From Streptomyces sp. NBC_00335 (GTDB lineage: Bacteria; Actinomycetota; Actinomycetes; Streptomycetales; Streptomycetaceae), in contig NZ_CP108006.1 in the NCBI RefSeq assembly GCF_036127095.1, forward strand, positions 5,013,501 to 5,077,500: a stretch of 64,000 nucleotides of DNA, written 5' to 3'. Shown in pieces: positions 1 to 64,000 of the stretch. Numbering within the stretch: position 1 is the first letter of the stretch; each line of letters begins with the position of its first letter. A model generated the notes under the pieces. The model had not been told where the DNA came from and made no database searches. It worked only from the letters and a program-made list of their open reading frames with translations. A program made the position numbers and the translations under genes.

Positions 1-1
1 C

Positions 2-583
2 GCAGAACCGATCGCAGCCCCCCGCGCGCTGGCCTGGCTGCTGCTGCTCACCGGAGCCGCCGGAGTGCTGGCCGCCTGGGTCATCACCCTGGACAAGTTC
101 CTGCTGCTGGAGAACCCGGACTTCAAGCCCGCGTGCAGTCTCAATCCGGTGGTTTCCTGCGGCAGCGTCATGAAGAGCGAGCAGGCGGCGGCCTTCGGCT
201 TCCCGAACCCGATGCTGGGGCTGGTCGCCTACGGGGCGGTCGTGTGCGTCGGCGCCGGCCTGCTGGCCGGGGCCCGCTACCGCGGCTGGTTCTGGCTCGG
301 TCTGGGCGCCGGCATGCTCTTCGGCGTCGGATTCTGCTCCTGGCTCATGATCCAGTCGCTCTACGAGATCAACGCGCTCTGCCTGTGGTGCTGCCTGACC
401 TGGCTGGCCACCCTGCTGATGTTCTGGGCGGTCACCGCCCACACCGTCCGTACGGGGATCCTCCCCGCACCCGCGCCGGTGCGGAACTTCTTCGCCGACT
501 TCGGCTGGGCCCCGCCCGCCCTGCACACCGGCGTGATCGGGATGCTGATCCTGACCCGGTGGTGGGACTTCTGGACCGGCTGA
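2..583 (+). CDS. vitamin K epoxide reductase family protein (5' partial)
   Basis: The reading frame is open from base 2, so the start lies before the window; the first ATG inside is at 65. The visible 193 residues contain about four hydrophobic segments, an extracytoplasmic loop with a cysteine pair (KPACSLNPVVSC) and a late CLWC motif in a membrane helix. This is the arrangement of bacterial VKOR homologues, which reoxidise DsbA-like thiol oxidases at the expense of quinone. The protein should sit in the cytoplasmic membrane and support disulfide formation in exported proteins. The cysteine-containing chaplins and rodlins next door are possible clients, but that is inference from position only. 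A strong hairpin follows the stop. Family call is confident; the missing N-terminus cannot be judged. Confidence 0.85.
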   Translation, partial: AEPIAAPRALAWLLLLTGAAGVLAAWVITLDKFLLLENPDFKPACSLNPVVSCGSVMKSEQAAAFGFPNPMLGLVAYGAVVCVGAGLLAGARYRGWFWLGLGAGMLFGVGFCSWLMIQSLYEINALCLWCCLTWLATLLMFWAVTAHTVRTGILPAPAPVRNFFADFGWAPPALHTGVIGMLILTRWWDFWTG

Positions 584-609
584 TCCCACCGGACCGGCCG
601 ACGACATGC

Positions 610-644
610 GAGGGCCCCGGCAGCTGGACGCTGCCGGGGCCCTC
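610..644. terminator. bidirectional hairpin terminator between convergent genes
   Basis: Fourteen-base arms, GAGGGCCCCGGCAG and its exact complement, flank a 7-nt loop. The hairpin lies between the VKOR gene on the plus strand and the rodlin gene on the minus strand, so it can end transcription from both sides. There is no T-run, as is usual in high-GC actinobacteria. Confidence 0.75.
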
Positions 645-734
645 GTCACGTCACACCGCAACTTCGAACGCGTCGCTCCACGGGCGCCGAGTATGTGGAC
701 CTCGGGATCCCGGACCGTAGGTCGGGAGCGGAGA

Positions 735-1145
735 TCAGCTGCCGGCGGAGAGGTTGCCCGAGAGGACCGGGATGTTGCTGAGGATGTGCGAGAGCGGCTC
801 GTCACCCTTGGCCTGGGTGGAGTTCTCGGTGCACTGCTGGTTCTGCGGGTTGGACAGGACGTTGATGTCCTGAACACCGATGTTGAGCGCGGCGATCAGG
901 GACTGGGCGTTGACCTTGGCCGGCAGACCGATGCAGGGCTTGTTCAGGGTCCCCTGGACGACGCCGAGCTGCGGGCTCATGTCACCGTGCGTCTTCTGGT
1001 TGCCGTACGCCTGCACGGCGCCGTTCCCGTTGACGGTGTTGATCCCGTTGTCGTTGCCGATCGCCATGGCGGGGGCGGCAGCAGCAGCGCCCGCGCCGAC
1101 GGCGGCGGCGGTGACCGCGGCAGCAGTCATGATCTTCTTGAGCAT
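735..1145 (-). CDS. rdl: rodlin (RdlA/RdlB family) secreted surface protein
   Basis: A 136-residue protein with an N-terminal signal peptide (LKK, then an Ala-rich stretch ending near APAMA). The mature part is Asn/Gln-rich: IGNDNGINTVNGNG, then NKPCIGLPAK and NQQCTENSTQAKGDE, with two conserved cysteines, ending ILSNIPVLSGN. This matches rodlins, which form the paired-rod layer together with chaplins on aerial hyphae and spores. A second rodlin of identical length lies at 4776-5186 and shares long blocks with this one. A good Shine-Dalgarno (AAAGGAT) precedes the ATG. A sigma-BldN-like promoter can be drawn about 46-74 nt upstream (1191-1219). I cannot decide whether this copy corresponds to RdlA or RdlB. 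Confidence 0.93.
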   Translation of the reverse strand: MLKKIMTAAAVTAAAVGAGAAAAAPAMAIGNDNGINTVNGNGAVQAYGNQKTHGDMSPQLGVVQGTLNKPCIGLPAKVNAQSLIAALNIGVQDINVLSNPQNQQCTENSTQAKGDEPLSHILSNIPVLSGNLSAGS

Positions 1146-1190
1146 CTTGATCCTTTTGTCGCACGAGTGCCCGCTAGTGGAGCGCCCTGA

Positions 1191-1219
1191 TCAACTGCCT
1201 TCGTGAAGGGTTGGTTCCG
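1191..1219 (-). promoter_or_regulatory. candidate sigma-BldN-type promoter of the first rodlin
   Basis: On the minus strand CGGAAC and AGTTGA are separated by 17 nt. The known BldN consensus is CGTAAC, about 16 nt, then CGTTGA, and rodlins are known members of that regulon. The second rodlin has the same layout with the same 17-nt spacing. The hexamers are seen; the sigma factor assignment is inferred. Confidence 0.4.
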
Positions 1220-1425
1220 CTGCTTCACTCAAACGGCCTGTCTGCGTGCAGGTTTTCCCCGGGTGGGGTGAGCCGCCCCCGGACGCGTGCGCGAAGCCCG
1301 CACGCACCCCGCAGCGGGGTGCCGGGCCGCGCGCTCGTGTTGCGCTCCGTGGAACCCCTTCGCACGGTGGGTAAGGAGGCGGATCGCTCGGGTCCGCTTC
1401 TGAGCGACCACGAGAAGGAACACCC

Positions 1426-1935
1426 ATGCACCGCACCAAGGCCTCCCGCATCCGCGTCCTCGTCCCGTCGGCCCTGGCGGTCGTCATACTCACCGGCGCG
1501 GCAGCTCCGGCGGGCGCCGCGGAAGGTGCCGGAGCCGCCGCGAACCGGGTGGCGGCCGCCCAGGAGGAGATCAAGGAGAGGGTGGCGGCGGCGGGTCCCG
1601 TCGAAGACGCCCTCGCCGCGGTCTCCAAGATCCTGGAGGACCTGACCAAGAGCCTGGGCACCCTGCTCCCGGGGATCAAGATCCCCGAGATCAAACTGCC
1701 CGCGCTCCCGTCCCTGCCGCAGCTCCCCGCGATCCCGGGGCTCCCCGACCTGCCGGTCCCGGCGCTTCCGGAGGTGCCGGTCCCCGAGATCCCCGGAGTC
1801 CCGGCACTCCCGGCGCTCCCGGTCGCCGATCCCGCGGCTCCGCCCGCGGGCGCGGTGCCCGCGGTGCCGGCGGTACCCGGTACGCCCACGGGCATCGTCC
1901 CGGAGATCCCGTCGTTCGCCGAGTTCCTTCCGTAG
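1426..1935 (+). CDS. secreted Pro/Leu-rich repeat protein of unknown function
   Basis: A 169-residue protein. An Arg/Lys-rich N-terminus and hydrophobic core end in GAAAPAGAAEG, a likely signal peptide. A short helical segment follows at roughly residues 40-85 (AAAQEEIKERVAAAG, ILEDLTKSLG). After that comes a low-complexity tail of LPxLP, IPxLP and VPxLP units to the end (SFAEFLP). AGAAGGA-type Shine-Dalgarno bases precede the ATG at 1426. It stands alone between a divergent rodlin and a chaplin gene, so a role in the aerial surface is possible, but I do not recognise the family. No cysteine, sorting motif or catalytic motif is visible. The tail looks like an extended polyproline spacer. Confidence 0.7.
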   Translation: MHRTKASRIRVLVPSALAVVILTGAAAPAGAAEGAGAAANRVAAAQEEIKERVAAAGPVEDALAAVSKILEDLTKSLGTLLPGIKIPEIKLPALPSLPQLPAIPGLPDLPVPALPEVPVPEIPGVPALPALPVADPAAPPAGAVPAVPAVPGTPTGIVPEIPSFAEFLP

Positions 1936-2091
1936 GGACCCGGATCCGTACACGGATCCGCACGCGGTTACGACTATTGGGCTGAACAGGTCTGATCGCG
2001 TGCGGAACCGTGTCGTCTGGGGAGGTGGACCGTTTCGCTCGATGTGAGCCTCGGAATCGGGGCAGAACGTCGAAGAGAAGGTGCACTTCCC

Positions 2092-2331
2092 ATGAACACT
2101 GCCAAGAAGGCCGCCCTGGTCCTGGCCACCGCTGGTCTCGCCGCGGCCGGTGCCGCCGGTTCCGCAATGGCCGACTCCCAGGCCGAGGGTGCGGCCGTGG
2201 GTTCCCCCGGTGTCCTCTCGGGCAACCTGGCGCAGGTCCCGGTCCACATCCCGGTCAACGTCTGCGGCAACTCCGTGAACGTGATCGGCGCCCTGAACCC
2301 GGCGTTCGGCAACGTCTGCGTCAACGACTGA
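2092..2331 (+). CDS. chp: short chaplin
   Basis: A 79-residue protein: a signal peptide (MNTAKKAALVLATAG to SAMA) followed by one chaplin domain. The domain carries the signature GSPGVLSGNLAQVPVHIPVN, then VCGNSVN and FGNVCVND. Its two cysteines form the intramolecular disulfide of short chaplins. These amyloid-forming peptides coat aerial hyphae and lower surface tension. An upstream in-frame ATG exists at 2044, but the start at 2092 has the GAGAAGG ribosome site and begins the signal peptide. A 20-bp perfect hairpin follows the stop, so this looks monocistronic. It is the only chaplin of the cluster on the plus strand. Confidence 0.93.
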   Translation: MNTAKKAALVLATAGLAAAGAAGSAMADSQAEGAAVGSPGVLSGNLAQVPVHIPVNVCGNSVNVIGALNPAFGNVCVND

Positions 2332-2347
2332 CGTTCGACGCACCACG

Positions 2348-2390
2348 TGACTGTGGGCGCCACCGGCCTCGCCGGTGGCGCCCACAGTCA
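2348..2390. terminator. perfect 20-bp hairpin terminator
   Basis: The arms 2348-2367 and 2371-2390 are exact reverse complements with a 3-nt CTC loop. It lies between the convergent chaplin (plus) and a small secreted-protein gene (minus), so it can serve both. Confidence 0.85.
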
Positions 2391-2416
2391 TGTCGGCAGG
2401 AGAACGGGCCGGACGG

Positions 2417-2764
2417 TCAGTGCTTGGCCCCGCCGTTGAGCTTCACTCCGCCGAGCAGCGGGGAGGCCTGGGTGGCCCCGTTGGCGAGGTTCATCACCTC
2501 GGCCGGAGCGTCGTTGCGGACCTCGTTGACCTTCTGGACGGTGGTGACGACCTTCTCGACGCTCTCGCCCTGCTCGGCCAGTCCGTTGCCCACGGTCTGG
2601 GGCAGCGCCGCCGATACCGGGTTCACGGAGTCGGTGACCGCCGTCAGCCCGCTCGTCAGGCTCATGGGGACGGCCGGCGCCTCGGTGGTTGCGAAGGCGG
2701 GAGAGGTGGCGCCGAGGGCGGCGACGGAGCCGACGACGACTGCGGCGACCTTCGAGAGCTTCAT
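2417..2764 (-). CDS. small secreted protein of unknown function
   Basis: A 115-residue protein with a signal peptide (MKLSKVAAVVVGSVAALG to SPAFA). The mature part reads TTEAPAVPMSLTSGLTAVTDSVNPV and continues with ALPQTVGNGLAEQGESVEKV, so it is probably helical and has no cysteines. The frame stays open further upstream, but the ATG at 2764 is preceded by AAAAGGATTTT and starts the signal peptide. It lies among chaplin and rodlin genes. The size, export signal and position fit an aerial-hypha surface or matrix protein. I do not recognise a named family. Confidence 0.75.
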   Translation of the reverse strand: MKLSKVAAVVVGSVAALGATSPAFATTEAPAVPMSLTSGLTAVTDSVNPVSAALPQTVGNGLAEQGESVEKVVTTVQKVNEVRNDAPAEVMNLANGATQASPLLGGVKLNGGAKH

Positions 2765-2879
2765 TTTCAAAATCCTTTTCCATGGGTGACCGGTGGCGAC
2801 CAGCGGCGACCGTCGCGCCACTTTCGCCGTGGTTAACGATTCCCCGGCGCCACGGAAACGCGGAACCGAACACGGCAAC

Positions 2880-2911
2880 GGCCGGAGAATCCGACAAGGG
2901 ACTCTCCGGCC
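2880..2911. terminator. hairpin terminator downstream of the sortase-anchored chaplin
   Basis: GGCCGGAGA (2880-2888) pairs with TCTCCGGCC (2903-2911). On the plus strand it is followed by a T-rich run. It lies 30 nt beyond the stop of the minus-strand chaplin gene. Confidence 0.55.
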
Positions 2912-2940
2912 GATATTTTTTCTGATTACCGGTATTGCCG

Positions 2941-4170
2941 TCAGGCGGCGTTACGGGACCTGCGGTACAGAATGGCGCCGCCCAGGATCAGGGCCGAGGC
3001 CAGGGCCGCGGCGCCGGCGGGCTGACCGGCGCCGGTCTCCGCCAGCTCCTGCCGCGCGGGGGCCGCGGGGACCGCCGCCACGGGAACGGCCTCGGGCGCG
3101 GGTGCGGGTCCCGGCGCGGGAACCGGGGCCGGGGCGGGCGCCGGGGCAGGGGCGGGCGCCGGGGCGGGCAGCGGCGCCGGGGGAAGCTCGACGGGCAGGT
3201 CACCGGCGGGGCCCGCCGGCGGCTGGTCGGCCGGGGGCACTACCGGCGCCGGGTGCTCCACGACCTGGCTGCCGTGCGGGGGCATCGGCGCGGGAGCCTC
3301 CTCCACCGGAGCCGGGAGCGTGTGCGGAGCCTCCTCCACTACGGGCGCGGGCGCCGGAAGCGGCTGCGGGGCCTCCTCGACCGGTGCCGGTACGGGGGCA
3401 GGTGCCGGTGCCGGTGCCGGTGCCGGTGCCGGAACGGGCTCCGGCTGCGGCGCGGGTGCCTGCTCCACGGGCGCGGGAGCGGGCGCGGGCGCCGGAGCGG
3501 GCGCCGGGTGCTCCGCCTCGGGCGCGGGCAGCGGCTGCGGCGCGGGGGGCGCGTGCTGGGTGGCCGGGGCCGGGGGCTGCTCGGCGTGCGGCGCCGGCTC
3601 GTGCTGCGGCCGGGGCTCGGGCTTCTCCGGGGCGGGGTGGTCGTCGCACTCCTCCTCGCCGGAGTCGCCGGAGTCTCCGTAGCCGCCCTGCGGCCCGGGC
3701 CCGTGGTCCTCGTGGCCGCCCTGCGGCCCGGGTCCGTCGTCGCCGTAGCCGCCCTGCTGCTCGGGTCCGCGGTCGCCGTAGCCGCCCTGCTCGTGCCGGT
3801 CCTCGTGCTCGTCGCGCCGGTCGTGCTGGTCGCGCTGGTTGACGTAGTGCCGGACCTGCTCGGCCTGCTGCGGGCTGAGGTAGCGCTCGTAGTCGTGGCC
3901 GGCGTCGGAGCCGGTCGTGGTGGCGCAGTTGTTGCCCATGGCGGGGTTGAGGCCCGCCCCGGCGTCCACGGTGTTGCCGCACACGTTCGGCGAGAAGGTG
4001 ATCGGTACCGAGACGCTGTTGCCGGCCAGCACGCCCGGTGAATGGGAGGCCTCGGCCATCGCCCCGGGTTGTGCGTAGGCCGCGCCGGTCGCGATCGACA
4101 GCAGACTCGACGCAGCGGCCGCGGTGAGCACCCCCTTGCCCAGTACCTGTCGGCTCAGTACCTGTCGCAT
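2941..4170 (-). CDS. sortase-anchored chaplin with a single chaplin domain and a long Pro/Ala/Glu stalk
   Basis: A 409-residue protein starting at 4170, where AAGGA precedes the ATG; the longer frame upstream lacks a ribosome site. Order: signal peptide (to AAYAQ); one chaplin domain at about residues 36-80 (SPGVLAGNSVSVPITFSPN, two cysteines); a charged segment with HDYERYLSPQQ; several GGYGD repeats; about 200 residues of PAPAPAP, EEAPQPLPAP and similar units; then the sorting signal LAETG (about residue 376), a hydrophobic helix and RRSRNAA. Sortase E-type enzymes recognise LAxTG in streptomycetes. The known long chaplins ChpA-C carry two chaplin domains; this one has only one. The stalk may present the chaplin domain beyond the wall. 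Codon use in the stalk is repetitive but in frame throughout. Confidence 0.9.
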   Translation of the reverse strand: MRQVLSRQVLGKGVLTAAAASSLLSIATGAAYAQPGAMAEASHSPGVLAGNSVSVPITFSPNVCGNTVDAGAGLNPAMGNNCATTTGSDAGHDYERYLSPQQAEQVRHYVNQRDQHDRRDEHEDRHEQGGYGDRGPEQQGGYGDDGPGPQGGHEDHGPGPQGGYGDSGDSGEEECDDHPAPEKPEPRPQHEPAPHAEQPPAPATQHAPPAPQPLPAPEAEHPAPAPAPAPAPAPVEQAPAPQPEPVPAPAPAPAPAPAPVPAPVEEAPQPLPAPAPVVEEAPHTLPAPVEEAPAPMPPHGSQVVEHPAPVVPPADQPPAGPAGDLPVELPPAPLPAPAPAPAPAPAPAPVPAPGPAPAPEAVPVAAVPAAPARQELAETGAGQPAGAAALASALILGGAILYRRSRNAA

Positions 4171-4215
4171 GGGTCCTTCCCTGTCTACCGGCCCTGCGGC
4201 CGGTGCTGAATCGAA

Positions 4216-4255
4216 GGTGGCCTCGGAGTGCACCGCCGTGCACTCCGAGGCCACC
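4216..4255. terminator. perfect 18-bp hairpin terminator
   Basis: The arms 4216-4233 and 4238-4255 are exact complements around a CGCC loop. It sits just downstream of the minus-strand short chaplin and upstream of the sortase-anchored chaplin start, so it should separate the two transcripts. Confidence 0.85.
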
Positions 4256-4291
4256 CCGAGGAGGTCTGCCCTTGCGGGCACAGGCGCTTCG

Positions 4292-4525
4292 TCAGGCGTT
4301 GACGCAGGTGTTGCCGAACGAGGGGTTCAGCAGGGCGATCACGTTGACGGTGTTGCCGCAGACGTTGACCGGGACGTGGACCGGGACCTGGAGCACGTTG
4401 CCGGACAGGACGCCCGGGGAGCCGACGGCCTTGCCGTCCGCAGCCGCGTCGGCCATGGCGGGGGAGGCGGCACCGGCGGCCATGAGAATGCCGGCGGCCA
4501 GCACCACTGCCTTCTTGTACGTCAT
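4292..4525 (-). CDS. chp: short chaplin
   Basis: A 77-residue preprotein: signal peptide MTYKKAVVLAAGILMAAG to SPAMA, then one chaplin domain (GSPGVLSGNVLQVPVHVPVN, VCGNTVNVIALLNPSFGNTC, VNA) with the two family cysteines. GGAAGGAAACG before the ATG gives a good ribosome site. The mature sequence is nearly identical over the core to the chaplin at 5304-5558, consistent with duplication inside the cluster. It is exported, then assembles as amyloid fibrils at the hyphal surface. A strong terminator follows it. Confidence 0.93.
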   Translation of the reverse strand: MTYKKAVVLAAGILMAAGAASPAMADAAADGKAVGSPGVLSGNVLQVPVHVPVNVCGNTVNVIALLNPSFGNTCVNA

Positions 4526-4708
4526 TTGTTTTCGTTTCCTTCCCGCAGAGGTCTATCCGCTGCAGAAATAACAACGAGTGGGTCCGGGAAAAGAAACCGG
4601 GGATTTTTGCGCGCCTCCGGCCAATTCACTCAGATGCTCGTGCGTCCTGAATTGTGGCCGGATTCTTCTGGTTGCTCCAGGGTCCCTATTCGGGTCCCGA
4701 CATGCGGC

Positions 4709-4741
4709 GGGGCCGCCGCGACCCGAAGGTGCGACGGCCCC
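4709..4741. terminator. candidate terminator of the second rodlin
   Basis: GGGGCCG (4709-4715) pairs with CGGCCCC (4735-4741), and further GC pairs are possible in the loop. It lies 35 nt beyond the stop of the minus-strand rodlin gene. Confidence 0.4.
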
Positions 4742-4775
4742 ACTGGCGCGGTGCTGTGTCAGCTGGCGCGGTCTG

Positions 4776-5186
4776 TCAGCTGCCGTTGGAGACGTTGCCG
4801 GACAGGACCGGGATGTTGCTGAGGATGTGCGAGAGAGCCTCGTCGCCCTTGGCCTGGGTGGAGTTCTCGGTGCACTGCTGGTTCTGCGGGCTGGACAGGA
4901 CCGGGATGTCCTGGACGCCGACGTTGACCAGAGCCAGGACGGACTGGACGTTGGCCTTGGCGGGCAGGGCGATGCAGGGCTTGTTGAACGAGCCCTGGAT
5001 GAGCGCCATCTGCGGGCTCATGTTGCCGTAGGTCGCCTGGTTGCCGTAGATCTGCGAGGCGCCGTTGCCGTTCACGGTGTTGATGCCGTTGTCGTTGCCG
5101 ATGGCCATGGCCTGCGGGGCCATGGCGGCACCCAGACCGACGAACGAGGCGGCAACCGCTGCGCCGGCCGCAAACTTCTTGATCAT
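4776..5186 (-). CDS. rdl: rodlin (RdlA/RdlB family) secreted surface protein
   Basis: A 136-residue protein with a signal peptide (MIKKFAAGAAVAASFVG to PQAMA) and the rodlin core: AIGNDNGINTVNGNG, YGNMSPQMALIQG, NKPCIALPAK, NQQCTENSTQAKGDE and ILSNIPVLSGN. It has the same length as the rodlin at 735-1145, and their C-terminal 40 residues are almost the same. AAAAAAGGGACC precedes the ATG at 5186; a longer frame to 5222 has no better site. Rodlins organise chaplin fibrils into rodlets. The two rodlins lie about 3.6 kb apart with chaplins between them, rather than directly adjacent. Confidence 0.93.
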   Translation of the reverse strand: MIKKFAAGAAVAASFVGLGAAMAPQAMAIGNDNGINTVNGNGASQIYGNQATYGNMSPQMALIQGSFNKPCIALPAKANVQSVLALVNVGVQDIPVLSSPQNQQCTENSTQAKGDEALSHILSNIPVLSGNVSNGS

Positions 5187-5231
5187 GATGGTCCCTTTTT
5201 TGCAGGATTGCCCGGTACTCAAGCACTCGGA

Positions 5232-5260
5232 TCAACGGCGCAACGGTGGTTTGGGTTGCG
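5232..5260 (-). promoter_or_regulatory. candidate sigma-BldN-type promoter of the second rodlin
   Basis: On the minus strand CGCAAC is followed after 17 nt by CGTTGA, the exact BldN minus-10 hexamer, 46 nt before the start codon. The upstream flank GTGAAG also recurs in front of the first rodlin promoter, so the two regions look homologous. Confidence 0.5.
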
Positions 5261-5303
5261 TCTCTTCACTCGTATGCCGAAGTTTCGGGCGGCACGGTTG
5301 ACG

Positions 5304-5558
5304 TCAGGCGTTGACGCAGGTGTTGCCGAACGCGGGGTTCAGCAGGGCGATCACGTTCACGGTGTTGCCGCAGACGTTCACCGGGACGTGGACCGGGACC
5401 TGGAGCAGGTTGCCGCTCAGGACGCCGGGGGACTCGCCGGTGAAGCCGTTCGCCGTCGCGCCGTCGCCGCCGTGCGCGGAGGCGAGGCCCGCGCCGCCCA
5501 TCAGCAGCGCGGTGCTCGCGACCGCCAGGGTGGTGCCGCGCACCAGCCTCTTCTTCAT
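5304..5558 (-). CDS. chp: short chaplin
   Basis: An 84-residue preprotein: signal peptide MKKRLVRGTTLAVASTALLM to GLASA, a short spacer HGGDGATANGFTGE, then the chaplin domain (SPGVLSGNLLQVPVHVPVN, VCGNTVNVIALLNPAFGNTC, VNA) with two cysteines. The start at 5558 is preceded by AAAGGAAAAACGGAG; the longer open frame upstream is antisense to the next gene. It is the last of four chaplins in the cluster and is divergent from the secreted protein that opens the polysaccharide region. Confidence 0.93.
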   Translation of the reverse strand: MKKRLVRGTTLAVASTALLMGGAGLASAHGGDGATANGFTGESPGVLSGNLLQVPVHVPVNVCGNTVNVIALLNPAFGNTCVNA

Positions 5559-5732
5559 CTCCGTTTTTCCTTTCTGTTCGAACAATGGTGCAACCCATAA
5601 CGACCCGCCCGTCTCCAGGGTGCGTGTTATCGCCCAAAAGGCCGTACGGGCGAGTCCGGCGTGATTTCCCTCCTGACTTCTGACAAAGTTCACTCCTGTT
5701 TTGTCCCCTTGATCGAAAATGGAGACAGGGTC

Positions 5733-6863
5733 ATGGGTTCCTCCCGCAGAATCCTCGGCACGCTCGGTCTGCTGTCCTGCCTCACGCTTTCGGTGAACGC
5801 GCCCCTCGCCAGTGCGAATGCCGGTGCCGCCGCACCGCCGGGTGCGCGAGGTCCGCAGGTCAAGGAGGCGCCCCGGGTGCCTTTCACCCAGCGTTACCAG
5901 GCGGTGCAGCACGGCGGCCTGGTCCGGGCCTCGAACTCGTCCATCGGCTGCCGCGCGGTGGAGTCCGAGCAGGCCGAGCCGTGCGCCGCGGTCAACAAGG
6001 GCGCGGCCGGGACCAACGGCGACTACGAGATGTTCTACGACGAGGTCGACAAGGACCCGGACACCTACAACTCCACCCGGGCCGAGCTCAAGGTCCCGGC
6101 GGGCGCGAAGGTCTCGTACGCCCGGCTGTACTGGGGCGGGAACCTGCGGGTCGGCGAGCAGAAGCCGCCGCAGGACAACGGCCGGGTGCTCGTCGCCGAG
6201 CCGGGCGGCGCCTACAAGGAAGTGCTGGCCGACACGGCGATCGGGCACCGCAGCGACGCGGCCGGCGATGCCTACCAGGCCTCCGCCGACGTGACCCCGC
6301 TGGTCCGCAAGGGCGGCGCCGGGATGTGGACGGTGGCCCAGCTGAACATCGCCATGGGGCACTCGGACATGGGCGCCTGGGGCGGCTGGACGCTGGTGGT
6401 GGCCTACGAGCACCCGCAGGAGCCGGTGCGCAGGGTCTCGATCTGGGACGGCTTCGAAGGGCTGGCCGCGGGGGCCGGCGAGGCGGCGGGCGAGACGGTG
6501 GAGCTCGCTGGTCTGGACGCGGCGCCCGGTGCGCGGGGGCGGGTCGGGGTGGTCGGGTACGACGGCGACCGCGGAACGCTCGGGGATTCACTCACGGTGA
6601 CCGCCGACAGCGGCCGCAGGGTCAGTCTCAGTGACGGAGAAAATCCTTTTAATGATGTTATGAATTCCACGATCACGGAATTCGGAGATCACTCGTTCGT
6701 GCGACAGCCCGAACATATGAATAACCTCGGATATGACGCGGACGTGTTCGACCTGAGCCCCGCCCTGTCCGGAGGTGCCCGCAGCCTGACCTTCGGGTTC
6801 ACAGGCGAAAACCAGGGTCATTTCCTCGGTGTGCTCTTCGTTCAGACAGACGCGCGCCGCTGA
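5733..6863 (+). CDS. secreted protein resembling DUF3344-type surface proteins
   Basis: A 376-residue protein starting at 5733 (GGAGACAGGG before ATG) with a signal peptide ending near PLASANAG. The body has YARLYWGGNLRVGEQ, a DVTPLV segment, AWGGWTLVVAYEHP, VSIWDGFEGL and a C-terminal LGVLFVQTD, which looks like a beta-rich extracellular domain. The GGWTLVV(A/V)YE and DGFE pattern recalls secreted actinobacterial DUF3344 proteins; I assign that with caution. Around 6636-6730 the base composition drops sharply (ENPFNDVMNSTITEFGD), unlike its neighbours. The next gene starts 19 nt after the stop with its own ribosome site, so it may be co-transcribed with the polysaccharide genes. The ligand is unknown. 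Confidence 0.7.
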   Translation: MGSSRRILGTLGLLSCLTLSVNAPLASANAGAAAPPGARGPQVKEAPRVPFTQRYQAVQHGGLVRASNSSIGCRAVESEQAEPCAAVNKGAAGTNGDYEMFYDEVDKDPDTYNSTRAELKVPAGAKVSYARLYWGGNLRVGEQKPPQDNGRVLVAEPGGAYKEVLADTAIGHRSDAAGDAYQASADVTPLVRKGGAGMWTVAQLNIAMGHSDMGAWGGWTLVVAYEHPQEPVRRVSIWDGFEGLAAGAGEAAGETVELAGLDAAPGARGRVGVVGYDGDRGTLGDSLTVTADSGRRVSLSDGENPFNDVMNSTITEFGDHSFVRQPEHMNNLGYDADVFDLSPALSGGARSLTFGFTGENQGHFLGVLFVQTDARR

Positions 6864-6882
6864 ACGCAGGAGACCACTCCAC

Positions 6883-8091
6883 GTGCCGACACAGCCTTCT
6901 TCACCTCCTCCTTCTCCCTCCCCTTCCCGGCCTCCGGCCGTCCTCCACCTCGTCCAGCCGGTCGAGGGCGGGGTCGCCCGCGTCGTCGTCGACCTCGTAC
7001 GCGCCCAGTCCGCGGCCGGCCTGCGGACCTACGTCGGCTGCCCGCGCGGCGGACAGCTCGCGGACGCCGCCCGCGAGGCCGGGGCCGAGGTGCTCACCTG
7101 GCGTGCCGGGCGGGCCCCCGGACCGGGCCTGGCCGCCGAAGTGCTCGGCGCGCGCCGCCTGATCGGCCGGGTCCGGCCCGACATCCTGCACGCCCACAGC
7201 GCCAAGGCCGGCCTCGCCGGACGGCTCGCCGTCCGCGGGTCCGTCCCGACCGTCTTCCAGCCGCACGCCTGGTCCTTCGACGCCGTGGGCGGGGCCACCG
7301 CCGCGCTCGCGCTGCGCTGGGAGCGCTTCGGGGCCCGTTGGGCCGACCGGGTGCTCTGCGTCAGCGAGGCCGAACGCCGCACCGGCGAGTCCGAGGGGAT
7401 CGCCGCCCGCTGGTCGGTGATCCGCAACGGCGTCGACCTCCGCCACTTCCGCCCCGGCGGCCCGGACCCCGTCCGGGACAAGGCCAGGGCCCGCGCCGAA
7501 CTTCCGCTCCCCGCCGCCTTCCTGGGGGAGGGGCCGCTCGCCGTCTGCGTCGGCCGGCTCTGCCAGCAGAAGGGGCAGGACGTCCTGCTGCGTGCCTGGC
7601 CGGAACTGCTCGGAGCCGTTCCCGGGGCCCGTCTGGTGCTCGTCGGGGACGGCCCCGACATGGAACGGCTGCGCCGCGGGGCCCCGCCCTCGGTCCACTT
7701 CGCGGGGGCCGCCTTCGACATCCGGCCGTGGCTTCGGGCCGCCGATCTCGTTGTACTGCCGTCGCGGTGGGAAGGCATGGCGCTCGCCCCGCTCGAAGCC
7801 ATGGCCTGTGGCCGACCGGTTCTGGTCTCCGACGTCAGCGGTGCCAGGGAGAGCCTCCCGCCCGGCCAGGGACGGCTGTGCCTGGTGGAACCGGAGGACC
7901 CGACGGCCCTGGCCAAGGCCCTGGGCGGGCTGCTCGCCGAGCCGCGGCTGCTCGCCGCACTCGGGGAACAGGCCGAGCGGCACGCGCGGATGGAATTCGA
8001 CGTGCGGCGCACCACGGACGCGGTCACCGGTCTGTATCACGAACTGCTGGGCAGGCCCCGGCCCTTGAACCAGGAGCGCATCAGCCGATGA
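6883..8091 (+). CDS. GT4-family glycosyltransferase
   Basis: A 402-residue GT-B protein. I place the start at GTG 6883, preceded by GCAGGAG; an in-frame ATG at 6829 lies inside the previous gene. The N-terminal Rossmann half has HLVQPVEGGVARVVVDLV and ILHAHSAKAGLAGRLA. The C-terminal half carries the GT4 donor-site features: CVGRLCQQKGQDVLL, LVLVGDGPDM and PSRWEGMALAPLEAMACG, the E-x7-E motif. It is a cytoplasmic, retaining sugar transferase that adds a nucleotide-sugar-derived residue to a lipid-linked acceptor. Its stop overlaps the start of the sugar phosphotransferase (ATGA), so the two are translationally coupled. Donor and acceptor cannot be read from the sequence. Confidence 0.9.
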   Translation: MPTQPSSPPPSPSPSRPPAVLHLVQPVEGGVARVVVDLVRAQSAAGLRTYVGCPRGGQLADAAREAGAEVLTWRAGRAPGPGLAAEVLGARRLIGRVRPDILHAHSAKAGLAGRLAVRGSVPTVFQPHAWSFDAVGGATAALALRWERFGARWADRVLCVSEAERRTGESEGIAARWSVIRNGVDLRHFRPGGPDPVRDKARARAELPLPAAFLGEGPLAVCVGRLCQQKGQDVLLRAWPELLGAVPGARLVLVGDGPDMERLRRGAPPSVHFAGAAFDIRPWLRAADLVVLPSRWEGMALAPLEAMACGRPVLVSDVSGARESLPPGQGRLCLVEPEDPTALAKALGGLLAEPRLLAALGEQAERHARMEFDVRRTTDAVTGLYHELLGRPRPLNQERISR

Positions 8092-9680
8092 CGATGGACA
8101 GCGCACCCGCCCGGCACACCGGGCAGGGCGGTACGGGGCCCGGCGGCATCACCGGCATCACCAGTGGTGCCGGCGTGACCGGCACGAGCACCGCCGGCGC
8201 CGCCGCCGCGACCAGTACGGCCACCAGTACCGCCGCCGGCGTCACCGCCGTCCGCCGTTCCGTGACCGCCATCCACCCCCCGCGCGGGCCCAGGGCCGAC
8301 CGCGCCCGGGCCACCGTACGGCCGGGGCGGGTGCGCCGCCGGGACGGCATCGCCCCGCTGCTGGCCGCCGACGCCTTCGCCGCCGCGGCGACGGTGGCGG
8401 CGCTGCCCGGAGCGGAGCTGCCCCTCGGGGCGGCCGCTCCCCTCGCCCTGGCCCTGGTCGGGCTGCACGCGCAGGCCGGGCTGTACCGGCCTCGGCTCGC
8501 CCCCTCCGCGCTCCTCGAACTGCCCGCGCTCGCCGGGCGGGCCGCCGCCGTGTGGTGCGCGGCCGCCGCCGTGCTGGCCGCCGCCGCCCCGGGCGACGCC
8601 CTGGGCTGGAGCGCGCTGCTCGGCGCCGTCTGCGTCCAGGTCGTACTGGCCTGCGCGGGGCGCGGAGTCGTCAACCAGCTCCGCCGCCGCACCCGCGCCC
8701 GCCGTCCCGCCTCCGCGCTGGTCGTCGGACCCGGCGCCGGGGCGAGCGCGGTCGCCGCCGCCCTGCACGGGCGCCCCGAGTACGGACTGCGCCCCGTGGG
8801 GCTCGCGGACACCGGGACCGACGGGGAGGGGGCCGCGGGAGTGCCCGTACTGGCCACCCACGAGGACATCCGGCGGGCCGTCATCCAGAACTCCGTCCGG
8901 CACGCCGTCTTCACCCGCCCGCCCGAGGCCGACGAACGCACGGCCTCCCTGGTCCGGCTCTTCCACGACCACGGCTGCCGGCTCTGGCTCGCCGACCCGG
9001 CGGGCACCGCCAAGGTCACCGGGATGCGCGTCGCGCAGCCCGCAGACCAGCTGTGGGGGTACGCCGTGCAGCCGCTGCTGCCGCGTCCGGGCCGGCCGGT
9101 CGAGCGGTACGCGAAGCGGGTCATCGACTCCTCGCTCGCCGCGATCGCGCTGCTCGCCGCCGCGCCCGTGATGGGCGTCTGCGCGCTGGCCGTACGGATC
9201 TCCGACGGGCCCGGGGTGATCTTCCGGCAGGAGCGGGTCGGGCTGTACGGACGCCCCTTCACCCTGCTGAAGTTCCGCACCCTGCGCGCCGACGCGCACG
9301 AGTCCGCCACCCGCTGGACGGTCGCGGGCGACTGCCGGATGAGCCCGGTCGGCTCCTTCCTGCGCAAGTCCTCGCTGGACGAGCTGCCGCAGCTGTGGAA
9401 CGTGGTCACGGGTGACATGAGCCTGGTCGGTCCGCGCCCCGAACGGCCCTTCTTCGTGGCCAAGTTCAGCAGCGTCCACCCCGGGTACGAGGCCCGGCAC
9501 CGGATGCCGGTCGGCATCACCGGCCTCGCCCAGATCAACGGGCTGCGCGGGGACACCTCCATCGAGGACCGGGCGCGCTTCGACAACCACTACATCGACA
9601 CCTGGTCGCTGTGGCAGGACCTGTGGATCCTGGCCCGCACCGCGGCCTCCTTCTTCCGCTTCCGGCTGGGGGGCAGCTAA
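8088..9680 (+). CDS. polyprenyl-phosphate sugar phosphotransferase (PssY/WcaJ type)
   Basis: A 530-residue membrane protein. The ATG at 8088 overlaps the upstream stop and follows CCAGGAG. After a low-complexity Thr/Ala/Gly N-terminus there are about four transmembrane helices, then a Rossmann-like CoA-binding-type fold (SALVVGPGAGASAVAAAL). The C-terminal bacterial sugar transferase domain starts near KRVIDSSLAAIALL. Diagnostic motifs are FRQERVGLYGRPFTLLKFRT, RKSSLDELPQLWNVVTGDMS, VGPRPERP and GITGLAQINGLRG. These enzymes move a sugar-1-phosphate from a UDP-sugar to undecaprenyl phosphate, the first step of exopolysaccharide repeat-unit assembly. The priming role fits the flippase and polymerase-like genes downstream. 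Confidence 0.92.
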   Translation: MTMDSAPARHTGQGGTGPGGITGITSGAGVTGTSTAGAAAATSTATSTAAGVTAVRRSVTAIHPPRGPRADRARATVRPGRVRRRDGIAPLLAADAFAAAATVAALPGAELPLGAAAPLALALVGLHAQAGLYRPRLAPSALLELPALAGRAAAVWCAAAAVLAAAAPGDALGWSALLGAVCVQVVLACAGRGVVNQLRRRTRARRPASALVVGPGAGASAVAAALHGRPEYGLRPVGLADTGTDGEGAAGVPVLATHEDIRRAVIQNSVRHAVFTRPPEADERTASLVRLFHDHGCRLWLADPAGTAKVTGMRVAQPADQLWGYAVQPLLPRPGRPVERYAKRVIDSSLAAIALLAAAPVMGVCALAVRISDGPGVIFRQERVGLYGRPFTLLKFRTLRADAHESATRWTVAGDCRMSPVGSFLRKSSLDELPQLWNVVTGDMSLVGPRPERPFFVAKFSSVHPGYEARHRMPVGITGLAQINGLRGDTSIEDRARFDNHYIDTWSLWQDLWILARTAASFFRFRLGGS

Positions 9681-9683
9681 AGC

Positions 9684-11156
9684 ATGAGCCTTGCCGCACC
9701 GACGTCCCCGACGTCATGGTCCTGCCCGGACACCGCCGATCTGCTGCGCCGGCACTGGCCGCTGCTGCCGCTCGCCGCGACCGTACTGGCCCTGCTGGTC
9801 CCCGTGCCGGCGGGTGACGCCACCGCCTCCGGGAAGGTCGGTCCGGCCGACGCCGCCTCGCTGCTGCTCGTCTTCGTCTGCGCGGTCCAGGCCCTGCGGG
9901 GCCGGGTCCGGCCGCTGAGCCCGCTGGGGGTGACCGTCCTCGGCCTCCCGGCCGTCGGGCTCGCCGTCGCGACGGTGACCGCGGGGGACCCGTACGCGGC
10001 CCTGCCCGGGTTCGTGCGCTACCTCCAGGTGTTCGTGCTGGTCCCGGCGGCGATCGTGCTGCTGGTGCGCAGCGCCTCGGAGTTCCGGCTGGCCGCGGGG
10101 TGCTTCGTGGTGCTGGCACTGGTCCAGGGAGCGGTGGGCGTGGTGCAGTTCGCCACCCACACCGGGGCCTCGTACCAGGGCGAGGACATCCGCGCCGTGG
10201 GCACCTTCGGACCCGGCGACGTCATGGGCATGGCCACGGTCGTGGCCTACGGCCTGGTCGTCGCGACGGCCGGCGCGCTCGCGCCGGGGCTCCCGGCGCG
10301 GGTCCGGCGGGCCTCGGGCGCGGCGGCGCTGGTCCTGGTGCTCCCGCTGGTGCTGTCCTTCAGCCGGGGTGCCTGGATCGCGACCTTCGCCGCGGCCGGG
10401 CTGGTGATGGCGCTGGCCGGGATCCGGCGGGCACTGAAGGTGCTCCTCGCCCTGGCCGCCGCCGGGGTGGTGCTCGTGGGCGGCTTCGGCGTCGGCTCCG
10501 CGATGGTCGCGGAGCGGCTGAACTCGATCACGCAGGTCTCCGACGCCCCCGACCAGTCGGTCACCGACCGCTACACGATGTGGGCCGCGGCCGGGTCGAT
10601 GTGGCGCGAGATGCCGGCGGTGGGGGTGGGGCTGAAGGGATTCCCGGCCAACCGGGACTCGCACTCCGGGCTGGCGCTGTCCTCCGGCAGCGACACCGCG
10701 GGCGCGGGACAGGGCTACATCCGCCAGCCGCTGCTGTCCCCGCACAACATGTACCTGCTGGTGCTGAGCGAGCAGGGGCTGATCGGGCTCATCGCCCTGA
10801 CGGGCGGCTGGCTGGCCCTGCTGGTGGCCGGCCTGCGGCGGTGCCTGTCGGGATCCTCCGCGGTACGGGACTGCGGGCTGGTCGCGACCGGCCTGCTCGT
10901 GTGGCAGCTCACCGACTTCCTCTACGCGGACATCGGGGGCCCGTCGACCGTCCTGACCGGAGTGATCATCGGCCTGGCGGCCTGGTGGGCCCTCCCCTCC
11001 GGGGGCGGAACCGGTGAGCTCGTCCCCGCCGGCCGGGCCCGTGTCGGGGCCCGTGTCCGTGCCCGTGGACGCAGGCGCGCCGACGCGGCCGCCTCCGGTC
11101 GCGGTCCGGGCGCGCCCGCCCGGGCCGCGGTCCCCGAGGGTGCGGCCGGCCGGTGA
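9684..11156 (+). CDS. O-antigen ligase/polymerase-like (Wzy/WaaL) membrane protein
   Basis: A 490-residue protein with about eleven hydrophobic helices. It has the large extracytoplasmic loop typical of the Wzy_C superfamily (RLNSITQVSDAPDQSVTDRY to SPHNMYLLVLSEQGLIGL), including the family pattern PHNxYL and an upstream R-Y-x-MW. Such proteins polymerise or ligate lipid-linked oligosaccharides outside the membrane. A basic, Ala/Arg/Gly-rich tail of about 45 residues follows the last helix. The ATG at 9684 is 3 nt after the previous stop, behind GGGGGG. Its GTGA stop overlaps the annotated start of the flippase gene. Polymerase versus ligase cannot be separated by eye. Confidence 0.85.
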   Translation: MSLAAPTSPTSWSCPDTADLLRRHWPLLPLAATVLALLVPVPAGDATASGKVGPADAASLLLVFVCAVQALRGRVRPLSPLGVTVLGLPAVGLAVATVTAGDPYAALPGFVRYLQVFVLVPAAIVLLVRSASEFRLAAGCFVVLALVQGAVGVVQFATHTGASYQGEDIRAVGTFGPGDVMGMATVVAYGLVVATAGALAPGLPARVRRASGAAALVLVLPLVLSFSRGAWIATFAAAGLVMALAGIRRALKVLLALAAAGVVLVGGFGVGSAMVAERLNSITQVSDAPDQSVTDRYTMWAAAGSMWREMPAVGVGLKGFPANRDSHSGLALSSGSDTAGAGQGYIRQPLLSPHNMYLLVLSEQGLIGLIALTGGWLALLVAGLRRCLSGSSAVRDCGLVATGLLVWQLTDFLYADIGGPSTVLTGVIIGLAAWWALPSGGGTGELVPAGRARVGARVRARGRRRADAAASGRGPGAPARAAVPEGAAGR

Positions 11157-13294
11157 CGGATACGACGCCCTGGCGGCGGCCCGCAGCCGCGGCGACCGAG
11201 GTCGCCGCGGCTGCGGGCCGTCCGACGCACCCGCCCCTGCCCCCCGCGGCCACCGCTGCGCCGTCCATGGGGCAGGCCGAGATGACGAGCCGCGTGGCCG
11301 CCTCCGGCGGGCCGCTGTCCGCCGGACGCGGCGCCGCGCACGTGGGCATGCCCGCCCCCGCCGGCGACGCCGGAGCCGGCCGTGTCGTGGCCACCGGCCG
11401 CCCCGGCCCGGGACTCGACCGGGCCGCCGTCGCTCCGGGTCCGGGGCCCGCCGGGTCCGTCGGGACCGCGCCGCCGGGCGGGGAGCCGGGCGCCGCGGAA
11501 GCGGTGCGCGGGCCCGTACTGGGCCCTGCGGCGGCCGGGTCCCTGCGGGCCGGGCCGGGCCGGGATCCGGGCGCCGCCGCCGGGCGGGACGACGGCGTGC
11601 GCGCCGCGGCCGGGGGCGGGCGCCGGGACGGTGGCCCCGAGGAGCCGGCCGACGGGGCCCGCTCGGGGAGCGGCGGCGCGCTCGCCAAGGCGGCCGCGGT
11701 CACCGCCGGACTCACCGCCGCCGGGGCCGTGTTCGGGCTGGTCCGCGACCAGACCATCGCGCACCTCTTCGGAGCCGGGCACGACAGCGACGCCTTCCTC
11801 ATCGCCTGGACCGTCCCCGAGATGGCCTCGACGCTGCTCATCGAGGACGCCATGGCCCTGCTGATGGTGCCCGCCTTCAGCTACGCCCTGGCCCGCCGGG
11901 CCTCCAGCAGGGCCGGGCTCACCCGGCAGGAGGCCCGCGCGCAGGATCCCGTACGCCTGCTCGTGGGGGCCACGCTGCCGCGGCTGCTGGTGCTCCTGGC
12001 CGCCGTGGCCTCCGTGCTCATCGTCGCCGCGCCGCTCGTCGTGGGCGTGCTCGCGCCGGGGCTGCCCGACCCCGGGCTCGCCGTCGAATGCACCCGGTGG
12101 ACCGCTCTGACCGTGCTGTCCTTCGGAGTGGCCGGCTACTTCAGCGCCGCACTCAGAGCGCACCGCTCCTTCGTGCCGCCCGCCGCCATCTACGTGTCCT
12201 ACAACGTCGGCATCATCGGGACCATGGTCGCCCTGCACGCCCTGTGGGGGGTGCGCGCCGCGGCCGCCGGGGTCGCCGTCGGCGGAGTGCTGATGGTCCT
12301 GGTCCAACTGCCCGCCTTCATCCGCAACGTGGGCTTCGGACCGCCCCGGGCCGTGCTGGCTGCGGGTCCCCCGCGCAGCCAGCGCGACCGGGACCGGCCG
12401 ACGCTGATCGCCTTCGGGGTCATCGCCCCGGTCATCTTCTTCGCCGTGTTCCGCCAGTCCCAGGTGCTCGTCGAGCGGTTCCTCGCCGCCGGGCTGCCGC
12501 CCGGGGCCATCTCGCACCTCAACTACGCCCAAAAAGTCGCGCAGATGCCCATGGTGCTCTCCCTCATGATCTGCACCGTCACCTTCCCCGTGGTCGCCCA
12601 GGCCATGGCCGGCGGGGAGCGGGAGAAGGCCCGCAGGCGGGTCGAGCAGGACCTCGCGCTCGCCTCGCTCGCCGTCCTCATGGGCACCGCACTCGTCATC
12701 GGGTACGCCCCCCAGATCATCCACGTCCTCTTCGAACGCGGGGCGTTCACCCACGCCGACACCGAGGCCACCGCCTCCGTCATGCGGGTCTACGGCCTCG
12801 GGCTGCTCGGCCACTGCCTCGTCGGGGCGCTCTCGCGGCCCTTCTTCTCCACCGCCCGGCCCACCTGGTTCCCCGCCCTCGCCATGGGCGCCGGACTCCT
12901 CGTCAACATCGTCGCCGGAGCCTTCGCCGTCGGCTGGTGGGGCACCTACGGGATCGCCGCCGCCAACGCCGCCGGCATCTCCACCACCGCGGCGCTGCTG
13001 CTCACCGGCCTCGGCTCGCGGATCATCGCCATCCAGGTCCGCCGGGTCGCCATCAGTATCGGCCGGCTCTCCGTCGCGGCCCTCGCCGCCTGCGCCACCG
13101 GCTGGATCGCCGGGCCGATGATCCCCGACCCGCTGGTCAGCGCCGCCCTCGGCTGCCTGCTGGTCCCGGCCATGTTCGGAGCCACCGGCATGGCCATGAG
13201 GGCCCTGGAGGTCACCGCCCTGCCGGGCCAGCTCGCCCAGCTCACCGCTCACCTCACCTCCCAGCTCACCCAGAGGTTCCGCAATGTCCGCTGA
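11153..13294 (+). CDS. MurJ/MviN-family lipid-linked oligosaccharide flippase
   Basis: Up to 713 residues if the overlapping GTG at 11153 is used. The first 170 or so are low-complexity Ala/Gly/Pro/Arg. The family core then begins at KAAAVTAAGLTAAG-like sequence, with GLVRDQTIAHLFGAGHDSDAF, PEMASTLLIEDAMALLMVPA and about 14 helices to the end. MurJ proteins flip lipid-linked precursors across the membrane. Its place inside a glycan cluster suggests the cargo is the exopolysaccharide repeat unit rather than lipid II. A perfect 20-bp hairpin lies only 24 nt after the GTG (11177-11220), so a downstream start such as ATG 11267 must be considered. It overlaps the deacetylase gene by 11 nt. Confidence 0.88.
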   Translation: MTDTTPWRRPAAAATEVAAAAGRPTHPPLPPAATAAPSMGQAEMTSRVAASGGPLSAGRGAAHVGMPAPAGDAGAGRVVATGRPGPGLDRAAVAPGPGPAGSVGTAPPGGEPGAAEAVRGPVLGPAAAGSLRAGPGRDPGAAAGRDDGVRAAAGGGRRDGGPEEPADGARSGSGGALAKAAAVTAGLTAAGAVFGLVRDQTIAHLFGAGHDSDAFLIAWTVPEMASTLLIEDAMALLMVPAFSYALARRASSRAGLTRQEARAQDPVRLLVGATLPRLLVLLAAVASVLIVAAPLVVGVLAPGLPDPGLAVECTRWTALTVLSFGVAGYFSAALRAHRSFVPPAAIYVSYNVGIIGTMVALHALWGVRAAAAGVAVGGVLMVLVQLPAFIRNVGFGPPRAVLAAGPPRSQRDRDRPTLIAFGVIAPVIFFAVFRQSQVLVERFLAAGLPPGAISHLNYAQKVAQMPMVLSLMICTVTFPVVAQAMAGGEREKARRRVEQDLALASLAVLMGTALVIGYAPQIIHVLFERGAFTHADTEATASVMRVYGLGLLGHCLVGALSRPFFSTARPTWFPALAMGAGLLVNIVAGAFAVGWWGTYGIAAANAAGISTTAALLLTGLGSRIIAIQVRRVAISIGRLSVAALAACATGWIAGPMIPDPLVSAALGCLLVPAMFGATGMAMRALEVTALPGQLAQLTAHLTSQLTQRFRNVR
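11177..11220. terminator. perfect 20-bp hairpin inside the flippase 5' end
   Basis: The arms 11177-11196 and 11201-11220 are exact complements around a CGAG loop. It sits just after the ligase-like stop and within the predicted flippase N-terminus. It looks like an intrinsic terminator or attenuator, or an mRNA structure limiting flippase expression. Confidence 0.6.
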
Positions 13295-14060
13295 CACCGA
13301 AACGGCGCCCCGCGCCGCGGCGGCCCCCGCCCGCCGCACCGGCGCGCCGTGGGTCCTGATGTACCACTCCGTCGCCGAGTTCACCGATCCCGCGGAGGAC
13401 CCGTACGGCATCACCGTCACCCCGCACGCGCTGGAGGCCCAGCTGCTGTGGCTGCGCTCCCGGGAGCTGCGCGGGGTGTCCGTCGGCGAGCTGCTGCGGG
13501 CCCGCGCCGCCGGACGGGGCGCCGGGCTGGTCGGGCTGACCTTCGACGACGGCTACACCGACTTCCTGACCCGCGCGCTGCCGCTGCTGCGCCGCTACGA
13601 CTGCACCGCCACCCTCTTCGTCCTGCCCGGGCGGCTCGGCGTGGACAACGTCTGGGACCCGCTCGGCCCCCGCAAGCCCCTCCTCACCGCCGAGGGCATC
13701 CGCGAAGTCGCCGCCGCCGGACAGGAGATCGGCTCGCACGGGCTGCTCCACCAGGACCTCACCGCGGCCCCCGACGACGTACTGGCGCAGGAGCTGCGCG
13801 GCAGCCGCGAGCTGATCCGGGAGCTGACCGGGACGCTGCCCGCCGGATTCTGCTACCCGTACGGGCACCTCGACGCGCGGGTCGTCGCCGCGACCCGGGC
13901 CGCCGGGTACGGGTACGCCTGCGCCATCGACCCCGGCCGGCTCGCCGGACCCCACGCGATGCCCCGCACCCACATCAGCCAGGCCGACGGCGGCCCCCGC
14001 CTGCGGATCAAGCAGGTGCGCCACCAGGTGCGCGAGCTGCGGCGGGCGGTGCACCTGTGA
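13284..14060 (+). CDS. NodB-domain polysaccharide deacetylase
   Basis: A 258-residue cytoplasmic-looking CE4-family protein (no signal peptide). It has PWVLMYHSVA at the first strand, LTFDDGYTDF with the catalytic DD pair, SHGLLHQDL with the metal-binding H-x3-H, and a later FCYPYGHLD motif. These enzymes remove N-acetyl groups from amino sugars in glycans. Lack of export signals suggests action on a lipid-linked intermediate before flipping, although the family also includes enzymes with other substrates. The ATG overlaps the flippase end by 11 nt, and the stop overlaps the next glycosyltransferase (GTGA), so it belongs to one operon. Confidence 0.9.
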   Translation: MSADTETAPRAAAAPARRTGAPWVLMYHSVAEFTDPAEDPYGITVTPHALEAQLLWLRSRELRGVSVGELLRARAAGRGAGLVGLTFDDGYTDFLTRALPLLRRYDCTATLFVLPGRLGVDNVWDPLGPRKPLLTAEGIREVAAAGQEIGSHGLLHQDLTAAPDDVLAQELRGSRELIRELTGTLPAGFCYPYGHLDARVVAATRAAGYGYACAIDPGRLAGPHAMPRTHISQADGGPRLRIKQVRHQVRELRRAVHL

Positions 14061-15487
14061 GCCCCGGGAAGGTGCTGCACGTCATCACGGGGCTCGGCGT
14101 CGGCGGAGCCGAACAGCAACTGCGGCTGCTGCTGCGGCACATGCCGATGCGCTGCGACGTCCTGACGCTGACCAACCCAGGGCCGGTCGCGGAGGGGCTG
14201 CGCGCGGACGGGGTGCGGGTCGTGCACCTCGGGATGCGCGGCAACCGCGACCTGGGGGCGATGCCGAAGCTGGTCAAGTTCATCCGGCGGGGCCGCTACG
14301 ACCTGGTCCACACCCACCTGTACCGGGCCTGCGTGTACGGGCGCCTCGCGGCCCGGCTCGCGGGCGTACGGGTGAGCGTGGCGACCGAACACTCCCTGGG
14401 CGCGGGCGAGATCGAGGGCCGCCCGCTGACGGGCGGGGTGCGCGGCCTGTACCTGGCGAGCGAGCGGCTGGGAGCCGCGACCGTGGCCGTATCGGACACC
14501 GTGGCGGCCCGCCTGGAGGCCTGGGGGGTGCCGGCGGGGCGGGTGCACGTGGTGCCGAACGGGATCGAAGCCGTGCGGTTCCGCTTCGACGAGGGCGTAC
14601 GGCGGGCCACCCGGACCCGGACCGGACTGCCCGAACGGGCCTTCGTGGTCGGCGGCGTCGGCCGGCTGGTGCCGGGGAAGCGGTTCGACGTCCTGGTCCG
14701 GGCGGTGGCCGCGCTGCCCGGCGCGCACCTGCTGCTCGCCGGGGACGGGCCGGAGCGGGCGGCGCTGCGCCGGCTCGCCGCGGAGCTCGGGGCGCAGAGC
14801 CGGATCCACCTCCTGGGGGAGCGGGATCCGCTGGGCGACAGCACCGACGGGCGGACCCCGGGGATTCCGGCGCTGCTGGCGGCGATGGACGTGTTCGTGT
14901 CCCCGTCGAAGGAGGAGGCCTTCGGGCTCGCGGTGATCGAGGCGCTGGCGGCGGGGCTGCCGGTGCTGCACGTCACCTGCCCGGCGATCGACGACCTGCC
15001 CGCGGCGCAGGCGCCCGGGGCGCGGCGGATCGGCACCGGCACGGAGGAGCTCGTCGCGGCGCTGCGGGGGCACATGGAGGCCGGCGTCCGGCGGCTGCCG
15101 CCGCCCGGGGTGGTGCGGCGCTACGACATCGGCCGGAGCGCGGAGCAGCTGCTGCGGGTGTACGACCTGGCGATGGCCGGCTCGCCGGCCGGGTCCCGGA
15201 GGGCGGTGGCGCTGCCCGGTCCCGGCCGGGGGTCTCGGGGCGCCGACCCGGCAGGTCCGGACCGTGCGGCGCCGTTGCCGGGGGCCGGCCCCCGGACCCC
15301 TGCTCCTCACACGCCGGAGGTCCTGGATTTGGCCCAGGCCGGCTCGGGCCGTGCGGCGCCGTTGCCGGGGGCCGGCCCCCGGACCCCTGCTCCTCACATG
15401 CCGGAGGGGCTGAGTTTGGCCCGGGAGGGGCTGGATGTGCCCCCGGCGGGGCTGGGTCTGCCCGCCGCCGGTGGCGACATCGGCTGA
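14057..15487 (+). CDS. GT4-family glycosyltransferase with repeat-derived C-terminal tail
   Basis: A 476-residue protein from GTG 14057. The N-terminal half has VLHVITGLGVGGAEQQLRLL and LVHTHLYRACVYGRLAARLAG. The donor domain shows GVGRLVPGKRFDVLV, HLLLAGDGPERAALRRL and VSPSKEEAFGLAVIEALAAG (E-x7-E). The catalytic region ends near residue 375. The last 90 or so residues are low complexity and contain two near-identical 29-residue units (RAAPLPGAGPRTPAPH and following), encoded by two copies of the REP-like element found elsewhere in intergenic DNA. This points to repeat invasion of the 3' end, with extension of the protein. The family call is firm; the tail is unlikely to be catalytic. Confidence 0.9.
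   Translation: MSPGKVLHVITGLGVGGAEQQLRLLLRHMPMRCDVLTLTNPGPVAEGLRADGVRVVHLGMRGNRDLGAMPKLVKFIRRGRYDLVHTHLYRACVYGRLAARLAGVRVSVATEHSLGAGEIEGRPLTGGVRGLYLASERLGAATVAVSDTVAARLEAWGVPAGRVHVVPNGIEAVRFRFDEGVRRATRTRTGLPERAFVVGGVGRLVPGKRFDVLVRAVAALPGAHLLLAGDGPERAALRRLAAELGAQSRIHLLGERDPLGDSTDGRTPGIPALLAAMDVFVSPSKEEAFGLAVIEALAAGLPVLHVTCPAIDDLPAAQAPGARRIGTGTEELVAALRGHMEAGVRRLPPPGVVRRYDIGRSAEQLLRVYDLAMAGSPAGSRRAVALPGPGRGSRGADPAGPDRAAPLPGAGPRTPAPHTPEVLDLAQAGSGRAAPLPGAGPRTPAPHMPEGLSLAREGLDVPPAGLGLPAAGGDIG
15262..15422. repeat. two tandem copies of a GC-rich REP-like element inside a coding region
   Basis: Copies begin at 15264 and 15351, spaced exactly 87 nt (29 codons). Each holds GTGCGGCGCCGTTGCCGGGG, a GGGCCGGCCCCC palindrome, CGGACCCCTGCTCCTCAC and a GCCGGAGG end. 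Related elements lie at 32861-32927 and 39772-39835. Confidence 0.8.
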
Positions 15488-15555
15488 GCCGAACCCGTAG
15501 GGGCCCGGACCGGGTCCCGAAGCAAGTACACGTCCACCAGGAAAGAGGCACGCAC

Positions 15556-16269
15556 ATGGCGGACACCGCCGACCAGAAGAAGTCCACCCACCGGCGCCGG
15601 GTACGGCTGCTGCCGCCGCCCGCGTGGTGGCCGCTGCCCGCCGCCGCGCTGCTGGGGCTCGCCGCCGGCGGGGCGTACGGGGTGCTCAAGGCGCCCGAGT
15701 ACGCCGCCACCAGTTACGTCGTCGCGGTTCCCGACGACACCACCGAGCCGGCCACCGCCCTCGGCTTCGCCCAGGCCTACGCCCGCATCGCCACCAGCAG
15801 TTCGACCCTCGCCTACGCCCAGCCCCGCGCGGGCATCGGCGTGCAGAAGCTGCGGACCCAGGTCCGCGCCGAGACCTCTCCCGAGTCCCCGATGATCGCC
15901 ATCACCGGGACCGCGAAGAGCGCCGGCGAGGCGGCCGACATCGCCAACGCCGTGGCCGACGCCCTCTCGCTGAGCAGCAACCAGGCCGCCAAGAACACCG
16001 GCGTGCAGCTGCTCCTCTTCAACCAGGCCGTCGCGCCCAGCGCCCCCGCCTCCGCGTCCCCCGCCCTCAGCGGGGCCGTCGGCCTGTGCGCCGGCGGGCT
16101 GCTGGGCGGGCTGTGGCTGCTGGCCCGGCCGACGGCCGCCCGGCGGCGCGGCGAGGGTCCCGTCGGGGGGCTCGTCGAGGAGACCCCCGCGGAGACCGTC
16201 GAGGAGTACGCCTCGCTGCCCGCGCAGGGTGAGCCGGCCGCGGCCAAGGAGAAGGAGTCGGTGCGATGA
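15556..16269 (+). CDS. Wzz-like chain-length/polysaccharide co-polymerase protein
   Basis: A 237-residue protein. After a basic N-terminus (KKSTHRRRVRLLPPP) there is a membrane helix (WWPLPAAALLGLAAGGAYG). The periplasmic-type domain starts APEYAATSYVVAVPDD and has repeated Ala-rich helices (ALGFAQAYARIATSS, AADIANAVADALSLSS). A second helix (ALSGAVGLCAGGLLGGLWLL) is followed by an acidic tail. This topology is that of Wzz/YveK/CapA polysaccharide co-polymerases. No Walker-type BY-kinase domain is fused. AGGAAAGAGG precedes the ATG. The stop overlaps the following acetyltransferase start (ATGA). Likely role: setting chain length or export with the ligase-like protein. Confidence 0.8.
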   Translation: MADTADQKKSTHRRRVRLLPPPAWWPLPAAALLGLAAGGAYGVLKAPEYAATSYVVAVPDDTTEPATALGFAQAYARIATSSSTLAYAQPRAGIGVQKLRTQVRAETSPESPMIAITGTAKSAGEAADIANAVADALSLSSNQAAKNTGVQLLLFNQAVAPSAPASASPALSGAVGLCAGGLLGGLWLLARPTAARRRGEGPVGGLVEETPAETVEEYASLPAQGEPAAAKEKESVR

Positions 16270-17408
16270 CCACCGGCTCCGCCGGGGCCCTGTCGGTGAC
16301 GCTGTGCCGCGATCCCCGGCAGTTCGCCGCGCTGGAGGAGCCGTGGAACCGGCTCGCCCGCGCCTGTCCCACCGCCACCCCGTTCCAGAGCCACGCCTGG
16401 CTGCACTCCTGGTGGCTGTCCTACGGCAAGGACGGCCGGCTCCGCATCGTCCTGGTGCGGCGCGGGGAGGAGCTGGTCGGTGCGGCCGCGCTGATGCTCG
16501 TACACCGGCCGCTGCCGCTGCTCGTGCCCCTCGGCGGGGGCATCACCGACTACTTCGACGTGCTCGTGGCCGCGGAGTGCGCCGACCAGGTCGTCCCGGC
16601 CCTGGCCAACGGCCTGCACCGGGCCGCCCGGGGCGCCGTCGTGGACCTGCGCGAGGTGCGGCCCGGGGCCGCCGCGGAGGCCGTGTACGCGGCCTGGCCC
16701 GGGATCGGCAGCAAGCTCACCGATTCCACGTGCATGGAGCTGCCGGCCATGCCCTTCGACGAGCTGGTCAAGCGGATGCCCTCCTCCGGCGCCCAGCGGG
16801 TGCGGGCCAAGCTCCGCAAGACCGACGCGGCCGGGATCGAGGAGCACGAGGTCACCGAGCAGGAAGTGCCCCGAGCGGTACGGACCCTGCTGCGGCTGCA
16901 CGAGAAGCAGTGGCGGGGCCGCGGGGTGACCCCCGAACACCTCAAGCCCCGCTTCGCCGAACACCTGACCCGGGCCACGCGGCGGATGGTGCGCGCGGGG
17001 GAGGGGCGGCTGGCCGAGTTCCGGCTCGACGGGAAGGTGGTGGCAGCCAACCTCACCCTGCTCTCGGGCGCGCTCAGCGGCGGCTACCTCTACGGCGCCG
17101 ATCCCGACCTGCGGGACCGGAAGGTGGACGTGGCCACCCTGCTGCTGCGCTACGAGACCACCCGGGCGCTCGCCGAAGGCCGCCCGGTGGTGAGCTTCCT
17201 GCGCGGCAACGAACCGTACAAGAACCACTGGCGGCCGCGGACGGTGGTCAACCAGCGCTTCCTGATGGCCACGGCCGCGCTCGCGCCCCTGCTGCGACTG
17301 CACGAGTCGCAGGTGACGGGGCGCGAGCGGGCGGTGGACGTACTGCGGGAGGCGTTGCCGGCCGCCAGGGACTGGCGGGCGCGGCTCAACGAACTGCGGG
17401 TCCGATGA
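16266..17408 (+). CDS. BioF2/CelD-type GNAT acetyltransferase
   Basis: A 380-residue protein with two GNAT-like halves. The N-terminal half has FQSHAWLHSWWLSYG, LRIVLVRRGEELVGAAALML and a GGGITDYFDVLV segment. The C-terminal half has LRLHEKQWRGRG, EGRLAEFRLDGKVVAANLTL, YLYGADPDLRDRKVDVATLL and FLRGNEPYKNHWRP. This pattern is that of the CelD/BcsL (acetyltransf_6) family found in polysaccharide loci, which also relates to FemAB-like transferases. It could acylate or aminoacylate a sugar in the repeat unit. It overlaps the Wzz-like gene by 4 nt and ends 14 nt before the stop of the convergent glycosidase gene. The substrate cannot be inferred. Confidence 0.82.
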   Translation: MTTGSAGALSVTLCRDPRQFAALEEPWNRLARACPTATPFQSHAWLHSWWLSYGKDGRLRIVLVRRGEELVGAAALMLVHRPLPLLVPLGGGITDYFDVLVAAECADQVVPALANGLHRAARGAVVDLREVRPGAAAEAVYAAWPGIGSKLTDSTCMELPAMPFDELVKRMPSSGAQRVRAKLRKTDAAGIEEHEVTEQEVPRAVRTLLRLHEKQWRGRGVTPEHLKPRFAEHLTRATRRMVRAGEGRLAEFRLDGKVVAANLTLLSGALSGGYLYGADPDLRDRKVDVATLLLRYETTRALAEGRPVVSFLRGNEPYKNHWRPRTVVNQRFLMATAALAPLLRLHESQVTGRERAVDVLREALPAARDWRARLNELRVR

Positions 17409-17422
17409 CCCGAACGCCCCGC

Positions 17423-19078
17423 CTAGAAGGGCCAGAAGCCGGACTCCTTGCCCCAGTCGACCTTGACGCAGACGGACTGCTTGCCGACGAGCTTGGAGAG
17501 CCACTCGCCGAAGTTGATCGGCACGCACCACTCCGTGGTGTTGACGGGCGGTACGGACGGCACGGGCGGTACGGGCGGTACGGGCGGGGTCGTCGGCTTG
17601 GGCACCGGCGAAGGCACCACGGGATCCGGCTTGGGCACGACCGGACTGGGGCTCGGGCTCGGGACCTCCGGGACGACCGGGCTGACCTGGGGGGACGGGA
17701 CCAGCGGGCTCGGCTCGACGGGGCTCGGGACGACCGGGCTGGGCTCGGCCGGGCTGGGCTCGGCCGGGCTCGGGACCACCGGGCTGGGCTCGACCGGGCT
17801 CGGGACCACGGGCGAGGGCGTCGGGACGACCGGGCTCGGGAGGACGGGGCTGGGCTCGGCCGGGCTGGGCTCCACGGGGCTCGGGGCGACCGGGCTCGGG
17901 GCGACCGGGCTCGGGACCGCCGGGCTGGGCTCGACGGGGCTCGGGCTCGGGACCTCCGGGCTGGGGACCACGACCGGCGGGGTGACGACCGGCGTCGGGA
18001 TCTCCGGCGTGGGGACCTGCGGGGTCGGGACGACCGGCGTGGGCACCACGGGGGTCGGGACGACCGGGGTCGGGACGACCGGGGTCGGGATCACCGGGTC
18101 GGGCCGCTCCGGGGTCAGTGCGTCGCGGAAGACCTTCGCCGAGGCCGGGTTCTGCTTGCACTGCCAGACGCCGTGCGGGCAGTAGTCGGTGATGGTGTGG
18201 TACATCGGCTTCTGCTTCTGGATCCACTGCAGCATGCGCCGCATGTACTCCGGGTTGTCCCCGTTGCGGAACAGTCCCCACTCCGGGTACGAGATCTCTT
18301 TGCCGTGTGCTCGGGCGAAGTCGACGTGCTGCTGGAGCCCGTACGGCTGGCTGATCTGCTCGTCGAAGTTCCGGCCGGGACCCTGGTCGTACGAGTCCAT
18401 CCCGACGATGTCGACCACGTCGTCGCCCGGGTAGCACTTGGTCCAGCCGATCGCGTCCGTGCCGCGGTTCGGGGTGAAATCGAACTTGAACTTCTGGCCG
18501 GGGACGGAGCGCATCGTGTTGACGACGCGCTTCCAGTACGCCTTCCAGTTCTCCGGGTCGGGTCCGCAGCGGTGGGTGTACGTGACCCCGTTCATCTCCC
18601 AGCCGAGCACGATCACCGTGTCCGGGACGCCCAGCGCCACCAGTCGTTCGGCGAGCTTCTTGAAGTGCCGGTCGTACTGGCCTTCCGCGCCCGCCCGGAT
18701 CAGCTGGGCCACCTCGCGGTCGGGGACCCGGTCCTCGTTCCGCGCCTGCATGGGCACGTTGAGGACGAACAGCCGGTCGTCCCGCTGGCGCCGCCACTGC
18801 GCCCAGTCGTCGAGGAAGCTGACGTTGCCCTCGATGCCGGCCCACTGGTCACCGGGCAGATAGGTGTGCCCGACCCGGATCTCCTTGCCGCCGAGCCAGT
18901 TCGACAGGAACGGGATGCGCGCCACTCCGGGCGGCCCGTAGTCGAGGTAGGCGCCCATGGCGATGTCGGATCCGGTGCTCTGCTCCTCGGGTGCCGCGAG
19001 GGCGGCCCCGGTGGCGAGCAGTCCGGCCGTCACCGTTCCGATGCAGGTGCTCGCCAGTCGGCGGCGTGGTCTGGGCAT
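17423..19078 (-). CDS. secreted GH26-like glycoside hydrolase with Pro/Ser-Pro-Val repeat linker
   Basis: A 551-residue protein. The ATG at 19078 is preceded by GGGAG and starts a signal peptide (MPRPRRRLASTCIG to GAALA). The catalytic domain covers about residues 30-330. VIVLGWEMNG (Glu161, likely acid/base) and ISYPEWGLF (Glu266, likely nucleophile) fit GH26 beta-mannanases and related lyase-like relatives. A striking linker of PTPVV, PSPVEPSP and PSPAEPSP repeats follows, then a C-terminal NTTEWCVPINFGEWLSKLVG and CVKVDWGKESGFWPF module with two cysteines. The enzyme is encoded convergently with the polysaccharide operon. It may trim or remodel the glycan made by that operon, or degrade external mannan. 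The small C-terminal cysteine module is not one I recognise. Confidence 0.82.
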   Translation of the reverse strand: MPRPRRRLASTCIGTVTAGLLATGAALAAPEEQSTGSDIAMGAYLDYGPPGVARIPFLSNWLGGKEIRVGHTYLPGDQWAGIEGNVSFLDDWAQWRRQRDDRLFVLNVPMQARNEDRVPDREVAQLIRAGAEGQYDRHFKKLAERLVALGVPDTVIVLGWEMNGVTYTHRCGPDPENWKAYWKRVVNTMRSVPGQKFKFDFTPNRGTDAIGWTKCYPGDDVVDIVGMDSYDQGPGRNFDEQISQPYGLQQHVDFARAHGKEISYPEWGLFRNGDNPEYMRRMLQWIQKQKPMYHTITDYCPHGVWQCKQNPASAKVFRDALTPERPDPVIPTPVVPTPVVPTPVVPTPVVPTPQVPTPEIPTPVVTPPVVVPSPEVPSPSPVEPSPAVPSPVAPSPVAPSPVEPSPAEPSPVLPSPVVPTPSPVVPSPVEPSPVVPSPAEPSPAEPSPVVPSPVEPSPLVPSPQVSPVVPEVPSPSPSPVVPKPDPVVPSPVPKPTTPPVPPVPPVPSVPPVNTTEWCVPINFGEWLSKLVGKQSVCVKVDWGKESGFWPF

Positions 19079-19139
19079 GGCGTCTCCCGAGCTTTCCTGA
19101 ATCGGTGTGCTTACCAAAGACGTTAGGCATCACATCTGA

Positions 19140-19177
19140 CGAATGGCCTGTCCGGTGACCACTTCCTAGGCCATTCG
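19140..19177. promoter_or_regulatory. inverted repeat in a divergent promoter region, candidate operator
   Basis: CGAATGGCCT (19140-19149) and its exact complement AGGCCATTCG (19168-19177) are separated by 18 nt. They lie between the divergent glycosidase and ATP-grasp genes, so a terminator role is unlikely. A shared operator or a leader hairpin are the alternatives. Confidence 0.45.
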
Positions 19178-19228
19178 CACGTGCGCACCCTCCCCGCTTG
19201 GTCCGACTAGGTGAAAGACACCGTTCCC

Positions 19229-20686
19229 ATGCACGCGCATCCCAGCCAAGTGCCCGCAGTTCTGCTCAGACTCGATCGGAATCCGTTCCACCACGGAACC
19301 CTCGGCGCCGTCAGATCCCTTGGGCGCACGGGTGTGGAGGTCCATGCCGTCGTCGAGGCCGGGGGAGGTCCCATGGGGCGTTCGCGCTACCTGCGCGCCG
19401 TGCACCCCGGGCCCTCGGGCGGCGTCGACCCCGAGGCGCCCGAGGCGCTGCTGGAGTGCCTGACCGGGGTCTCCGAGCGGATCGGCCGCCCGGCGGTGCT
19501 CATCGCCATGGACGACCTGAGCGCGATCGCGGTGTCCCGGGTCGGGCCGATGCTGACGGATCGTTTCCGGATTCCCCATCAGCCCGACGACCTGCCCGCG
19601 CGGGTGGCGGACAAGGCCGAGCTGTCGCGGCTCTGCGCCCGGTGGGACGTACCGCATCCGGAGACCGTGATCCCGGCGAGCGGGGCCGAGGCGGCGGAGG
19701 CCGCGTGGCGGCTGGGGCTCCCGGTGATCGCCAAGTGGAGCCGGCCGTGGCTGCTGCCCCAGGGCACGGGCCTGCGCAGCACCACCCTGCTCCACGCCGC
19801 CGCCGAGGCGCGCCGGCTGTACGAGCGCTCGGCGGAGGCGGGGAGCCGGCTGCTGCTCCAGCGGTTCCTGCCGGCCGGGCCGGACACCGACTGGTTCTTC
19901 CACGGCGCGTTCGCCCGGGGCGGGCGTCCGCTGATCACCGGGTCGGGGCGCAAGGAGCTGTCCTGGCCGGTGCGGACGGGCCTGACGGCGGTCGGGCGGT
20001 GGCTGCCGGATCCGGCGGTGGAGGAGGCGGGGCTGCGGCTCGCCGAGCGGCTCGGCTACCAGGGGATCCTGGACCTGGACTTCCGCCGGGACGAGCGCGG
20101 CGTCTTCCGCCTGGTGGACTTCAACCCGCGTCCGGGGGCCCAGTTCCGGCTCTTCACCGACGCGGGCGGCCTGGACGTGGTCCAGGCGATGTACCTGGAT
20201 CTGACGGGCCAGCGGGTCCCGGAACCGTCCGGCGGACCGGGCCGGGTCTTCGTGGCGGAGAACTACGCCCTGCTCGCGGCGGTACGCGGCCGCTCCCTCC
20301 CGCGCCGCCCCCCGGCCCCGCCCGCCGGAGGGGGCGCCGGTACGGGCGCCGCGCCGGGGCGGTCCGTACGGACGGCCGCGGCGGCCCCCGCGCGCCGGGG
20401 CCGGGAGCGGGGGCGGGTGGAGGCGGCGTGGTTCGCGGCCGACGACCCGATGCCGTTCCTGGCGATGCTCGCCGCCTTCCTGGGGCGGGGTGCGGTCAAG
20501 GGCCTGCGGGTGCTGCGCGGGGTCCCCGCGCAGGGCCGCCGGACGGCCCGGGCGGTGGTCCGTGCCCCGCGCCAGCGGGGCCGGGAAGTGCCCCCGCCCG
20601 CCGCGGCCGGGACCTCCGGCGCTACCGGCCCCCGGTCCGCACCGCCGGAGGCCCCGGCGGAGCCGGACGAGCTGGTGACGCGGTGA
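19229..20686 (+). CDS. ATP-grasp domain protein
   Basis: About 485 residues from ATG 19229, which has AGGTGAAAG upstream; a GTG at 19211 in frame would add six residues but has no ribosome site. The N-terminal part is a pre-ATP-grasp Rossmann-like domain (VPAVLLRLDRNPFHHGTLGA). The ATP-grasp core has PVIAKWSRPWLLPQG, LLLQRFLPAGPDTDWFFHG, GILDLDFRRDERGVFRLVDF and the metal-binding NPRPGAQFRLF. Such enzymes form amide or thioester bonds through acyl-phosphate intermediates. The C-terminal 130 residues are disordered and basic. With the acetyltransferase and oxidoreductase nearby, an amino-acid-type decoration of the glycan is conceivable, but unproven. The stop codon lies inside an octamer tandem repeat. 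Confidence 0.82.
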   Translation: MHAHPSQVPAVLLRLDRNPFHHGTLGAVRSLGRTGVEVHAVVEAGGGPMGRSRYLRAVHPGPSGGVDPEAPEALLECLTGVSERIGRPAVLIAMDDLSAIAVSRVGPMLTDRFRIPHQPDDLPARVADKAELSRLCARWDVPHPETVIPASGAEAAEAAWRLGLPVIAKWSRPWLLPQGTGLRSTTLLHAAAEARRLYERSAEAGSRLLLQRFLPAGPDTDWFFHGAFARGGRPLITGSGRKELSWPVRTGLTAVGRWLPDPAVEEAGLRLAERLGYQGILDLDFRRDERGVFRLVDFNPRPGAQFRLFTDAGGLDVVQAMYLDLTGQRVPEPSGGPGRVFVAENYALLAAVRGRSLPRRPPAPPAGGGAGTGAAPGRSVRTAAAAPARRGRERGRVEAAWFAADDPMPFLAMLAAFLGRGAVKGLRVLRGVPAQGRRTARAVVRAPRQRGREVPPPAAAGTSGATGPRSAPPEAPAEPDELVTR

Positions 20687-20778
20687 CGCGGTGAGGCCGT
20701 GACGCGGTGACGCGGTGACGCGGTGAGGCCGTGACGCGGTGACGCGGTGAGGCCGTGACGCCGTGAAGCGGTGACGCC
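20675..20778. repeat. tandem octamer repeat (13 units)
   Basis: Units of GTGACGCG alternate with GTGAGGCC, mostly as a higher-order unit of two or three GTGACGCG plus one GTGAGGCC. The last three copies are degenerate. The array starts in the last codons of the ATP-grasp gene and runs into the intergenic space. Confidence 0.9.
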
Positions 20779-20844
20779 GTAGGGGCGCAGGCCGGCGCGG
20801 GGCGCCGGTGGCAGGGGATGAACCATGAGGCTGGAGGGACTGCG

Positions 20845-22119
20845 GTGACACGGATGGACGACCTCGTGGTGGTCGGAGCGGGGCCGTACGGGCTGTCGAT
20901 CGCCGCCCACGCGGCCGGTGCGGGGCTCGGGGTGCGGATCCTCGGACGGCCCATGGCCTCCTGGCGGGACCACATGCCCGAGGGCATGTACCTCAAGTCG
21001 GAGCCGTGGTCCTCCAACCTCTCTGCGCCCGACGGGCGTTACACGCTGGCCGAGTACTGCGCGGGCCGCGGGATCGCCGCCGAACACGGAACTCCGCTGC
21101 CCATCGGGACGTTCAGCGCGTACGGGCTCTGGTTCGCCCGGCATGCGACACCCCCGGTGGAGGAGGCGACCGTCACCGAAGTCACCCCGCAGGGCGGGGG
21201 TTTCCTGATCCGCACCGCCGAGGGGCCGCCGCTGCTCGCCCGGACGGTCGCGCTGGCCGTGGGCGTGATGCCGTTCGTCCGGTATCCCGAGGCGCTACGG
21301 GAACTGCCCGCGGCCCACTACTCCCACAGCAGCGGCCACCGCGACCTGACCCGCTTCGCCGGCAGCGAGGTCGCCGTGCTCGGCGCCGGGCAGGCGGCCC
21401 TGGAGACCGCGGCCCTGCTCGCGGAGAACGGCGCCCGGCCGTGCCTCGTGGCCCGGCGCTCCCGGCTGAACTGGAACACCGTCCCGCAGCCGCTGCACCG
21501 GCCCCCGCTGCGCTCCCTGCGCGATCCGCACAGCGGCCTGGGCACCGGATGGCGCAGCTGGGCCTGGTCGGAGCTGCCCTGGGCGGTGCGCCGGCTGCCC
21601 GCGCCCACCCGGGAGCGGATCGCGGCGACCGCACTGGGCCCGGCCGGAGCCTGGTGGCTGCGGGAGCGCTTCGAGCGGCGGGTCCCGGTCCTGCTCGGGC
21701 ACCGGTTGCAGCGGGCGGTCCCGGCGGGCGGGCGGACCCGGCTCGGGCTGTCCAGCGCCGCCGGGGAGTCCGTCGTCCTGGACACCTCGCACGTGATCGC
21801 GGCGACCGGCTTCACCCCGGACCTGGCCCGGCTGGAGCTGCTCGACGCGGGGCTGCGGGCCGCGCTGGCCACCGTAGGGGAGAGCGGGACGCCGGAGCTG
21901 AGTGCCGGCTTCGAGTCCTCGTGGCCGGGGCTGTTCTTCGCGGGGCTGCTGACCGCTCCCTCATTCGGCCCTTCCATGCGATTCGTGCACGGTGCCGGCT
22001 TCACGGCGGGGAGACTGGTGTCAGGAGTCCGCAAGCGTCTGGGGGCCCGGAGCCCGCGGACGGGTTCCACCGGCGCGCCCCGGACCGACCGGGCTCCGAC
22101 CGCCGGGCACAGAGCGTGA
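20845..22119 (+). CDS. FAD-dependent NAD(P)-binding oxidoreductase (flavin monooxygenase-like)
   Basis: A 424-residue protein; GTG 20845 follows GGAGGGA, while an ATG at 20818 in frame has no site. The FAD motif is DLVVVGAGPYGLSIAAHAAG. A second Rossmann motif, EVAVLGAGQAALETAALLAENG, binds NAD(P)H. Then HVIAATGFTPDLARLELL matches the ATG-F-x-P signature of flavin N- or Baeyer-Villiger-type monooxygenases. A middle insert, LKSEPWSSNLSAP, resembles SidA-like or lysine N-oxygenase-related proteins. Cytoplasmic, with flavin and NAD(P)H. It follows the ATP-grasp gene by about 160 nt, after the octamer repeats. The substrate is unknown; it may oxidise an amino or hydroxyl group used in glycan decoration. 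Confidence 0.8.
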   Translation: MTRMDDLVVVGAGPYGLSIAAHAAGAGLGVRILGRPMASWRDHMPEGMYLKSEPWSSNLSAPDGRYTLAEYCAGRGIAAEHGTPLPIGTFSAYGLWFARHATPPVEEATVTEVTPQGGGFLIRTAEGPPLLARTVALAVGVMPFVRYPEALRELPAAHYSHSSGHRDLTRFAGSEVAVLGAGQAALETAALLAENGARPCLVARRSRLNWNTVPQPLHRPPLRSLRDPHSGLGTGWRSWAWSELPWAVRRLPAPTRERIAATALGPAGAWWLRERFERRVPVLLGHRLQRAVPAGGRTRLGLSSAAGESVVLDTSHVIAATGFTPDLARLELLDAGLRAALATVGESGTPELSAGFESSWPGLFFAGLLTAPSFGPSMRFVHGAGFTAGRLVSGVRKRLGARSPRTGSTGAPRTDRAPTAGHRA

Positions 22120-22151
22120 GAGCCAGTCACACGACGTGAGAGGGGTCCGCG

Positions 22152-22523
22152 ATGAGCGATGAGCGCGCACAGGGCCGGGGCTGGGTGAGGATCCCGGCCA
22201 GCCGTGCGGAGCAGCCCGGCACGACGAGGGCGGCGCCCCCGCAGCCGTACGGGCAGTCCCCGTACGCGGCGCCCCCGTACGCGCAGGACTCGTACGCGCA
22301 GGACCCGTACCCGCAGGACCCGTACCCGCACGACCGGCACCCGCTCGGCCGGCACGCGCAGGCCCAGCACGCGCAGGCCCAGCACGCGCAGGCCCCGTAC
22401 GACCCCTCGATGATCTACCTCTCCCTCGTCAAGCGCTGGCAGGAGGCCGGACGCACCCTTCCGGGGCATCCTGACGAGGAGTGGGAGCGGCTCATTTCCC
22501 AGCCGTGCTGGCCCGGCCGTTAG
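22152..22523 (+). CDS. small protein with Tyr/Gln/Asp-Pro repeats, unknown function
   Basis: A 123-residue protein behind AGAGGGG. The first two-thirds is low complexity: PYGQSPYAAPPYAQ, then YAQDPYPQDPYPHD and HAQAQHAQAQHAQAP. The last 40 residues form an ordered-looking module (PSMIYLSLVKRWQEAGRTLPG and DEEWERLISQPCWPGR). No signal peptide. It lies just upstream of the SpoIIE-type phosphatase with a 14-nt gap, so it may be co-expressed with it, perhaps as a partner. I do not recognise the family. Confidence 0.72.
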   Translation: MSDERAQGRGWVRIPASRAEQPGTTRAAPPQPYGQSPYAAPPYAQDSYAQDPYPQDPYPHDRHPLGRHAQAQHAQAQHAQAPYDPSMIYLSLVKRWQEAGRTLPGHPDEEWERLISQPCWPGR

Positions 22524-22537
22524 GTGGTGTGAGTCTC

Positions 22538-24658
22538 GTGGCAGCGGCGGAGCGACGCGACAAGAGACCGGAGGGCCCCGCAGGCGCGGGGAGCGCCGGG
22601 AGCGCCCGGCAGCCCCTCATCGGCCCCGGCGAGCGGCTCGCGCTCAACGGCATGGGCAGCTTCGAGTGGGACCTGGGCGCCGGGACCCTGGCCATGGACG
22701 AGGCCGGGATGGCGGTCTTCGACCTGGAGCCGGACGATTTCGACGGCACCCCCGACAGCCTGGGGCTGCGGATCCCGCTCGACGACGCCGCGCGGCTCAG
22801 GGACGCCGTCCAGGGCGCACTGGACGGCGGGGAGGAGACGTACGGCCAGTACTTCACGGTGCAGCGGCGCGACGGCCGCGACCAGTGGACGCACACCCAG
22901 GGCCGGGTCCTGCGGGACGCGGAGGGGCTCCCGGTGCGCATCGTCGGCATCGTCCGGGACGCGACGGCCGAGCTCGCCCACCTCACGGTGCTGCGCAAGC
23001 TGGAGTCGGCGCGCGCCCAGCAGGCGACCATCGTGCAGCGGACCACGGAGGCCCTGTCGCGGGCGGTGACGGTCGACGACGTGACGGCCACGCTGACGGG
23101 CGCGGGCGCGCTGGAGCGGCTCGGCGTCGACGGGATGGCGCTGGGGCTGGTCGAGGGCGGCCACATCAAGATCATCGCGCTGAGCGGGGAGTCCCTGGAG
23201 ATCCTCAGCGAGCGCAAGTTCACCCGGCTCGACGGCACGCTGCCGCTGTCGCAGGCGGTGCTCAGCAGGAAGGCACGTTTCGTCACCTCGCTGGCGGAGC
23301 TGGCGGGAGAGTTCCCGCTGCTCGCCGACTACCTGAGCCGCATCCAGTACGACGCGGCCGCCTACCTCCCGCTCATCGCGCAGGCCGAGGCCATCGGCGG
23401 GCTGGTGCTCTTCTACCGCCGCCGCACCGACTTCAGCCCCGAGGAGCGGAACCTCTGCCTGGGCCTGGCGGGCATCGTCGCCCAGTCGCTCCAGCGGGCG
23501 CTCCTCTTCGACCAGGAGCGCGAGTTCGCCACCATGCTGCAGGCGGCCATGCTGCCGCGCCGGATCCCCGAGATCATCGGAGGGGAGATCGCCGTGCGCT
23601 ACCACTCGGCCTGGAGCGGACGCGAGGTCGGCGGGGACTGGTACGACGTGATCGCGCTCCCCCGGGACCGCGTCGGCATCGTCGTGGGCGACGTACAGGG
23701 CCACGACACCCACGCCGCCGCCATCATGGGCCAGCTCCGCATCGCCCTGCGGGCCTACGCGGGCGAGGGCCATCCGCCCTCCACGGTGCTGGCGCGCGCC
23801 TCCCGCTTCCTGGCCGAGCTGGACACCGAACGCTTCGCGACCTGCATGTACGCGCAGGTCGACCTGGAGACCGGAGGCGTACGGGCGGTCCGCGCGGGCC
23901 ACCTCGGACCGCTCATCCGGCACACGGACGGGCGAACGGGCTGGCCCAACGTGCGCGGCGGCCTGCCGCTCGGCCTGGCCACGGTCTTCGAGCAGGAGGA
24001 GTTCCCCGAGACCCGGCTCGACCTGGTCCCCGGCGAGACCCTCGTCCTGTGCACCGACGGGCTCGTCGAGGAGCCCGGCACCGCCATCACCCAGGGCATG
24101 GAGGCCCTCGCCCACGCGGTCCGCAGCGGCCCCCAGGAGGCCGGGGCGCTCGCCGACCACCTCTCGGACCGGCTGTGGGAGCGCTGGGGCTCCGGCGACG
24201 ACGTGGCCCTGCTGGTGCTGCGCCGGGCCCCCGACCCGGGCACGCACCGGGCACCGCGCATCCACCAGTACGTCCACCAGGCGGACCCGGAGGGGCTCTC
24301 GGAGGCCCGCTACGCCCTGCGGCAGGCGCTGCGCGACTGGGGCATGCCGGAACTCGCCGACGACGTGGAGCTGGCGGCGGGAGAGCTGCTGGTCAACGCC
24401 CTGCTGCACACCGAAGGCGGAGCGGTGCTGACGATGGAGGTGCTGCCGGAGCCGGTCCGGCGGATCCGGCTGTGGGTCAAGGACCGCTCCAGTGTGTGGC
24501 CGCGCCGGCGCACCCCGGGGGAGTCGGCGACCACGGGGCGGGGGCTGCTGCTGGTGGACGCGCTGGCCACGCACTGGGGGGTGGAGTCCCGGGGCGACGG
24601 CAAGGCGGTGTGGTGCGAGTTCTCCGCGGCGGGCAGCGCGGCACGGAGCGCGCCGTGA
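22538..24658 (+). CDS. PAS-GAF-SpoIIE phosphatase with C-terminal anti-sigma-type ATPase domain
   Basis: About 706 residues from GTG 22538, with AGGTGG ten nt upstream; GTG 22529 is an alternative. Order: PAS domain (about 30-140, FEWDLGAGTLAMDEAGMAVF, QWTHTQGRV); GAF (about 160-320); PP2C-type SpoIIE domain (about 330-545, GREVGGDWYDVIALP, VVGDVQGHDTHAAA, LCTDGLVEEPG); then an RsbW-like HATPase_c domain (DDVELAAGELLVNALLHTEG, TTGRGLLLVDALA). Such proteins act in partner-switching control of sigma factors: the phosphatase half dephosphorylates anti-anti-sigma factors and the kinase half phosphorylates them. Streptomyces has many paralogues. The sensory PAS/GAF input is unknown. It may regulate the surface genes nearby, but only position suggests this. 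Confidence 0.9.
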   Translation: MAAAERRDKRPEGPAGAGSAGSARQPLIGPGERLALNGMGSFEWDLGAGTLAMDEAGMAVFDLEPDDFDGTPDSLGLRIPLDDAARLRDAVQGALDGGEETYGQYFTVQRRDGRDQWTHTQGRVLRDAEGLPVRIVGIVRDATAELAHLTVLRKLESARAQQATIVQRTTEALSRAVTVDDVTATLTGAGALERLGVDGMALGLVEGGHIKIIALSGESLEILSERKFTRLDGTLPLSQAVLSRKARFVTSLAELAGEFPLLADYLSRIQYDAAAYLPLIAQAEAIGGLVLFYRRRTDFSPEERNLCLGLAGIVAQSLQRALLFDQEREFATMLQAAMLPRRIPEIIGGEIAVRYHSAWSGREVGGDWYDVIALPRDRVGIVVGDVQGHDTHAAAIMGQLRIALRAYAGEGHPPSTVLARASRFLAELDTERFATCMYAQVDLETGGVRAVRAGHLGPLIRHTDGRTGWPNVRGGLPLGLATVFEQEEFPETRLDLVPGETLVLCTDGLVEEPGTAITQGMEALAHAVRSGPQEAGALADHLSDRLWERWGSGDDVALLVLRRAPDPGTHRAPRIHQYVHQADPEGLSEARYALRQALRDWGMPELADDVELAAGELLVNALLHTEGGAVLTMEVLPEPVRRIRLWVKDRSSVWPRRRTPGESATTGRGLLLVDALATHWGVESRGDGKAVWCEFSAAGSAARSAP

Positions 24659-24812
24659 GGGCCGGGAGGTCCGGGAAGGGCGGGAGGTCCGTGAGGTCCG
24701 TGGGGGTCGGGAGGTCGAGCGGGCGGACCGTGACCGGTCGCTCACGTCGAGTTGTGGGGTGGTGGGGGCGGGGTGATGATGCCGCCATGGAACGGTTTCT
24801 GTGGAACGTGCC

Positions 24813-24980
24813 GTGCGCCGGCTGAGCAAGCGCGCGATGACGGGCGTCCTGGCGCTGCTGCTGTGCGCGGCCGGGGCGGCGACGGCGGTGGACTGGTCGA
24901 CCGGGCGTCCGGACACGGACCCGGGGTGTCAGACGGTGGCCTTCATGTCGATGACGGGCGAGGCGCCCGCGTGCCGTTGA
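24813..24980 (+). CDS. possible small secreted peptide
   Basis: A 55-codon frame from GTG 24813: RRLSKRAMTGVLALLLCAAG, then AATAVDWSTGRPDTDPG and CQTVAFMSMTGEAPACR. It has a convincing signal-peptide shape, two cysteines in the short mature part and strong GC3 bias at nearly every codon. The ribosome site is weak (GTGGAAC). The frame lies in an otherwise empty 486-bp gap. Real but unannotated, or chance, cannot be settled by eye; the codon bias favours real. Confidence 0.45.
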   Translation: MRRLSKRAMTGVLALLLCAAGAATAVDWSTGRPDTDPGCQTVAFMSMTGEAPACR

Positions 24981-25093
24981 CGGGTCTCGACGGGTCGGTC
25001 CCGGTCCCGCCGGCGGGACCTGAGCTGACCTCACCTGACCTGAGCTGACGTGACCTGTCCGGCCACGGCCGCGGCCGCGGCTGACGCCCGGGG

Positions 25094-25115
25094 TCCGGTA
25101 GCGGCGGCTACCGGA
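25094..25115. terminator. hairpin terminator
   Basis: TCCGGTAGC (25094-25102) and GCTACCGGA (25107-25115) pair perfectly around GGCG, 30 nt beyond the stop of the minus-strand secreted protein gene. Confidence 0.6.
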
Positions 25116-25144
25116 GGGGCGTACGCGCGCACCGCGGGCGGTGG

Positions 25145-25591
25145 CTACCGGTGGTCGATCACTCGGACCGGGCGGGCGTCCTGCGCGACCGTGTCGATCG
25201 ACCGGGGCAGCAGTCCGCCGCCGAAGCGGATCTCTTGCAGTTCGGCCTTGGCCAGTGCCTCGCCGGCGTGCACGGTCGGGGTGAGCCGGAGCGTGCCGTG
25301 CGCCGACCAGTCGTGCACCTCGCCGTCGCACCGGGCGTCGCCGCCGCCGATGCTGAGGCGGACGTCCTCCTGCTCGATGGTCGCCTTGATCTGAACCGCT
25401 CCCGAGGGTGACGGGGCGGTGCAGTGGTACTCACCGGAAAGGTGGATCGTGCCGTCGGGAGCGATGTGGGCTTCCGAAGATACGTAAATGTCATTGCCGT
25501 AGGGCGCGGCATTCGCCGGGGCGGTGAATACCGCCGTGGCGCCCAGTGCGGCGAGTGCGGCCAAGGCCATGCGGGGGCCGGTCGTGGCCAT
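25145..25591 (-). CDS. secreted DUF6299-like protein
   Basis: A 148-residue preprotein. AGGAGGA sits at ideal distance from the ATG at 25591. The signal peptide runs to PANAAP. The mature domain, about 115 residues, includes NDIYVSSEAHIAPDGTIHLSG, YHCTAPSPSGAVQIKATIEQ, GDARCDGEVHDW and LRLTPTVHAGEALAKAELQE, with two cysteines. This pattern fits small extracellular beta-sandwich proteins that I recall as DUF6299 in Streptomyces; the function is unknown. The gene stands alone between a hairpin terminator and a divergent lipoprotein gene. Confidence 0.75.
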   Translation of the reverse strand: MATTGPRMALAALAALGATAVFTAPANAAPYGNDIYVSSEAHIAPDGTIHLSGEYHCTAPSPSGAVQIKATIEQEDVRLSIGGGDARCDGEVHDWSAHGTLRLTPTVHAGEALAKAELQEIRFGGGLLPRSIDTVAQDARPVRVIDHR

Positions 25592-25766
25592 CGTTCCTCC
25601 TGTTGGACGAGGGGGTGCAAGGGGTTGCGGAATTCCGCCGGAACGCATTGTGCTGGCATATGGAGGTCAATGCGTTCCGCGGGATCGTGTCGGTGTGTGC
25701 AATTTCCCGCTCGGGCGCGTGAGACTGACGGGAATACGTCCCCGAAGATCCCCGAAGGGATCCCGC

Positions 25767-26372
25767 ATGCGTCAGTCCGCTCTTGCCACGGCCGCCCTCC
25801 TCCCGCTCCTGCTGTTCGGTGCCACGGCCTGCTCCGGCGCCCCGGAAGGGGCTGCCCTCGCCCCGGCCGCGGTGCCCGCCGTGCCCGTGGACGACGGCGT
25901 GCCGGGGGTCGGGGACGATCCCTCGGCGGAGCGGGACGGGGTGACGCGGGCCGCTTCGAAGGACGCCCATGTGGGTGACTCCGTACGGGTCAGGGGCAAG
26001 GAGGTGGGCCGTCACCTCCAGGTGGTGCTGGCCGCCTACGTCGATCCGGCGGTCAGCGTCGAGAAGAACTTCGCCCCGGCTGCGGGCAAGCGCTGGGTGG
26101 CCGCCTCGATGTCCTTCGTCAACGTGGGCGGTGCCTCGTACGGGGCTCTCGGGCGCATGTGGGCGCTCGACGGCGCGGGGCAGCGCCACCCGGTGGTGCC
26201 CACCGGGGAGCTCACGACCGGCAAACCGCTCGTCTTCGATTCGCTCGCGGTCGGTGAGCGGGCCGAAGGATGGGTGGTGTTCGAAATTCCGGAAAACGCG
26301 CGCGTCGTGCGGCTCCAGTACCAGGACGCGAACATGATGGCGAATTCCGGAGGTGGTTTCTGGGCGGTCTAG
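25767..26372 (+). CDS. lipoprotein with DUF4352-like domain
   Basis: A 201-residue lipoprotein. CGAAGGGA precedes the ATG at 25767; an in-frame ATG at 25524 would run across the divergent promoter. The lipobox is LFGATAC (cysteine near residue 21). After a low-complexity Ala/Pro/Val spacer comes a beta-rich domain: VGDSVRVRGKEVG, LQVVLAAYVDPAV, KRWVAASMSFVNVG, VFDSLAVGERAEGWVVFEIP and VVRLQYQDAN. This is the layout of DUF4352 immunoglobulin-like domains, often seen in envelope lipoproteins. It should be anchored to the outer face of the cytoplasmic membrane. The ligand is unknown. Confidence 0.78.
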   Translation: MRQSALATAALLPLLLFGATACSGAPEGAALAPAAVPAVPVDDGVPGVGDDPSAERDGVTRAASKDAHVGDSVRVRGKEVGRHLQVVLAAYVDPAVSVEKNFAPAAGKRWVAASMSFVNVGGASYGALGRMWALDGAGQRHPVVPTGELTTGKPLVFDSLAVGERAEGWVVFEIPENARVVRLQYQDANMMANSGGGFWAV

Positions 26373-26429
26373 CCCGCCCGGGTGAAACGGCGTCAAAGGG
26401 CCGGGTCGTCGACCACTAAGGTGCGGCGC

Positions 26430-26924
26430 ATGACTTCTACCCAGGCCGAACTCGACCGCTCCAAGCTCGGCACCCTTTCGGTGCTCGCATGGATCGGCGA
26501 CCCCGACGAGGCCCACGACATTCCCTACCTCCTGGCCTACATCCTCGGGGACGGTCCCGACGGTCCCGAGGCGAGCGAGGCGGCCGCCCGCGGGCTGCTG
26601 GAGGAGATCGGCCTGCCCATCGGCGACGTGGTGATGGACGGCGTCCGCAACCCGGCTTCCTTCCCGGTGCAGATCCTCCTGGAGGGCAACCAGATCGCGC
26701 TGACCCTGCCGGGCATGAACGCGAAGTGCATCGCCCCGCCGGAGTGGGTCAAGGCGGCGGCCGACAGCGGTCAGGCGTACTTCCTCTTCGCCACCCGCGC
26801 CTGGCCCGAGGCGGTTCCCGGCCGGCCGGTCGACGCCGAGACGCTGCAGGCGTTCGCGGGTGACACCGAGGTGCTCAACCACAGTGCCCACGCGGTCCTC
26901 GCGGTGCGGCGCCTGCAGCGCTAG
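26430..26924 (+). CDS. DUF5949-like cytoplasmic protein
   Basis: A 164-residue soluble protein from ATG 26430. Its sequence, SKLGTLSVLAWIGDPDEAHD, IPYLLAYILGDGPDGPEA, LLEEIGLPIGDVVMDG, PPEWVKAAADSGQAYFLFAT and RAWPEAVPGRPVD, matches a family widespread in Streptomyces that I recall as DUF5949. No catalytic motif is evident. There is no signal peptide or membrane helix. Start choice: the upstream frame to 26382 has no ribosome site; the chosen ATG follows GGTGCGGCGC, itself weak. It appears to be a single-gene unit. Confidence 0.75.
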   Translation: MTSTQAELDRSKLGTLSVLAWIGDPDEAHDIPYLLAYILGDGPDGPEASEAAARGLLEEIGLPIGDVVMDGVRNPASFPVQILLEGNQIALTLPGMNAKCIAPPEWVKAAADSGQAYFLFATRAWPEAVPGRPVDAETLQAFAGDTEVLNHSAHAVLAVRRLQR

Positions 26925-26950
26925 GTCCTGCCGCAGGCACCCCTCGCGCG

Positions 26951-27025
26951 CACGCCGCACGCCGCACGCCGCACGCCGCACGCCGCATGCCAACGCCGCA
27001 TGCCGCGCGCCAACGCCGTATGCCG
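26951..27025. repeat. heptamer repeat (CACGCCG) and degenerate continuation
   Basis: Five perfect CACGCCG units at 26951-26985 are followed by degenerate CATGCCAACGCCG-type copies. The repeats occupy the 338-bp gap upstream of the first kinase gene. The rest of the gap shows no clear gene. Confidence 0.8.
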
Positions 27026-27262
27026 CGCGTCGGCCCCCGCTCCGGCCGCCGGGCTCCCAGCCTGCCCGGTGGCCGGTCCGTGTTTTCCGGCAGTGCCGGC
27101 GGGATCGGGCTCAAGTCCCTTGTTCTGCTGCGGGGTTGGGCATGGCGTGTGGCGGTGGGGGGATGTGGGCGAGATGCAGATCTCATCGTCCGGTGTGCTG
27201 GATCATGGTTCAATGCCGAGCGAGACGCAGCCCGTGATCCCCGGCAGATTCGAGTAGCGCGC

Positions 27263-29290
27263 ATGGTCGAGCCCGTGGGTCCCCGAGATCCCCGAAGCGT
27301 TGGACCGTACCGGCTGGAGGGCCGGTTGGGCGCGGGCGGCATGGGGCAGGTCTATCTCGCGACCTCGCCGGGTGGCCGCAAGGTCGCGGTGAAGGTGATC
27401 CGGCCCGAGTTGGCCGACAGTCCCCAGTTCCGGGTCCGGTTCGCCCGTGAGGTCGATGCGGCGCGTCAGGTCGGCGGGTTCCACACGGCCCAGGTCGTCG
27501 ACGCCGATCCCGAGGCGGACTCCCCCTGGCTGGTCACCGCGTACATACCGGGGCCCACCTTGCAGCAGGTCGTCGCCGAGAACGGCCCGCTCGCGCCGGA
27601 CGCGGTCCTGCGGATCGGTGCCGGTCTCGCCGAGGGGCTCGAAGCGATCCACCGCTGCGGCCTGGTCCACCGGGACCTCAAGCCCGGGAACGTGATCCTC
27701 GCCGAAGACGGCCCCCGCATCATCGACTTCGGCGTCGCCCACGCCCCGGGAGCCGAGGCGATGACCCGTACCGGCACGGTCATCGGCACCTACGCCTACA
27801 TGTCGCCCGAGCAGATCCGGGCCGACCGGGTCTCGCCCGCCAGCGACGTGTTCGCACTCGGCTCGGTCCTGGCCTTCGCCGCCACGGGCCGCAGCCCCTT
27901 CGACGCGACGAGCGTGCCGGCCATCGTCCACCGGGTCACCGGCGAACCGCCCCTGCTCGACGGTCTCTTCGGCCCCCTGCGCGACCTGGTCGCCGCATGC
28001 CTGGCCAAGGACCCGGCGGGCCGGCCGTCCACCGCCGAGGTCCTGACCCGGCTATCGGTCACCGGCGCCGGCGGCGGCGCGGACGCGGCACCCCGTGTCC
28101 CGTTCCACGACCTGCCCACCGCGCCGGGTTCCGAGTCCGCCGCCGCACCGGGCGCCCTGCCCGGAGTCCTGCCCGGAGCCCTGCCCAGCACCTCGCCCGT
28201 TGCCGGCGAGGTCTCCGCCAGGACGCCGTCCCGGCGCACGCTGCTGTTCGGCGGACTGGCCGCCGGTGCGACCGCGGTCGCCGTTCCCGCGTACTTCCTG
28301 TGGCGGGGGACGGGCAAGGACGCGGATCCCGGCAAGCCCGTCGCCCGCCTCGGCGGCCACACCGGCGAGGTCGGCTGCCTCGCCTTCGCCCCGGACGGCA
28401 AGGCCCTGGCCAGCGGCAGCCGCGACGGCACGGTGAGGCTGTGGGACGTGGCCACCGGCCGCACGATGACGACGTTCAGGGGACACACCGACAACGTCAT
28501 GTCCCTGGCCTGCAGTCCGGACGGCCGGACGCTGTACTCCGGTGGCTTCGACAAGACCTTGCGGCGCTGGGACCTGCGCACCGGCAAGCCGATGAGCGTC
28601 GCCGCCTCGTACAACGGCGAGCAGGACTACGTCGGCTGTCTGGCCTTCAGTCCGGACGGTGAGGTCCTTGCCGTGGGCGTTGGGGGCAGGTTCGAGCTCA
28701 TCACCCCGTCCACCGGCCGGACCATCGCCACCCTCAACGGGCCGGGAGGCGTGACCGGTGTCTCGTTCAGCCCGGACGGCAAGCTCGTGGCCGGCGTGGG
28801 ATCCGAAGGCCGTCCCAAGATCTGGCTCTGGGCAGCCGACACCGGCCGCCACCTCAAGACCCTCACCGGAGTGGGGGAAGACCACTTCAACGCGGTGCTG
28901 TTCAGCCCGGACGGCAAGTCCGTCGCCGGCGCCGGACCCGGCATCCAGGTGTGGGACCTGTCCACCGAGCAGCAGACGGCGACCCTCACCGACACCCATC
29001 CGTACGTCTCCACGGCGGCGTACCGCCCGGGGGGCGCGATGATCGCGGGGGCCGGAGGGGTGCGCGAGCCCAACATCCAGGACGACACGGGCAAGACCGT
29101 CAGTCTCTGGGACCTGGCCGCCGGGCGCGTCACCACGACCCTGACCGGCACCATGCCGAAGTCCCCGATGGACACCTACACCTCGGCGGTGGTCTTCAGC
29201 CCGGACGGCAAGACGCTGGCGGCCAGCCTCGACCAGGTCGGTGCGACCGACGAGGCGGGCCACTCGATCCAGCTCTGGAAGATTCCCTAG
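27263..29290 (+). CDS. membrane Ser/Thr protein kinase with WD40 repeats
   Basis: A 675-residue PknB-type kinase. Kinase domain at about residues 13-270: glycine loop GRLGAGGMGQVYLA, the VAIK-type lysine in KVAVKVI, catalytic LVHRDLKPGN (about 135), DFG (about 154) and MSPEQ. A Pro/Ala-rich linker leads to a hydrophobic segment (RRTLLFGGLAAGATAVAVP, about 323). An outside domain of about seven WD40-like repeats follows (FSPDGKxLA, VRLWDVATG). It probably senses an extracytoplasmic ligand or scaffold through the propeller and phosphorylates cytoplasmic targets. ATG 27263 is the first in-frame start near the kinase domain, but the ribosome site is weak. A tandem paralogue follows at 29385. Confidence 0.9.
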   Translation: MVEPVGPRDPRSVGPYRLEGRLGAGGMGQVYLATSPGGRKVAVKVIRPELADSPQFRVRFAREVDAARQVGGFHTAQVVDADPEADSPWLVTAYIPGPTLQQVVAENGPLAPDAVLRIGAGLAEGLEAIHRCGLVHRDLKPGNVILAEDGPRIIDFGVAHAPGAEAMTRTGTVIGTYAYMSPEQIRADRVSPASDVFALGSVLAFAATGRSPFDATSVPAIVHRVTGEPPLLDGLFGPLRDLVAACLAKDPAGRPSTAEVLTRLSVTGAGGGADAAPRVPFHDLPTAPGSESAAAPGALPGVLPGALPSTSPVAGEVSARTPSRRTLLFGGLAAGATAVAVPAYFLWRGTGKDADPGKPVARLGGHTGEVGCLAFAPDGKALASGSRDGTVRLWDVATGRTMTTFRGHTDNVMSLACSPDGRTLYSGGFDKTLRRWDLRTGKPMSVAASYNGEQDYVGCLAFSPDGEVLAVGVGGRFELITPSTGRTIATLNGPGGVTGVSFSPDGKLVAGVGSEGRPKIWLWAADTGRHLKTLTGVGEDHFNAVLFSPDGKSVAGAGPGIQVWDLSTEQQTATLTDTHPYVSTAAYRPGGAMIAGAGGVREPNIQDDTGKTVSLWDLAAGRVTTTLTGTMPKSPMDTYTSAVVFSPDGKTLAASLDQVGATDEAGHSIQLWKIP

Positions 29291-29384
29291 CTTCCCCGGC
29301 TTCCCGGGCTTCCCCGGGTTGCTCTGGATTTCTCTGGTTTCGTCGGCTTCCCTGCCTGCCCCACCTCTCCAACGGACGGTACTC

Positions 29385-31409
29385 ATGGACGCGTTGTTGC
29401 CCGGCGATCCCCAGTGGGTCGGTCCTTATCGGCTGGACGGCCGGTTGGGCGCGGGCGGCATGGGCCAGGTCTACCTCGCCACGTCGCCGGGCGGCCGCAA
29501 GGTCGCCGTGAAGCTCATCAGGCCCGAGCTGGCCGCCACGCCCCAGTTCCGGGTCCGGTTCGCGCGTGAGGTCGACGCGGCGCGGCAGGTGGGTGGGTTC
29601 CATACGGCCCAGGTCGTCGACGCGGACCCCGAGGCATCCGCTCCGTGGCTCGTCACCGCGTACATCCACGGGCCGACGCTGCAGCAGGTCGTCGCTCAGC
29701 GCGGTCCGCTCGCCCCCGAGGAAGTTCGGCGCCTGGGGGCCGGTCTGGCCGAGGGGCTCGCGGCCATTCACGGGTGCGGTCTGGTGCACCGGGACCTGAA
29801 ACCCGGGAACGTGATCATCGCCGAAGACGGCCCCCGCATCATCGACTTCGGCATCGCCCGCGCCGTGGACGCCAGTTCACTCACCGCCACCGGCTCGGTC
29901 ATCGGTACGTACGCCTACATGTCGCCCGAGCAGATCCGGGCCGACCGGGCCGGGCCCGCCAGTGACGTGTTCGCGCTCGGCTCGGTCGTGGCCTTCGCGG
30001 CCACCGGCCGCAGCCCCTTCGACGCGCCCACCCTCCTGACGGTCGTCCAGCGGATCCTGGACGAGCCGCCCGCGCTCGACGGCGTGGACGGTCGGCTCCG
30101 GAGCCTCCTGGACTCCTGCCTCGCCAAGGACCCGGCCGACCGGCCCTCCGTCTCCGACCTCCCCGCCCGGTTCGTGGACGACGCCGGGAGCGGGACCGCC
30201 GTCGTCCCTCCGCCCCGGCCGGAGCCGACGGTGGCCCTGACCCCGGCGCGGCATGCCCCGGCCCCGCCCCGTGCGGAACAGCCGCGGCCCGCGACGGTGC
30301 GGGACCCGGGGGTGCGCGGGGGAGCCGACGCCGACGCGGATCCGTACGCCGCCACGCGGACGGGCCCTGTCCCGGCAGCGCCCGCAGCGCCCGCAGCGCC
30401 CGTACCGTCCGCCCCTGAGCCCTCCGCGCCCGAGCCGGCCACGGCGCGGGTGTCGCGGCGCACGCTCCTCTTCGGCGGCCTCGCGGCCGCCGCGGCCGCG
30501 GGGGTCGGAGTCCCCCTCCTCCTGAACCGGGACGACGGCAACTCCCTGGAGGGCCCCAGCGGCATCACCGCGCTCTCCTTCAGCCCGGACGGGAAGACGC
30601 TGGCCGCCTCCAGTACGGACGGGAAGATCTGGCGGTGGGACCTGTCCACCCGGCAGAGCACCGTCACCCGCGTCGAGACCCCCAAGTACATGCAGGCCAC
30701 CGTGTTCAGCCGGGACCTCGCGCTCCTGGTGCGAGCGGAGGAGAACAAGGTCCAGCTGTGGGACGTGGGCACCGGTCGCTCCGTCGCCACGTTCACCGGG
30801 GCCCCGACGGGGCCGGCGCAGGAGGGCTTCCTCCATTCCGTCGGCCTCAGCCCGGACGGCAAGACGGTGGCCGCGAGCAGCCGTGAGGGGCTGTACGTCT
30901 GGGACGTGCCCTCGGGCCGCGCCCCCACCGTCCACGAGGACGCGAAGAGCGGCCCGGCGGCCTTCAGCCCGGACGGCGGCCTGCTGGTCGGCGGTTTTCC
31001 CGTCCAGGTGCGGCAGCTGCCCGCGGACCAGCTCGTGGCCACCGTTTCCGGCGGGCAGAACGAGGACGCGCGGCTCGCGGTGTTCAGCCCCGACGGCCAG
31101 ATCCTGGCCCTCGCGCAGGTGGACTACACGGTGCGGCTGTGGAACGCCGGTTCCCGCCAGGACCTCGCGTCCTTGGATCGCCACGGCACCGAGATCCTCG
31201 CGCTCGCGTTCCACCCCGGCGGCAGGCTGCTGGCCAGTGCGGACTCGGACGGGAAGACCTTCCTGTGGGACACGGCCTCGGGATCGACCACGGCCACCTT
31301 CACCGGTGACGGCGAGGTTGCCGCGGTGGCGTTCAGCCCGGACGGGAAGACCCTTGCGGCGGGACTCAGCGGCGGAACCGTCCACCTGTGGCCAGTCCAG
31401 GGGCCCTAG
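29385..31409 (+). CDS. membrane Ser/Thr protein kinase with WD40 repeats (tandem paralogue)
   Basis: A 674-residue protein with the same architecture as its neighbour. Kinase domain: GRLGAGGMGQVYLATSPGG, LVHRDLKPGN (about 134), DFGIA, YMSPEQIRAD. Then a low-complexity Pro/Ala linker, a membrane segment (RRTLLFGGLAAAAAAGVGVP, about 357) and WD40-like repeats (FSPDGKTLAASS, VQLWDVGTG, VHLWPVQ). Over the kinase half the two genes are highly similar even at DNA level, so this is a tandem duplication; the WD40 halves have diverged more. The 94-bp spacer between them is pyrimidine-rich (TTCCCCGG-type units) with no obvious promoter. GGACGG before ATG 29385 is a modest ribosome site. Confidence 0.9.
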   Translation: MDALLPGDPQWVGPYRLDGRLGAGGMGQVYLATSPGGRKVAVKLIRPELAATPQFRVRFAREVDAARQVGGFHTAQVVDADPEASAPWLVTAYIHGPTLQQVVAQRGPLAPEEVRRLGAGLAEGLAAIHGCGLVHRDLKPGNVIIAEDGPRIIDFGIARAVDASSLTATGSVIGTYAYMSPEQIRADRAGPASDVFALGSVVAFAATGRSPFDAPTLLTVVQRILDEPPALDGVDGRLRSLLDSCLAKDPADRPSVSDLPARFVDDAGSGTAVVPPPRPEPTVALTPARHAPAPPRAEQPRPATVRDPGVRGGADADADPYAATRTGPVPAAPAAPAAPVPSAPEPSAPEPATARVSRRTLLFGGLAAAAAAGVGVPLLLNRDDGNSLEGPSGITALSFSPDGKTLAASSTDGKIWRWDLSTRQSTVTRVETPKYMQATVFSRDLALLVRAEENKVQLWDVGTGRSVATFTGAPTGPAQEGFLHSVGLSPDGKTVAASSREGLYVWDVPSGRAPTVHEDAKSGPAAFSPDGGLLVGGFPVQVRQLPADQLVATVSGGQNEDARLAVFSPDGQILALAQVDYTVRLWNAGSRQDLASLDRHGTEILALAFHPGGRLLASADSDGKTFLWDTASGSTTATFTGDGEVAAVAFSPDGKTLAAGLSGGTVHLWPVQGP

Positions 31410-31468
31410 AACCTGTCCAGGGGTCCTCGTCAAGGGTCCTGGAACCCGTCCAGGGGGCCTGGCCAGGG

Positions 31469-31504
31469 GTCCTGGAAGGAGTCCTGGAAGGAGTCCTGGA
31501 AGGG
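31469..31504. repeat. 12-bp tandem repeat (three copies)
   Basis: GTCCTGGAAGGA occurs three times in a row, the last as GTCCTGGAAGGG. More degenerate copies of CCAGGGGTCCTGG lie just upstream (31413-31468). The array fills the short gap between the kinase gene and the convergent P450 gene. Confidence 0.75.
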
Positions 31505-31556
31505 GCCACCGTCACCCGGTGGGCCCCTCCGGTCACCGCACCAAGGCTGTTCGAAA

Positions 31557-32816
31557 CTAAGGCTGTTCGAAGGCGAAGCGCAGCGAGCGGACCCGGTTGT
31601 CGAAGCTGGACCCGGCAAGGTCCGGCAGGCCGACCGCGCGCAGGCCGACCGGGCGGGTCAGCAGCTCGCGGAACAGCGCCTTCATCTCCACCCGCGCCAG
31701 GTGCGCGCCCAGGCAGAAGTGGGGTCCGCCGCCGCCGAACCCCAGGTGGGGGTTGGGGGAGCGGGTGATGTCGAAGGCGTCCGGATCGGGGAAGACGGAC
31801 TCGTCCCGGTTGGCGGAGGCGTAGTACAGCACCACCTTGTCGCCGGGGACGAACGCGTGCCCGCCCAGGGTGTGTTCGGCGACCACCGTCCGGCGGAACT
31901 GGATGATCGGCGTGGAGTGGCGGATCATCTCGTCCACCGCGCCGTCCGCGTGCGCCTCGAAGTCCGCCAGCAGCAGGTCGCGTTGGTCCGGGTGGTCGGT
32001 CAGCAAGGTCAGGCCGTGGGTGATGGCATTGCGGGTGGTTTCCACTCCGGCCACCATCAACAGGGAGAAGAAGGCGCCGAGTTGGCGGGCTCCGAGTGCT
32101 TCGCCGTCCACGTTCGCGCAGACCAGGGCCGAGATCAGGTCGTCGGTCGGGTTCTCGCGCCGCTCCCGACCGATCCCCGCCACCATCCGCTGCATCCGGG
32201 CCAGGGCTCGCAGTCCGCGTCCGGGCATCCGCAGCCGGGCCGCCAGGCCCCGCTCGACGCCGATGTTCTCGGAGGCGTGGTTGACGCGGTCGGCGATCTC
32301 GGCGCGGTAGCGCTCCGGGATGCCCATCATGTTGCAGATGACCTCCAGGGGCAGCTTGGAGGCCACCGCCTCGACGAACTCGTCCGGCCGCCGGTCCAGC
32401 ACGTCGTCCACGATGCGTGCCGCCACCGCGTGGATGTCCTCCTCGGCGGCCGCCAGCAGCCGGGGCGTGAAGGCCCGCTGCACGATCTTGCGCAGTTGCG
32501 CGTGCTCGGCGCCGTCCAGGTTGACCATCGAGTCCCCGAACAGCGCCCGTACCCACCGGGCCGGCTCGGGCGTCGTCACCCCGGGCGCGCTGGCGAACAC
32601 CTTGGGCAGCCGGCTCGCCTCCTGCACGTCCGCGTGCCGTACGAGGGCCCAGTGCCCGGTCCCTTCGGGGACGAACACGGGGGAGTCCATGGCCCGTAGG
32701 CGGGCGAAGGCGGCCAGCCGGTGGGCGGGGGGCGCCTGCCAGAAGGCCGGGTCGGCCAATTCCCTGCCGGGGGCTGGGCCGGTGGTTGGGCCGGGGCGTT
32801 GTGCGGGGAGTGTCAT
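31557..32816 (-). CDS. cytochrome P450
   Basis: A 419-residue bacterial class I P450. Visible motifs: the I-helix LMVAGVETTRNA, where the usual A/G-G-x-D/E-T-T holds with E-T-T; K-helix DEMIRHSTP with the E-x-x-R; a meander; and the heme loop FGGGGPHFCLGAHLAR with Cys at about 368. Length is normal. It is a monooxygenase needing a ferredoxin and reductase, and neither is encoded next to it. The ATG at 32816 has no good ribosome site, but the family alignment fits it. FFSLLM before the I-helix and MMGIPERYRAEI are usual for CYP families acting on steroids, terpenes or natural products. The substrate is unknown. Confidence 0.9.
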   Translation of the reverse strand: MTLPAQRPGPTTGPAPGRELADPAFWQAPPAHRLAAFARLRAMDSPVFVPEGTGHWALVRHADVQEASRLPKVFASAPGVTTPEPARWVRALFGDSMVNLDGAEHAQLRKIVQRAFTPRLLAAAEEDIHAVAARIVDDVLDRRPDEFVEAVASKLPLEVICNMMGIPERYRAEIADRVNHASENIGVERGLAARLRMPGRGLRALARMQRMVAGIGRERRENPTDDLISALVCANVDGEALGARQLGAFFSLLMVAGVETTRNAITHGLTLLTDHPDQRDLLLADFEAHADGAVDEMIRHSTPIIQFRRTVVAEHTLGGHAFVPGDKVVLYYASANRDESVFPDPDAFDITRSPNPHLGFGGGGPHFCLGAHLARVEMKALFRELLTRPVGLRAVGLPDLAGSSFDNRVRSLRFAFEQP

Positions 32817-32860
32817 GGGCTGAAAACGGTGCCGGGGGCGTGGGGGTGACGGGTTGTCCG

Positions 32861-32927
32861 GCGCGGCGCCGTTGCCGGGGGCTCCACCTCCGGACCCCCG
32901 CGCCTCAAACGCCGGCGGGGCTGGATT
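32861..32927. repeat. REP-like GC-rich element
   Basis: GCGCCGTTGCCGGGGGCTCC, then a CACCTCCGGACCCCCGCGCC stretch, CTCAAACGCCGG and CGGGGCTGGATT. It has the same layout as the copies at 15264, 15351 and 39772. Its right half supplies the last codons and stop of the LtrA gene. Confidence 0.75.
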
Positions 32928-34074
32928 GGGTGCGGTTGGCCAGGGTCAGGCCTACTGCCACCGTTGCCGCCGCGATCAGGCCCGCGTACAGGACGGCGTA
33001 GGTGCCCGTCCACGAGCAGGCCAGGACCGCGAGGGCGGAGAGCGGCAGGGTCAGCTGCTGGGCGAGGCCCCGCTTGAAGTGGCGGGAGTGCAGCAGCCAG
33101 ACCATCAGGAGGAAGAGCGCGGCCGGGACGGTGACGGCCGCGTTCGCGGCGAGCTGCGAGACGTGCGCCTTGCCGACCGCGTGCTCGACCGCCACCTCGA
33201 TGCCCGCGCCGATCGCCGCGCCCGAGGCGAAGATCAACAGGTGGCCGTACCCCCACGGGATCGCCTCCCGGTTGGAGTCCAGGTGCTCGTGCATCGGCAC
33301 CGCGAAGTAGATCCACCAGGCGGCGAAGACGATGAGCAGCCCGCCCGCCGCGATCGGCAGCAGCTCGCCCAGGGCCTCGTGCTCGTCGAGCGCCGACTTC
33401 ACGGCCACCGTGCTCGCCGCGATCGTCTCGCCGAGCACGATGATCGTGAACAGGCCGTAGCGCTCCACGATGTGGTGGGCGTGCCACGGCGTCTGGTGGC
33501 CGCGCTCGGCCACCACCGGAACCAGCAGCTCCGCGACGACCAGGATCAGGAACAGCCAGCGCTTGGAGCCGTCCGGGACGAACAGCAGCGCCACCCAGCC
33601 GGCCTGGCACAGGACCAGCCCCGCCGCGTACTTCAGGGCCGCCGCGCGGGCCTCGCCGCTCTCGCCGGAGGCGGCGCGCAGCCACTGGGCGGTGAGCGCC
33701 ACGCGCATGATCAGGTACCCGATGACGGGCACGGTCCAGTCGTTCTGGTCGAACGCCCGGCTCACGCCCGCCGCGTAGACGAGCACGCCGGCGATCTGGA
33801 CGAGCGTCGCGATCCGGTACGGCACGTCGTCGCAGTCGTAGGCGGAGGCGAACCACGTGAAGTTCATCCACGCCCACCACACACCGAAGAAGACGAAGAA
33901 GTAGCTGATCACGCCGGTGCCGGGGTGCCCCTCGGCCAGCGCGTGCACGAGCTGGGCGCCCGCCTGCGCGATGGCGACGACGAAGCACAGGTCGAAGAAC
34001 AGCTCCAGCGGGGTCGCGGCACGGTGGCCCTCGTCCCGGCTGCGGGCGGTCATGGGTACGTAAGCCAGAGCCAT
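32905..34074 (-). CDS. LtrA-family membrane protein
   Basis: A 389-residue protein with about ten helices. It has the family start RAATPLELFFDLCFVVAIAQ, then WWAWMNFTWFASAYDCDD, RYGLFTIIVLGETIAAS and HLLIFASGAAIGAG. Known as low temperature requirement protein A from Listeria; the biochemical role is unclear. The start is either ATG 34074 or ATG 34053; neither has a strong ribosome site and the first is kept. The C-terminal end, NRTQSSPAGV, is encoded within a REP-like element, so the natural stop has probably been replaced by repeat-derived sequence. It lies 28 nt from the stop of the cobalamin/siroheme-type chelatase gene upstream on the same strand. Confidence 0.85.
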   Translation of the reverse strand: MALAYVPMTARSRDEGHRAATPLELFFDLCFVVAIAQAGAQLVHALAEGHPGTGVISYFFVFFGVWWAWMNFTWFASAYDCDDVPYRIATLVQIAGVLVYAAGVSRAFDQNDWTVPVIGYLIMRVALTAQWLRAASGESGEARAAALKYAAGLVLCQAGWVALLFVPDGSKRWLFLILVVAELLVPVVAERGHQTPWHAHHIVERYGLFTIIVLGETIAASTVAVKSALDEHEALGELLPIAAGGLLIVFAAWWIYFAVPMHEHLDSNREAIPWGYGHLLIFASGAAIGAGIEVAVEHAVGKAHVSQLAANAAVTVPAALFLLMVWLLHSRHFKRGLAQQLTLPLSALAVLACSWTGTYAVLYAGLIAAATVAVGLTLANRTQSSPAGV

Positions 34075-34102
34075 ACCGCCCAGGACAGCAGCCCTACGGG
34101 GT

Positions 34103-34825
34103 TCAGCAGGCGAGGCGCGCGGCCCTCAGGGCCCGTGTGCCCCGGGCGGACTCGTACCGGCCCACGACGAGCCGGGCGAGGCGCGGGTGGTCGGCCAGCG
34201 GCTCCGAGACCGTCCAGGCGGCCGAGGCGTTCAGGGTGCGCGTGAAGCGGCCCGGGGCCAGCAGGTGCGCCGCCACCGCGATCCGGCGGTACCCGGCGTC
34301 CTGGAGCGAGGCCAGGGCTTCGGGGACGGTCGGCCCGGCGGAGGTGAGGTAGGCGGGGATCGCGGGGACGGGGGCCGCGCCGTCGTCGTACTCCAGCAGG
34401 GCGGCCAGCTGGGCCGCGCAGGCCTCCGTGCCGGCGTTGCCGCCGGGGCGGGAGGAGCCGGCTCCGGCCACCACCACCGCGTCGGCCCTCGTGTACGGGC
34501 CGCGGCGCCGCTCGGCCTCGCGCAGCCGGCCGTGCAGGGCGCGGGCGACGTCGCGCTCGCCGCTGAGGCCCTCGGTGAGGACGCAGCCGGTGCCTTCCAG
34601 GACGGCGGGTATGTCGACCCGGCGGTGGAAACCGTCGCCGAGCAGCAGCGGGACCACCACCGCGCGCGGGTGCTCCCGTACGACCTCGGCGAGCGAGGGG
34701 CGCTGCACGTCGAGGTGACCGACCAGCGCGTGCACCCCGCTGATGGCCTCGACGGCGGCGACGAGCCGGCGAAAAGTCGCGGCGGCCTCCGGGACCGCGC
34801 TGCCGTGGACGGCGATGACGAGCAT
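34103..34825 (-). CDS. CbiX/SirB-family chelatase (sirohydrochlorin ferrochelatase-like)
   Basis: A 240-residue protein. GGGAGG precedes ATG 34825. It is a two-half CbiX-type protein: VIAVHGSAVPEAAATFRRLV (HGS motif, metal-binding His), HALVGHLDVQRPSLAEVV, AVVVPLLLGDGFHRRVDIP, VVVAGAGSSRPGGNAGTEAC and IAVAAHLLAPGRFTRTL. These enzymes insert iron (or cobalt) into sirohydrochlorin. It is transcribed divergently from the siroheme-dependent nitrite reductase at 35098, which supports the ferrochelatase role. The intergenic region of 272 bp would carry both promoters. Confidence 0.85.
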   Translation of the reverse strand: MLVIAVHGSAVPEAAATFRRLVAAVEAISGVHALVGHLDVQRPSLAEVVREHPRAVVVPLLLGDGFHRRVDIPAVLEGTGCVLTEGLSGERDVARALHGRLREAERRRGPYTRADAVVVAGAGSSRPGGNAGTEACAAQLAALLEYDDGAAPVPAIPAYLTSAGPTVPEALASLQDAGYRRIAVAAHLLAPGRFTRTLNASAAWTVSEPLADHPRLARLVVGRYESARGTRALRAARLAC

Positions 34826-34939
34826 GTGGTCTGCCTCCCTGATCCACCCCGTGGGTCCCCCTCCCACGCTAGGCGCGCCGCGGGCCCCCTGCAGCCTGGC
34901 CAAGGGCCCGCGCGGCAGGCCGGAGGTCCTGTGCGGAAA

Positions 34940-34975
34940 GGGTCGTTTCCCCGTCCCCAGGGGTCCTTTTCGGGC
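34940..34975 (+). promoter_or_regulatory. two G-rich half-palindromes upstream of nirBD, weakly DosR/OsdR-like
   Basis: GGGTCGTTTCCCC (34940-34952) and GGGGTCCTTTTCGGGC (34960-34975) lie 120-160 nt before the nirBD start. They resemble degenerate forms of the hypoxia-response box GGGACTTTxGTCCC; a better match lies upstream of pflB. The match is imperfect, so confidence is low. Confidence 0.25.
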
Positions 34976-35097
34976 GTTCGGGGCCGTGGCGTCGACCTAC
35001 CGTCGAAGAGTCGGAACGCATGCACGCGTGATGTCTTGGCCCGGCCGTCCTGGCCGCCCCGGGACCGCGCGGCACAGGGACACACGGAGTGAGATCC

Positions 35098-37884
35098 ATG
35101 GGGCAGACGCTGGTTGTCATCGGCCACGGCATGGTGGGGCACCGCCTGCTGGAGGCGCTCGCCGAGCGTGACGCGCTCGCCGACCCGACCCGCTCCGAGC
35201 GCGGCGGCTGGCAGGTCACCGTCCTCGCGGAGGAGGAGCGCCCGGCCTACGACCGCGTGCACCTGTCCGCGGCCTTCACCGGCTCCACCGGCGAGGAGCT
35301 GTCCCTGGTCGAGCCCGGCTTCCTGGAGAAGTACGGCATCGACCTGCGCCTCGGCGACCCGGCGGCACTGATCGACACCACGGCCCGTACGGTCACCGCC
35401 CGCTCCGGCGAGGTGATCCGCTACGACGCGCTCGTGCTGGCGACCGGCTCCTACCCCTTCGTACCGCCGATCGACGGCGCCGACGCCGAGGGCTGCTTCA
35501 CCTACCGCACGCTCGACGACGTCGAGGCCCTGACCGCGTACGCCGCGCACGCCGAGGTCCGGACCGGTGTCGTCATCGGCGGCGGGCTCCTCGGCCTGGA
35601 GGCGGCGGGCGCGCTGCGCACGCTCGGACTGGCCACGCACGTGGTGGAGTTCGCACCCCGGCTGATGCCGCTGCAGGTGGACGACGGTGGCGCGGCCGCC
35701 CTGCGGGCCACCATCGAGTCCATGGGCGTCGCCGTGCACACGGGCGTCGGCGCGGCCGGCGTCCAGATCCACCCCGACGGGCGGGCGCAGGCGCTCCGGC
35801 TGACCAGCGGCGAGGAGATCGGCTCCGACATCGTCGTCTTCTCGGCCGGCGTCCGGCCGCGCGACCGCCTGGCCCGCGAGTGCGGCCTGGCCGTGGGCGA
35901 CCGCGGCGGGGTCGTCGTGGACGGCCACTGCCGCACCAGCGACCCGTACGTCTACGCGATCGGCGAGTGCGCGCAGACCGTCGACGGGAAGGTCTACGGG
36001 CTGGTCGCGCCCGGCTACCAGATGGCCGAGACCGTCGCCGAGGCCCTCGCGGGCGCGGGCGAGCTGACCTTCACCGGGGCCGACACCTCCACCAAGCTCA
36101 AGCTGATGGGCGCCGACGTGGCCTCCTTCGGCGACCCCTTCGCCCCCGAGGGCCGTGACGGGGCCGTATCGGTGGTCTTCTCCGACGCCCGCGAAGGCGT
36201 CTACAAGAAGCTGCTGCTGGGCCCCGACGGCGCGCTCCTCGGCGGAATCCTGGTCGGCGACGCGGAGGCGTACGGCTCGCTGAAGCCGCACGCCGGCCGG
36301 CAGCTGCCGGCCCCGCCGGAGGCCTTCATCCTGCCGTCGGGCGACGGCGTGGCGCTGCCCGGCGCGGACGCGCTGCCCGACGACGCGGTGGTGTGCAGCT
36401 GCCACAACATCACCAAGGGGCGGGTGCGCGAGGCGGTCGTCGCGGAGTCCCTCACCGACATCGGCGGCATCAAGAAGTGCACCAAGGCCGGCACGGGCTG
36501 CGGCGGCTGCATCGGCACGCTGCAAGCGGTCCTGGACGCCGAACTGGCCGCGGCGGGCATCGAGAAGCCCCGCGGGCTCTGCGAGCACTTCACCCTGACC
36601 CGCGCGGAGATCTACGAGAAGATCCGCACCGAGCGGATCCGCAGCTTCAGCGAGCTGCTGGAGTCCTACGGCGAGGGCGGCGAGGGCTGTGCCGTCTGCA
36701 AGCCGGTCGTCGCGAACGTCCTGGGCACCCTCGCCCCGGACCTCGGCATCGGGCACATCCTGGCGGGCGAGCAGGCGGCCCTGCAGGACTCCAACGACCT
36801 CTTCCTCGCCAACCTCCAGAAGGACGGCACCTACTCGGTCATCCCGCGCGTCGCTGGCGGCGAGATCACGGCCGATCAGGTCATCGCGCTGGGCGAGGTG
36901 GCCAGGGACTACGGCCTCTACACGAAGATCACCGGAGCCCAGCGCATCGGCCTCTTCGGTGTCCGCAAGGAGCAGCTGCCCGACATCTGGCGGCGCCTGG
37001 GCGGCGCCGGATTCGAGTCCGGGCAGGCGTACGGGAAGTCCCTGCGCGCGGTGAAGTCCTGCGTGGGCGCCCGCTTCTGCCGCTTCGGCCAGGGCGACTC
37101 CATCCAGCTCGCGATCGACCTGGAGCTGCGCTACCGGGGCCTGCGTACCCCGCACAAGTTCAAGGGCGGCGTCTCCGGCTGCCTGCGCGAGTGCGCGGAG
37201 GCGCGCGGCAAGGACATCGGCGTCATCGCCACCGCCAACGGCTGGAACCTGTACGTCAGCGGCAACGGCGGCGCGACCCCGCGTCACGCCGACCTCCTGG
37301 CCTCGGACCTGGACACCGCCGAACTCTTCGCGCTGATCGACCGGTTCCTCATGTACTACATCCGCACCGGCGAGCGCCTGGAGCGGACGTCCGCCTGGCT
37401 GGAGCGGCTCGGCGGCAGTGCCGCGGGGCTGGACCACCTCAAGGCCGTCCTGGTCGAGGACTCGCTCGGCATCTGCGCGGAGCTGGAGGCGCAGATGGAG
37501 CGCCACGTGTCGGCGTACGAGGACGAGTGGTCCGCGGTCCTGGAGGACCCGGCGGCGCTGGAGCGCTTCGGGACCGTGGACTTCGGTGCGGCCGAAGGCG
37601 CCGAAGGCGCGGCGCAGGCGCTGGAGCCGGGCCGCGGGCGGACCGCGGTGCTGCCGGACGGCACCGAGGCCGCGGTCTTCAAGGACCGGGCGGGCGAGGT
37701 CTACGCGGTCGGCAACCGGGACCCCTTCTCGGGAGCCGACGTCATCGCCAACGGCATCATGGGCTCGCGCGACGGGGTGCCCGTCGTGGCCTCGCCGATG
37801 CACAAGCAGGTCTTCGACCTGCGGACCGGCATCTGCCTGGACGACCCCGAGGTGTCCCTGCCGCTGGTGGAACTCAAGCCTTAA
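35098..37884 (+). CDS. nirB: NADH-dependent nitrite reductase, NirB-NirD fusion
   Basis: A 928-residue protein from ATG 35098 (GGAG 8 nt upstream). Order: FAD/NAD domains (LVVIGHGMVGHRLLEALAER, TGVVIGGGLLGLEAAGALR); a BFD-like [2Fe-2S] site (CSCHNITKGRVREAV, Cys433/435, KCTKAGTGCGGC from Cys461); ferredoxin-like and siroheme/[4Fe-4S] domains with Cys655, Cys661, Cys695 and Cys699 (KSCVGARFC, SGCLREC). Residues from about 842 to the end match the NirD small subunit (TAVLPDGTEAAVFKDRAGEV, NRDPFSGADVIANGI, ASPMHKQVFDLRTGICLDDP). The two subunits, usually separate genes, are therefore joined, with the first part of NirD shortened. It reduces nitrite to ammonium with NADH in the cytoplasm. The chelatase next door would supply siroheme, and NarK follows. 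Confidence 0.93.
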   Translation: MGQTLVVIGHGMVGHRLLEALAERDALADPTRSERGGWQVTVLAEEERPAYDRVHLSAAFTGSTGEELSLVEPGFLEKYGIDLRLGDPAALIDTTARTVTARSGEVIRYDALVLATGSYPFVPPIDGADAEGCFTYRTLDDVEALTAYAAHAEVRTGVVIGGGLLGLEAAGALRTLGLATHVVEFAPRLMPLQVDDGGAAALRATIESMGVAVHTGVGAAGVQIHPDGRAQALRLTSGEEIGSDIVVFSAGVRPRDRLARECGLAVGDRGGVVVDGHCRTSDPYVYAIGECAQTVDGKVYGLVAPGYQMAETVAEALAGAGELTFTGADTSTKLKLMGADVASFGDPFAPEGRDGAVSVVFSDAREGVYKKLLLGPDGALLGGILVGDAEAYGSLKPHAGRQLPAPPEAFILPSGDGVALPGADALPDDAVVCSCHNITKGRVREAVVAESLTDIGGIKKCTKAGTGCGGCIGTLQAVLDAELAAAGIEKPRGLCEHFTLTRAEIYEKIRTERIRSFSELLESYGEGGEGCAVCKPVVANVLGTLAPDLGIGHILAGEQAALQDSNDLFLANLQKDGTYSVIPRVAGGEITADQVIALGEVARDYGLYTKITGAQRIGLFGVRKEQLPDIWRRLGGAGFESGQAYGKSLRAVKSCVGARFCRFGQGDSIQLAIDLELRYRGLRTPHKFKGGVSGCLRECAEARGKDIGVIATANGWNLYVSGNGGATPRHADLLASDLDTAELFALIDRFLMYYIRTGERLERTSAWLERLGGSAAGLDHLKAVLVEDSLGICAELEAQMERHVSAYEDEWSAVLEDPAALERFGTVDFGAAEGAEGAAQALEPGRGRTAVLPDGTEAAVFKDRAGEVYAVGNRDPFSGADVIANGIMGSRDGVPVVASPMHKQVFDLRTGICLDDPEVSLPLVELKP

Positions 37885-37911
37885 GGCTTTGCGGGCGCCG
37901 TACCAACGCAC

Positions 37912-37944
37912 TGTGGGCGATGGGACCTTGTCCTGTCGCCCACA
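37912..37944. terminator. hairpin terminator downstream of nirBD
   Basis: TGTGGGCGA and TCGCCCACA pair, and a second GGAC/GTCC stem stacks inside the loop. It lies 28 nt beyond the nirBD stop and 104 nt before narK, so narK probably has its own promoter. Confidence 0.6.
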
Positions 37945-38047
37945 CGACGTTCTCCCCTGATGCGGGGCGCCCCTGTAGGCGGACCCTAAGAAGGTCAGGG
38001 CTTTCAGCTTCATTCTTCTCAACCCCTCCGAACGTTCAGGACATGCC

Positions 38048-39469
38048 ATGAGTTCCGCCAAGCAGGAAGCGCGCGCGGCGACCGCCCGAGTGCAGGCGCC
38101 CGACCCGGCGCAGTACCGCCCCGGTCGCACCATCACGGAGTGGACGCCCGAGGATCCGTCCTTCTGGCAGACCACGGGCAAGAAGGTCGCCACCCGCAAC
38201 CTGTGGATCGCGGTGCCGGCCCTGCTGGTGGCCTTCGTGGTCTGGCAGGTCTGGAGCATCACGGCGACCAACCTCAAGGACGTCGGCTTCGGCTTCTCGC
38301 AGTCCCAGCTGTTCTGGCTGACGGCCGTCCCCGGCATCACGGGCGGCACCGCCCGCATCCTCTACACCTTCATCGGCCCGATGATCGGCCAGCGCCGCTT
38401 CACGGCGCTCTCCACGGTCATCCTGATCGTGCCGCTGCTGTGGCTGGGCTTCGCGGTGCAGGACCCCACCACCTCCTACACCACGCTGGTCGCCATCGCC
38501 GCGCTCTGCGGCATCGGCGGCGCCAACTTCTCCTCCTCCCTGGCCAACATCGGCTTCTTCTACCCGAAGCAGGAGAAGGGCAACGCGACCGGCATCAACG
38601 GCGGCCTGGGCAACCTGGGCGTCTCGGTGGTCCAGCTGCTCACCCCCATCCTGATCACCACCTCGGTCCTGGCCATCGGCTCGGGCCAGAAGAAGGCCGA
38701 CGGCTCGGAGATCTACCTCCAGAACGCCGCGTTCGTCTGGGTGCCGGTCCTGATCGTCCTCGCGGCCGTCGCCTGGTTCGGCCAGAACGACCTGAAGGTG
38801 GCCTCCACCCCCTTCAGCCAGCAGAAGATCATCTTCAAGCGCAAGCACAACTGGCTGATGACCTGGCTCTACGTCGGCACCTTCGGCTCCTTCATCGGTT
38901 TCGCGGCGGCGCTCCCGCTGCTCATCAAGACGACCTTCCCGGCGTACTCCGTGGCCACCTACGCCTGGATGGGCCCGGCGCTCGGCGCGCTGGCCCGCTG
39001 GGCCGGCGGCTGGATCGCCGACAAGTTCGGCGGCGCGCGGGTGACGATCCTGTCCTTCGTGGGCATGGGCGCGTCGATCATCGGCGTGATCACCTTCCTT
39101 CCGGTGGGCTCCGACCAGGGCTCCTTCTACGGCTTCTTCTTCTGCTTCCTCTCGGCGTTCTTCTTCTCGGGCATCGGCAACGGCTCGACCTTCCGCCAGA
39201 TCCCGGTCATCTTCCGCGGCCAGCACCTCGCGGGCCTGACGGAGGGCACCCCGCGGTACGCGAAGGCGCTGAAGCAGGCGGAGATCGAGTCGGGCGCGGT
39301 GACCGGCTTCACCGCGGCCATCGCCGCCTACGGCTTCTTCTTCATCCCGGCGATGTTCGCCAACTTCGCCGTGACCAGCGCGATGTGGGGCTTCGTCGCC
39401 TTCTACGCCAGCTGCGTCGTCGTGGCCTGGTGGTTCTACGCCCGCAAGGGCGCGGAGGCGCCCAGCTAG
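38048..39469 (+). CDS. narK: NarK-type nitrate/nitrite transporter
   Basis: A 473-residue MFS protein of the nitrate/nitrite porter family with 12 helices. Family features: ATNLKDVGFGFSQSQLFWLT, PGITGGTARILYTFIGP, GIGGANFSSSLANIGFFYPK with GLGNLGVSVVQL, and WIADKFGGARVTILSF. The long cytoplasmic start (RTITEWTPEDPSFW) is typical of actinobacterial NarK. The ATG at 38048 follows GTTCAGGACATGCC, a weak site. It moves nitrate in or exchanges it for nitrite across the membrane. A second, similar transporter ends the operon at 51234. This copy pairs with nirBD, so nitrite import or export control may be its main task. Confidence 0.9.
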   Translation: MSSAKQEARAATARVQAPDPAQYRPGRTITEWTPEDPSFWQTTGKKVATRNLWIAVPALLVAFVVWQVWSITATNLKDVGFGFSQSQLFWLTAVPGITGGTARILYTFIGPMIGQRRFTALSTVILIVPLLWLGFAVQDPTTSYTTLVAIAALCGIGGANFSSSLANIGFFYPKQEKGNATGINGGLGNLGVSVVQLLTPILITTSVLAIGSGQKKADGSEIYLQNAAFVWVPVLIVLAAVAWFGQNDLKVASTPFSQQKIIFKRKHNWLMTWLYVGTFGSFIGFAAALPLLIKTTFPAYSVATYAWMGPALGALARWAGGWIADKFGGARVTILSFVGMGASIIGVITFLPVGSDQGSFYGFFFCFLSAFFFSGIGNGSTFRQIPVIFRGQHLAGLTEGTPRYAKALKQAEIESGAVTGFTAAIAAYGFFFIPAMFANFAVTSAMWGFVAFYASCVVVAWWFYARKGAEAPS

Positions 39470-39554
39470 GCCTCGGCCCCTGGCTGTCAGCCCGGGTGGG
39501 GTGCGGGGTCGCTGCGCGAGCGTGACCCGGACCCGCCCGGGCTTCTCGCGGCCC

Positions 39555-39735
39555 GCCCGGGCCCCAGCCCGGGCCCCAGCCCGGGCCCCAGCCCGGGCCC
39601 CAACCCGACCCCACCCCGGGCTGAGACTCGGCCCCCGCCCCGGGCTGAGACTCGGCCCCCGCCCCGGGCTGAGACTCGGCCCCCGCCCCGGGCTGAGACC
39701 CGGCCACCGCCCCGGACCGGACCGGACCGGACCCG
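39555..39735. repeat. stacked tandem repeats between narK and the Dcu gene
   Basis: Four 12-bp units (GCCCGGGCCCCA) at 39555-39602 are followed by four 24-bp units, each with CGGGCTGAGACTCGGCCCCC (39617-39712), then short GACCG repeats to 39735. The 394-bp gap has no credible gene. It ends with a REP-like element at 39772. Confidence 0.9.
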
Positions 39736-39771
39736 ACCCGCCCCCGGACATGGGCTGCGCCCGTCCCCGAC

Positions 39772-39835
39772 CGCGGCGCCGTTGCCGGGGGCCAGCCCCG
39801 GACCCCCGCTCCTCAAACGCCGCAGGGGCTGGATC
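39772..39835. repeat. REP-like GC-rich element
   Basis: CGCGGCGCCGTTGCCGGGGG, CCAGCCCCGGACCCCCGCTC, CTCAAACGCCGC and AGGGGCTGGAT: the fourth copy in the window, 28 nt upstream of the Dcu start. Confidence 0.75.
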
Positions 39836-39863
39836 GGCCCCCACAGACTGAAAGGCCACGCCC

Positions 39864-41177
39864 GTGCTCGGCATGTTCCTGCAGCTCGCCGTCATGGTGG
39901 CGGCCATCGCCCTCGGGTCCCGTAAGGGCGGGGTGGCCATGGGACTCTGGGGGGCCGTCGGGGTCTTCGTGCTCGCGACGTTCTTCGGGGTCACCCCCGC
40001 CGACACCTCGGGCATCGTCGACGTCATGCTGATCATCCTCGCGGTGATCATGGCCGCTGCCGCGATGGAGGCGGCCGGCGGCATCGACTACCTCGTCGGA
40101 CTGGCCGAGAAGGCGATCCGCCGCAAGCCCAGCCGGGTGGTCTACGTGGCTCCCCTCGTGTCGTGGGTCTTCACCCTGGGCGCCGGCACCGCCCACGTCT
40201 TCTACCCCCTGCTCCCCGTCATCCACGACGTGGCCCGCGAGGGCGGTGTCCGCCCCGAGCGGCCCATCGCGGTCGCCTCCATCGCGGCGACCTTCGGTAT
40301 CACCGCCTCGCCCGTCTCCGCGGCCATGGCCGCCATGATCGTGATGTTCGACGGGGACGGCTGGAACCTGCCGCGGATCATGGCCGTCGCCGTGCCGTCC
40401 ACGCTGCTGGGCGTGCTCGTCGCCGCCACCGTGCAGTCCCGGATCGGCAAGGAGCTGGGACAGGACGCCGAGTACCTGCGCCGGCTGGCCGCCGGTGAGA
40501 TCGAGGCCCCGGCCCCGGCGGAGGCCGCCCCGCCGCTGCGGCCGCGGGCGCGCTGGTCGGCGTACCTCTTCCTCGGCGGGACCGTAGCCGTCGTCCTCAG
40601 CGGACTCTTCCCGGCGCTGCGCCCCGAGACGGCCAAGGGGCCGCTCTCGATGCCCGCCACCATCGAGATCCTGATGATGGCCGTGGCCGCGCTGATCCTG
40701 CTGCTGTGCAAGGTCGACGCCAAGCGGATACCCGGCACGGACGTGGCCAAGTCCGGTCTCGTCGCCGTCATCGGGGTCTTCGGGCTGTCGTGGCTGGGGC
40801 TGTCCTTCATCGGCGCCAACGAGACCCGGATCACCGGTGCGCTCGGCGGGGTCGCACAGGACCACCCGTGGTTCTTCGCGATCATGCTGCTGCTCCTCTC
40901 CGCGCTGCTGTTCAGCCAGGCCACGACCACCAAGGCGCTGATGCCCCTCGGGCTCGCCCTCGGTATCCCGGCCCCCCTCCTCATCGCGATGTGGCCCGCC
41001 GTGAACGGCTATTTCCTCCTCCCCACCTACGGCACCTTCATCGCGGCGATCAACTTCGACAGGACCGGCACCACCCGCGTCGGCCGCTTCGTCGTCAACC
41101 ACTCCTTCATGCTGCCCGGCCTGATCACCACGTGCGTCGCGGTATCCACAGGCTTCGCTCTGGTTCAGATTGTCTGA
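39864..41177 (+). CDS. DcuA/DcuB-family anaerobic C4-dicarboxylate transporter
   Basis: A 437-residue protein with about 11 helices; GTG 39864 follows GAAAGG. The start LQLAVMVAAIALGSRKGGVAMGLWG and MAAAAMEAAGGIDYLVGLAEKAIRR are characteristic. Then PSRVVYVAPLVSWVFTLGAGTAHVFYPLLPVIHDVA, read in two blocks, and RPERPIAVASIAATFGITASPVSAA match the Dcu family closely. These carriers exchange fumarate, malate or aspartate for succinate during anaerobic growth. In Streptomyces this is unusual. It lies in tandem with pflB and narK and shares their likely low-oxygen role. Confidence 0.88.
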   Translation: MLGMFLQLAVMVAAIALGSRKGGVAMGLWGAVGVFVLATFFGVTPADTSGIVDVMLIILAVIMAAAAMEAAGGIDYLVGLAEKAIRRKPSRVVYVAPLVSWVFTLGAGTAHVFYPLLPVIHDVAREGGVRPERPIAVASIAATFGITASPVSAAMAAMIVMFDGDGWNLPRIMAVAVPSTLLGVLVAATVQSRIGKELGQDAEYLRRLAAGEIEAPAPAEAAPPLRPRARWSAYLFLGGTVAVVLSGLFPALRPETAKGPLSMPATIEILMMAVAALILLLCKVDAKRIPGTDVAKSGLVAVIGVFGLSWLGLSFIGANETRITGALGGVAQDHPWFFAIMLLLLSALLFSQATTTKALMPLGLALGIPAPLLIAMWPAVNGYFLLPTYGTFIAAINFDRTGTTRVGRFVVNHSFMLPGLITTCVAVSTGFALVQIV

Positions 41178-41223
41178 CCGGCCCGGCCCCCTCCCGCCTG
41201 TCCCGCCAGGCTTTTCCGAGAAT

Positions 41224-41243
41224 CTTGTGAAAGTTTTCACAAG
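41224..41243. promoter_or_regulatory. Rex operator-like palindrome upstream of pflB
   Basis: CTTGTGAAAGTTTTCACAAG is a perfect inverted repeat, and its core TTGTGAnnnnnnTCACAA equals the consensus of the NADH/NAD+-sensing repressor Rex. It lies about 135 nt before the pflB start codon. Match is direct; function is inferred from the known Rex consensus in Streptomyces. Confidence 0.75.
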
Positions 41244-41258
41244 CGCACGACGGACCTT

Positions 41259-41282
41259 TGACCTGCCCAAAGTGCCAGGTCA
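41259..41282. promoter_or_regulatory. second inverted repeat upstream of pflB
   Basis: TGACCTG and CAGGTCA are exact complements separated by 10 nt. The repeat lies 15 nt after the Rex-like site. No regulator is recognised; it may be an operator or part of a promoter. Confidence 0.35.
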
Positions 41283-41315
41283 GGCGTGATGGGAGACCCT
41301 TGGGGCTGGGGATCA

Positions 41316-41332
41316 GGGGACTTTCGGGCCCC
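41316..41332. promoter_or_regulatory. DosR/OsdR-like hypoxia box upstream of pflB
   Basis: GGGGACTTTCGGGCCCC closely resembles the DosR/DevR box GGGACTTTxGTCCC and sits 47 nt before the pflB start. Together with the Rex-like site it suggests oxygen and redox control. The match is imperfect in the right half. Confidence 0.45.
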
Positions 41333-41378
41333 AGCTCGGGACCAACGCGGCGCCAAATGATCGATCAAAAGGCGTGCA

Positions 41379-43688
41379 ATGGATACAAGCAATGAGGCGA
41401 CTCGGAAGGTGCGGGCGATGACTGCCACCCCTGCGGAAACCACGAAGAACGGCGAAGCCTGGAACGGCTTCAAGGGCGGTCTGTGGCGCGACGCCATCGA
41501 CGTCCGCGACTTCATCCAGCAGAACTACACGCCGTACGAGGGTGACGACACCTTCCTCGCCGGCCCCACCGAGCGCACCACCGCCGTGTGGAAGGCGATC
41601 ACGGACAAGTTCCCGGAGGAGCGCGAGAAGGGCGTCTACGACGTCTCGTACGACATCCCGTCGTCGATCACCGCGCACGCCCCCGGCTACATCGACCGCG
41701 ACAAGGACCTGATCGTCGGCCTCCAGACGGACGCCCCGCTCAAGCGCGCGATCATGCCCTACGGCGGCTGGCGCATGGTCGCCGGCGCCCTGGAGACCTA
41801 CGGCTACCCGGTCTCCGACGACCTGGAGAAGGTCTTCACGGAGTACCGCAAGACCCACAACGCCGGTGTCTTCGGCGCGTACACCCCCGACATCCGCGCC
41901 GCCCGCAAGGCCGGCATCGTGACCGGCCTGCCGGACGCGTACGGCCGCGGCCGCATCATCGGCGACTACCGCCGCGTCTCCCTCTACGGCGTCGACCGCC
42001 TCATCGCCGTCAAGAAGGAGGAGAAGGAGGAGATCAACTCCCTCCCCGCGGGCAACCGCTCGCTGGAGGAGACGATCCGCCTGCGCGAGGAGCTCTCCGA
42101 GCAGATCCGCGCCCTCGCCGAGCTCAAGGCGATGGCCGCCTCCTACGGGTGCGACATCTCCGGCCCGGCCACCACCGGCCGCGAGGCCATCCAGTGGCTG
42201 TACTTCGCGTACCTGGCCGCCGTGAAGGAGCAGAACGGCGCGGCCATGTCGCTCGGCCGCACCTCCACCTTCATCGACGTCTACCTCCAGCGCGACATCG
42301 AGGCCGGCATCCTCACCGAGGAGCAGGCCCAGGAGCTGGTCGACGACTTCATCATCAAGCTCCGCATCGTCCGCTTCCTGCGCACCCCGGAGTACGACGA
42401 GCTCTTCTCCGGCGACCCCACCTGGGTCACCGAGTCGATCGCCGGCATGGGCGAGGACGGCCGTCCGCTGGTCACCAAGACCTCGTTCCGCTACCTCCAC
42501 ACCCTCTACAACCTCGGCCCGGCCCCCGAGCCGAACATGACCGTCTTCTGGTCCCCCCAGCTGCCGCAGGGCTTCAAGGAGTTCTGCGCCCGGGTCTCGA
42601 TCGACACCTCCTCGGTGCAGTACGAGTCCGACGAGCTGATGCGCCCGCGCTTCGGCGACGACACCGCCATCGCCTGCTGCGTCTCGGCGATGCCGGTCGG
42701 CAAGCAGATGCAGTTCTTCGGCGCCCGCGTGAACCTCGCCAAGACCCTGCTCTACGCGATCAACGGCGGCCGCGACGAGAAGTCCGGCGCCCAGGTCGGC
42801 CCGTCCACCGGAGCCCTCACCTCCGAGGTGCTGGACTACGACCAGGTCATGGCCAAGTTCGACGAGCAGATGGAATGGCTCGCCGACACCTACGTCCACG
42901 CCCTGAACGTCATCCACTACATGCACGACAAGTACGCCTACGAGCGCATCGAGATGGCGCTCCACGACCGCGACGTGCGCCGCACCATGGCCTGCGGCAT
43001 CGCCGGCCTCTCGGTCGCCGCCGACTCGCTGGCCGCCATCAAGTACGCCAAGGTCACCGCCGTGCGCGACGAGACCGGCCTCGCCACCGACTACACCATC
43101 GAGGGCGACTACCCGGCCTACGGCAACAACGACGACCGCGTCGACTCGATCGCCGTCTGGCTGGTCGAGGAGTTCATGAAGAAGATCCGCAAGCACCCCA
43201 CGTACCGCGGAGCCGAGCACACCCAGTCGGTGCTGACCATCACCTCGAACGTGGTCTACGGCAAGAAGACCGGCAACACGCCGGACGGACGCCGCGCCGG
43301 CGAGCCCTTCTCCCCGGGCGCCAACCCGATGAACGGCCGCGACACCCACGGCTACGTCACCTCGGCGCTGTCGGTCGCGAAGCTCCCGTACGAGGATGCC
43401 GAGGACGGCATCTCGCTGACCAACACCGTCACCCCCGACGGCCTGGGCCGCACCCCCGAGGAGCGGATCAAGAACCTGGCGGGCGTCCTCGACGGCTACA
43501 TGGCGGTCGACGGCTTCCACATGAACGTGAACGTGCTCAACCGCGACACGCTCATGGACGCCATGGAGCACCCCGAGAACTACCCGCAGCTCACCATCCG
43601 CGTCAGCGGATACGCGGTGAACTTCGTCCGCCTCACGCGCGCTCAGCAGCTCGATGTGCTGAACCGCACCTTCCACGGCTCTCTCTGA
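41379..43688 (+). CDS. pflB: pyruvate formate-lyase (formate C-acetyltransferase)
   Basis: A 769-residue glycyl radical enzyme from ATG 41379 (AAAAGG); ATG 41418, preceded by GGAAGG, gives a length nearer E. coli PflB and is equally possible. It is a true PFL, not another glycyl radical enzyme. It has NVRDFIQ-type [20 protein letters not shown], the adjacent catalytic cysteines in [20 protein letters not shown] (Cys433/434) and the radical loop RVSGYAVNF (Gly744), with [11 protein letters not shown] and [17 protein letters not shown]. It converts pyruvate and CoA to acetyl-CoA and formate without oxygen. Its activase follows. Such an oxygen-sensitive enzyme is unexpected in Streptomyces. Rex-like and hypoxia-like sites lie in front. 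Confidence 0.95.
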
Positions 43689-43710
43689 CCCCTCGGAGAG
43701 ACCCACGAGC

Positions 43711-43756
43711 ACGCGCGGCCCGGGGCCGGCCCTCGCCCGGCCCCGGGACCGCGCGT
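43711..43756. terminator. strong intercistronic hairpin between pflB and pflA
   Basis: ACGCGCGG-C-CCGGGGCCGG pairs with CCGGCCCCGG-GA-CCGCGCGT: 18 pairs with one small bulge and a 7-nt loop. It may partly terminate, so that far more lyase than activase is made, or protect the pflB message. Confidence 0.7.
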
Positions 43757-43798
43757 CACCAGATCAGCCCACGGAATCTGGAAGCTGGAGCACCTGCC

Positions 43799-44626
43799 AT
43801 GACCGTCCTCTTCGGTACGAGCCTCCCCGTCGGCCACGCCAACGCGATCAGCGTGAGCGCCGGCCAGACGCCCGCCGCCGCCGCGACGCAGCGGCCGAGC
43901 GAGGGCACGGTGCATTCCTGGGACCTGTCCACCGGGGTCGACGGCCCCGGGACCCGGTTCGTCACCTTCCTGTCCGGCTGCCCGCTGACCTGCCTGTACT
44001 GCCACAACCCCGACACCATGCGGATGCGCAACGGCAAGCGCACCTCGGCCGACGACGTCATCGCCGAGGCCCGCAAGTACACCAAGTTCATCTCCGCCTC
44101 CGGCGGCGGCGCCACCATCTCCGGCGGCGAGCCGCTGCTCCAGCCCGTCTTCGCGGGCGAACTGCTGCACCGGATGAAGAACGACCTCGGACTGCACACC
44201 GCCCTGGACACCTCCGGCTTCCTCGGGGCCCGCGCCACCGACGCGCTGCTGCGCGACGTGGACCTGGTGCTCCTCGACATCAAGTCCTGGGACCGCGAGA
44301 CGTACAAGAAGGTGACCAGCCGCCCGCTGGAGCCGACCCTGGACTTCGCCCGCCGCCTCGCCGACCTCGGCAAGGAGGTGCACCTGCGGTTCGTGCTGGT
44401 GCCGGGACTGACCGACGCCACGGAGAACGTCGAGGGCGTCGCCGCCTTCGCCGCCACCCTCGGCAACGTCTCGCGGGTCGACGTACTGCCCTTCCACAAG
44501 CTCGGCGAGAGCAAGTGGGAGGCGCTCGACATGAAGTTCACCCTCCACGACACGCCGTCGCCGAGCGCCGCACAGGTCGCCGAGGCGAAGGCGATCTTCG
44601 CCGCGCAGGGACTGAACGCGGTCTGA
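43799..44626 (+). CDS. pflA: pyruvate formate-lyase activating enzyme (radical SAM)
   Basis: A 275-residue radical SAM protein. ATG 43799 has GGAG upstream. The cluster motif is SGCPLTCLYCHNPD (Cys61, Cys65, Cys68; CxxxCxxC) next to STGVDGPGTRFVTFLSG; then ISGGEPLLQPVF, HTALDTSGF, VLLDIKSWD and LPFHKLGESKWE. These are the hallmarks of PflA, which uses S-adenosylmethionine to generate the glycyl radical on PflB. The N-terminus is about 30 residues longer than in E. coli PflA and looks flexible. Position directly behind pflB and the motif set make the call firm. Confidence 0.94.
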   Translation: MTVLFGTSLPVGHANAISVSAGQTPAAAATQRPSEGTVHSWDLSTGVDGPGTRFVTFLSGCPLTCLYCHNPDTMRMRNGKRTSADDVIAEARKYTKFISASGGGATISGGEPLLQPVFAGELLHRMKNDLGLHTALDTSGFLGARATDALLRDVDLVLLDIKSWDRETYKKVTSRPLEPTLDFARRLADLGKEVHLRFVLVPGLTDATENVEGVAAFAATLGNVSRVDVLPFHKLGESKWEALDMKFTLHDTPSPSAAQVAEAKAIFAAQGLNAV

Positions 44627-44631
44627 GCGGT

Positions 44632-44653
44632 GCGGGCCCGCGCGCGGGCCCGC
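44632..44653. terminator. palindromic terminator of pflA
   Basis: GCGGGCCCGCGCGCGGGCCCGC is a perfect 22-nt palindrome that begins 6 nt after the pflA stop. It separates the pfl genes from the nitrate-reductase-like operon. Confidence 0.6.
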
Positions 44654-44731
44654 CCGAGTCATCACTCGAACGGCGCACCCGTAAGCTCCATATAACGGGC
44701 CGAATCGGTACAGACCACCTAGCGTGGTGCT

Positions 44732-45826
44732 GTGTCCGAGCCCTCAGATGTCATCGACGCCGCGCCGCCTCCACCGGCGCCCGAGACCCCGCCGCCGGCC
44801 GGGCGGTCCGTCACCGCACGGGCCACCCTGGCCGGCACCGTCGTCTCGCTCCTGCTCATCGTCGCGATCGTGCTCGGCAGCAGGCTGCTGCGGGACTTCG
44901 ACTCGGCCCTGCTGCCCTACGCCGTCGCCACCGTCTTCCTGGCCTTCGGCGTGGCCTACCGGTACACCGTGTGGGTCTCGGCCCCCGGCGCGCGCCGCCT
45001 GTTCAAAAAGGGCTTCGGCAGCTTCTTCTCGGCCGACAACTTCCGCAAGGCGCCCACCGCCGTGCCGAAGATGATCGCCACCTACCTGGGCTTCCAGAAG
45101 TTCCTCGGCGCCCGCTCGCGCCCCCGCTGGATCGCCCACCAGCTGATGTTCTGGGGCTGCCTGCTCGCCGCGGCGATCACCTTCCCGCTGACCTGGGGCT
45201 GGTTCACCTTCACCGGCGACAGCGCGACGGGCCCCGGGTACGAGATGCGGATCTGGGGCATCAAGGTCCTCGGCTTCAACTCGCTGAACATCCTGGGCTG
45301 GCTGATGTTCCACGGCCTGGACATCGCCGCCGTCCTCGTCATCCCCGGCGCCTCGTACTTCCTGTACCGGCGGATGAAGGACCGCGGAGCCATGACCGGC
45401 CAGCGCTTCGCCTACGACCTGCTGCCGCTGATCTGCCTGATCGTCATCTCCGTGACCGGTCTGCTGCTGACCTTCTCCTCGATCTTCCTGCACGGCGGCG
45501 GATACGAGTTCCTCGCGATCCTGCACATGGTGTCGGTGGTGTTCACCCTCATCTACATCCCGTTCGGGAAGTTCTTCCACATCGTCCAGCGCCCGGCCGC
45601 CGTCGGCATGCAGCTCTTCAAGTACACGGCCCGCCAGGACGAGCAGGTCTTCCTCTGCAAGCGCTGCGAGGAGCCCATCGACACCGCGCCCTACGTGGAG
45701 AACCTGCGCGGCACGATGAAGGACCTGAAGCTCGACTTCGACGCCTGGGCCGAGTACTGCCCGCGCTGCAAGCGGGTCCTGCGCGGCAACGCCTACCTGA
45801 CCCATGTGAAGAAGGGCTTCAAGTGA
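44732..45826 (+). CDS. NarI-like b-type cytochrome with C-terminal zinc-ribbon motif
   Basis: A 364-residue membrane protein from GTG 44732. After a Pro-rich start there are about six helices. Candidate heme histidines sit in helices: WIAHQLMFWG, LMFHGLDIAAV, FLAILHMVSVV and GKFFHIVQRP. The layout resembles the gamma subunit of respiratory nitrate reductase and HdrE-type cytochromes, which pass quinol electrons to a soluble partner. Unlike NarI it ends in a cytoplasmic tail with CKRCEEPIDTAPY and YCPRCKRVL, two Cys-x2-Cys pairs likely to bind zinc or a cluster. Its stop overlaps the GTG of the molybdoenzyme, so it is the first gene of that operon. Nitrate reductase-like function is inferred from context. 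Confidence 0.7.
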   Translation: MSEPSDVIDAAPPPPAPETPPPAGRSVTARATLAGTVVSLLLIVAIVLGSRLLRDFDSALLPYAVATVFLAFGVAYRYTVWVSAPGARRLFKKGFGSFFSADNFRKAPTAVPKMIATYLGFQKFLGARSRPRWIAHQLMFWGCLLAAAITFPLTWGWFTFTGDSATGPGYEMRIWGIKVLGFNSLNILGWLMFHGLDIAAVLVIPGASYFLYRRMKDRGAMTGQRFAYDLLPLICLIVISVTGLLLTFSSIFLHGGGYEFLAILHMVSVVFTLIYIPFGKFFHIVQRPAAVGMQLFKYTARQDEQVFLCKRCEEPIDTAPYVENLRGTMKDLKLDFDAWAEYCPRCKRVLRGNAYLTHVKKGFK

Positions 45827-48153
45827 CCGCGACCGACCCCGCCAAGGCCGCGTCCCGGCCCGTGAGCATTTCCATCGACCCCTCCATCGCCCCGCCCGGC
45901 ACCCGCAACTTCCGCGACGCCGGCGGCATCCCCGCCGACAAGTGGCACGCCGACCAGAACGGCGAGACCCTCGTCCCCACCCACTGCTGCTTCTGCGGGG
46001 TGCAGTGCGGGATGTACCTGCGCGTGGACAAGGGCGGCAAGGTCTTCGGCGTGGAGCCCCGCAACCACGACATCAACCGGATGCGGCTGTGCCCCAAGGG
46101 CATCAACGCCTACCAGCAGGTCAACCACCCCGACCGGCTGACCGCCCCGCTGATGCGGCGCTCCCGGGACGAGGAGTTCAAGGAGTGCTCCTGGGACGAG
46201 GCCCTGGACTTCACCGTCTCGGAGATCCGGCGCATCCAGGAGGCCCACGGCAACGACGCCTTCGGGCTGCTGGGCGGAGCCAGCCTGTTCTCCGAGAAGA
46301 CCTACCTGGTCGGCAAGTTCGCCCGGGTCGCCCTGAAGACCAAGCACGTCGACTACAACGGCCGCCTGTGCATGGTCAGCGCCGCCGGAGCCAACAAGCT
46401 GGCCTTCGGCATCGACCGGGCCGGCAACCCCTTCTCCGACATCCTCCTCACCGACTGCCTGCTCATCGCCGGGTCGAACGTGGGGGAGTGCTTCCCCGTG
46501 ATGACCCAGTACCTGTGGGGCGCACGGGACCGCGGCGCCTCGCTCATCGTGATCGACCCGCGCGAGACGGCCATCGCCCGCACCGCCGACATCCACGTCG
46601 CGATCAAGCCCGGCACCGACTCGGCCTTCTTCAACGCCGTGCTGAACGTGGTCATCTCCGAAGGCCTCACCGACGAGGCCTACATCGCGGCGAACACCAC
46701 CGGCTGGGACGAGGTCAAGAAGACCGTCGCCGAGTACCCGCCCTCCCGCTCCGCGGAGATCTGCGGGGTACCGGCCTCGCAGATCGTCCAGGTGGCACGC
46801 GTCTTCGCCGGTGCGGACAAGGCCATGGCCTGGCACGCCCGGGGCATCGAGCACCACTCCCAGGGCGTCGAGAACTGCCTGTCCGTCATCAACCTGTGCG
46901 TGGCCACCGGACACATCGGCAAGCCCGGAGCCGGCTACGGCACCATCACCGGCCAGGGCAACGGCCAGGGCGGTCGCGAGCACGGCCAGAAGTCCGACCT
47001 GCTGCCCGGCGGCCGCTCCATCACCAACCCGGAGCACCGCAAGCAGATCTGCCAGATCTGGGGCATCGAGGAGTCCGAACTCCCCGGCGCCGGCACCTCC
47101 ATGATGGAGATGGTCTGGCAGATGCAGCGGCGGGAGATCCGCGGGCTCATCGGCATCTGCAACAACCCCTTCGTCTCCCTCCCCAACTACGCGGTGGTCA
47201 AGGACGGCTACGACACCGCCGAGTTCCACGCCCAGTTCGACTTCTTCCTCTCCGAGACCGCGGCCAACGCCCACGTGGTCTTCCCCGTCACCACCTGGGC
47301 CGAGGACGAGGGCGTGATGGCCAACGCCGAGGCCCGCGTGGTCAAGCACAACAAGGCCCAGGAACCCCCCGCCGGGGTGCGGACCGACACCTGGGTCATC
47401 TGCGAGCTCGCCCGGCGGCTCGGAGCCGGGAAGCACTTCGACTTCCCCGGCTCCCGCGAGGTGTTCGAGGAGCTGCGCGTCGCCTCCGCCGGCACGGTCA
47501 ACGACTACTACGGCATCACCTACGAACGCCTCGACGAGACGGGCGGGATCGTCTGGCCCTGCCCCTCCACCGAGCACCCGGGCACCCCCCGGCTGTTCGA
47601 GGACGGCCGGACCTACCACCCCGACGGCAAGATCCACATGCAGGTCGTGGAATGGCATCCGCCCATGGACGCCTACACCGAGGAATTCCCCCTCTCCCTC
47701 ACCACCGGCCGCACCGTCGCGCACTTCCTCTCCGGCAACCAGACCCGCCGCCTGGGCGCCCTCGTCGAGCAGACCCCCCGCCCCTGGGTGGAGGTCCACC
47801 CCTCGCACGGCTTCCGCAACGGCGAACCGGTCCGGGTGGTCACCCGGCGCGGCAGCGAGGTGTTCCCGGCCCTGGTCACCGAGGCGATCCGGCCCGACAC
47901 CGTCTTCATCCCGTACCACTGGCCCGTCCCGACGTCCGCGAACGCCCTGACCATCGACGCCCTCGACCCCCGCTCGAAGATCCCCGAGTACAAGGTCTGC
48001 GCCGCCCGGATCGAGGCCGCCGAGCGGGTCGACGAGGTCCCCGCCCCGCCCACCCCGCCGGGGCGCGAGGCCTATCCGGAAGCCCAGGTCTCCCGCACCG
48101 ACCCCCTGCCCCCCACGTCCCCGCAGGGCCGTGGCACGGCGGAGAGGAGCTGA
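45823..48153 (+). CDS. NasC/NarB-type molybdopterin oxidoreductase (nitrate reductase catalytic subunit)
   Basis: A 776-residue protein; GTG 45823 follows AAGGG and overlaps the cytochrome stop. N-terminal [4Fe-4S] site: HCCFCGVQCGMYLRV (Cys55, Cys58, Cys62) with LCPKG (Cys90). The Mo ligand position is Cys183 in NGRLCMVSAAGANKL. Then IVIDPRETAIARTADIHVAI, TITGQGNGQGGREHGQKSDL and VCAARI near the end. The pattern fits the assimilatory nitrate reductase NasC of Bacillus far better than formate dehydrogenase, because the motif CMVSAA replaces the CHxP region of the latter. No Tat signal, so it is cytoplasmic. Partners (cytochrome, ferredoxin subunit, Rieske) make the context respiratory. A formate dehydrogenase remains a weaker alternative. 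Confidence 0.85.
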   Translation: MTATDPAKAASRPVSISIDPSIAPPGTRNFRDAGGIPADKWHADQNGETLVPTHCCFCGVQCGMYLRVDKGGKVFGVEPRNHDINRMRLCPKGINAYQQVNHPDRLTAPLMRRSRDEEFKECSWDEALDFTVSEIRRIQEAHGNDAFGLLGGASLFSEKTYLVGKFARVALKTKHVDYNGRLCMVSAAGANKLAFGIDRAGNPFSDILLTDCLLIAGSNVGECFPVMTQYLWGARDRGASLIVIDPRETAIARTADIHVAIKPGTDSAFFNAVLNVVISEGLTDEAYIAANTTGWDEVKKTVAEYPPSRSAEICGVPASQIVQVARVFAGADKAMAWHARGIEHHSQGVENCLSVINLCVATGHIGKPGAGYGTITGQGNGQGGREHGQKSDLLPGGRSITNPEHRKQICQIWGIEESELPGAGTSMMEMVWQMQRREIRGLIGICNNPFVSLPNYAVVKDGYDTAEFHAQFDFFLSETAANAHVVFPVTTWAEDEGVMANAEARVVKHNKAQEPPAGVRTDTWVICELARRLGAGKHFDFPGSREVFEELRVASAGTVNDYYGITYERLDETGGIVWPCPSTEHPGTPRLFEDGRTYHPDGKIHMQVVEWHPPMDAYTEEFPLSLTTGRTVAHFLSGNQTRRLGALVEQTPRPWVEVHPSHGFRNGEPVRVVTRRGSEVFPALVTEAIRPDTVFIPYHWPVPTSANALTIDALDPRSKIPEYKVCAARIEAAERVDEVPAPPTPPGREAYPEAQVSRTDPLPPTSPQGRGTAERS

Positions 48154-48159
48154 CCCGCC

Positions 48160-48759
48160 ATGATGGGCCGCACGATCTTCATCGACCCGGGTCGCTGCAT
48201 CGGCTGCCAGGCGTGCGTATCGGCCTGCCGCGAGTGCGATTCGCACCGCGGCAAATCGATGATCCACCTGGACTACACCGAACCCGGCATGTCCGTCGCC
48301 TCCCTCCCCAGCGTCTGCATGCACTGCGAGGACCCGGTCGCACCCTGCGCCGAGGTCTGTCCCGCCGACGCGATCCTGGTGACCGCCGACGGGGTGGTCC
48401 AGCAGGCCGACACCACCCGCTGCATCGGCTGCTCCAACTGCGTCAACGCCTGCCCCTTCGGCATCCCGAAGATCGACCTCCAGGCGAAGCTGCAGATGAA
48501 GTGCAACCTCTGCTACGACCGCACCGCCTACGGCCTCGCCCCGATGTGCGCGACCGTCTGCCCGACCGGGGCCCTCTTCTACGGAACCCTCGAAGAGCTC
48601 CAGGCGGAGCGCCCCGGCGTGCAGGTCGCCGACTCCTTCGTCTTCGGCGACGTCGTCGTCCAGACCGGCGTGGCCATGGTCGTCCCCGCCGACAAGGTCC
48701 AGTGGCCCGTCCCCGGCGGCCTGCCCGTCGTCGAGATCAACGGAAGGGACGTCCGATGA
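48160..48759 (+). CDS. 4Fe-4S ferredoxin-type electron-transfer subunit
   Basis: A 199-residue protein behind GAGAGGAG. It has four cysteine clusters: RCIGCQACVSACRECD, VCMHCEDPVAPCAEVCPAD, RCIGCSNCVNACPFGIPK and KCNLCYDRTAYGLAPMCATV with CPTGAL. This is the DmsB/NrfC/HybA type, which carries up to four [4Fe-4S] clusters as a wire from a membrane cytochrome to a molybdoenzyme. It follows the catalytic subunit by 6 nt and overlaps the Rieske gene (ATGA). No signal peptide, consistent with a cytoplasmic complex. Confidence 0.9.
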   Translation: MMGRTIFIDPGRCIGCQACVSACRECDSHRGKSMIHLDYTEPGMSVASLPSVCMHCEDPVAPCAEVCPADAILVTADGVVQQADTTRCIGCSNCVNACPFGIPKIDLQAKLQMKCNLCYDRTAYGLAPMCATVCPTGALFYGTLEELQAERPGVQVADSFVFGDVVVQTGVAMVVPADKVQWPVPGGLPVVEINGRDVR

Positions 48760-49439
48760 GCGTCACCGAGCAGCCCCCTCCGCACCCAGGGCGTCAGGGC
48801 GACGGTCATGCGGACGGCGGGGCGGCCGCCGACGCCGCGATCGAGCAGCTGCGCGACCGGATCAGCGCCGATTCCCTGACCACCCGCCGTGATTACCTGC
48901 GGATCGTCGCCACCGTCTCCGGAGGCCTGGCCATCGGCGGTGTCGGCGTGGCCGCCGGCATCCTGCACCGGCACGGCGACAACGAGGGCCTGCCCGATCC
49001 GAAGAAGGTCGCCGACCTGCTGCCCCCCGGCCAGTCCGTGGCCTTCAGGTTCCCGGGCGAGGAGGACCGGGCCCTGGCCGTGCGCCTCGGGGACGGCTCC
49101 CTCGTGGGCTACTCCGCCGTCTGCACCCACCTGGCCTGCGGGGTGCTGTGGCGCGAGGACCGGGGCCCCGACGGGGAGCTGTACTGCCCCTGCCACGAGG
49201 GTGTCTTCGACGCCCGCACCGGCGAGGTGACGGCCGGTCCGCCGCCGCGCCCGCTGCCGAAGATCTACCTGACCGAGCAGGCCGACGGCAGTGTCTGGGC
49301 CGTGGCCACCGCACGGTCGGGAGAGCCGGCCAAGGACGCGCTCTGCCGGCAGTTCGGCGACTCCCACCCGGCCGAGTCCGCCCGCCTGGGCTGCCCCGGC
49401 TCGGCCCGGGCGAGCACCACCGAGAGGAGGCCCACATGA
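48756..49439 (+). CDS. Rieske [2Fe-2S] protein with Tat-like N-terminal anchor
   Basis: A 227-residue protein. It has a charged leader, then SLTTRRDYLRIVATVSGGLA and IGGVGVAAGIL, a Tat-like twin-arginine membrane anchor. The Rieske domain contains CTHLACGV (Cys123, His125) and CPCHEGVFD (Cys144, His147), plus the two disulfide cysteines. It resembles QcrA-type Rieske proteins, yet no cytochrome bc1 subunit is encoded nearby. It would transfer electrons on the outer face, or, if not exported, join the cytoplasmic complex. It is translationally coupled to the genes on both sides (ATGA overlaps). How it fits with the NasC-type enzyme is the main puzzle of this operon. Confidence 0.88.
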   Translation: MSVTEQPPPHPGRQGDGHADGGAAADAAIEQLRDRISADSLTTRRDYLRIVATVSGGLAIGGVGVAAGILHRHGDNEGLPDPKKVADLLPPGQSVAFRFPGEEDRALAVRLGDGSLVGYSAVCTHLACGVLWREDRGPDGELYCPCHEGVFDARTGEVTAGPPPRPLPKIYLTEQADGSVWAVATARSGEPAKDALCRQFGDSHPAESARLGCPGSARASTTERRPT

Positions 49440-49804
49440 GCGAGACACCGCTGCCGCCCCGCCCGGAGTACCACCCGGGCAGCGACCAGCCCCGGCTCAA
49501 CCGCCCGGTGCGCGAGCGGTACCCGCAGATCCGCTCCACCAGCGGGTACGGGGACCCCCGGGTCCGGAGCACGGGCCCGGGACCGGGAGCCGGCACCGAG
49601 CAGGAGCCCGAGCGCTCCTCACGGCTCAACGCGCGCCTCACCCTGGCCCTCACGGTCGTGATCGGCCAGCTCTGGGCACTCACCGTGACCGTCAACGAGT
49701 GGATGAAGGGAAACACCGGAACGGCCTGGTGGGGAGCGGGATTCCTGATCCTGTCCTTCCTCGTCGTGATCGGACTGTGGCTCCTCGACCCGAAGGACCG
49801 ATGA
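49436..49804 (+). CDS. small membrane protein of the nitrate-reductase-like operon
   Basis: A 122-residue protein from ATG 49436 behind GAGAGGAGG. A soluble, Pro/Arg-rich N-terminal half (LPPRPEYHPGSDQPRLNRPV) is followed by two membrane helices (LTLALTVVIGQLWALTVTVN and WWGAGFLILSFLVVIGLWLL). The linker NEWMKGNTGT lies between the helices. It overlaps both neighbours by 4 nt, so it is surely part of the operon, perhaps an assembly or anchoring factor. I do not recognise a characterised family. Confidence 0.78.
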   Translation: MSETPLPPRPEYHPGSDQPRLNRPVRERYPQIRSTSGYGDPRVRSTGPGPGAGTEQEPERSSRLNARLTLALTVVIGQLWALTVTVNEWMKGNTGTAWWGAGFLILSFLVVIGLWLLDPKDR

Positions 49805-51234
49805 CCATGTCGATACCCACGCCGACTCCGCCGGCGCCCCGCAGCCACCGCGCCGAGAGCTACAAGCCCGGCGCCACCATCGCCGACTGGCGGCCCGAGG
49901 ACGAGGGTTTCTGGCAGTCCAAGGGCCACCGGGTCGCCCAGCGCAACCTCTGGGTCTCGATCCCGGCCCTGATGCTCGGCTTCGTGGTCTGGCAGGTCTG
50001 GTCGGTGACCGTGGTCAGGCTGAACGACGTCGGCTTCGGTTTCTCGAAGTCGCAGCTGTTCTGGCTGACCGCCATCCCCGGCATCACCGGCGGCACCTTC
50101 CGGATCCTCTACACCTTCATCGGGCCGATGTTCGGCGAGCGGAAGTTCACCGCCTTCAGCACGATCATCCTGATCGCGCCGATGCTGTGGCTGGGCTTCG
50201 CGCTCCAGGACACCGGTACGCCGTACTGGGAGCTGGCCCTGATTGCGGCCGTGTGCGGCATCGGCGGCGCGAACTTCGCCTCCTCGATGGCGAGCATCGG
50301 CTTCTTCTTCCCCAAGCGGGAGAAGGGCAGCGCCAACGGCCTCAACGGCGGGCTCGGCAACCTCGGTGTGAGCGTGGTCCAGCTGGTCGCCCCGCTGGTG
50401 GTCACCGCCGCCGTGCTGGGTGCCCCCGCCGGCGGCCCGCAGCGCGACGCGAAGAAGAACACCGACGTCTGGCTGCAGAACGGCGCCTTCCTCTGGGTGC
50501 CGCTGCTGGTCATCATGGCCCTGGCCGCCTGGTTCCTGATGAACGACCTGAAGGTGGCCGCGGCCCCCTTCAGCCAGCAGAAGATCATCTTCAAGCGCAA
50601 GCACAACTGGCTGATGACCTGGCTCTACGTCGGCACCTTCGGGTCCTTCATCGGCTTCGCGGCCGCCCTGCCGCTGCTGATCAAGAACAACTTCGAGGGG
50701 CAGGGCTACCAGGCCACCACCTACGCCTGGATCGGCCCGTTCATCGGGGCCCTCACGCGCTGGGGCGGCGGCTGGCTCTCGGACAAGATCGGCGGAGCCA
50801 GGGTCACGATCCTGTCCTTCGTCGGCATGGCGGCGGCCCTCGTCGTGGTCATCTTCGCGCTTCCGGCCGGAGGCCAGGAGGGCAACTTCTGGCCCTTCTA
50901 CATCGGCTTCCTGGTGGCCTTCGCCTTCTCCGGCCTGGGCAACGGCTCGACCTTCCGGCAGATCCCGGTGATCTTCCGGGACCACCACATGAAGCAGGCC
51001 GAGGGCAAGGGTCCCGAGGCGCAGGCCGCGGCGCTGAAGCAGTCGGAGATGGAGTCGGGAGCCGTCACCGGCTTCTCCTCGGCCATCGCCGCCTACGGCT
51101 TCTTCTTCATCCCCGCGATGTTCGCGGCCATGGCCGTCACCAACGCACTGTGGATCTTCATCGGCTTCTACGCCACGTGCCTGGTGGTCTGCTACTGGTT
51201 CTACGCCCGCAAGGGCGCCGAGGCTCCCAGCTGA
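49801..51234 (+). CDS. narK: NarK-type nitrate/nitrite transporter (second copy)
   Basis: A 477-residue MFS protein from ATG 49801. It has the same family blocks as the copy at 38048: LNDVGFGFSKSQLFWLTA, PGITGGTFRILYTFIGP, GIGGANFASSMASIGFFFPK, GGLGNLGVSVVQLVAP and WLSDKIGGARVTILSF. Long segments are identical between the two (FSQQKIIFKRKHNWLMTWLY), so they arose by duplication. This copy carries an extra loop (GAPAGGPQRDAKKNTD). Translational coupling to the reductase genes suggests that it imports nitrate for that enzyme, or expels its nitrite. Confidence 0.9.
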   Translation: MTMSIPTPTPPAPRSHRAESYKPGATIADWRPEDEGFWQSKGHRVAQRNLWVSIPALMLGFVVWQVWSVTVVRLNDVGFGFSKSQLFWLTAIPGITGGTFRILYTFIGPMFGERKFTAFSTIILIAPMLWLGFALQDTGTPYWELALIAAVCGIGGANFASSMASIGFFFPKREKGSANGLNGGLGNLGVSVVQLVAPLVVTAAVLGAPAGGPQRDAKKNTDVWLQNGAFLWVPLLVIMALAAWFLMNDLKVAAAPFSQQKIIFKRKHNWLMTWLYVGTFGSFIGFAAALPLLIKNNFEGQGYQATTYAWIGPFIGALTRWGGGWLSDKIGGARVTILSFVGMAAALVVVIFALPAGGQEGNFWPFYIGFLVAFAFSGLGNGSTFRQIPVIFRDHHMKQAEGKGPEAQAAALKQSEMESGAVTGFSSAIAAYGFFFIPAMFAAMAVTNALWIFIGFYATCLVVCYWFYARKGAEAPS

Positions 51235-51271
51235 GCGGGGCCGGTGGCGGGGGCGGCCGTACCCTGGAGGC

Positions 51272-51508
51272 ATGAGCGACGCCCCCGCCACCGACCCGCA
51301 CGCCCCGAAGTCCGCACGGCCGGAGCCCGCGGCCGAGTCCCAGCCGCAGCCGAAGGACCGGCCCAAGCCGCGGCTGGACTTCGGAGACCCGCTGGACCAG
51401 CAGTCCTCGGACGACACCGACCGGGGCTGGGGCGAGCGGCCGCCCGCCGGCGGAAGCGCGGCCGACCTGGCCCGCTTCCTCGACGAGAAGCCCCCGCACC
51501 ACGTCTGA
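51272..51508 (+). CDS. small acidic protein of unknown function
   Basis: A 78-residue protein with CTGGAGG just before ATG 51272. Composition is Pro/Asp/Arg-rich: APKSARPEPAAESQPQPKDR, LDFGDPLDQQSSDDTDRGWG and SAADLARFLDEKPPHHV. It looks mostly disordered with a short C-terminal helix. It follows narK by 37 nt and may share its transcript. The ribosome site and codon bias support a real gene. No recognised family. Confidence 0.65.
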   Translation: MSDAPATDPHAPKSARPEPAAESQPQPKDRPKPRLDFGDPLDQQSSDDTDRGWGERPPAGGSAADLARFLDEKPPHHV

Positions 51509-51521
51509 CCGCGGAGCCCGC

Positions 51522-52022
51522 CTAGAGCCGGGGGCTCGGGGCGTCGGGGTGGACGTTCCCGCCACCCGCGCCGCGCTGGGCGATCAGCTCGTCGCGGATC
51601 TCCTTGAGGACCACCAGCTCGGTGATCTCCATGGTCTCCTGGACGCCTTCCTTGGCCTTGCGGCGCGCCTCCTGCCGGGCGAGGTACTTCGACATCGGCA
51701 GCACCATGAGGAAGTACACGACCGCGGCGGTGATCAGGAAGGTCAGCGCGGCGTTGAGCACGGAGCCCCAGAGGAGCTCCACGCCCGTCGGCTTGCCGTC
51801 CGTGCCGACCCCGCAGGGTTCCTTGATGCAGGTCTTGTAGGCGTCCAGACTCTGCGTGCCGACGAGGCCGATCACCGGGCTGATGAGGCCCTTCACGACA
51901 GAATTCACGATGTTCGTGAACGCGGCGCCGATGACCACGGCCACCGCCAGGTCGACCACGTTGCCGCGCATCAGGAAGGCCTTGAAGCCTTCCAGCACGC
52001 TCACCTTCTTCTTCTCGCTCAC
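51522..52022 (-). CDS. mscL: large-conductance mechanosensitive channel MscL
   Basis: A 166-residue protein; GTG 52022 follows AAAGGCTC. MscL features: GFKAFLMRGNVVDLAVAVVIG, AAFTNIVNSVVKGLISPVIG, a loop with two cysteines (TCIKEPCGVG), WGSVLNAALTFLITAAVVYF and a charged C-terminal helix. The loop is longer than in E. coli and the tail extends to DAPSPRL. It acts as a pentameric tension-gated pore that releases solutes on osmotic downshock. It ends 14 nt from the stop of the small acidic protein gene (convergent). Confidence 0.92.
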   Translation of the reverse strand: MSEKKKVSVLEGFKAFLMRGNVVDLAVAVVIGAAFTNIVNSVVKGLISPVIGLVGTQSLDAYKTCIKEPCGVGTDGKPTGVELLWGSVLNAALTFLITAAVVYFLMVLPMSKYLARQEARRKAKEGVQETMEITELVVLKEIRDELIAQRGAGGGNVHPDAPSPRL

Positions 52023-52145
52023 CACTGAGCCTTTCTTCGTATCTGCCGAACATGGAGCCAACGGTTCCGAAAGCTACGGCAGTTTGGGTCATGGGTGTCC
52101 AATCGACCCTCCCCCCACGGTGACTTGTCCGCACGTTCGTACGAT

Positions 52146-52721
52146 TCAACACAACGTCACCGCCAGTCGGGAAACGGTCCCCGCCCCCACGAGAGCCCGC
52201 GCGGTGTCCCGGGGAACGGACAGCACCACCAGCGCCCCGCCGTCCCCAACGCCCGGCTCCGGAGCGGGTACTTCGGCGACCCGGGCCCCCGCCGCCACCA
52301 CCCGGGGCGGCCCGCCGCGCTCCGAGGCGACCACGTCCACCCGGTCCCCGGGCCGCAGCAGCCGCACCGTCGCCGCGTCCGCGATGCGCACCGGCGCCGA
52401 CACCAGCCGCACCGCCGCCGGAGGCGGCTGCGCCGCGGGCGGTGCGGAGCCCCGCGAGGCCCGCGCCTCGGTGCCGCCCACCGCCAGTACGGCCGCCACG
52501 ACGGCCAGCCCGGCCGCCGCCCCGCGCCGCCGGCGCCGCACCGCCCTGCGCAGCCGGTCCCCGGCCCGCCCCACGCGGAGCGGGGCGAAGAGGGGAACGG
52601 AGCGCGCGGGGGGACACGGAGCGGAAGAGGGGTGCCGGGGGACGGGGGAGGCGCGCACCGGGGTGTGCGTATGGGGTGAGGAGAGGGAGGAGAGGGAAGG
52701 GACGCGGGAGTTCGCGGTCAT
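52146..52721 (-). CDS. SAF/RcpC-CpaB-like domain protein
   Basis: A 191-residue protein from ATG 52721 (AGGTGG upstream; a GTG at 52733 is in frame). A Ser/Pro/His-rich start leads to an Arg-rich cytoplasmic patch (RRAVRRRRRG) and a membrane helix (AAAGLAVVAAVLAVGG). The outer part has a SAF-type beta-clip domain: PVRIADAATVRLLRPGDRVD, VVASERGG, VVLSVPRDTARALVGAG. It recalls the CpaB/RcpC component of Flp pilus assembly. No other pilus gene is near, so its function here is uncertain. Confidence 0.65.
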   Translation of the reverse strand: MTANSRVPSLSSLSSPHTHTPVRASPVPRHPSSAPCPPARSVPLFAPLRVGRAGDRLRRAVRRRRRGAAAGLAVVAAVLAVGGTEARASRGSAPPAAQPPPAAVRLVSAPVRIADAATVRLLRPGDRVDVVASERGGPPRVVAAGARVAEVPAPEPGVGDGGALVVLSVPRDTARALVGAGTVSRLAVTLC

Positions 52722-52865
52722 GACGGCCACCACCTGAGGGAGTGTTCCGGGGTCCGGAGCCCGGACCCAGCGCCCGGACGTCCCTCACGATCCGCCGTCC
52801 CGCCGGATCCCGCTCGGCCCTGTGGAGGATCCCCAGCTTGTGGATATCCCTCTCGCCCGCAGGAG

Positions 52866-53561
52866 TTACCGCCCCACCGCGATCCTCCGAAGCGCCGCCA
52901 CCGGATCCGCGGCCCGGGTCACCGACCGCCCCACCACGACGTGCGAGGCCCCGGCCGCGAAGGCGGCCCACGGGGTGTCGGCGCGGGCGTGCCCGCCCGG
53001 CTCCCCGCCCGGCAGCGTCACCCCCGGCGTGACGATCAGCCGGTCCGGCCCCAGGAGCTTGCGCAGCGCCCCGGCCTCCCGGGGCGATCCGACGACCCCG
53101 TCGCAGCCGGCCTCCGCCGCCAGCCGGGCCAGCCGCAGCACCTGTTCGTCGGTTCCCGTGCCGATCCCGATGTCGGCGAGGTCGCTCCCGCTCATGCTCG
53201 TGACCACCGTCAGCGCCAGCACCCGTAGCCCGGGGAACTCCCGCGCCGCGTCCACGGCGGCCGCCATGATGCCCGTACCGCCCATGGAGTGCACGGTCAC
53301 CACGGACACGCCCAGCGCGCCCGCGGCGCGCACGGCGCCGGCCACGGAGTTCGGGATCTCGAAGAGCTTCAGGTCGAGGAAGACCTCGTGGCCCTGCCCG
53401 ACGAGCCCGCGGACGAGGTCGGGCCCGGCGGCGGTCAGCAGCTCCAGCCCGACCTTGTAGAACCCGCAGGCGCCACCGAGGCGTGCCACCAGGGCCTCGG
53501 CGGCGTCGAGGTCGCCGAAGTCGAGGGCGACGATGATCCGGGGGTCGGCGGTGTCGTTCAC
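52866..53561 (-). CDS. pyrF: orotidine 5'-phosphate decarboxylase-like protein with altered catalytic motif
   Basis: A 231-residue TIM-barrel protein from GTG 53561, matching class I OMP decarboxylases: RIIVALDFGDLDAAEALVAR, GFYKVGLELLTAAGPDLV, VTVHSMGGTGIMAAAVDAA and VTPGVTLPGGEPGG. In the catalytic block E. coli has DLKFHDIPNT; here it reads DLKLFEIPNS (Asp63, Lys65, Glu68). The second aspartate of the D-x-K-x2-D signature is Glu and the Thr is Ser. The change lies at residues that normally contact the phosphoribosyl part. It may still decarboxylate OMP, or may serve another reaction. Streptomyces commonly keeps a class II PyrF in the pyrimidine operon, so this may be a paralogue. It ends a minus-strand group with MTA phosphorylase. 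Confidence 0.75.
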   Translation of the reverse strand: MNDTADPRIIVALDFGDLDAAEALVARLGGACGFYKVGLELLTAAGPDLVRGLVGQGHEVFLDLKLFEIPNSVAGAVRAAGALGVSVVTVHSMGGTGIMAAAVDAAREFPGLRVLALTVVTSMSGSDLADIGIGTGTDEQVLRLARLAAEAGCDGVVGSPREAGALRKLLGPDRLIVTPGVTLPGGEPGGHARADTPWAAFAAGASHVVVGRSVTRAADPVAALRRIAVGR

Positions 53562-53581
53562 CCCGCCAGTGTGAGGGGCGG

Positions 53582-54415
53582 CTACGGCAGCTCGATGCCC
53601 AGGTCCCAGCCGTCGTGGGCGTGGGTGCACAGGCAGGCGCGGGACCCGGTCGGGGGCAGGGCGGCCACGGCGTCGAAGAGGACCTCGCGCAGGCGCCCGA
53701 CGTTCTCGCCGAAGACCTTGAGGACCTCCGTGTGGGAGACCCCTTCGCCCGTCTCCGCGCCCGCGTCCAGGTCCGTGACCAGCGCCATCGAGGTGTAGCA
53801 GAGCCCCAGCTCGCGCGCGAGGACCGCCTCGGGGTGGCCCGTCATGCCGACCACCGACCAGCCGGCCGCGGCGTGCCAGCGGGACTCGGCGCGCGTGGAG
53901 AAGCGGGGCCCCTCGATGACGACCATGGTGCCGCCGTCGACCGGCTCCCACTCGCGCCCGCGCGCCGCGGCCAGCGCCACGGAGCGGCCCACCGGGCAGT
54001 ACGGGTCGGCGAAGGTGGTGTGCACGACGTTGGGGACGGAGCCGTCCGGGAGCGGCTCGCCGTCGAAGAAGGTCTGGGCGCGGGACTTCGTACGGTCGAC
54101 CAGCTGGTCGGGGACGAGCAGGGTGCCCGGGCCGTACTCGGAGCGCAGGCCGCCCACCGCGCAGGGACCGAGCACCTGGCGGACGCCCACGGAACGCAGC
54201 GCCCACAGGTTGGCCCGGTAGTTGATCTTGTGCGGCGGCACGGTGTGGCTGCGGCCGTGCCGGGGCAGGAAGGCCACGGTCCGGCCGGCGAGCTCGCCGA
54301 GGTAGAGGGAGTCGCTGGGGGGCCCGTAAGGCGTCTCCACCTGGATCTCGGAGACGTCCTCCAGGAAGGAGTAGAAGCCCGATCCGCCGATGACACCGAT
54401 CTCTGCATTCACCAT
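53582..54415 (-). CDS. mtnP: S-methyl-5'-thioadenosine phosphorylase
   Basis: A 277-residue protein from ATG 54415, with AGGGTGG 5 nt upstream. Class I nucleoside phosphorylase features: IGVIGGSGFYSFLEDV, AFLPRHGRSHTVPPHKINYR, GLRSEYGPGTLLVPDQLVDR, VVIEGPRFSTRAESRWHAAA, VVGMTGHPEAVLARELGLCY and a late CLCTHAHDGW. It splits 5'-methylthioadenosine with phosphate to adenine and methylthioribose-1-phosphate, the purine and methionine salvage route. The MTGHPE variant of the MTxxPE motif separates MTAP from inosine phosphorylases. Only 20 nt separate it from the downstream OMP decarboxylase-like gene. Confidence 0.9.
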   Translation of the reverse strand: MVNAEIGVIGGSGFYSFLEDVSEIQVETPYGPPSDSLYLGELAGRTVAFLPRHGRSHTVPPHKINYRANLWALRSVGVRQVLGPCAVGGLRSEYGPGTLLVPDQLVDRTKSRAQTFFDGEPLPDGSVPNVVHTTFADPYCPVGRSVALAAARGREWEPVDGGTMVVIEGPRFSTRAESRWHAAAGWSVVGMTGHPEAVLARELGLCYTSMALVTDLDAGAETGEGVSHTEVLKVFGENVGRLREVLFDAVAALPPTGSRACLCTHAHDGWDLGIELP

Positions 54416-54440
54416 GCGGACCACCCTAACGGGGCACGCC

Positions 54441-54478
54441 CGAGGCCCCGCTGTCCCATGGGGACGGCAGGGCCTCGG
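54441..54478. terminator. hairpin terminator downstream of the fmdB gene
   Basis: CGAGGCCC pairs with GGGCCTCG, with a further TCCC/GGGA stem in the middle. It lies 35 nt beyond the stop of the minus-strand zinc-ribbon gene. Confidence 0.6.
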
Positions 54479-54513
54479 ATGAAGCTATGCAGCTGGTGAA
54501 GCCTTGGAGCGCG

Positions 54514-54831
54514 TCAGGCGGCCGACGAGCTCGACGACGACGAGGAGGTCGAGGTCGAGGACGACGAAGCCGTCGAGGACGAGGACGACGAAGCGGCCGG
54601 GGCGGTGGCCGGCGTCGACGCGGGCTTCGAGGCAGGGGTGCTGCTCGACGAAGCGCCGCGGCTGTCGTTCCGGTAGAAACCGGATCCCTTGAAGACGATG
54701 CCGACCGCGGAGAACACCTTCTTCAGGCGTCCGTCACAGCTCGGGCACACGGTCAGCGCGTCATCGGTGAACTTCTGCACGGCCTCAAGGCCCTCACCGC
54801 ACTCGGTGCACTGGTACTGGTAGGTCGGCAC
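54514..54831 (-). CDS. FmdB-family zinc-ribbon protein with Ser-rich tail
   Basis: A 105-residue protein; GTG 54831 has an ideal AGGAGGA. The N-terminal zinc ribbon reads PTYQYQCTECGEGLEAVQKF, with VCPSCDGRLKKVFSAVG, giving two Cys-x2-Cys pairs. The rest is GSGFYRNDSRG followed by about 45 residues that are nearly all Ser, Ala, Thr and Pro, a disordered tail. FmdB-type zinc ribbons are named from formamidase operons; their role is unclear. A CIRCE element lies right in front of the ribosome site, which suggests heat-shock control through HrcA. This pairing is unusual. Confidence 0.85.
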   Translation of the reverse strand: MPTYQYQCTECGEGLEAVQKFTDDALTVCPSCDGRLKKVFSAVGIVFKGSGFYRNDSRGASSSSTPASKPASTPATAPAASSSSSSTASSSSTSTSSSSSSSSAA

Positions 54832-54845
54832 GAATTTCCTCCTGG

Positions 54846-54869
54846 CACTCTCACTCAATGAGTGCTAAC
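54846..54869 (-). promoter_or_regulatory. CIRCE-type HrcA operator in front of fmdB
   Basis: On the minus strand TTAGCACTC, 9 nt (ATTGAGTGA), then GAGTGC. The consensus is TTAGCACTC-N9-GAGTGCTAA: the left half is perfect and the right half matches six of nine. It ends 14 nt before the start codon, directly next to the AGGAGG. Confidence 0.7.
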
Positions 54870-54898
54870 GACGCTCCATGGTGACGTATTCCGGCGGA

Positions 54899-56239
54899 TC
54901 AGTCCACCGTCACCGGCACGCGGTGACCCAGACCACGCTCGTTCACGCCCGCGGCGGGTGCCGCGGAGGTGGCCGAGGCGGCCGGCTTGGACGAGCTGAC
55001 GATCCGACTCGGGGCCTTCGGGGCCAGCTTCGCACGCAGGGCCAGCAGGATGGCCAGAGCGAGCGCGGTGGCCACCATCGGCACGAGGAACCCGTACGAG
55101 GACCCGTGCGCGTCCGTCAGGCGGCCGGCCAGGGTCACGGCGCCGGCCTGCCCGAAGGCGACGCCGCCGGTGAGCCAGGTGAAGGCCTCGGTCCGCGAGG
55201 TGGCCGGGATCAGCTTCTCGATCATGGTGTAGCCGGTGATCAGCGCGGGGGCGATGCACAGGCCGACGACCAGGCCGAGCGCGCCGAGCAGGATCATCGA
55301 GTTCGCGGCCCACAGGACCGAGGCGGCCGCGGTGAGGCCGATGTAGCCGAGGATCAGGCGGCGGCGCGGGCCGATCTTCCAGGCGATCGCGCCGCAGGCG
55401 ATGCCGGCGATCATGTTGCCCGCGGCGAAGACGCCGTAGAGCAGACCGTTGGCGCCCGGGTTGCCGATCTCCTCGGAGAAGGCGGCGAGCGAGACCTGCA
55501 TGCCGCCGAAGACGGCGCCGATGCCGATGAAGGCGACGATCAGGACGCGCAGTCCGTGGAAGGACAGGGCCGGAGCGTGCTTCTCACCGTGCGCCGGGCG
55601 GGCGACGGGCTTGGGCTGCGTGGCGCGCTGGGCGGCGAAGAGCAGGCCGCCGATCAGGGTCAGCGCGGCCTCGGTGACCAGGCCGGCCGCCGGGTTGATG
55701 CCGGTGCACAGCGCGGTGGCGAGCACCGGGCCGACGACGAAGGTGAACTCGTCGGTGACGGACTCGAACGCGGCGGCCGTCGGCAGCAGCGGGGAGCCTT
55801 CGAGCTTGGCCGCCCAGCGGGACCGGACCATGGGTCCGACCTGCGGGACGGATGCACCGGCGGGGACGGCCGCCAGTGCGAGCGCCCAGACGGGCGCGCC
55901 CAGCAGCGCGAACGCCACCAGGGAGCTGACGGCGGTGGCGTGCACGAGGGCCACCGGGACCAGGACGGCGCTCTGGCCGTGGCGGTCGATGAGCTTGCCC
56001 ATGACCGGGGCGAACACGGCCATGGAGATACCGGTGAAGGCGGCGACGATGCCGGCGCTGCCGTAGGAACCGGTGGTGTGCTGGACGAGCAGCAGGATGC
56101 TGATCGTCAGCATGCCGAAGGGGAGTCGCGCGGCGAATCCCGGGAGAACGAAGCCGAGGGCGCCGGGCGTGCGCAGGAGCTGCCCGTAGCCGGGTCGGCT
56201 GGACTTGGCGGACTTGTCGGTCGTGACCGCGGATGTCAC
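54899..56239 (-). CDS. MFS transporter
   Basis: A 446-residue protein from GTG 56239 (GGAAAGG upstream) with 12 predicted helices. Loop A signature GFAARLPFGMLTISILLL and APVMGKLIDRHGQSAVLVPV (D-R-x-G variant), with a central loop GEKHAPALSF. The C-terminal tail is a Ser/Ala-rich cytosolic stretch. It is probably a proton-driven drug or metabolite exporter of the DHA1 type; the substrate is unknown. A long leader of about 230 nt precedes the gene. Confidence 0.85.
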   Translation of the reverse strand: MTSAVTTDKSAKSSRPGYGQLLRTPGALGFVLPGFAARLPFGMLTISILLLVQHTTGSYGSAGIVAAFTGISMAVFAPVMGKLIDRHGQSAVLVPVALVHATAVSSLVAFALLGAPVWALALAAVPAGASVPQVGPMVRSRWAAKLEGSPLLPTAAAFESVTDEFTFVVGPVLATALCTGINPAAGLVTEAALTLIGGLLFAAQRATQPKPVARPAHGEKHAPALSFHGLRVLIVAFIGIGAVFGGMQVSLAAFSEEIGNPGANGLLYGVFAAGNMIAGIACGAIAWKIGPRRRLILGYIGLTAAASVLWAANSMILLGALGLVVGLCIAPALITGYTMIEKLIPATSRTEAFTWLTGGVAFGQAGAVTLAGRLTDAHGSSYGFLVPMVATALALAILLALRAKLAPKAPSRIVSSSKPAASATSAAPAAGVNERGLGHRVPVTVD

Positions 56240-56473
56240 GGCCTGGCCTTTCCGCTGCCTGGTAGAACTCCCCGTCTGCGGACGATGCGGCGCCTTGTGA
56301 GCGATCGCACCCGTACATGTGGGAGACCCGAGAGCTGTCCTCTTGCGCAAAACCGAGTGATACCTGGGCGCCCACTGCGGGAGGGTGCCACGGCCGCTTT
56401 GCGGTCGCGCCAGCTCTGCGTCAGGCAGAGTTGGTTCGATGTGTTGTTCCTTAATCGTACAGGCAGATCGACC

Positions 56474-56507
56474 GATACGCCCTGTGATTCGGGCGACAGG
56501 GCGTATC
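56474..56507. terminator. perfect 12-bp hairpin in the gap downstream of the antiporter gene
   Basis: GATACGCCCTGT and ACAGGGCGTATC pair exactly around a 10-nt loop. It lies about 100 nt beyond the antiporter stop and 235 nt before the exporter start, both on the minus strand. It is most likely the antiporter terminator; the rest of the 365-bp gap holds no clear gene. Confidence 0.6.
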
Positions 56508-56604
56508 TTCACCTGCGATTAACTGGAACTTCGCATTCAGACCCCACGTAAACAGGGGTGAATCCGGGCAAAAGTCGTCGAAAATGCAGAATTAGAGCGC
56601 CGCT

Positions 56605-58167
56605 CTAACCCTTCCCGGAGCGCTTGCCAGGGCCCTTGCCGGTGCTCTTGCCCGTGCCCTTGCCGGTGCTTTTGGCCTTCCCGGCCGCGCCCACGGCGCC
56701 GTCCCCGCCGGTCCCCAGCCAGCCCGCCAGCTTGCCGCCCCGGGCCACCGCCCGCAGCCGCGCCTCCGCCGCGTCCCGCACCGGGTCCGTGGCCACCACC
56801 AGCAGCTCGTCCCCGCGCCGCAGCACGGTCGACGGCGCCGGTACGAAGCTGCGCGCGTCCCGTACGACCAGCGTGACGGAAGCCCCGGGCGGCAGCCGAA
56901 GCTCGCTCACCTCGACGCCGTGCATCCGCGAGGCGGGCGGGATCGCGAAGGACAGCAGGTGTCCGCGCAGCTTTTCCAGCGGCGCCGACTCGATCCCCAG
57001 GTCGGAGGCGGCCTCGTCGTTGTTGCCCAGCTTCAGCTTGCGCGCGAGCCAGGGCAGGGTCGGGCCCTGGACCAGGGTGTAGACGACGACCAGGACGAAG
57101 ACGATGTTGAAGACCCGCTCGCTGCCCTCGATCCCGGACACCATGGGGATGGTCGCCAGGATGATGGGCACGGCCCCGCGCAGGCCCGCCCAGGACATGA
57201 GCGCCTGCTCCTGCCAGGGCAGCCGGAAGGGCAGCAGCGAGACGAAGACCTCCAGCGGCCGGGCCACCATCGTCAGCACCAGCCCGATGATCACCGCCGG
57301 CCAGAAGTCGTGGACCAGCTCGTGCGGGGTGACCAGCAGGCCGAGCAGGACGAACATGCCGATCTGGGCGATCCATCCGAGCCCGTCCGCGAAACCCCGG
57401 GTGGCGGGCCAGTGGGGGAGCTTCGCGTTCCCGAGCACCATCGCCGCCAGGTACACCGCGAGGAAGCCGGAGCCGTGGGCCATCGCGCCGGCCGCGTACG
57501 CGGTGATCGCGATGGCCATCACGGCGATCGGGTAGAGGCCCGAGGCGGGCAGTGCCACGTGCCGCAGCCCGTACGAGCCCAGGAAGCCCACGGCCAGGCC
57601 GATGGCGACGCCGATCGCCAGTTCCAGCGCGATCTTGCCGAGGAGGACGTACCACTGGTCGACCGGCCCGACGGTCGCGAAGGCCACGACCAGGATGACC
57701 ACGGGGGCGTCGTTGAAGCCGGACTCGGCCTCCAGCACACCCGTGATCCGGGAGGGGAGCGGGACCTTGCGCAGGACCGAGAAGACGGCCGCCGCGTCGG
57801 TCGAGGAGACGACCGCGCCGATCAGCAGGGCTTGCCGCCATTCGAGGCCGACCAGGTAGTGCGCGCCCGCCGCGGTCACGCTCACGCTGACGGCGACGCC
57901 GACCAGCGACAGCACGATCGCGGCCGGCAGGGCCGGCTTGATCTCTTTCCACTTCGTACCCAGACCGCCCTCGGCGAGGATCACCACGAGGGCCGCATAG
58001 CCGATCACCTGGGTCAGCTCGGCGTTGTCGAATACGACGTTGCCGATGCCGTCCTGGCCTATCGCGATGCCTATGCCGAGGTAAATGAGCAGGCTGGGGA
58101 GTCCGCTGCGCGAAGAGACGCGCACCGCCGCCACGGCGACGAGCAGCACGAGCGAGCAGACCAGCAT
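56605..58167 (-). CDS. potassium/proton antiporter (CPA1, NhaP2/CvrA-like)
   Basis: A 520-residue protein with about 12 helices followed by a cytoplasmic domain. Transport part: RSGLPSLLIYLGIGIAIGQD, LILAEGGLGTKW-type VVILAEGGLGTKWKEIKPAL, SSTDAAAVFSVLR, ESGFNDAPVVILVV with the functional Asp and AGLRGAVPIILATIPM. The tail has a TrkA-C-like regulatory fold (GVEVSELRLPPGASVTLVVR) and a repetitive Lys/Gly end (KGTGKSTGKGPGKRSGKG). It exchanges K+ for H+ to control ion balance. The ATG at 58167 has no good ribosome site; a CTG 27 nt upstream (58194) has AGGAAAGGG in front and may be the true start. Confidence 0.88.
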   Translation of the reverse strand: MLVCSLVLLVAVAAVRVSSRSGLPSLLIYLGIGIAIGQDGIGNVVFDNAELTQVIGYAALVVILAEGGLGTKWKEIKPALPAAIVLSLVGVAVSVSVTAAGAHYLVGLEWRQALLIGAVVSSTDAAAVFSVLRKVPLPSRITGVLEAESGFNDAPVVILVVAFATVGPVDQWYVLLGKIALELAIGVAIGLAVGFLGSYGLRHVALPASGLYPIAVMAIAITAYAAGAMAHGSGFLAVYLAAMVLGNAKLPHWPATRGFADGLGWIAQIGMFVLLGLLVTPHELVHDFWPAVIIGLVLTMVARPLEVFVSLLPFRLPWQEQALMSWAGLRGAVPIILATIPMVSGIEGSERVFNIVFVLVVVYTLVQGPTLPWLARKLKLGNNDEAASDLGIESAPLEKLRGHLLSFAIPPASRMHGVEVSELRLPPGASVTLVVRDARSFVPAPSTVLRRGDELLVVATDPVRDAAEARLRAVARGGKLAGWLGTGGDGAVGAAGKAKSTGKGTGKSTGKGPGKRSGKG

Positions 58168-58507
58168 GAGCTCATTGAGCGTGTGGACAGTCAGCGGGCG
58201 GCCCTTTCCTCGATGTGCCAGGCGACGGCGGAACGGCGGACGTCGGACTGACGGATCGTTCCGGCGCGAGCACGGTCGGCAAGTACTTCGTTACCTTACC
58301 TAATCTTTGGCTCGCCCTTTACTCATTAGCCACATTGTGAAACGGCTGCGGGGCCCTGTCCTCATGACCCCTCGTCACGAGCCGCGGCAGGGGGCGGGGC
58401 AGGGGGGCGGACCACGAGCCCGACCCCTGGCGGATCACCCCGGGCGGTCCTGCGCCTATGGTTGCTCCCAGCACTCCCAGGACCACCCTGCCCCTCTAAG
58501 GACAGCG

Positions 58508-61351
58508 ATGCCCGCCAACGAAACCGCCCCTTCCGTCAAGAAGAAGGGACGACGCGCCCGTCTGATCGTGCTCGTCCTGGTACTGGCGCTCTTCGCTGGC
58601 CTCGGGTACGGGGCGTACTGGAGCGTGGACAGCGTGCGGGCCTCGTTCCCGCAGACCACCGGCTCCCTCAAGGTGCCCGGCCTGACCGGGACCGTCGACG
58701 TCAAGCGCGACGCCAACGGAATCCCCCAGCTGTACGCCGACTCCGACGAGGACCTCTTCCGCGCGCAGGGCTTCGTCCACGCGCAGGACCGGTTCTGGGA
58801 GATGGACGTACGCCGCCACATGACCTCCGGGCGGCTCTCCGAGATGTTCGGCGCCGGCCAGGTCGAGACGGACGCCTTCCTGCGCACGCTCGGCTGGCGC
58901 CAGGTCGCGCAGCAGGAGTACGACACCAAGCTGGCGCCCGAAACGAAGAAGTACCTCCAGGCCTACGCCGACGGGGTCAACGCGTACCTGAAGGGGAAGT
59001 CCGGCAAGGACCTCTCCGTCGAGCACGCCGCCCTCAAGCTCAGCGACGCCTACGCGCCCGAGCAGTGGACCCCGGTCGACTCGGTGGCCTGGCTCAAGGC
59101 GATGGCCTGGGACCTGCGCGGCAACATGCAGGACGAGATCGACCGCGCGCTGATGACGGGCAAGCTCTCGCAGGCGCAGATCGACGAGCTCTACCCGCCG
59201 TACCCCTTCGACCGGAACCGTCCGATCGTCGAGGGCGGCACCGTCAAGGGCGGGAAGTACGCCCCCGCGGCCGGTCCCGGCTCCGGCAGCCCCGTGAGCT
59301 CCGGCGGGCGCGGAAGCACCACCGGCTCCCAGGTCTCCACCCAGACCGCCGGCGAGACCGGCCTGGCCGGCAACGCCACCGCCCAGGGCGCCACCGTGGG
59401 CCTGCGCACCTCGCTGAGCGCGCTGGCCGACACCCTCGACACGATCCCCGCGATCCTCGGCCCCGCCGGCAGCGGCATCGGCTCGAACTCCTGGGTCGTG
59501 GCGGGCAGGTACACGACCACCGGCAAGCCGCTGCTCGCGAACGACCCGCACCTCTCGCCGCAGCTGCCCTCGGTCTGGTACCAGATGGGCCTGCACTGCC
59601 GGGCGGCCTCGGCCTCGTGCAAGTACGACGTGGCCGGCTACACCTTCTCCGGCATGCCGGGCGTGATCATCGGCCACAACGCCGACATCGCCTGGGGCAT
59701 GACCAACCTCGGCGCCGACGTGACCGACCTCTTCCTGGAGCAGGTCAAGCCCGAGGGCTACGTCTACGACAACAAGGTGCTCCCCTTCGCCACCCGCGAA
59801 GAGGTCATCAAGATCGCCGGCGGCGGTGAGAAGAAGATCACCGTCCGGTCCACCAACAACGGCCCGCTGATCTCCGACCGCAGCGACGAGATCTCCACGG
59901 TCGGCGCCCGCGCCCCCGTGAGCAGCGCCGCCCCGGACCGCGGCAACGGCTACGGGGTCTCCCTGCGGTGGACCGCGCTGGACCCCGGCAAGTCGATGGA
60001 CGCCGTCTTCTCGATCAACCGGGCCAAGAACTTCCAGGAGTTCCGTGCGGCGGCCCGCGACTTCGAGGTCCCCTCGCAGAACCTGATCTACGCGGACAAC
60101 AAGGGGGCCACGGGCAACATCGGCTACCAGGCCCCCGGCCGCATCCCGATCCGCGGCGCCGGCGCGGACGGCAGGATGCCGACCCCGGGCTGGGACTCCA
60201 AGTACGCCTGGAAGGGCGGCAAGGACGGCAGCGCCGGCTACGTCCCGCAGGACGAGATGCCGTGGGTGTACAACCCCGACCGCGGCTTCATCGTGACCGC
60301 CAACCAGGCCGTCACCGAGAGCGGCACCGGCGCGGGCAAGTACCCGTACCTGCTGACCACCGACTGGGGCTACGGCGCCCGCAGTCAGCGGATCAACGAC
60401 CTCATCGAGGCGAAGATCAAGGACAGCGGGAAGATCTCCACCGACGACATGCGCACCATGCAGATGGACAACAGCAGCGAGATCGCCGCGCTGCTGACCC
60501 CGATGCTGGCCAAGATCAACGTCTCGGACCCCGACGTCCGCTCCGCGCAGAAGCTGCTGGAGGGCTGGAACTACACCCAGGAGCCCGACTCGGCGGCCGC
60601 CGCGTACTTCAACGCGGTCTGGCGCAACATCCTCAAGCTGGCCTTCGGCGACAAGATGCCCAAGGAGCTGCGGGTCGAGGGCAGTTGCATGAACGTCCCC
60701 GAGCAGACCACCGGACCGGCCGACGACCTCGCCAAGATGGTCCGCGAATGCGGTGAGCGCGCCTCCGACTCGGCGCAGCCGGACGGCGGGGACCGCTGGT
60801 TCGAGGTGGTGCGCCGCCTGGTCAAGGACGAGGACTCGCAGTGGTGGAAGTCGCCCGCCGTGGGCCGCACCGTGGCCGCCACCACCAACCGCGACCAGCT
60901 CTTCGCGCGGGCCATGAAGGACGCCCGCTGGGAGCTGACCGCCAAGCTCGGCAAGGACCAGTCGACCTGGAGCTGGGGCCGGATGCACCAGCTGATGCTG
61001 AAGAACCAGACGATCGGCACCGAGGGCCCCGGCTACCTCCAGTGGCTCCTCAACCGCGGCCCCTGGAACCTGGGCGGCGGCGAGGCCACCGTCAACGCGA
61101 CCGGCTGGAACGCCTCCAGCGGGTACGGGGTCACCTGGGTGCCCTCGATGCGGATGGTCGTGAACCTCGCCGACTTCGACAAGTCCCGCTGGATCAACCT
61201 GACGGGCGCCTCGGGGCACGCGTACCACGACCACTACACGGACCAGACGAAGCTGTGGGCCGACGGCGAACTGCTGGACTGGCCCTTCGGGAAGGACGCC
61301 GTGGGCAAGGCCACGGTCGACACCCTGACCCTCCAGCCCGAGGGTTCGTGA
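58508..61351 (+). CDS. penicillin acylase family Ntn-hydrolase
   Basis: A 947-residue protein; ATG 58508 has AAGGA upstream. The N-terminal signal anchor (RRARLIVLVLVLALFAGLGY) is followed by the alpha-chain region (GTVDVKRDANGIPQLYADSD, LFRAQGFVHAQDRFWEMDVR), a low-complexity spacer and the autoproteolytic Ser326 in GSNSWVVAG. The beta-chain has ANDPHLSPQLPSVWYQMGLH, TFSGMPGVIIGHNADIAWGM and NRGFIVTANQA-like NPDRGFIVTANQAV. Members cleave amide bonds, such as penicillin G, acyl-homoserine lactones or echinocandin side chains. It should work outside the membrane. Its natural substrate is unknown. Upstream is a 313-bp divergent region without a gene. Confidence 0.9.
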   Translation: MPANETAPSVKKKGRRARLIVLVLVLALFAGLGYGAYWSVDSVRASFPQTTGSLKVPGLTGTVDVKRDANGIPQLYADSDEDLFRAQGFVHAQDRFWEMDVRRHMTSGRLSEMFGAGQVETDAFLRTLGWRQVAQQEYDTKLAPETKKYLQAYADGVNAYLKGKSGKDLSVEHAALKLSDAYAPEQWTPVDSVAWLKAMAWDLRGNMQDEIDRALMTGKLSQAQIDELYPPYPFDRNRPIVEGGTVKGGKYAPAAGPGSGSPVSSGGRGSTTGSQVSTQTAGETGLAGNATAQGATVGLRTSLSALADTLDTIPAILGPAGSGIGSNSWVVAGRYTTTGKPLLANDPHLSPQLPSVWYQMGLHCRAASASCKYDVAGYTFSGMPGVIIGHNADIAWGMTNLGADVTDLFLEQVKPEGYVYDNKVLPFATREEVIKIAGGGEKKITVRSTNNGPLISDRSDEISTVGARAPVSSAAPDRGNGYGVSLRWTALDPGKSMDAVFSINRAKNFQEFRAAARDFEVPSQNLIYADNKGATGNIGYQAPGRIPIRGAGADGRMPTPGWDSKYAWKGGKDGSAGYVPQDEMPWVYNPDRGFIVTANQAVTESGTGAGKYPYLLTTDWGYGARSQRINDLIEAKIKDSGKISTDDMRTMQMDNSSEIAALLTPMLAKINVSDPDVRSAQKLLEGWNYTQEPDSAAAAYFNAVWRNILKLAFGDKMPKELRVEGSCMNVPEQTTGPADDLAKMVRECGERASDSAQPDGGDRWFEVVRRLVKDEDSQWWKSPAVGRTVAATTNRDQLFARAMKDARWELTAKLGKDQSTWSWGRMHQLMLKNQTIGTEGPGYLQWLLNRGPWNLGGGEATVNATGWNASSGYGVTWVPSMRMVVNLADFDKSRWINLTGASGHAYHDHYTDQTKLWADGELLDWPFGKDAVGKATVDTLTLQPEGS

Positions 61352-61367
61352 GCCGGGTCCAGGCCGG

Positions 61368-61979
61368 CTAGGCGCCGAAGCGGAGCACCCCCGACGGGGT
61401 GGCCACCGCTCGTACGGGGTGGTCGTGCGGTTCCTCCGGGACCCGCGCGACCACCTCGTCGTCGTAGAGCAGCACGACCAGCGCGGGATGCGCCCCGGCG
61501 CGCTCCAGCCGCTCCAGCACCCGGTCGTACGAGCCTCCGCCCCGGCCGAGCCGCATCCCCCGCCGGTCCACGGCCAGTCCGGGCAGCAGTACGGCGTCGG
61601 CGCCGGTCACCGCGTCCGGGCCGAGGCGGGGACCGGTGGGCTCCAGGAGCCGCATCTTCCCCGGGTGCGCGGCCTCGGCCAGGCTCCAGGGGCCTTCGTA
61701 CGCGGCCCAGTCGAGGTCGTTGTCGGGCAGCAGGACGGGCAGCAGCACGCGGATGCCTGCCGCCCGGAGGGCGTCGAGCAGCTCGCGGGTGCCGGGTTCG
61801 GAGCCGATGGAGACGTAGGCGGCCACGGTGCGGGCGGCGGCGAGTTCGGGCAGTTCCAGGGCGGAGCGGGAGAGGGCTCGGGCCGCGGTGCGCAGGGTGT
61901 CGGCGGACAGGGTGCGGCGGGCCGCGAGGAGTTCGCGGCGCAGGTCCGCCTTGGCCGTCGACGGCTGGTTCTCTGTCAC
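61368..61979 (-). CDS. 5-formyltetrahydrofolate cyclo-ligase
   Basis: A 203-residue protein from GTG 61979. It has the family landmarks KADLRRELLAARRTLSADTL, AAYVSIGSEPGTRELLDALR (E-P-x-T), VLLPVLLPDNDLDWAAYEG and the nucleotide-binding GMRLGRGGGSYDRVLERL. It uses ATP to convert 5-formyl-THF to 5,10-methenyl-THF in the cytoplasm, salvaging folate one-carbon units. It is convergent with the penicillin acylase gene (16-nt gap) and divergent from galU (92-nt gap). Confidence 0.92.
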   Translation of the reverse strand: MTENQPSTAKADLRRELLAARRTLSADTLRTAARALSRSALELPELAAARTVAAYVSIGSEPGTRELLDALRAAGIRVLLPVLLPDNDLDWAAYEGPWSLAEAAHPGKMRLLEPTGPRLGPDAVTGADAVLLPGLAVDRRGMRLGRGGGSYDRVLERLERAGAHPALVVLLYDDEVVARVPEEPHDHPVRAVATPSGVLRFGA

Positions 61980-62071
61980 GGTTGGCTCGTATCCCTTTCT
62001 ATGGGGGTAAACCTGATCATGTTCATCTGAATCTCACGTGGCCCTCATCGCGAACCACTATCGTTCCGCCC

Positions 62072-62974
62072 ATGACTCAGTTGCACCCCGTGATCAAAAA
62101 GGCTGTCATCCCGGCCGCGGGCCTCGGCACTCGGTTCCTTCCCGCTACCAAGGCGACGCCCAAGGAAATGCTCCCTGTGGTGGACAAGCCGGCCATCCAG
62201 TACGTCGTCGAGGAGGCGGTCTCGGCCGGCCTCGACGACATTCTCATGATCACGGGCCGTAACAAGCGTGCTCTCGAAGACCACTTCGACCGCAACTACG
62301 AGCTGGAGTCGGCGCTCATCGCCAAGGGCGACGACGACAAGCTCAAGAAGGTCCAGGAATCCAGCGACCTGGCGACCATGCACTACGTCCGCCAGGGCGA
62401 CCCCCGGGGCCTCGGCCACGCCGTGCTGTGCGCCGAGCCGCACGTGGGCGACGAACCCTTCGCCGTCCTCCTCGGCGACGACCTCATCGACCCCCGCGAT
62501 CCGCTGCTGCGCCGGATGACGGAGATCCAGCAGAGGTCCGGCGGCACCGTCGTCGCGCTGATGGAGGTCGACCCCTCCCAGGTGCACCTGTACGGCTGCG
62601 CCGCCGTCGAGCCCACCGACGAGTCGGACGTGGTCCGCATCACCGGTCTGGTGGAGAAGCCGGACGCCGCGGACGCGCCCAGCAATTACGCGGTCATCGG
62701 ACGATACGTCCTCGATCCGGCGATCTTCGGCATACTGCGTGAGACCGAGCCGGGCCGCGGCGGTGAGATCCAGCTGACCGACGCCCTGCAGAAGCTGGCC
62801 GCCGACGAGACCGTCGGGGGCCCGGTGCACGGCGTGGTCTTCCGGGGCCGCCGCTACGACACCGGGGACCGCGGGGACTACCTGCGGGCCATCGTCCGAC
62901 TCGCGTGCGAGCGTGAGGACCTGGGCCCGGAGTTCCGCACCTGGCTTCACCATTACGTCACGGAGGAGATGTAG
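62072..62974 (+). CDS. galU: UTP-glucose-1-phosphate uridylyltransferase
   Basis: A 300-residue nucleotidyltransferase: KKAVIPAAGLGTRFLPATKA, PKEMLPVVDKPAIQYVVEEA, DDILMITGRNKRALEDHFDR, LLGDDLIDP and VEKPDAADAPSNYAVIGRYVL. It makes UDP-glucose from UTP and glucose-1-phosphate. UDP-glucose feeds surface glycans, so it can supply donors for the polysaccharide locus far upstream. ATG 62072 lacks a clear ribosome site; the message may be leaderless. The moeA start follows 4 nt after the stop. Confidence 0.95.
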   Translation: MTQLHPVIKKAVIPAAGLGTRFLPATKATPKEMLPVVDKPAIQYVVEEAVSAGLDDILMITGRNKRALEDHFDRNYELESALIAKGDDDKLKKVQESSDLATMHYVRQGDPRGLGHAVLCAEPHVGDEPFAVLLGDDLIDPRDPLLRRMTEIQQRSGGTVVALMEVDPSQVHLYGCAAVEPTDESDVVRITGLVEKPDAADAPSNYAVIGRYVLDPAIFGILRETEPGRGGEIQLTDALQKLAADETVGGPVHGVVFRGRRYDTGDRGDYLRAIVRLACEREDLGPEFRTWLHHYVTEEM

Positions 62975-62978
62975 GAAC

Positions 62979-64000
62979 TTGAGCAAGCCCGACGCACCGC
63001 AGGACGGCCACTCCCAGCGCCTCTGGTCGGTGGACGAGCACCTGGCGGACGTCCTCGGTACGGTCCGGCCGCTGGAGCCCATCGAGCTCCAGCTGCTGGA
63101 CGCCCAGGGCTGCGTCCTCGTCGAGGACGTCACCGTGCCCGTCGCCCTGCCGCCCTTCGACAACAGCTCGATGGACGGGTACGCCGTCCGGACCGCCGAT
63201 GTCCAGGGCGCCAGCGAGGAGTTCCCCGCGGTGCTGACGGTCATCGGGGACGTGGCGGCCGGCGACGGCGAGCTGCCGACCGTGGGCCCCGGCCAGGCCG
63301 CCCGCATCATGACCGGCGCCCCGCTGCCCCCCGGCGCGGAAGCCGTCGTACCGGTCGAGTGGACCGACGGCGGCACGGGCGGCGGCGCCGCCACCGGAAT
63401 GACCCCCGCCAGCGAGTCGCCCGAGGGCGCCGCCGGCGAGGTACGGGTCCACCGGCCCGCCGAGGCACGCGCGCACGTCCGCGCCCGCGGCAGCGACGTA
63501 CAGGCCGGTGACCTCGCGCTCGCCGCGGGCACCGTCCTCGGGCCGCCGCAGATCGCCCTGCTGGCCGCCATCGGGCGGGGCACCGTACGGGTGCGTCCGC
63601 GCCCGCGCGTGGTCGTCCTGTCCACCGGCAGTGAACTGGTCCAGCCCGGCGAGGCCCTCACGGCCGGCACGATCTACGACTCCAACAGCTTCGCCCTGGC
63701 CGCCGCGGCGCGGGACGCCGGGGCCATCGCCTACCGGGTCGGAGCCGTCGCCGACGACGCCGACACCCTGCGCTCCACCATCGAGGACCAACTCATCCGG
63801 GCCGACCTGCTGGTCACCACCGGAGGGGTCAGCGTCGGCGCGTACGACGTGGTCAAGGAGGCCCTCACGGCCGTCTCCACGGGCGATGACGAGGTCGACG
63901 GCGCCGGCATCGACTTCCGCAAGCTCGCCATGCAGCCCGGCAAGCCCCAGGGCTTCGGCACCATCGGCCCCGACCACACCCCGCTGCTGGCCCTGCCCGG
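62979..64000 (+). CDS. moeA: molybdopterin molybdotransferase MoeA (3' partial)
   Basis: The frame opens at TTG 62979, with AGGAA and GGAGGAG in front, and stays open to the window end (about 340 residues). It shows the MoeA pattern: PFDNSSMDGYAVR (the D-x-S-x-M-D-G-Y-A loop), RIMTGAPLPPGAEAVVPVE, RPRVVVLSTGSELVQPGE, YDSNSFALAAAARDAGA and LLVTTGGVSVGAYDVVKEAL. It inserts molybdenum into molybdopterin-AMP. The cofactor is needed by the NasC-type enzyme at 45.8-48.2 kb. A short Gly/Ala-rich insert sits in the second domain. It follows galU by 4 nt. Confidence 0.93.
   Translation, partial: MSKPDAPQDGHSQRLWSVDEHLADVLGTVRPLEPIELQLLDAQGCVLVEDVTVPVALPPFDNSSMDGYAVRTADVQGASEEFPAVLTVIGDVAAGDGELPTVGPGQAARIMTGAPLPPGAEAVVPVEWTDGGTGGGAATGMTPASESPEGAAGEVRVHRPAEARAHVRARGSDVQAGDLALAAGTVLGPPQIALLAAIGRGTVRVRPRPRVVVLSTGSELVQPGEALTAGTIYDSNSFALAAAARDAGAIAYRVGAVADDADTLRSTIEDQLIRADLLVTTGGVSVGAYDVVKEALTAVSTGDDEVDGAGIDFRKLAMQPGKPQGFGTIGPDHTPLLALP

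Follow-up and report, generated by a model that had tools for sequence, protein, structure and literature searches.

A gene set conserved in Streptomyces and other bacteria that probably specifies a distinct type of membrane-bound, quinol-linked nitrate reductase

The window, a 64-kb stretch of DNA (C1:5013501-5077500) from a 9.0-Mb, two-contig Streptomyces genome (G000), carries on its + strand, at 44732-51234, six genes in a row that overlap or abut one another, with a 4-bp overlap at four of the five junctions. The first (44732-45826) encodes a 364-residue membrane cytochrome b with a predicted NarI-like fold and a C-terminal CxxC...CPxC tail, and the second (45823-48153) a 776-residue Mo-bisMGD catalytic subunit related to NasC, with an FS0 motif of the form CxxCxxxC...C and an active-site Cys-Met. 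There follow a 199-residue 4Fe-4S subunit resembling NrfC, DmsB and FdnH (48160-48759), 16 of whose 17 cysteines fit four [4Fe-4S] clusters; a Rieske [2Fe-2S] protein (48756-49439) whose 227 residues include an RR motif at the N terminus and a single transmembrane segment; a 122-residue membrane protein with two transmembrane segments (49436-49804), DUF6755-like at 24.2 bits against a cut-off of 27; and a 477-residue NarK-family nitrate/nitrite transporter (49801-51234), which at 323.4 bits scores above the TIGR00886 cut-off. The original prediction had described just such a set, of a NasC-side catalytic subunit, a NarI-like cytochrome, a four-cluster ferredoxin, a Rieske protein, a small membrane protein and NarK, and all six are indeed present.

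Outside this core, and upstream on the same strand, lie genes for the assimilatory nitrite reductase NirB (35089-37884; 964.6 bits, above cut-off), with a NirD-like C-terminal part (residues 852-928, 65.2 bits on the NirD model, under its cut-off of 74.65), a second NarK (38048-39469; TIGR00886, 312.7 bits, above cut-off), pyruvate formate-lyase PflB (41379-43688; TIGR01255, 1190.2 bits, above cut-off) and its activating enzyme PflA (43799-44626; TIGR02493, 287.1 bits, above cut-off). An anaerobic C4-dicarboxylate transporter gene is also found upstream, along with these four. No RNA family at gathering threshold and no tRNA gene was found in the 64-kb window, a sigma-70 promoter scan gave no site, and the single terminator-like site lies inside narK (shuffle mean 1.7). 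Upstream of the cytochrome gene, patterns for DevR/OsdR-like, Rex/Crp-like and GlnR-like sites matched 1, 0 and 2 of 62 regions, respectively.

Scanning genome contigs with P0060 yielded 548 relatives, from which the best 80 loci were kept; with ten further actinobacterial stretches these made 90 loci, one of them counted twice (L118 and L178 are identical). The order cytochrome-catalytic-ferredoxin-Rieske is present in 84 of these 90, a count that considers the query genes only, so that other reading frames may intervene, as one does between the catalytic and ferredoxin genes in L120. The exceptions are L064 and L127, which lack the cytochrome and lie at a contig start; L114, which stops short of the Rieske gene; and three loci with genes placed upstream of the cytochrome-catalytic pair, namely ferredoxin-Rieske in L126 and L130 and Rieske in L121. 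Named holders among the best 80 and the further ten belong to the Actinomycetota, Acidobacteriota, Verrucomicrobiota, Armatimonadota and Bacteroidota, with two unclassified, while Gemmatimonadota are represented by a protein only (P0087). The relatives listed for the catalytic subunit include one from S. venezuelae, a laboratory strain. Two Deinococcus plasmids show the same six-gene order, the sixth gene being NarK-like in L160 (277 bits, under cut-off) and only an 'MFS transporter' in L161. The gene set is a conserved module in six phyla and not the local hybrid that the original prediction had supposed. A strong cytochrome match occurs in 34 of 150 Streptomyces genomes, the window's genome included, three of these holders being partial or split (G008, G038, G081), with a remnant in G077 and four weak matches beyond the 34, and any match at all, several of them weak, in 22 of 296 genomes of the phylum sample.

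The structure model of the cytochrome suggests a NarI-like fold. A Foldseek search with it returned no match at E <= 0.001; NarI chains stood in the top ranks together with GPCR-class receptors, which we took as helix-bundle noise. A search of the PDB by its sequence gave no match. The protein has no Pfam match either, and this, with the NarI-like model, sets it apart from bc-type cytochromes b (Rieske/cytochrome b, bc1, b6f). Its candidate haem histidines are conserved, and it is presumably dihaem. In the ferredoxin subunit, which is closer to the FdnH, DmsB and NrfC models than to NarH, all 17 cysteines are kept in 19 of 19 sequences, enough for four [4Fe-4S] clusters; it has neither an RR pair in its first 80 residues nor, by hydropathy, a transmembrane segment.

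The Rieske motif CPCH-x-G-x-F is present in 17 of 18 sequences, the remaining one (L117) being cut by the contig end, and an RR pair is found in all 18, or in 16 under a stricter pattern. This protein is likely Tat-exported and anchored outside, to judge from its RR motif and transmembrane segment. In bc1-type Rieske proteins, Ser and Tyr, which raise the potential, stand where the complex has Gly and Phe, and because of this replacement a lower potential, suited to menaquinol, may be expected of the Rieske protein of the complex. The first 80 residues of the catalytic subunit, like those of the ferredoxin subunit, contain no RR motif, and hydropathy indicates no transmembrane segment; given this distribution of RR motifs and transmembrane segments, both subunits would be expected inside the cell and the Rieske domain outside. 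The DUF6755 assignment of the small protein draws on its equivalents at the same position in L122 and L128, which score above cut-off; DUF6755 is annotated there in Deinococcus.

The catalytic subunit scored 776.6 bits with the NCBIfam NasC model and 569.2 bits with that for formate dehydrogenase alpha, both under cut-off. The cut-off of the curated NasC model (NF047855, 1100 bits) is narrow, since an ordinary NasC-like protein encoded elsewhere in the same genome (L001) also misses it, at 795.9 bits. Against solved sequences, formate dehydrogenases came out on top (436.8 bits, with NapA at 377.5), but the alignment pairs RLCMVSA of the window protein with RLCMASA in NapA rather than with the C/U-H found in three solved formate dehydrogenases. 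The elements C-M-V-S and TGQGN are present in 35 of 36 complex-type sequences (P0089 lacks both), and C-M also occurs in seven NasC-labelled sequences and in NapA, whereas, with Sec read as Cys, eight of nine formate dehydrogenase sequences have C-H with RGQNN and the ninth C-Q with RGHNN. As a Bacillus formate dehydrogenase with Gln replacing the motif His is known (PMC8808070), the active-site motif alone is no proof against this function.

A maximum-likelihood tree of 53 sequences, 52 of them different, was built with the unannotated L142-L144, L146, L153, L162 and L164 labelled by us, partly from scores or motif, and with L134 left out. The 36 complex-type catalytic subunits form one clade (100/98), which shares a branch with five actinobacterial NasC-labelled sequences (100/100); the nine sequences labelled as formate dehydrogenases form another clade (100/98). 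The deeper order is less sure, the program having warned of long branches. By tree and motif the catalytic subunit is on the nitrate-reductase side and does not group with formate dehydrogenases, in agreement with the original prediction. The label 'NasC-type' given there holds for the side of the tree only: the protein belongs to a clade of its own within the branch shared with actinobacterial NasC and is probably not NasC itself, the ordinary form of which (L001) is encoded elsewhere in the genome.

The complex resembles NarGHI in its cytochrome of predicted NarI-like fold, its four-cluster Fe-S subunit, its catalytic subunit without an export signal and the nearby NarK. It is unlike NarGHI in having a catalytic subunit that is NasC-like, an Fe-S subunit of only 199 residues, no narJ among the six genes, and the Rieske and DUF6755 proteins in addition. 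At the Mo position NarG has Asp, whereas the catalytic subunit of the complex has Cys. Its FS0 motif, THCCFCGVQC, provides four Cys, in contrast to the His ligand described for NarG (PMC8301774). The NarG model TIGR01580 (cut-off 1084) was absent among the 25 listed of the 26 hits of the catalytic subunit, and the only place in the genome over that cut-off is another gene (C1:2912020). Nor does the complex resemble Nap, in which a Tat-exported NapA works with NapB/C or NapG/H: the catalytic subunit has no RR motif or transmembrane segment, and no Nap partners are named in the operon. It also lacks the Cys/Sec-His site of FdhA/FdhF and their place in the tree. With NasC and NarB, its nearest kin, it has the Cys-Met motif in common, but it is a separate clade in a fixed operon with a cytochrome b, a ferredoxin and a Rieske protein. 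The complex falls outside NarGHI, Nap, the formate dehydrogenases and the curated NasC model, though every part of it is of a known kind.

We suggest that the operon probably encodes a cytoplasmic-side, membrane-bound, (mena)quinol-linked nitrate reductase of its own type, much as the original prediction had proposed. The gene set and order, the cofactor motifs, the predicted NarI-like fold, the absence of RR and transmembrane features and the side of the tree come from sequence or model, and from them we infer the substrate, the quinol, the direction, the haems, the assembly and the roles of the Rieske and DUF6755 proteins. Nitrate would be imported by NarK, and the NarI-like, presumably dihaem cytochrome would oxidise menaquinol; its haems would hand the electrons to the ferredoxin with its four [4Fe-4S] clusters, from which they would move on via the [4Fe-4S] cluster of the catalytic subunit to molybdenum, where the reduction of nitrate to nitrite would take place inside the cell. 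The nitrite would then either be exported or undergo further reduction, for which the window offers NirB(D), and the DUF6755 protein may be a small structural subunit. On the outer face the Rieske protein would most likely feed electrons to the quinol/haem bD side or accept one there. One possibility is a supply from the bcc/cytochrome c side, the route via QcrC that was suggested for S. coelicolor Nar1; another is that the Rieske protein accepts the first electron of a Q-cycle-like split. The latter, in which menaquinol would be split at the outer face and one electron would travel via a low-potential Rieske centre and one via the NarI-type haems, both to cytoplasmic nitrate, we regard as rather improbable; if it were true, more energy would be conserved than with NarGHI, for which the complex would be a stand-in in several phyla.

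As to the use of such an enzyme, we lean towards a mainly respiratory role, with an assimilatory one in some lineages. That the complex is instead a membrane-linked assimilatory nitrate reductase throughout, with the same enzyme and electron route but serving nitrogen nutrition by supplying NirB(D) or NirA with nitrite, is a less likely alternative to be taken seriously. It would fit the NasC kinship of the catalytic clade, the NirB(D) gene 7 kb upstream in the window and the presence of nirB inside the flank of 8 of the 64 Streptomyces loci (within the best 80 of 548). Likewise, the complex in L120, a locus of a Verrucomicrobiales MAG, is followed by a CysJ-like flavoprotein that at 662.7 bits just misses its cut-off, and by NirA (748.3 bits, above cut-off). 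The Cyclobacteriaceae MAG G490, where the catalytic subunit of the complex is the sole PF00384 match, speaks on both sides. No NirB was found there, its single NIR_SIR protein being under every cut-off (NirA 233.5 against 523, NirB 68.4 against 578), and this protein, a distant relative of NirA and sulfite reductase, is encoded elsewhere in the genome and could serve assimilation; yet a nos cluster argues for respiration: upstream of the cytochrome gene lie NosZ (about 11 kb away), NosD (about 9 kb) and an ABC pair (about 7.5 kb).

Also against a purely assimilatory role, an ordinary NasC-like protein is already encoded in the window's own genome, and Algoriphagus (G489) encodes nearby, on the opposite strand, a second molybdoenzyme fused to a NirB-like FAD part (Fdh-alpha 556.8 and NasC 499.9 bits, both under cut-off) together with NirB, a pair that we read as its assimilatory system. 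NarG above cut-off, furthermore, is rarer in Streptomyces genomes with the complex (4 of 34, the window's genome included) than in those without (46 of 116; Fisher p 0.0019, uncorrected for kinship), and holders outside Streptomyces have none (0 of 12 and 0 of 14), the NarG of G497 being broken into two pieces. NirK was considered as a partner and rejected, with 0 of 26 above cut-off (in G493, 295.8 against 296.3).

Transporters of the NarK family adjoin the complex in Bacteroidota, Armatimonadota and Deinococcota as well, where TIGR00886 ranks first or second among the models with 223-277 of 311.7 bits, and G490 has another at 297.9 bits, under cut-off. Around the complex in Algoriphagus and another Cyclobacteriaceae genome there are NarK-family transporters (under cut-off), Mo-cofactor genes and regulators. 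NarK, placed in the operon by the original prediction and present there, is nevertheless no fixed part of it, being nearby at 25 of the 64 Streptomyces loci, at 7 of the 16 other named ones and at 3 of the 10 actinobacterial ones added to them (the best 80 of 548 plus ten, some with short flanks).

The position of pflB and pflA directly upstream raises a different possibility, that the operon encodes a quinone-linked formate dehydrogenase consuming the formate produced by the adjacent pyruvate formate-lyase. Pfl genes do accompany 30 of the 64 Streptomyces loci, the best-scoring solved sequences are formate dehydrogenases, and the Gln-bearing enzyme noted above weakens the motif as a criterion. 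However, Pfl genes occur at none of the 16 other named or 10 further actinobacterial loci (best 80 of 548 plus ten), and across 150 Streptomyces genomes Pfl is present in 14 of 34 holders and 39 of 116 others (p 0.42), so that a functional tie of the complex to Pfl was rejected. With the higher NasC score, the Cys-Met and TGQGN elements and the separate clade of the catalytic subunit also against it, formate dehydrogenase activity is very unlikely, and we rejected it on tree and motif despite the neighbouring Pfl.

Equally improbable is a NasG/NirD-like cytoplasmic Rieske link to NADH with the cytochrome as a mere anchor, for although in Paracoccus the small Rieske-type protein NasG joins NasB to NasC, which thereby receives electrons from NADH (PMC5424462), and a further Rieske-type gene is associated with nasC of Bacillus bataviensis (PMC3475470), the Rieske protein here has an RR motif and a transmembrane segment, its seven model hits include QcrA, Rieske_proteo and AioB (these three under cut-off) and not NirD, the window NirB has its own NirD-like part, and the candidate haem histidines of the cytochrome are conserved.

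Returning to the quinol-linked nitrate reductase that we favor, electron delivery to a NarI-type cytochrome at the outer face may have a precedent in S. coelicolor Nar1 with the bcc-aa3 supercomplex, where QcrC has been proposed to pass electrons to the haem bD of NarI1 (PMC7931247); Nar1 borrows the bcc complex, whereas the operon described here encodes its own Rieske protein. The complex, if it reduces nitrate, would be a self-contained case for the question raised by that work, whether the Rieske/cytochrome c level can feed a NarI-type cytochrome. Nitrate reductase genes are clustered with Rieske/cytochrome b genes in haloarchaea (PMC4683180), but the haloarchaeal and Methanoperedens systems are bc1/b6f-homologous with an outward-facing nitrate reductase, unlike the NarI-type cytochrome and the absence of an export signal here. 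Bacillus subtilis ForCE belongs to the same superfamily, being a molybdoenzyme that an unusual partner connects to menaquinone, though it is described as acting on formate, with no transmembrane subunit and no haems (PMC8808070), and by motif the complex is no member of that group. Our limited literature search, over titles and the beginnings of abstracts, found no published description of such an operon, though one may exist; the nearest published arrangement found was that of Bacillus bataviensis, where nasC adjoins a Rieske-type gene and a hybrid cluster protein gene (PMC3475470).

If the complex reduces nitrate, some bacteria without NarG may respire nitrate through it, and genomes where an 'MFS transporter' stands next to a gene labelled 'assimilatory nitrate reductase' or 'molybdopterin oxidoreductase' would hold an overlooked membrane nitrate reductase. 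The cytochrome is in fact annotated as 'MFS transporter' in most named entries among the 120 matches listed, and also in the Deinococcus records, four of which are the only entries of the plasmid collection to match it.

Directly upstream of the putative nitrate reductase operon, window positions 39864-44626 encode a Dcu-type C4-dicarboxylate transporter, pyruvate formate-lyase (Pfl) and its activase, a block for anaerobic metabolism in a Streptomyces. Among the 64 Streptomyces loci whose flanks were checked, Pfl genes accompany NarK in all NarK-bearing loci (25/25), and NarK occurs only where Pfl is present. The ORF adjoining nirB, on the minus strand at window 34103-34903, resembles a sirohydrochlorin chelatase of the CbiX-like kind.

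The cytochrome gene is partial, split or a remnant in four Streptomyces genomes (G081, G008, G038 and G077), which suggests that the complex has been lost in places. Because the catalytic-subunit relative P0089, from Streptomyces sp. NPDC048639, lacks the Cys-Met active-site motif, we consider it a degenerate or repurposed copy.

Outside Streptomyces, the Verrucomicrobiales operon (L120) carries an additional ORF of 458 aa flanked by the catalytic and ferredoxin genes (L120:3334-4707), for which no NCBIfam match was found at 1e-10. In the Algoriphagus genome G489, NirB is encoded close to a 1172-aa protein (L168:14114-17629) in which an FDH/NasC-like part is followed by a NirB-like FAD part. 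In the Cyclobacteriaceae genome G490, two hemerythrin-type proteins, one of them with a ScdA_N domain, are encoded at L170:8343-9794, with the nos cluster on one side and the complex on the other. In the region of a further locus, L175, the strand opposite the cytochrome gene encodes, at a distance of about 1 kb from it, a protein (G399:C6:79942-80697) that matches NirK below threshold, with 189 bits vs a cut-off of 296.
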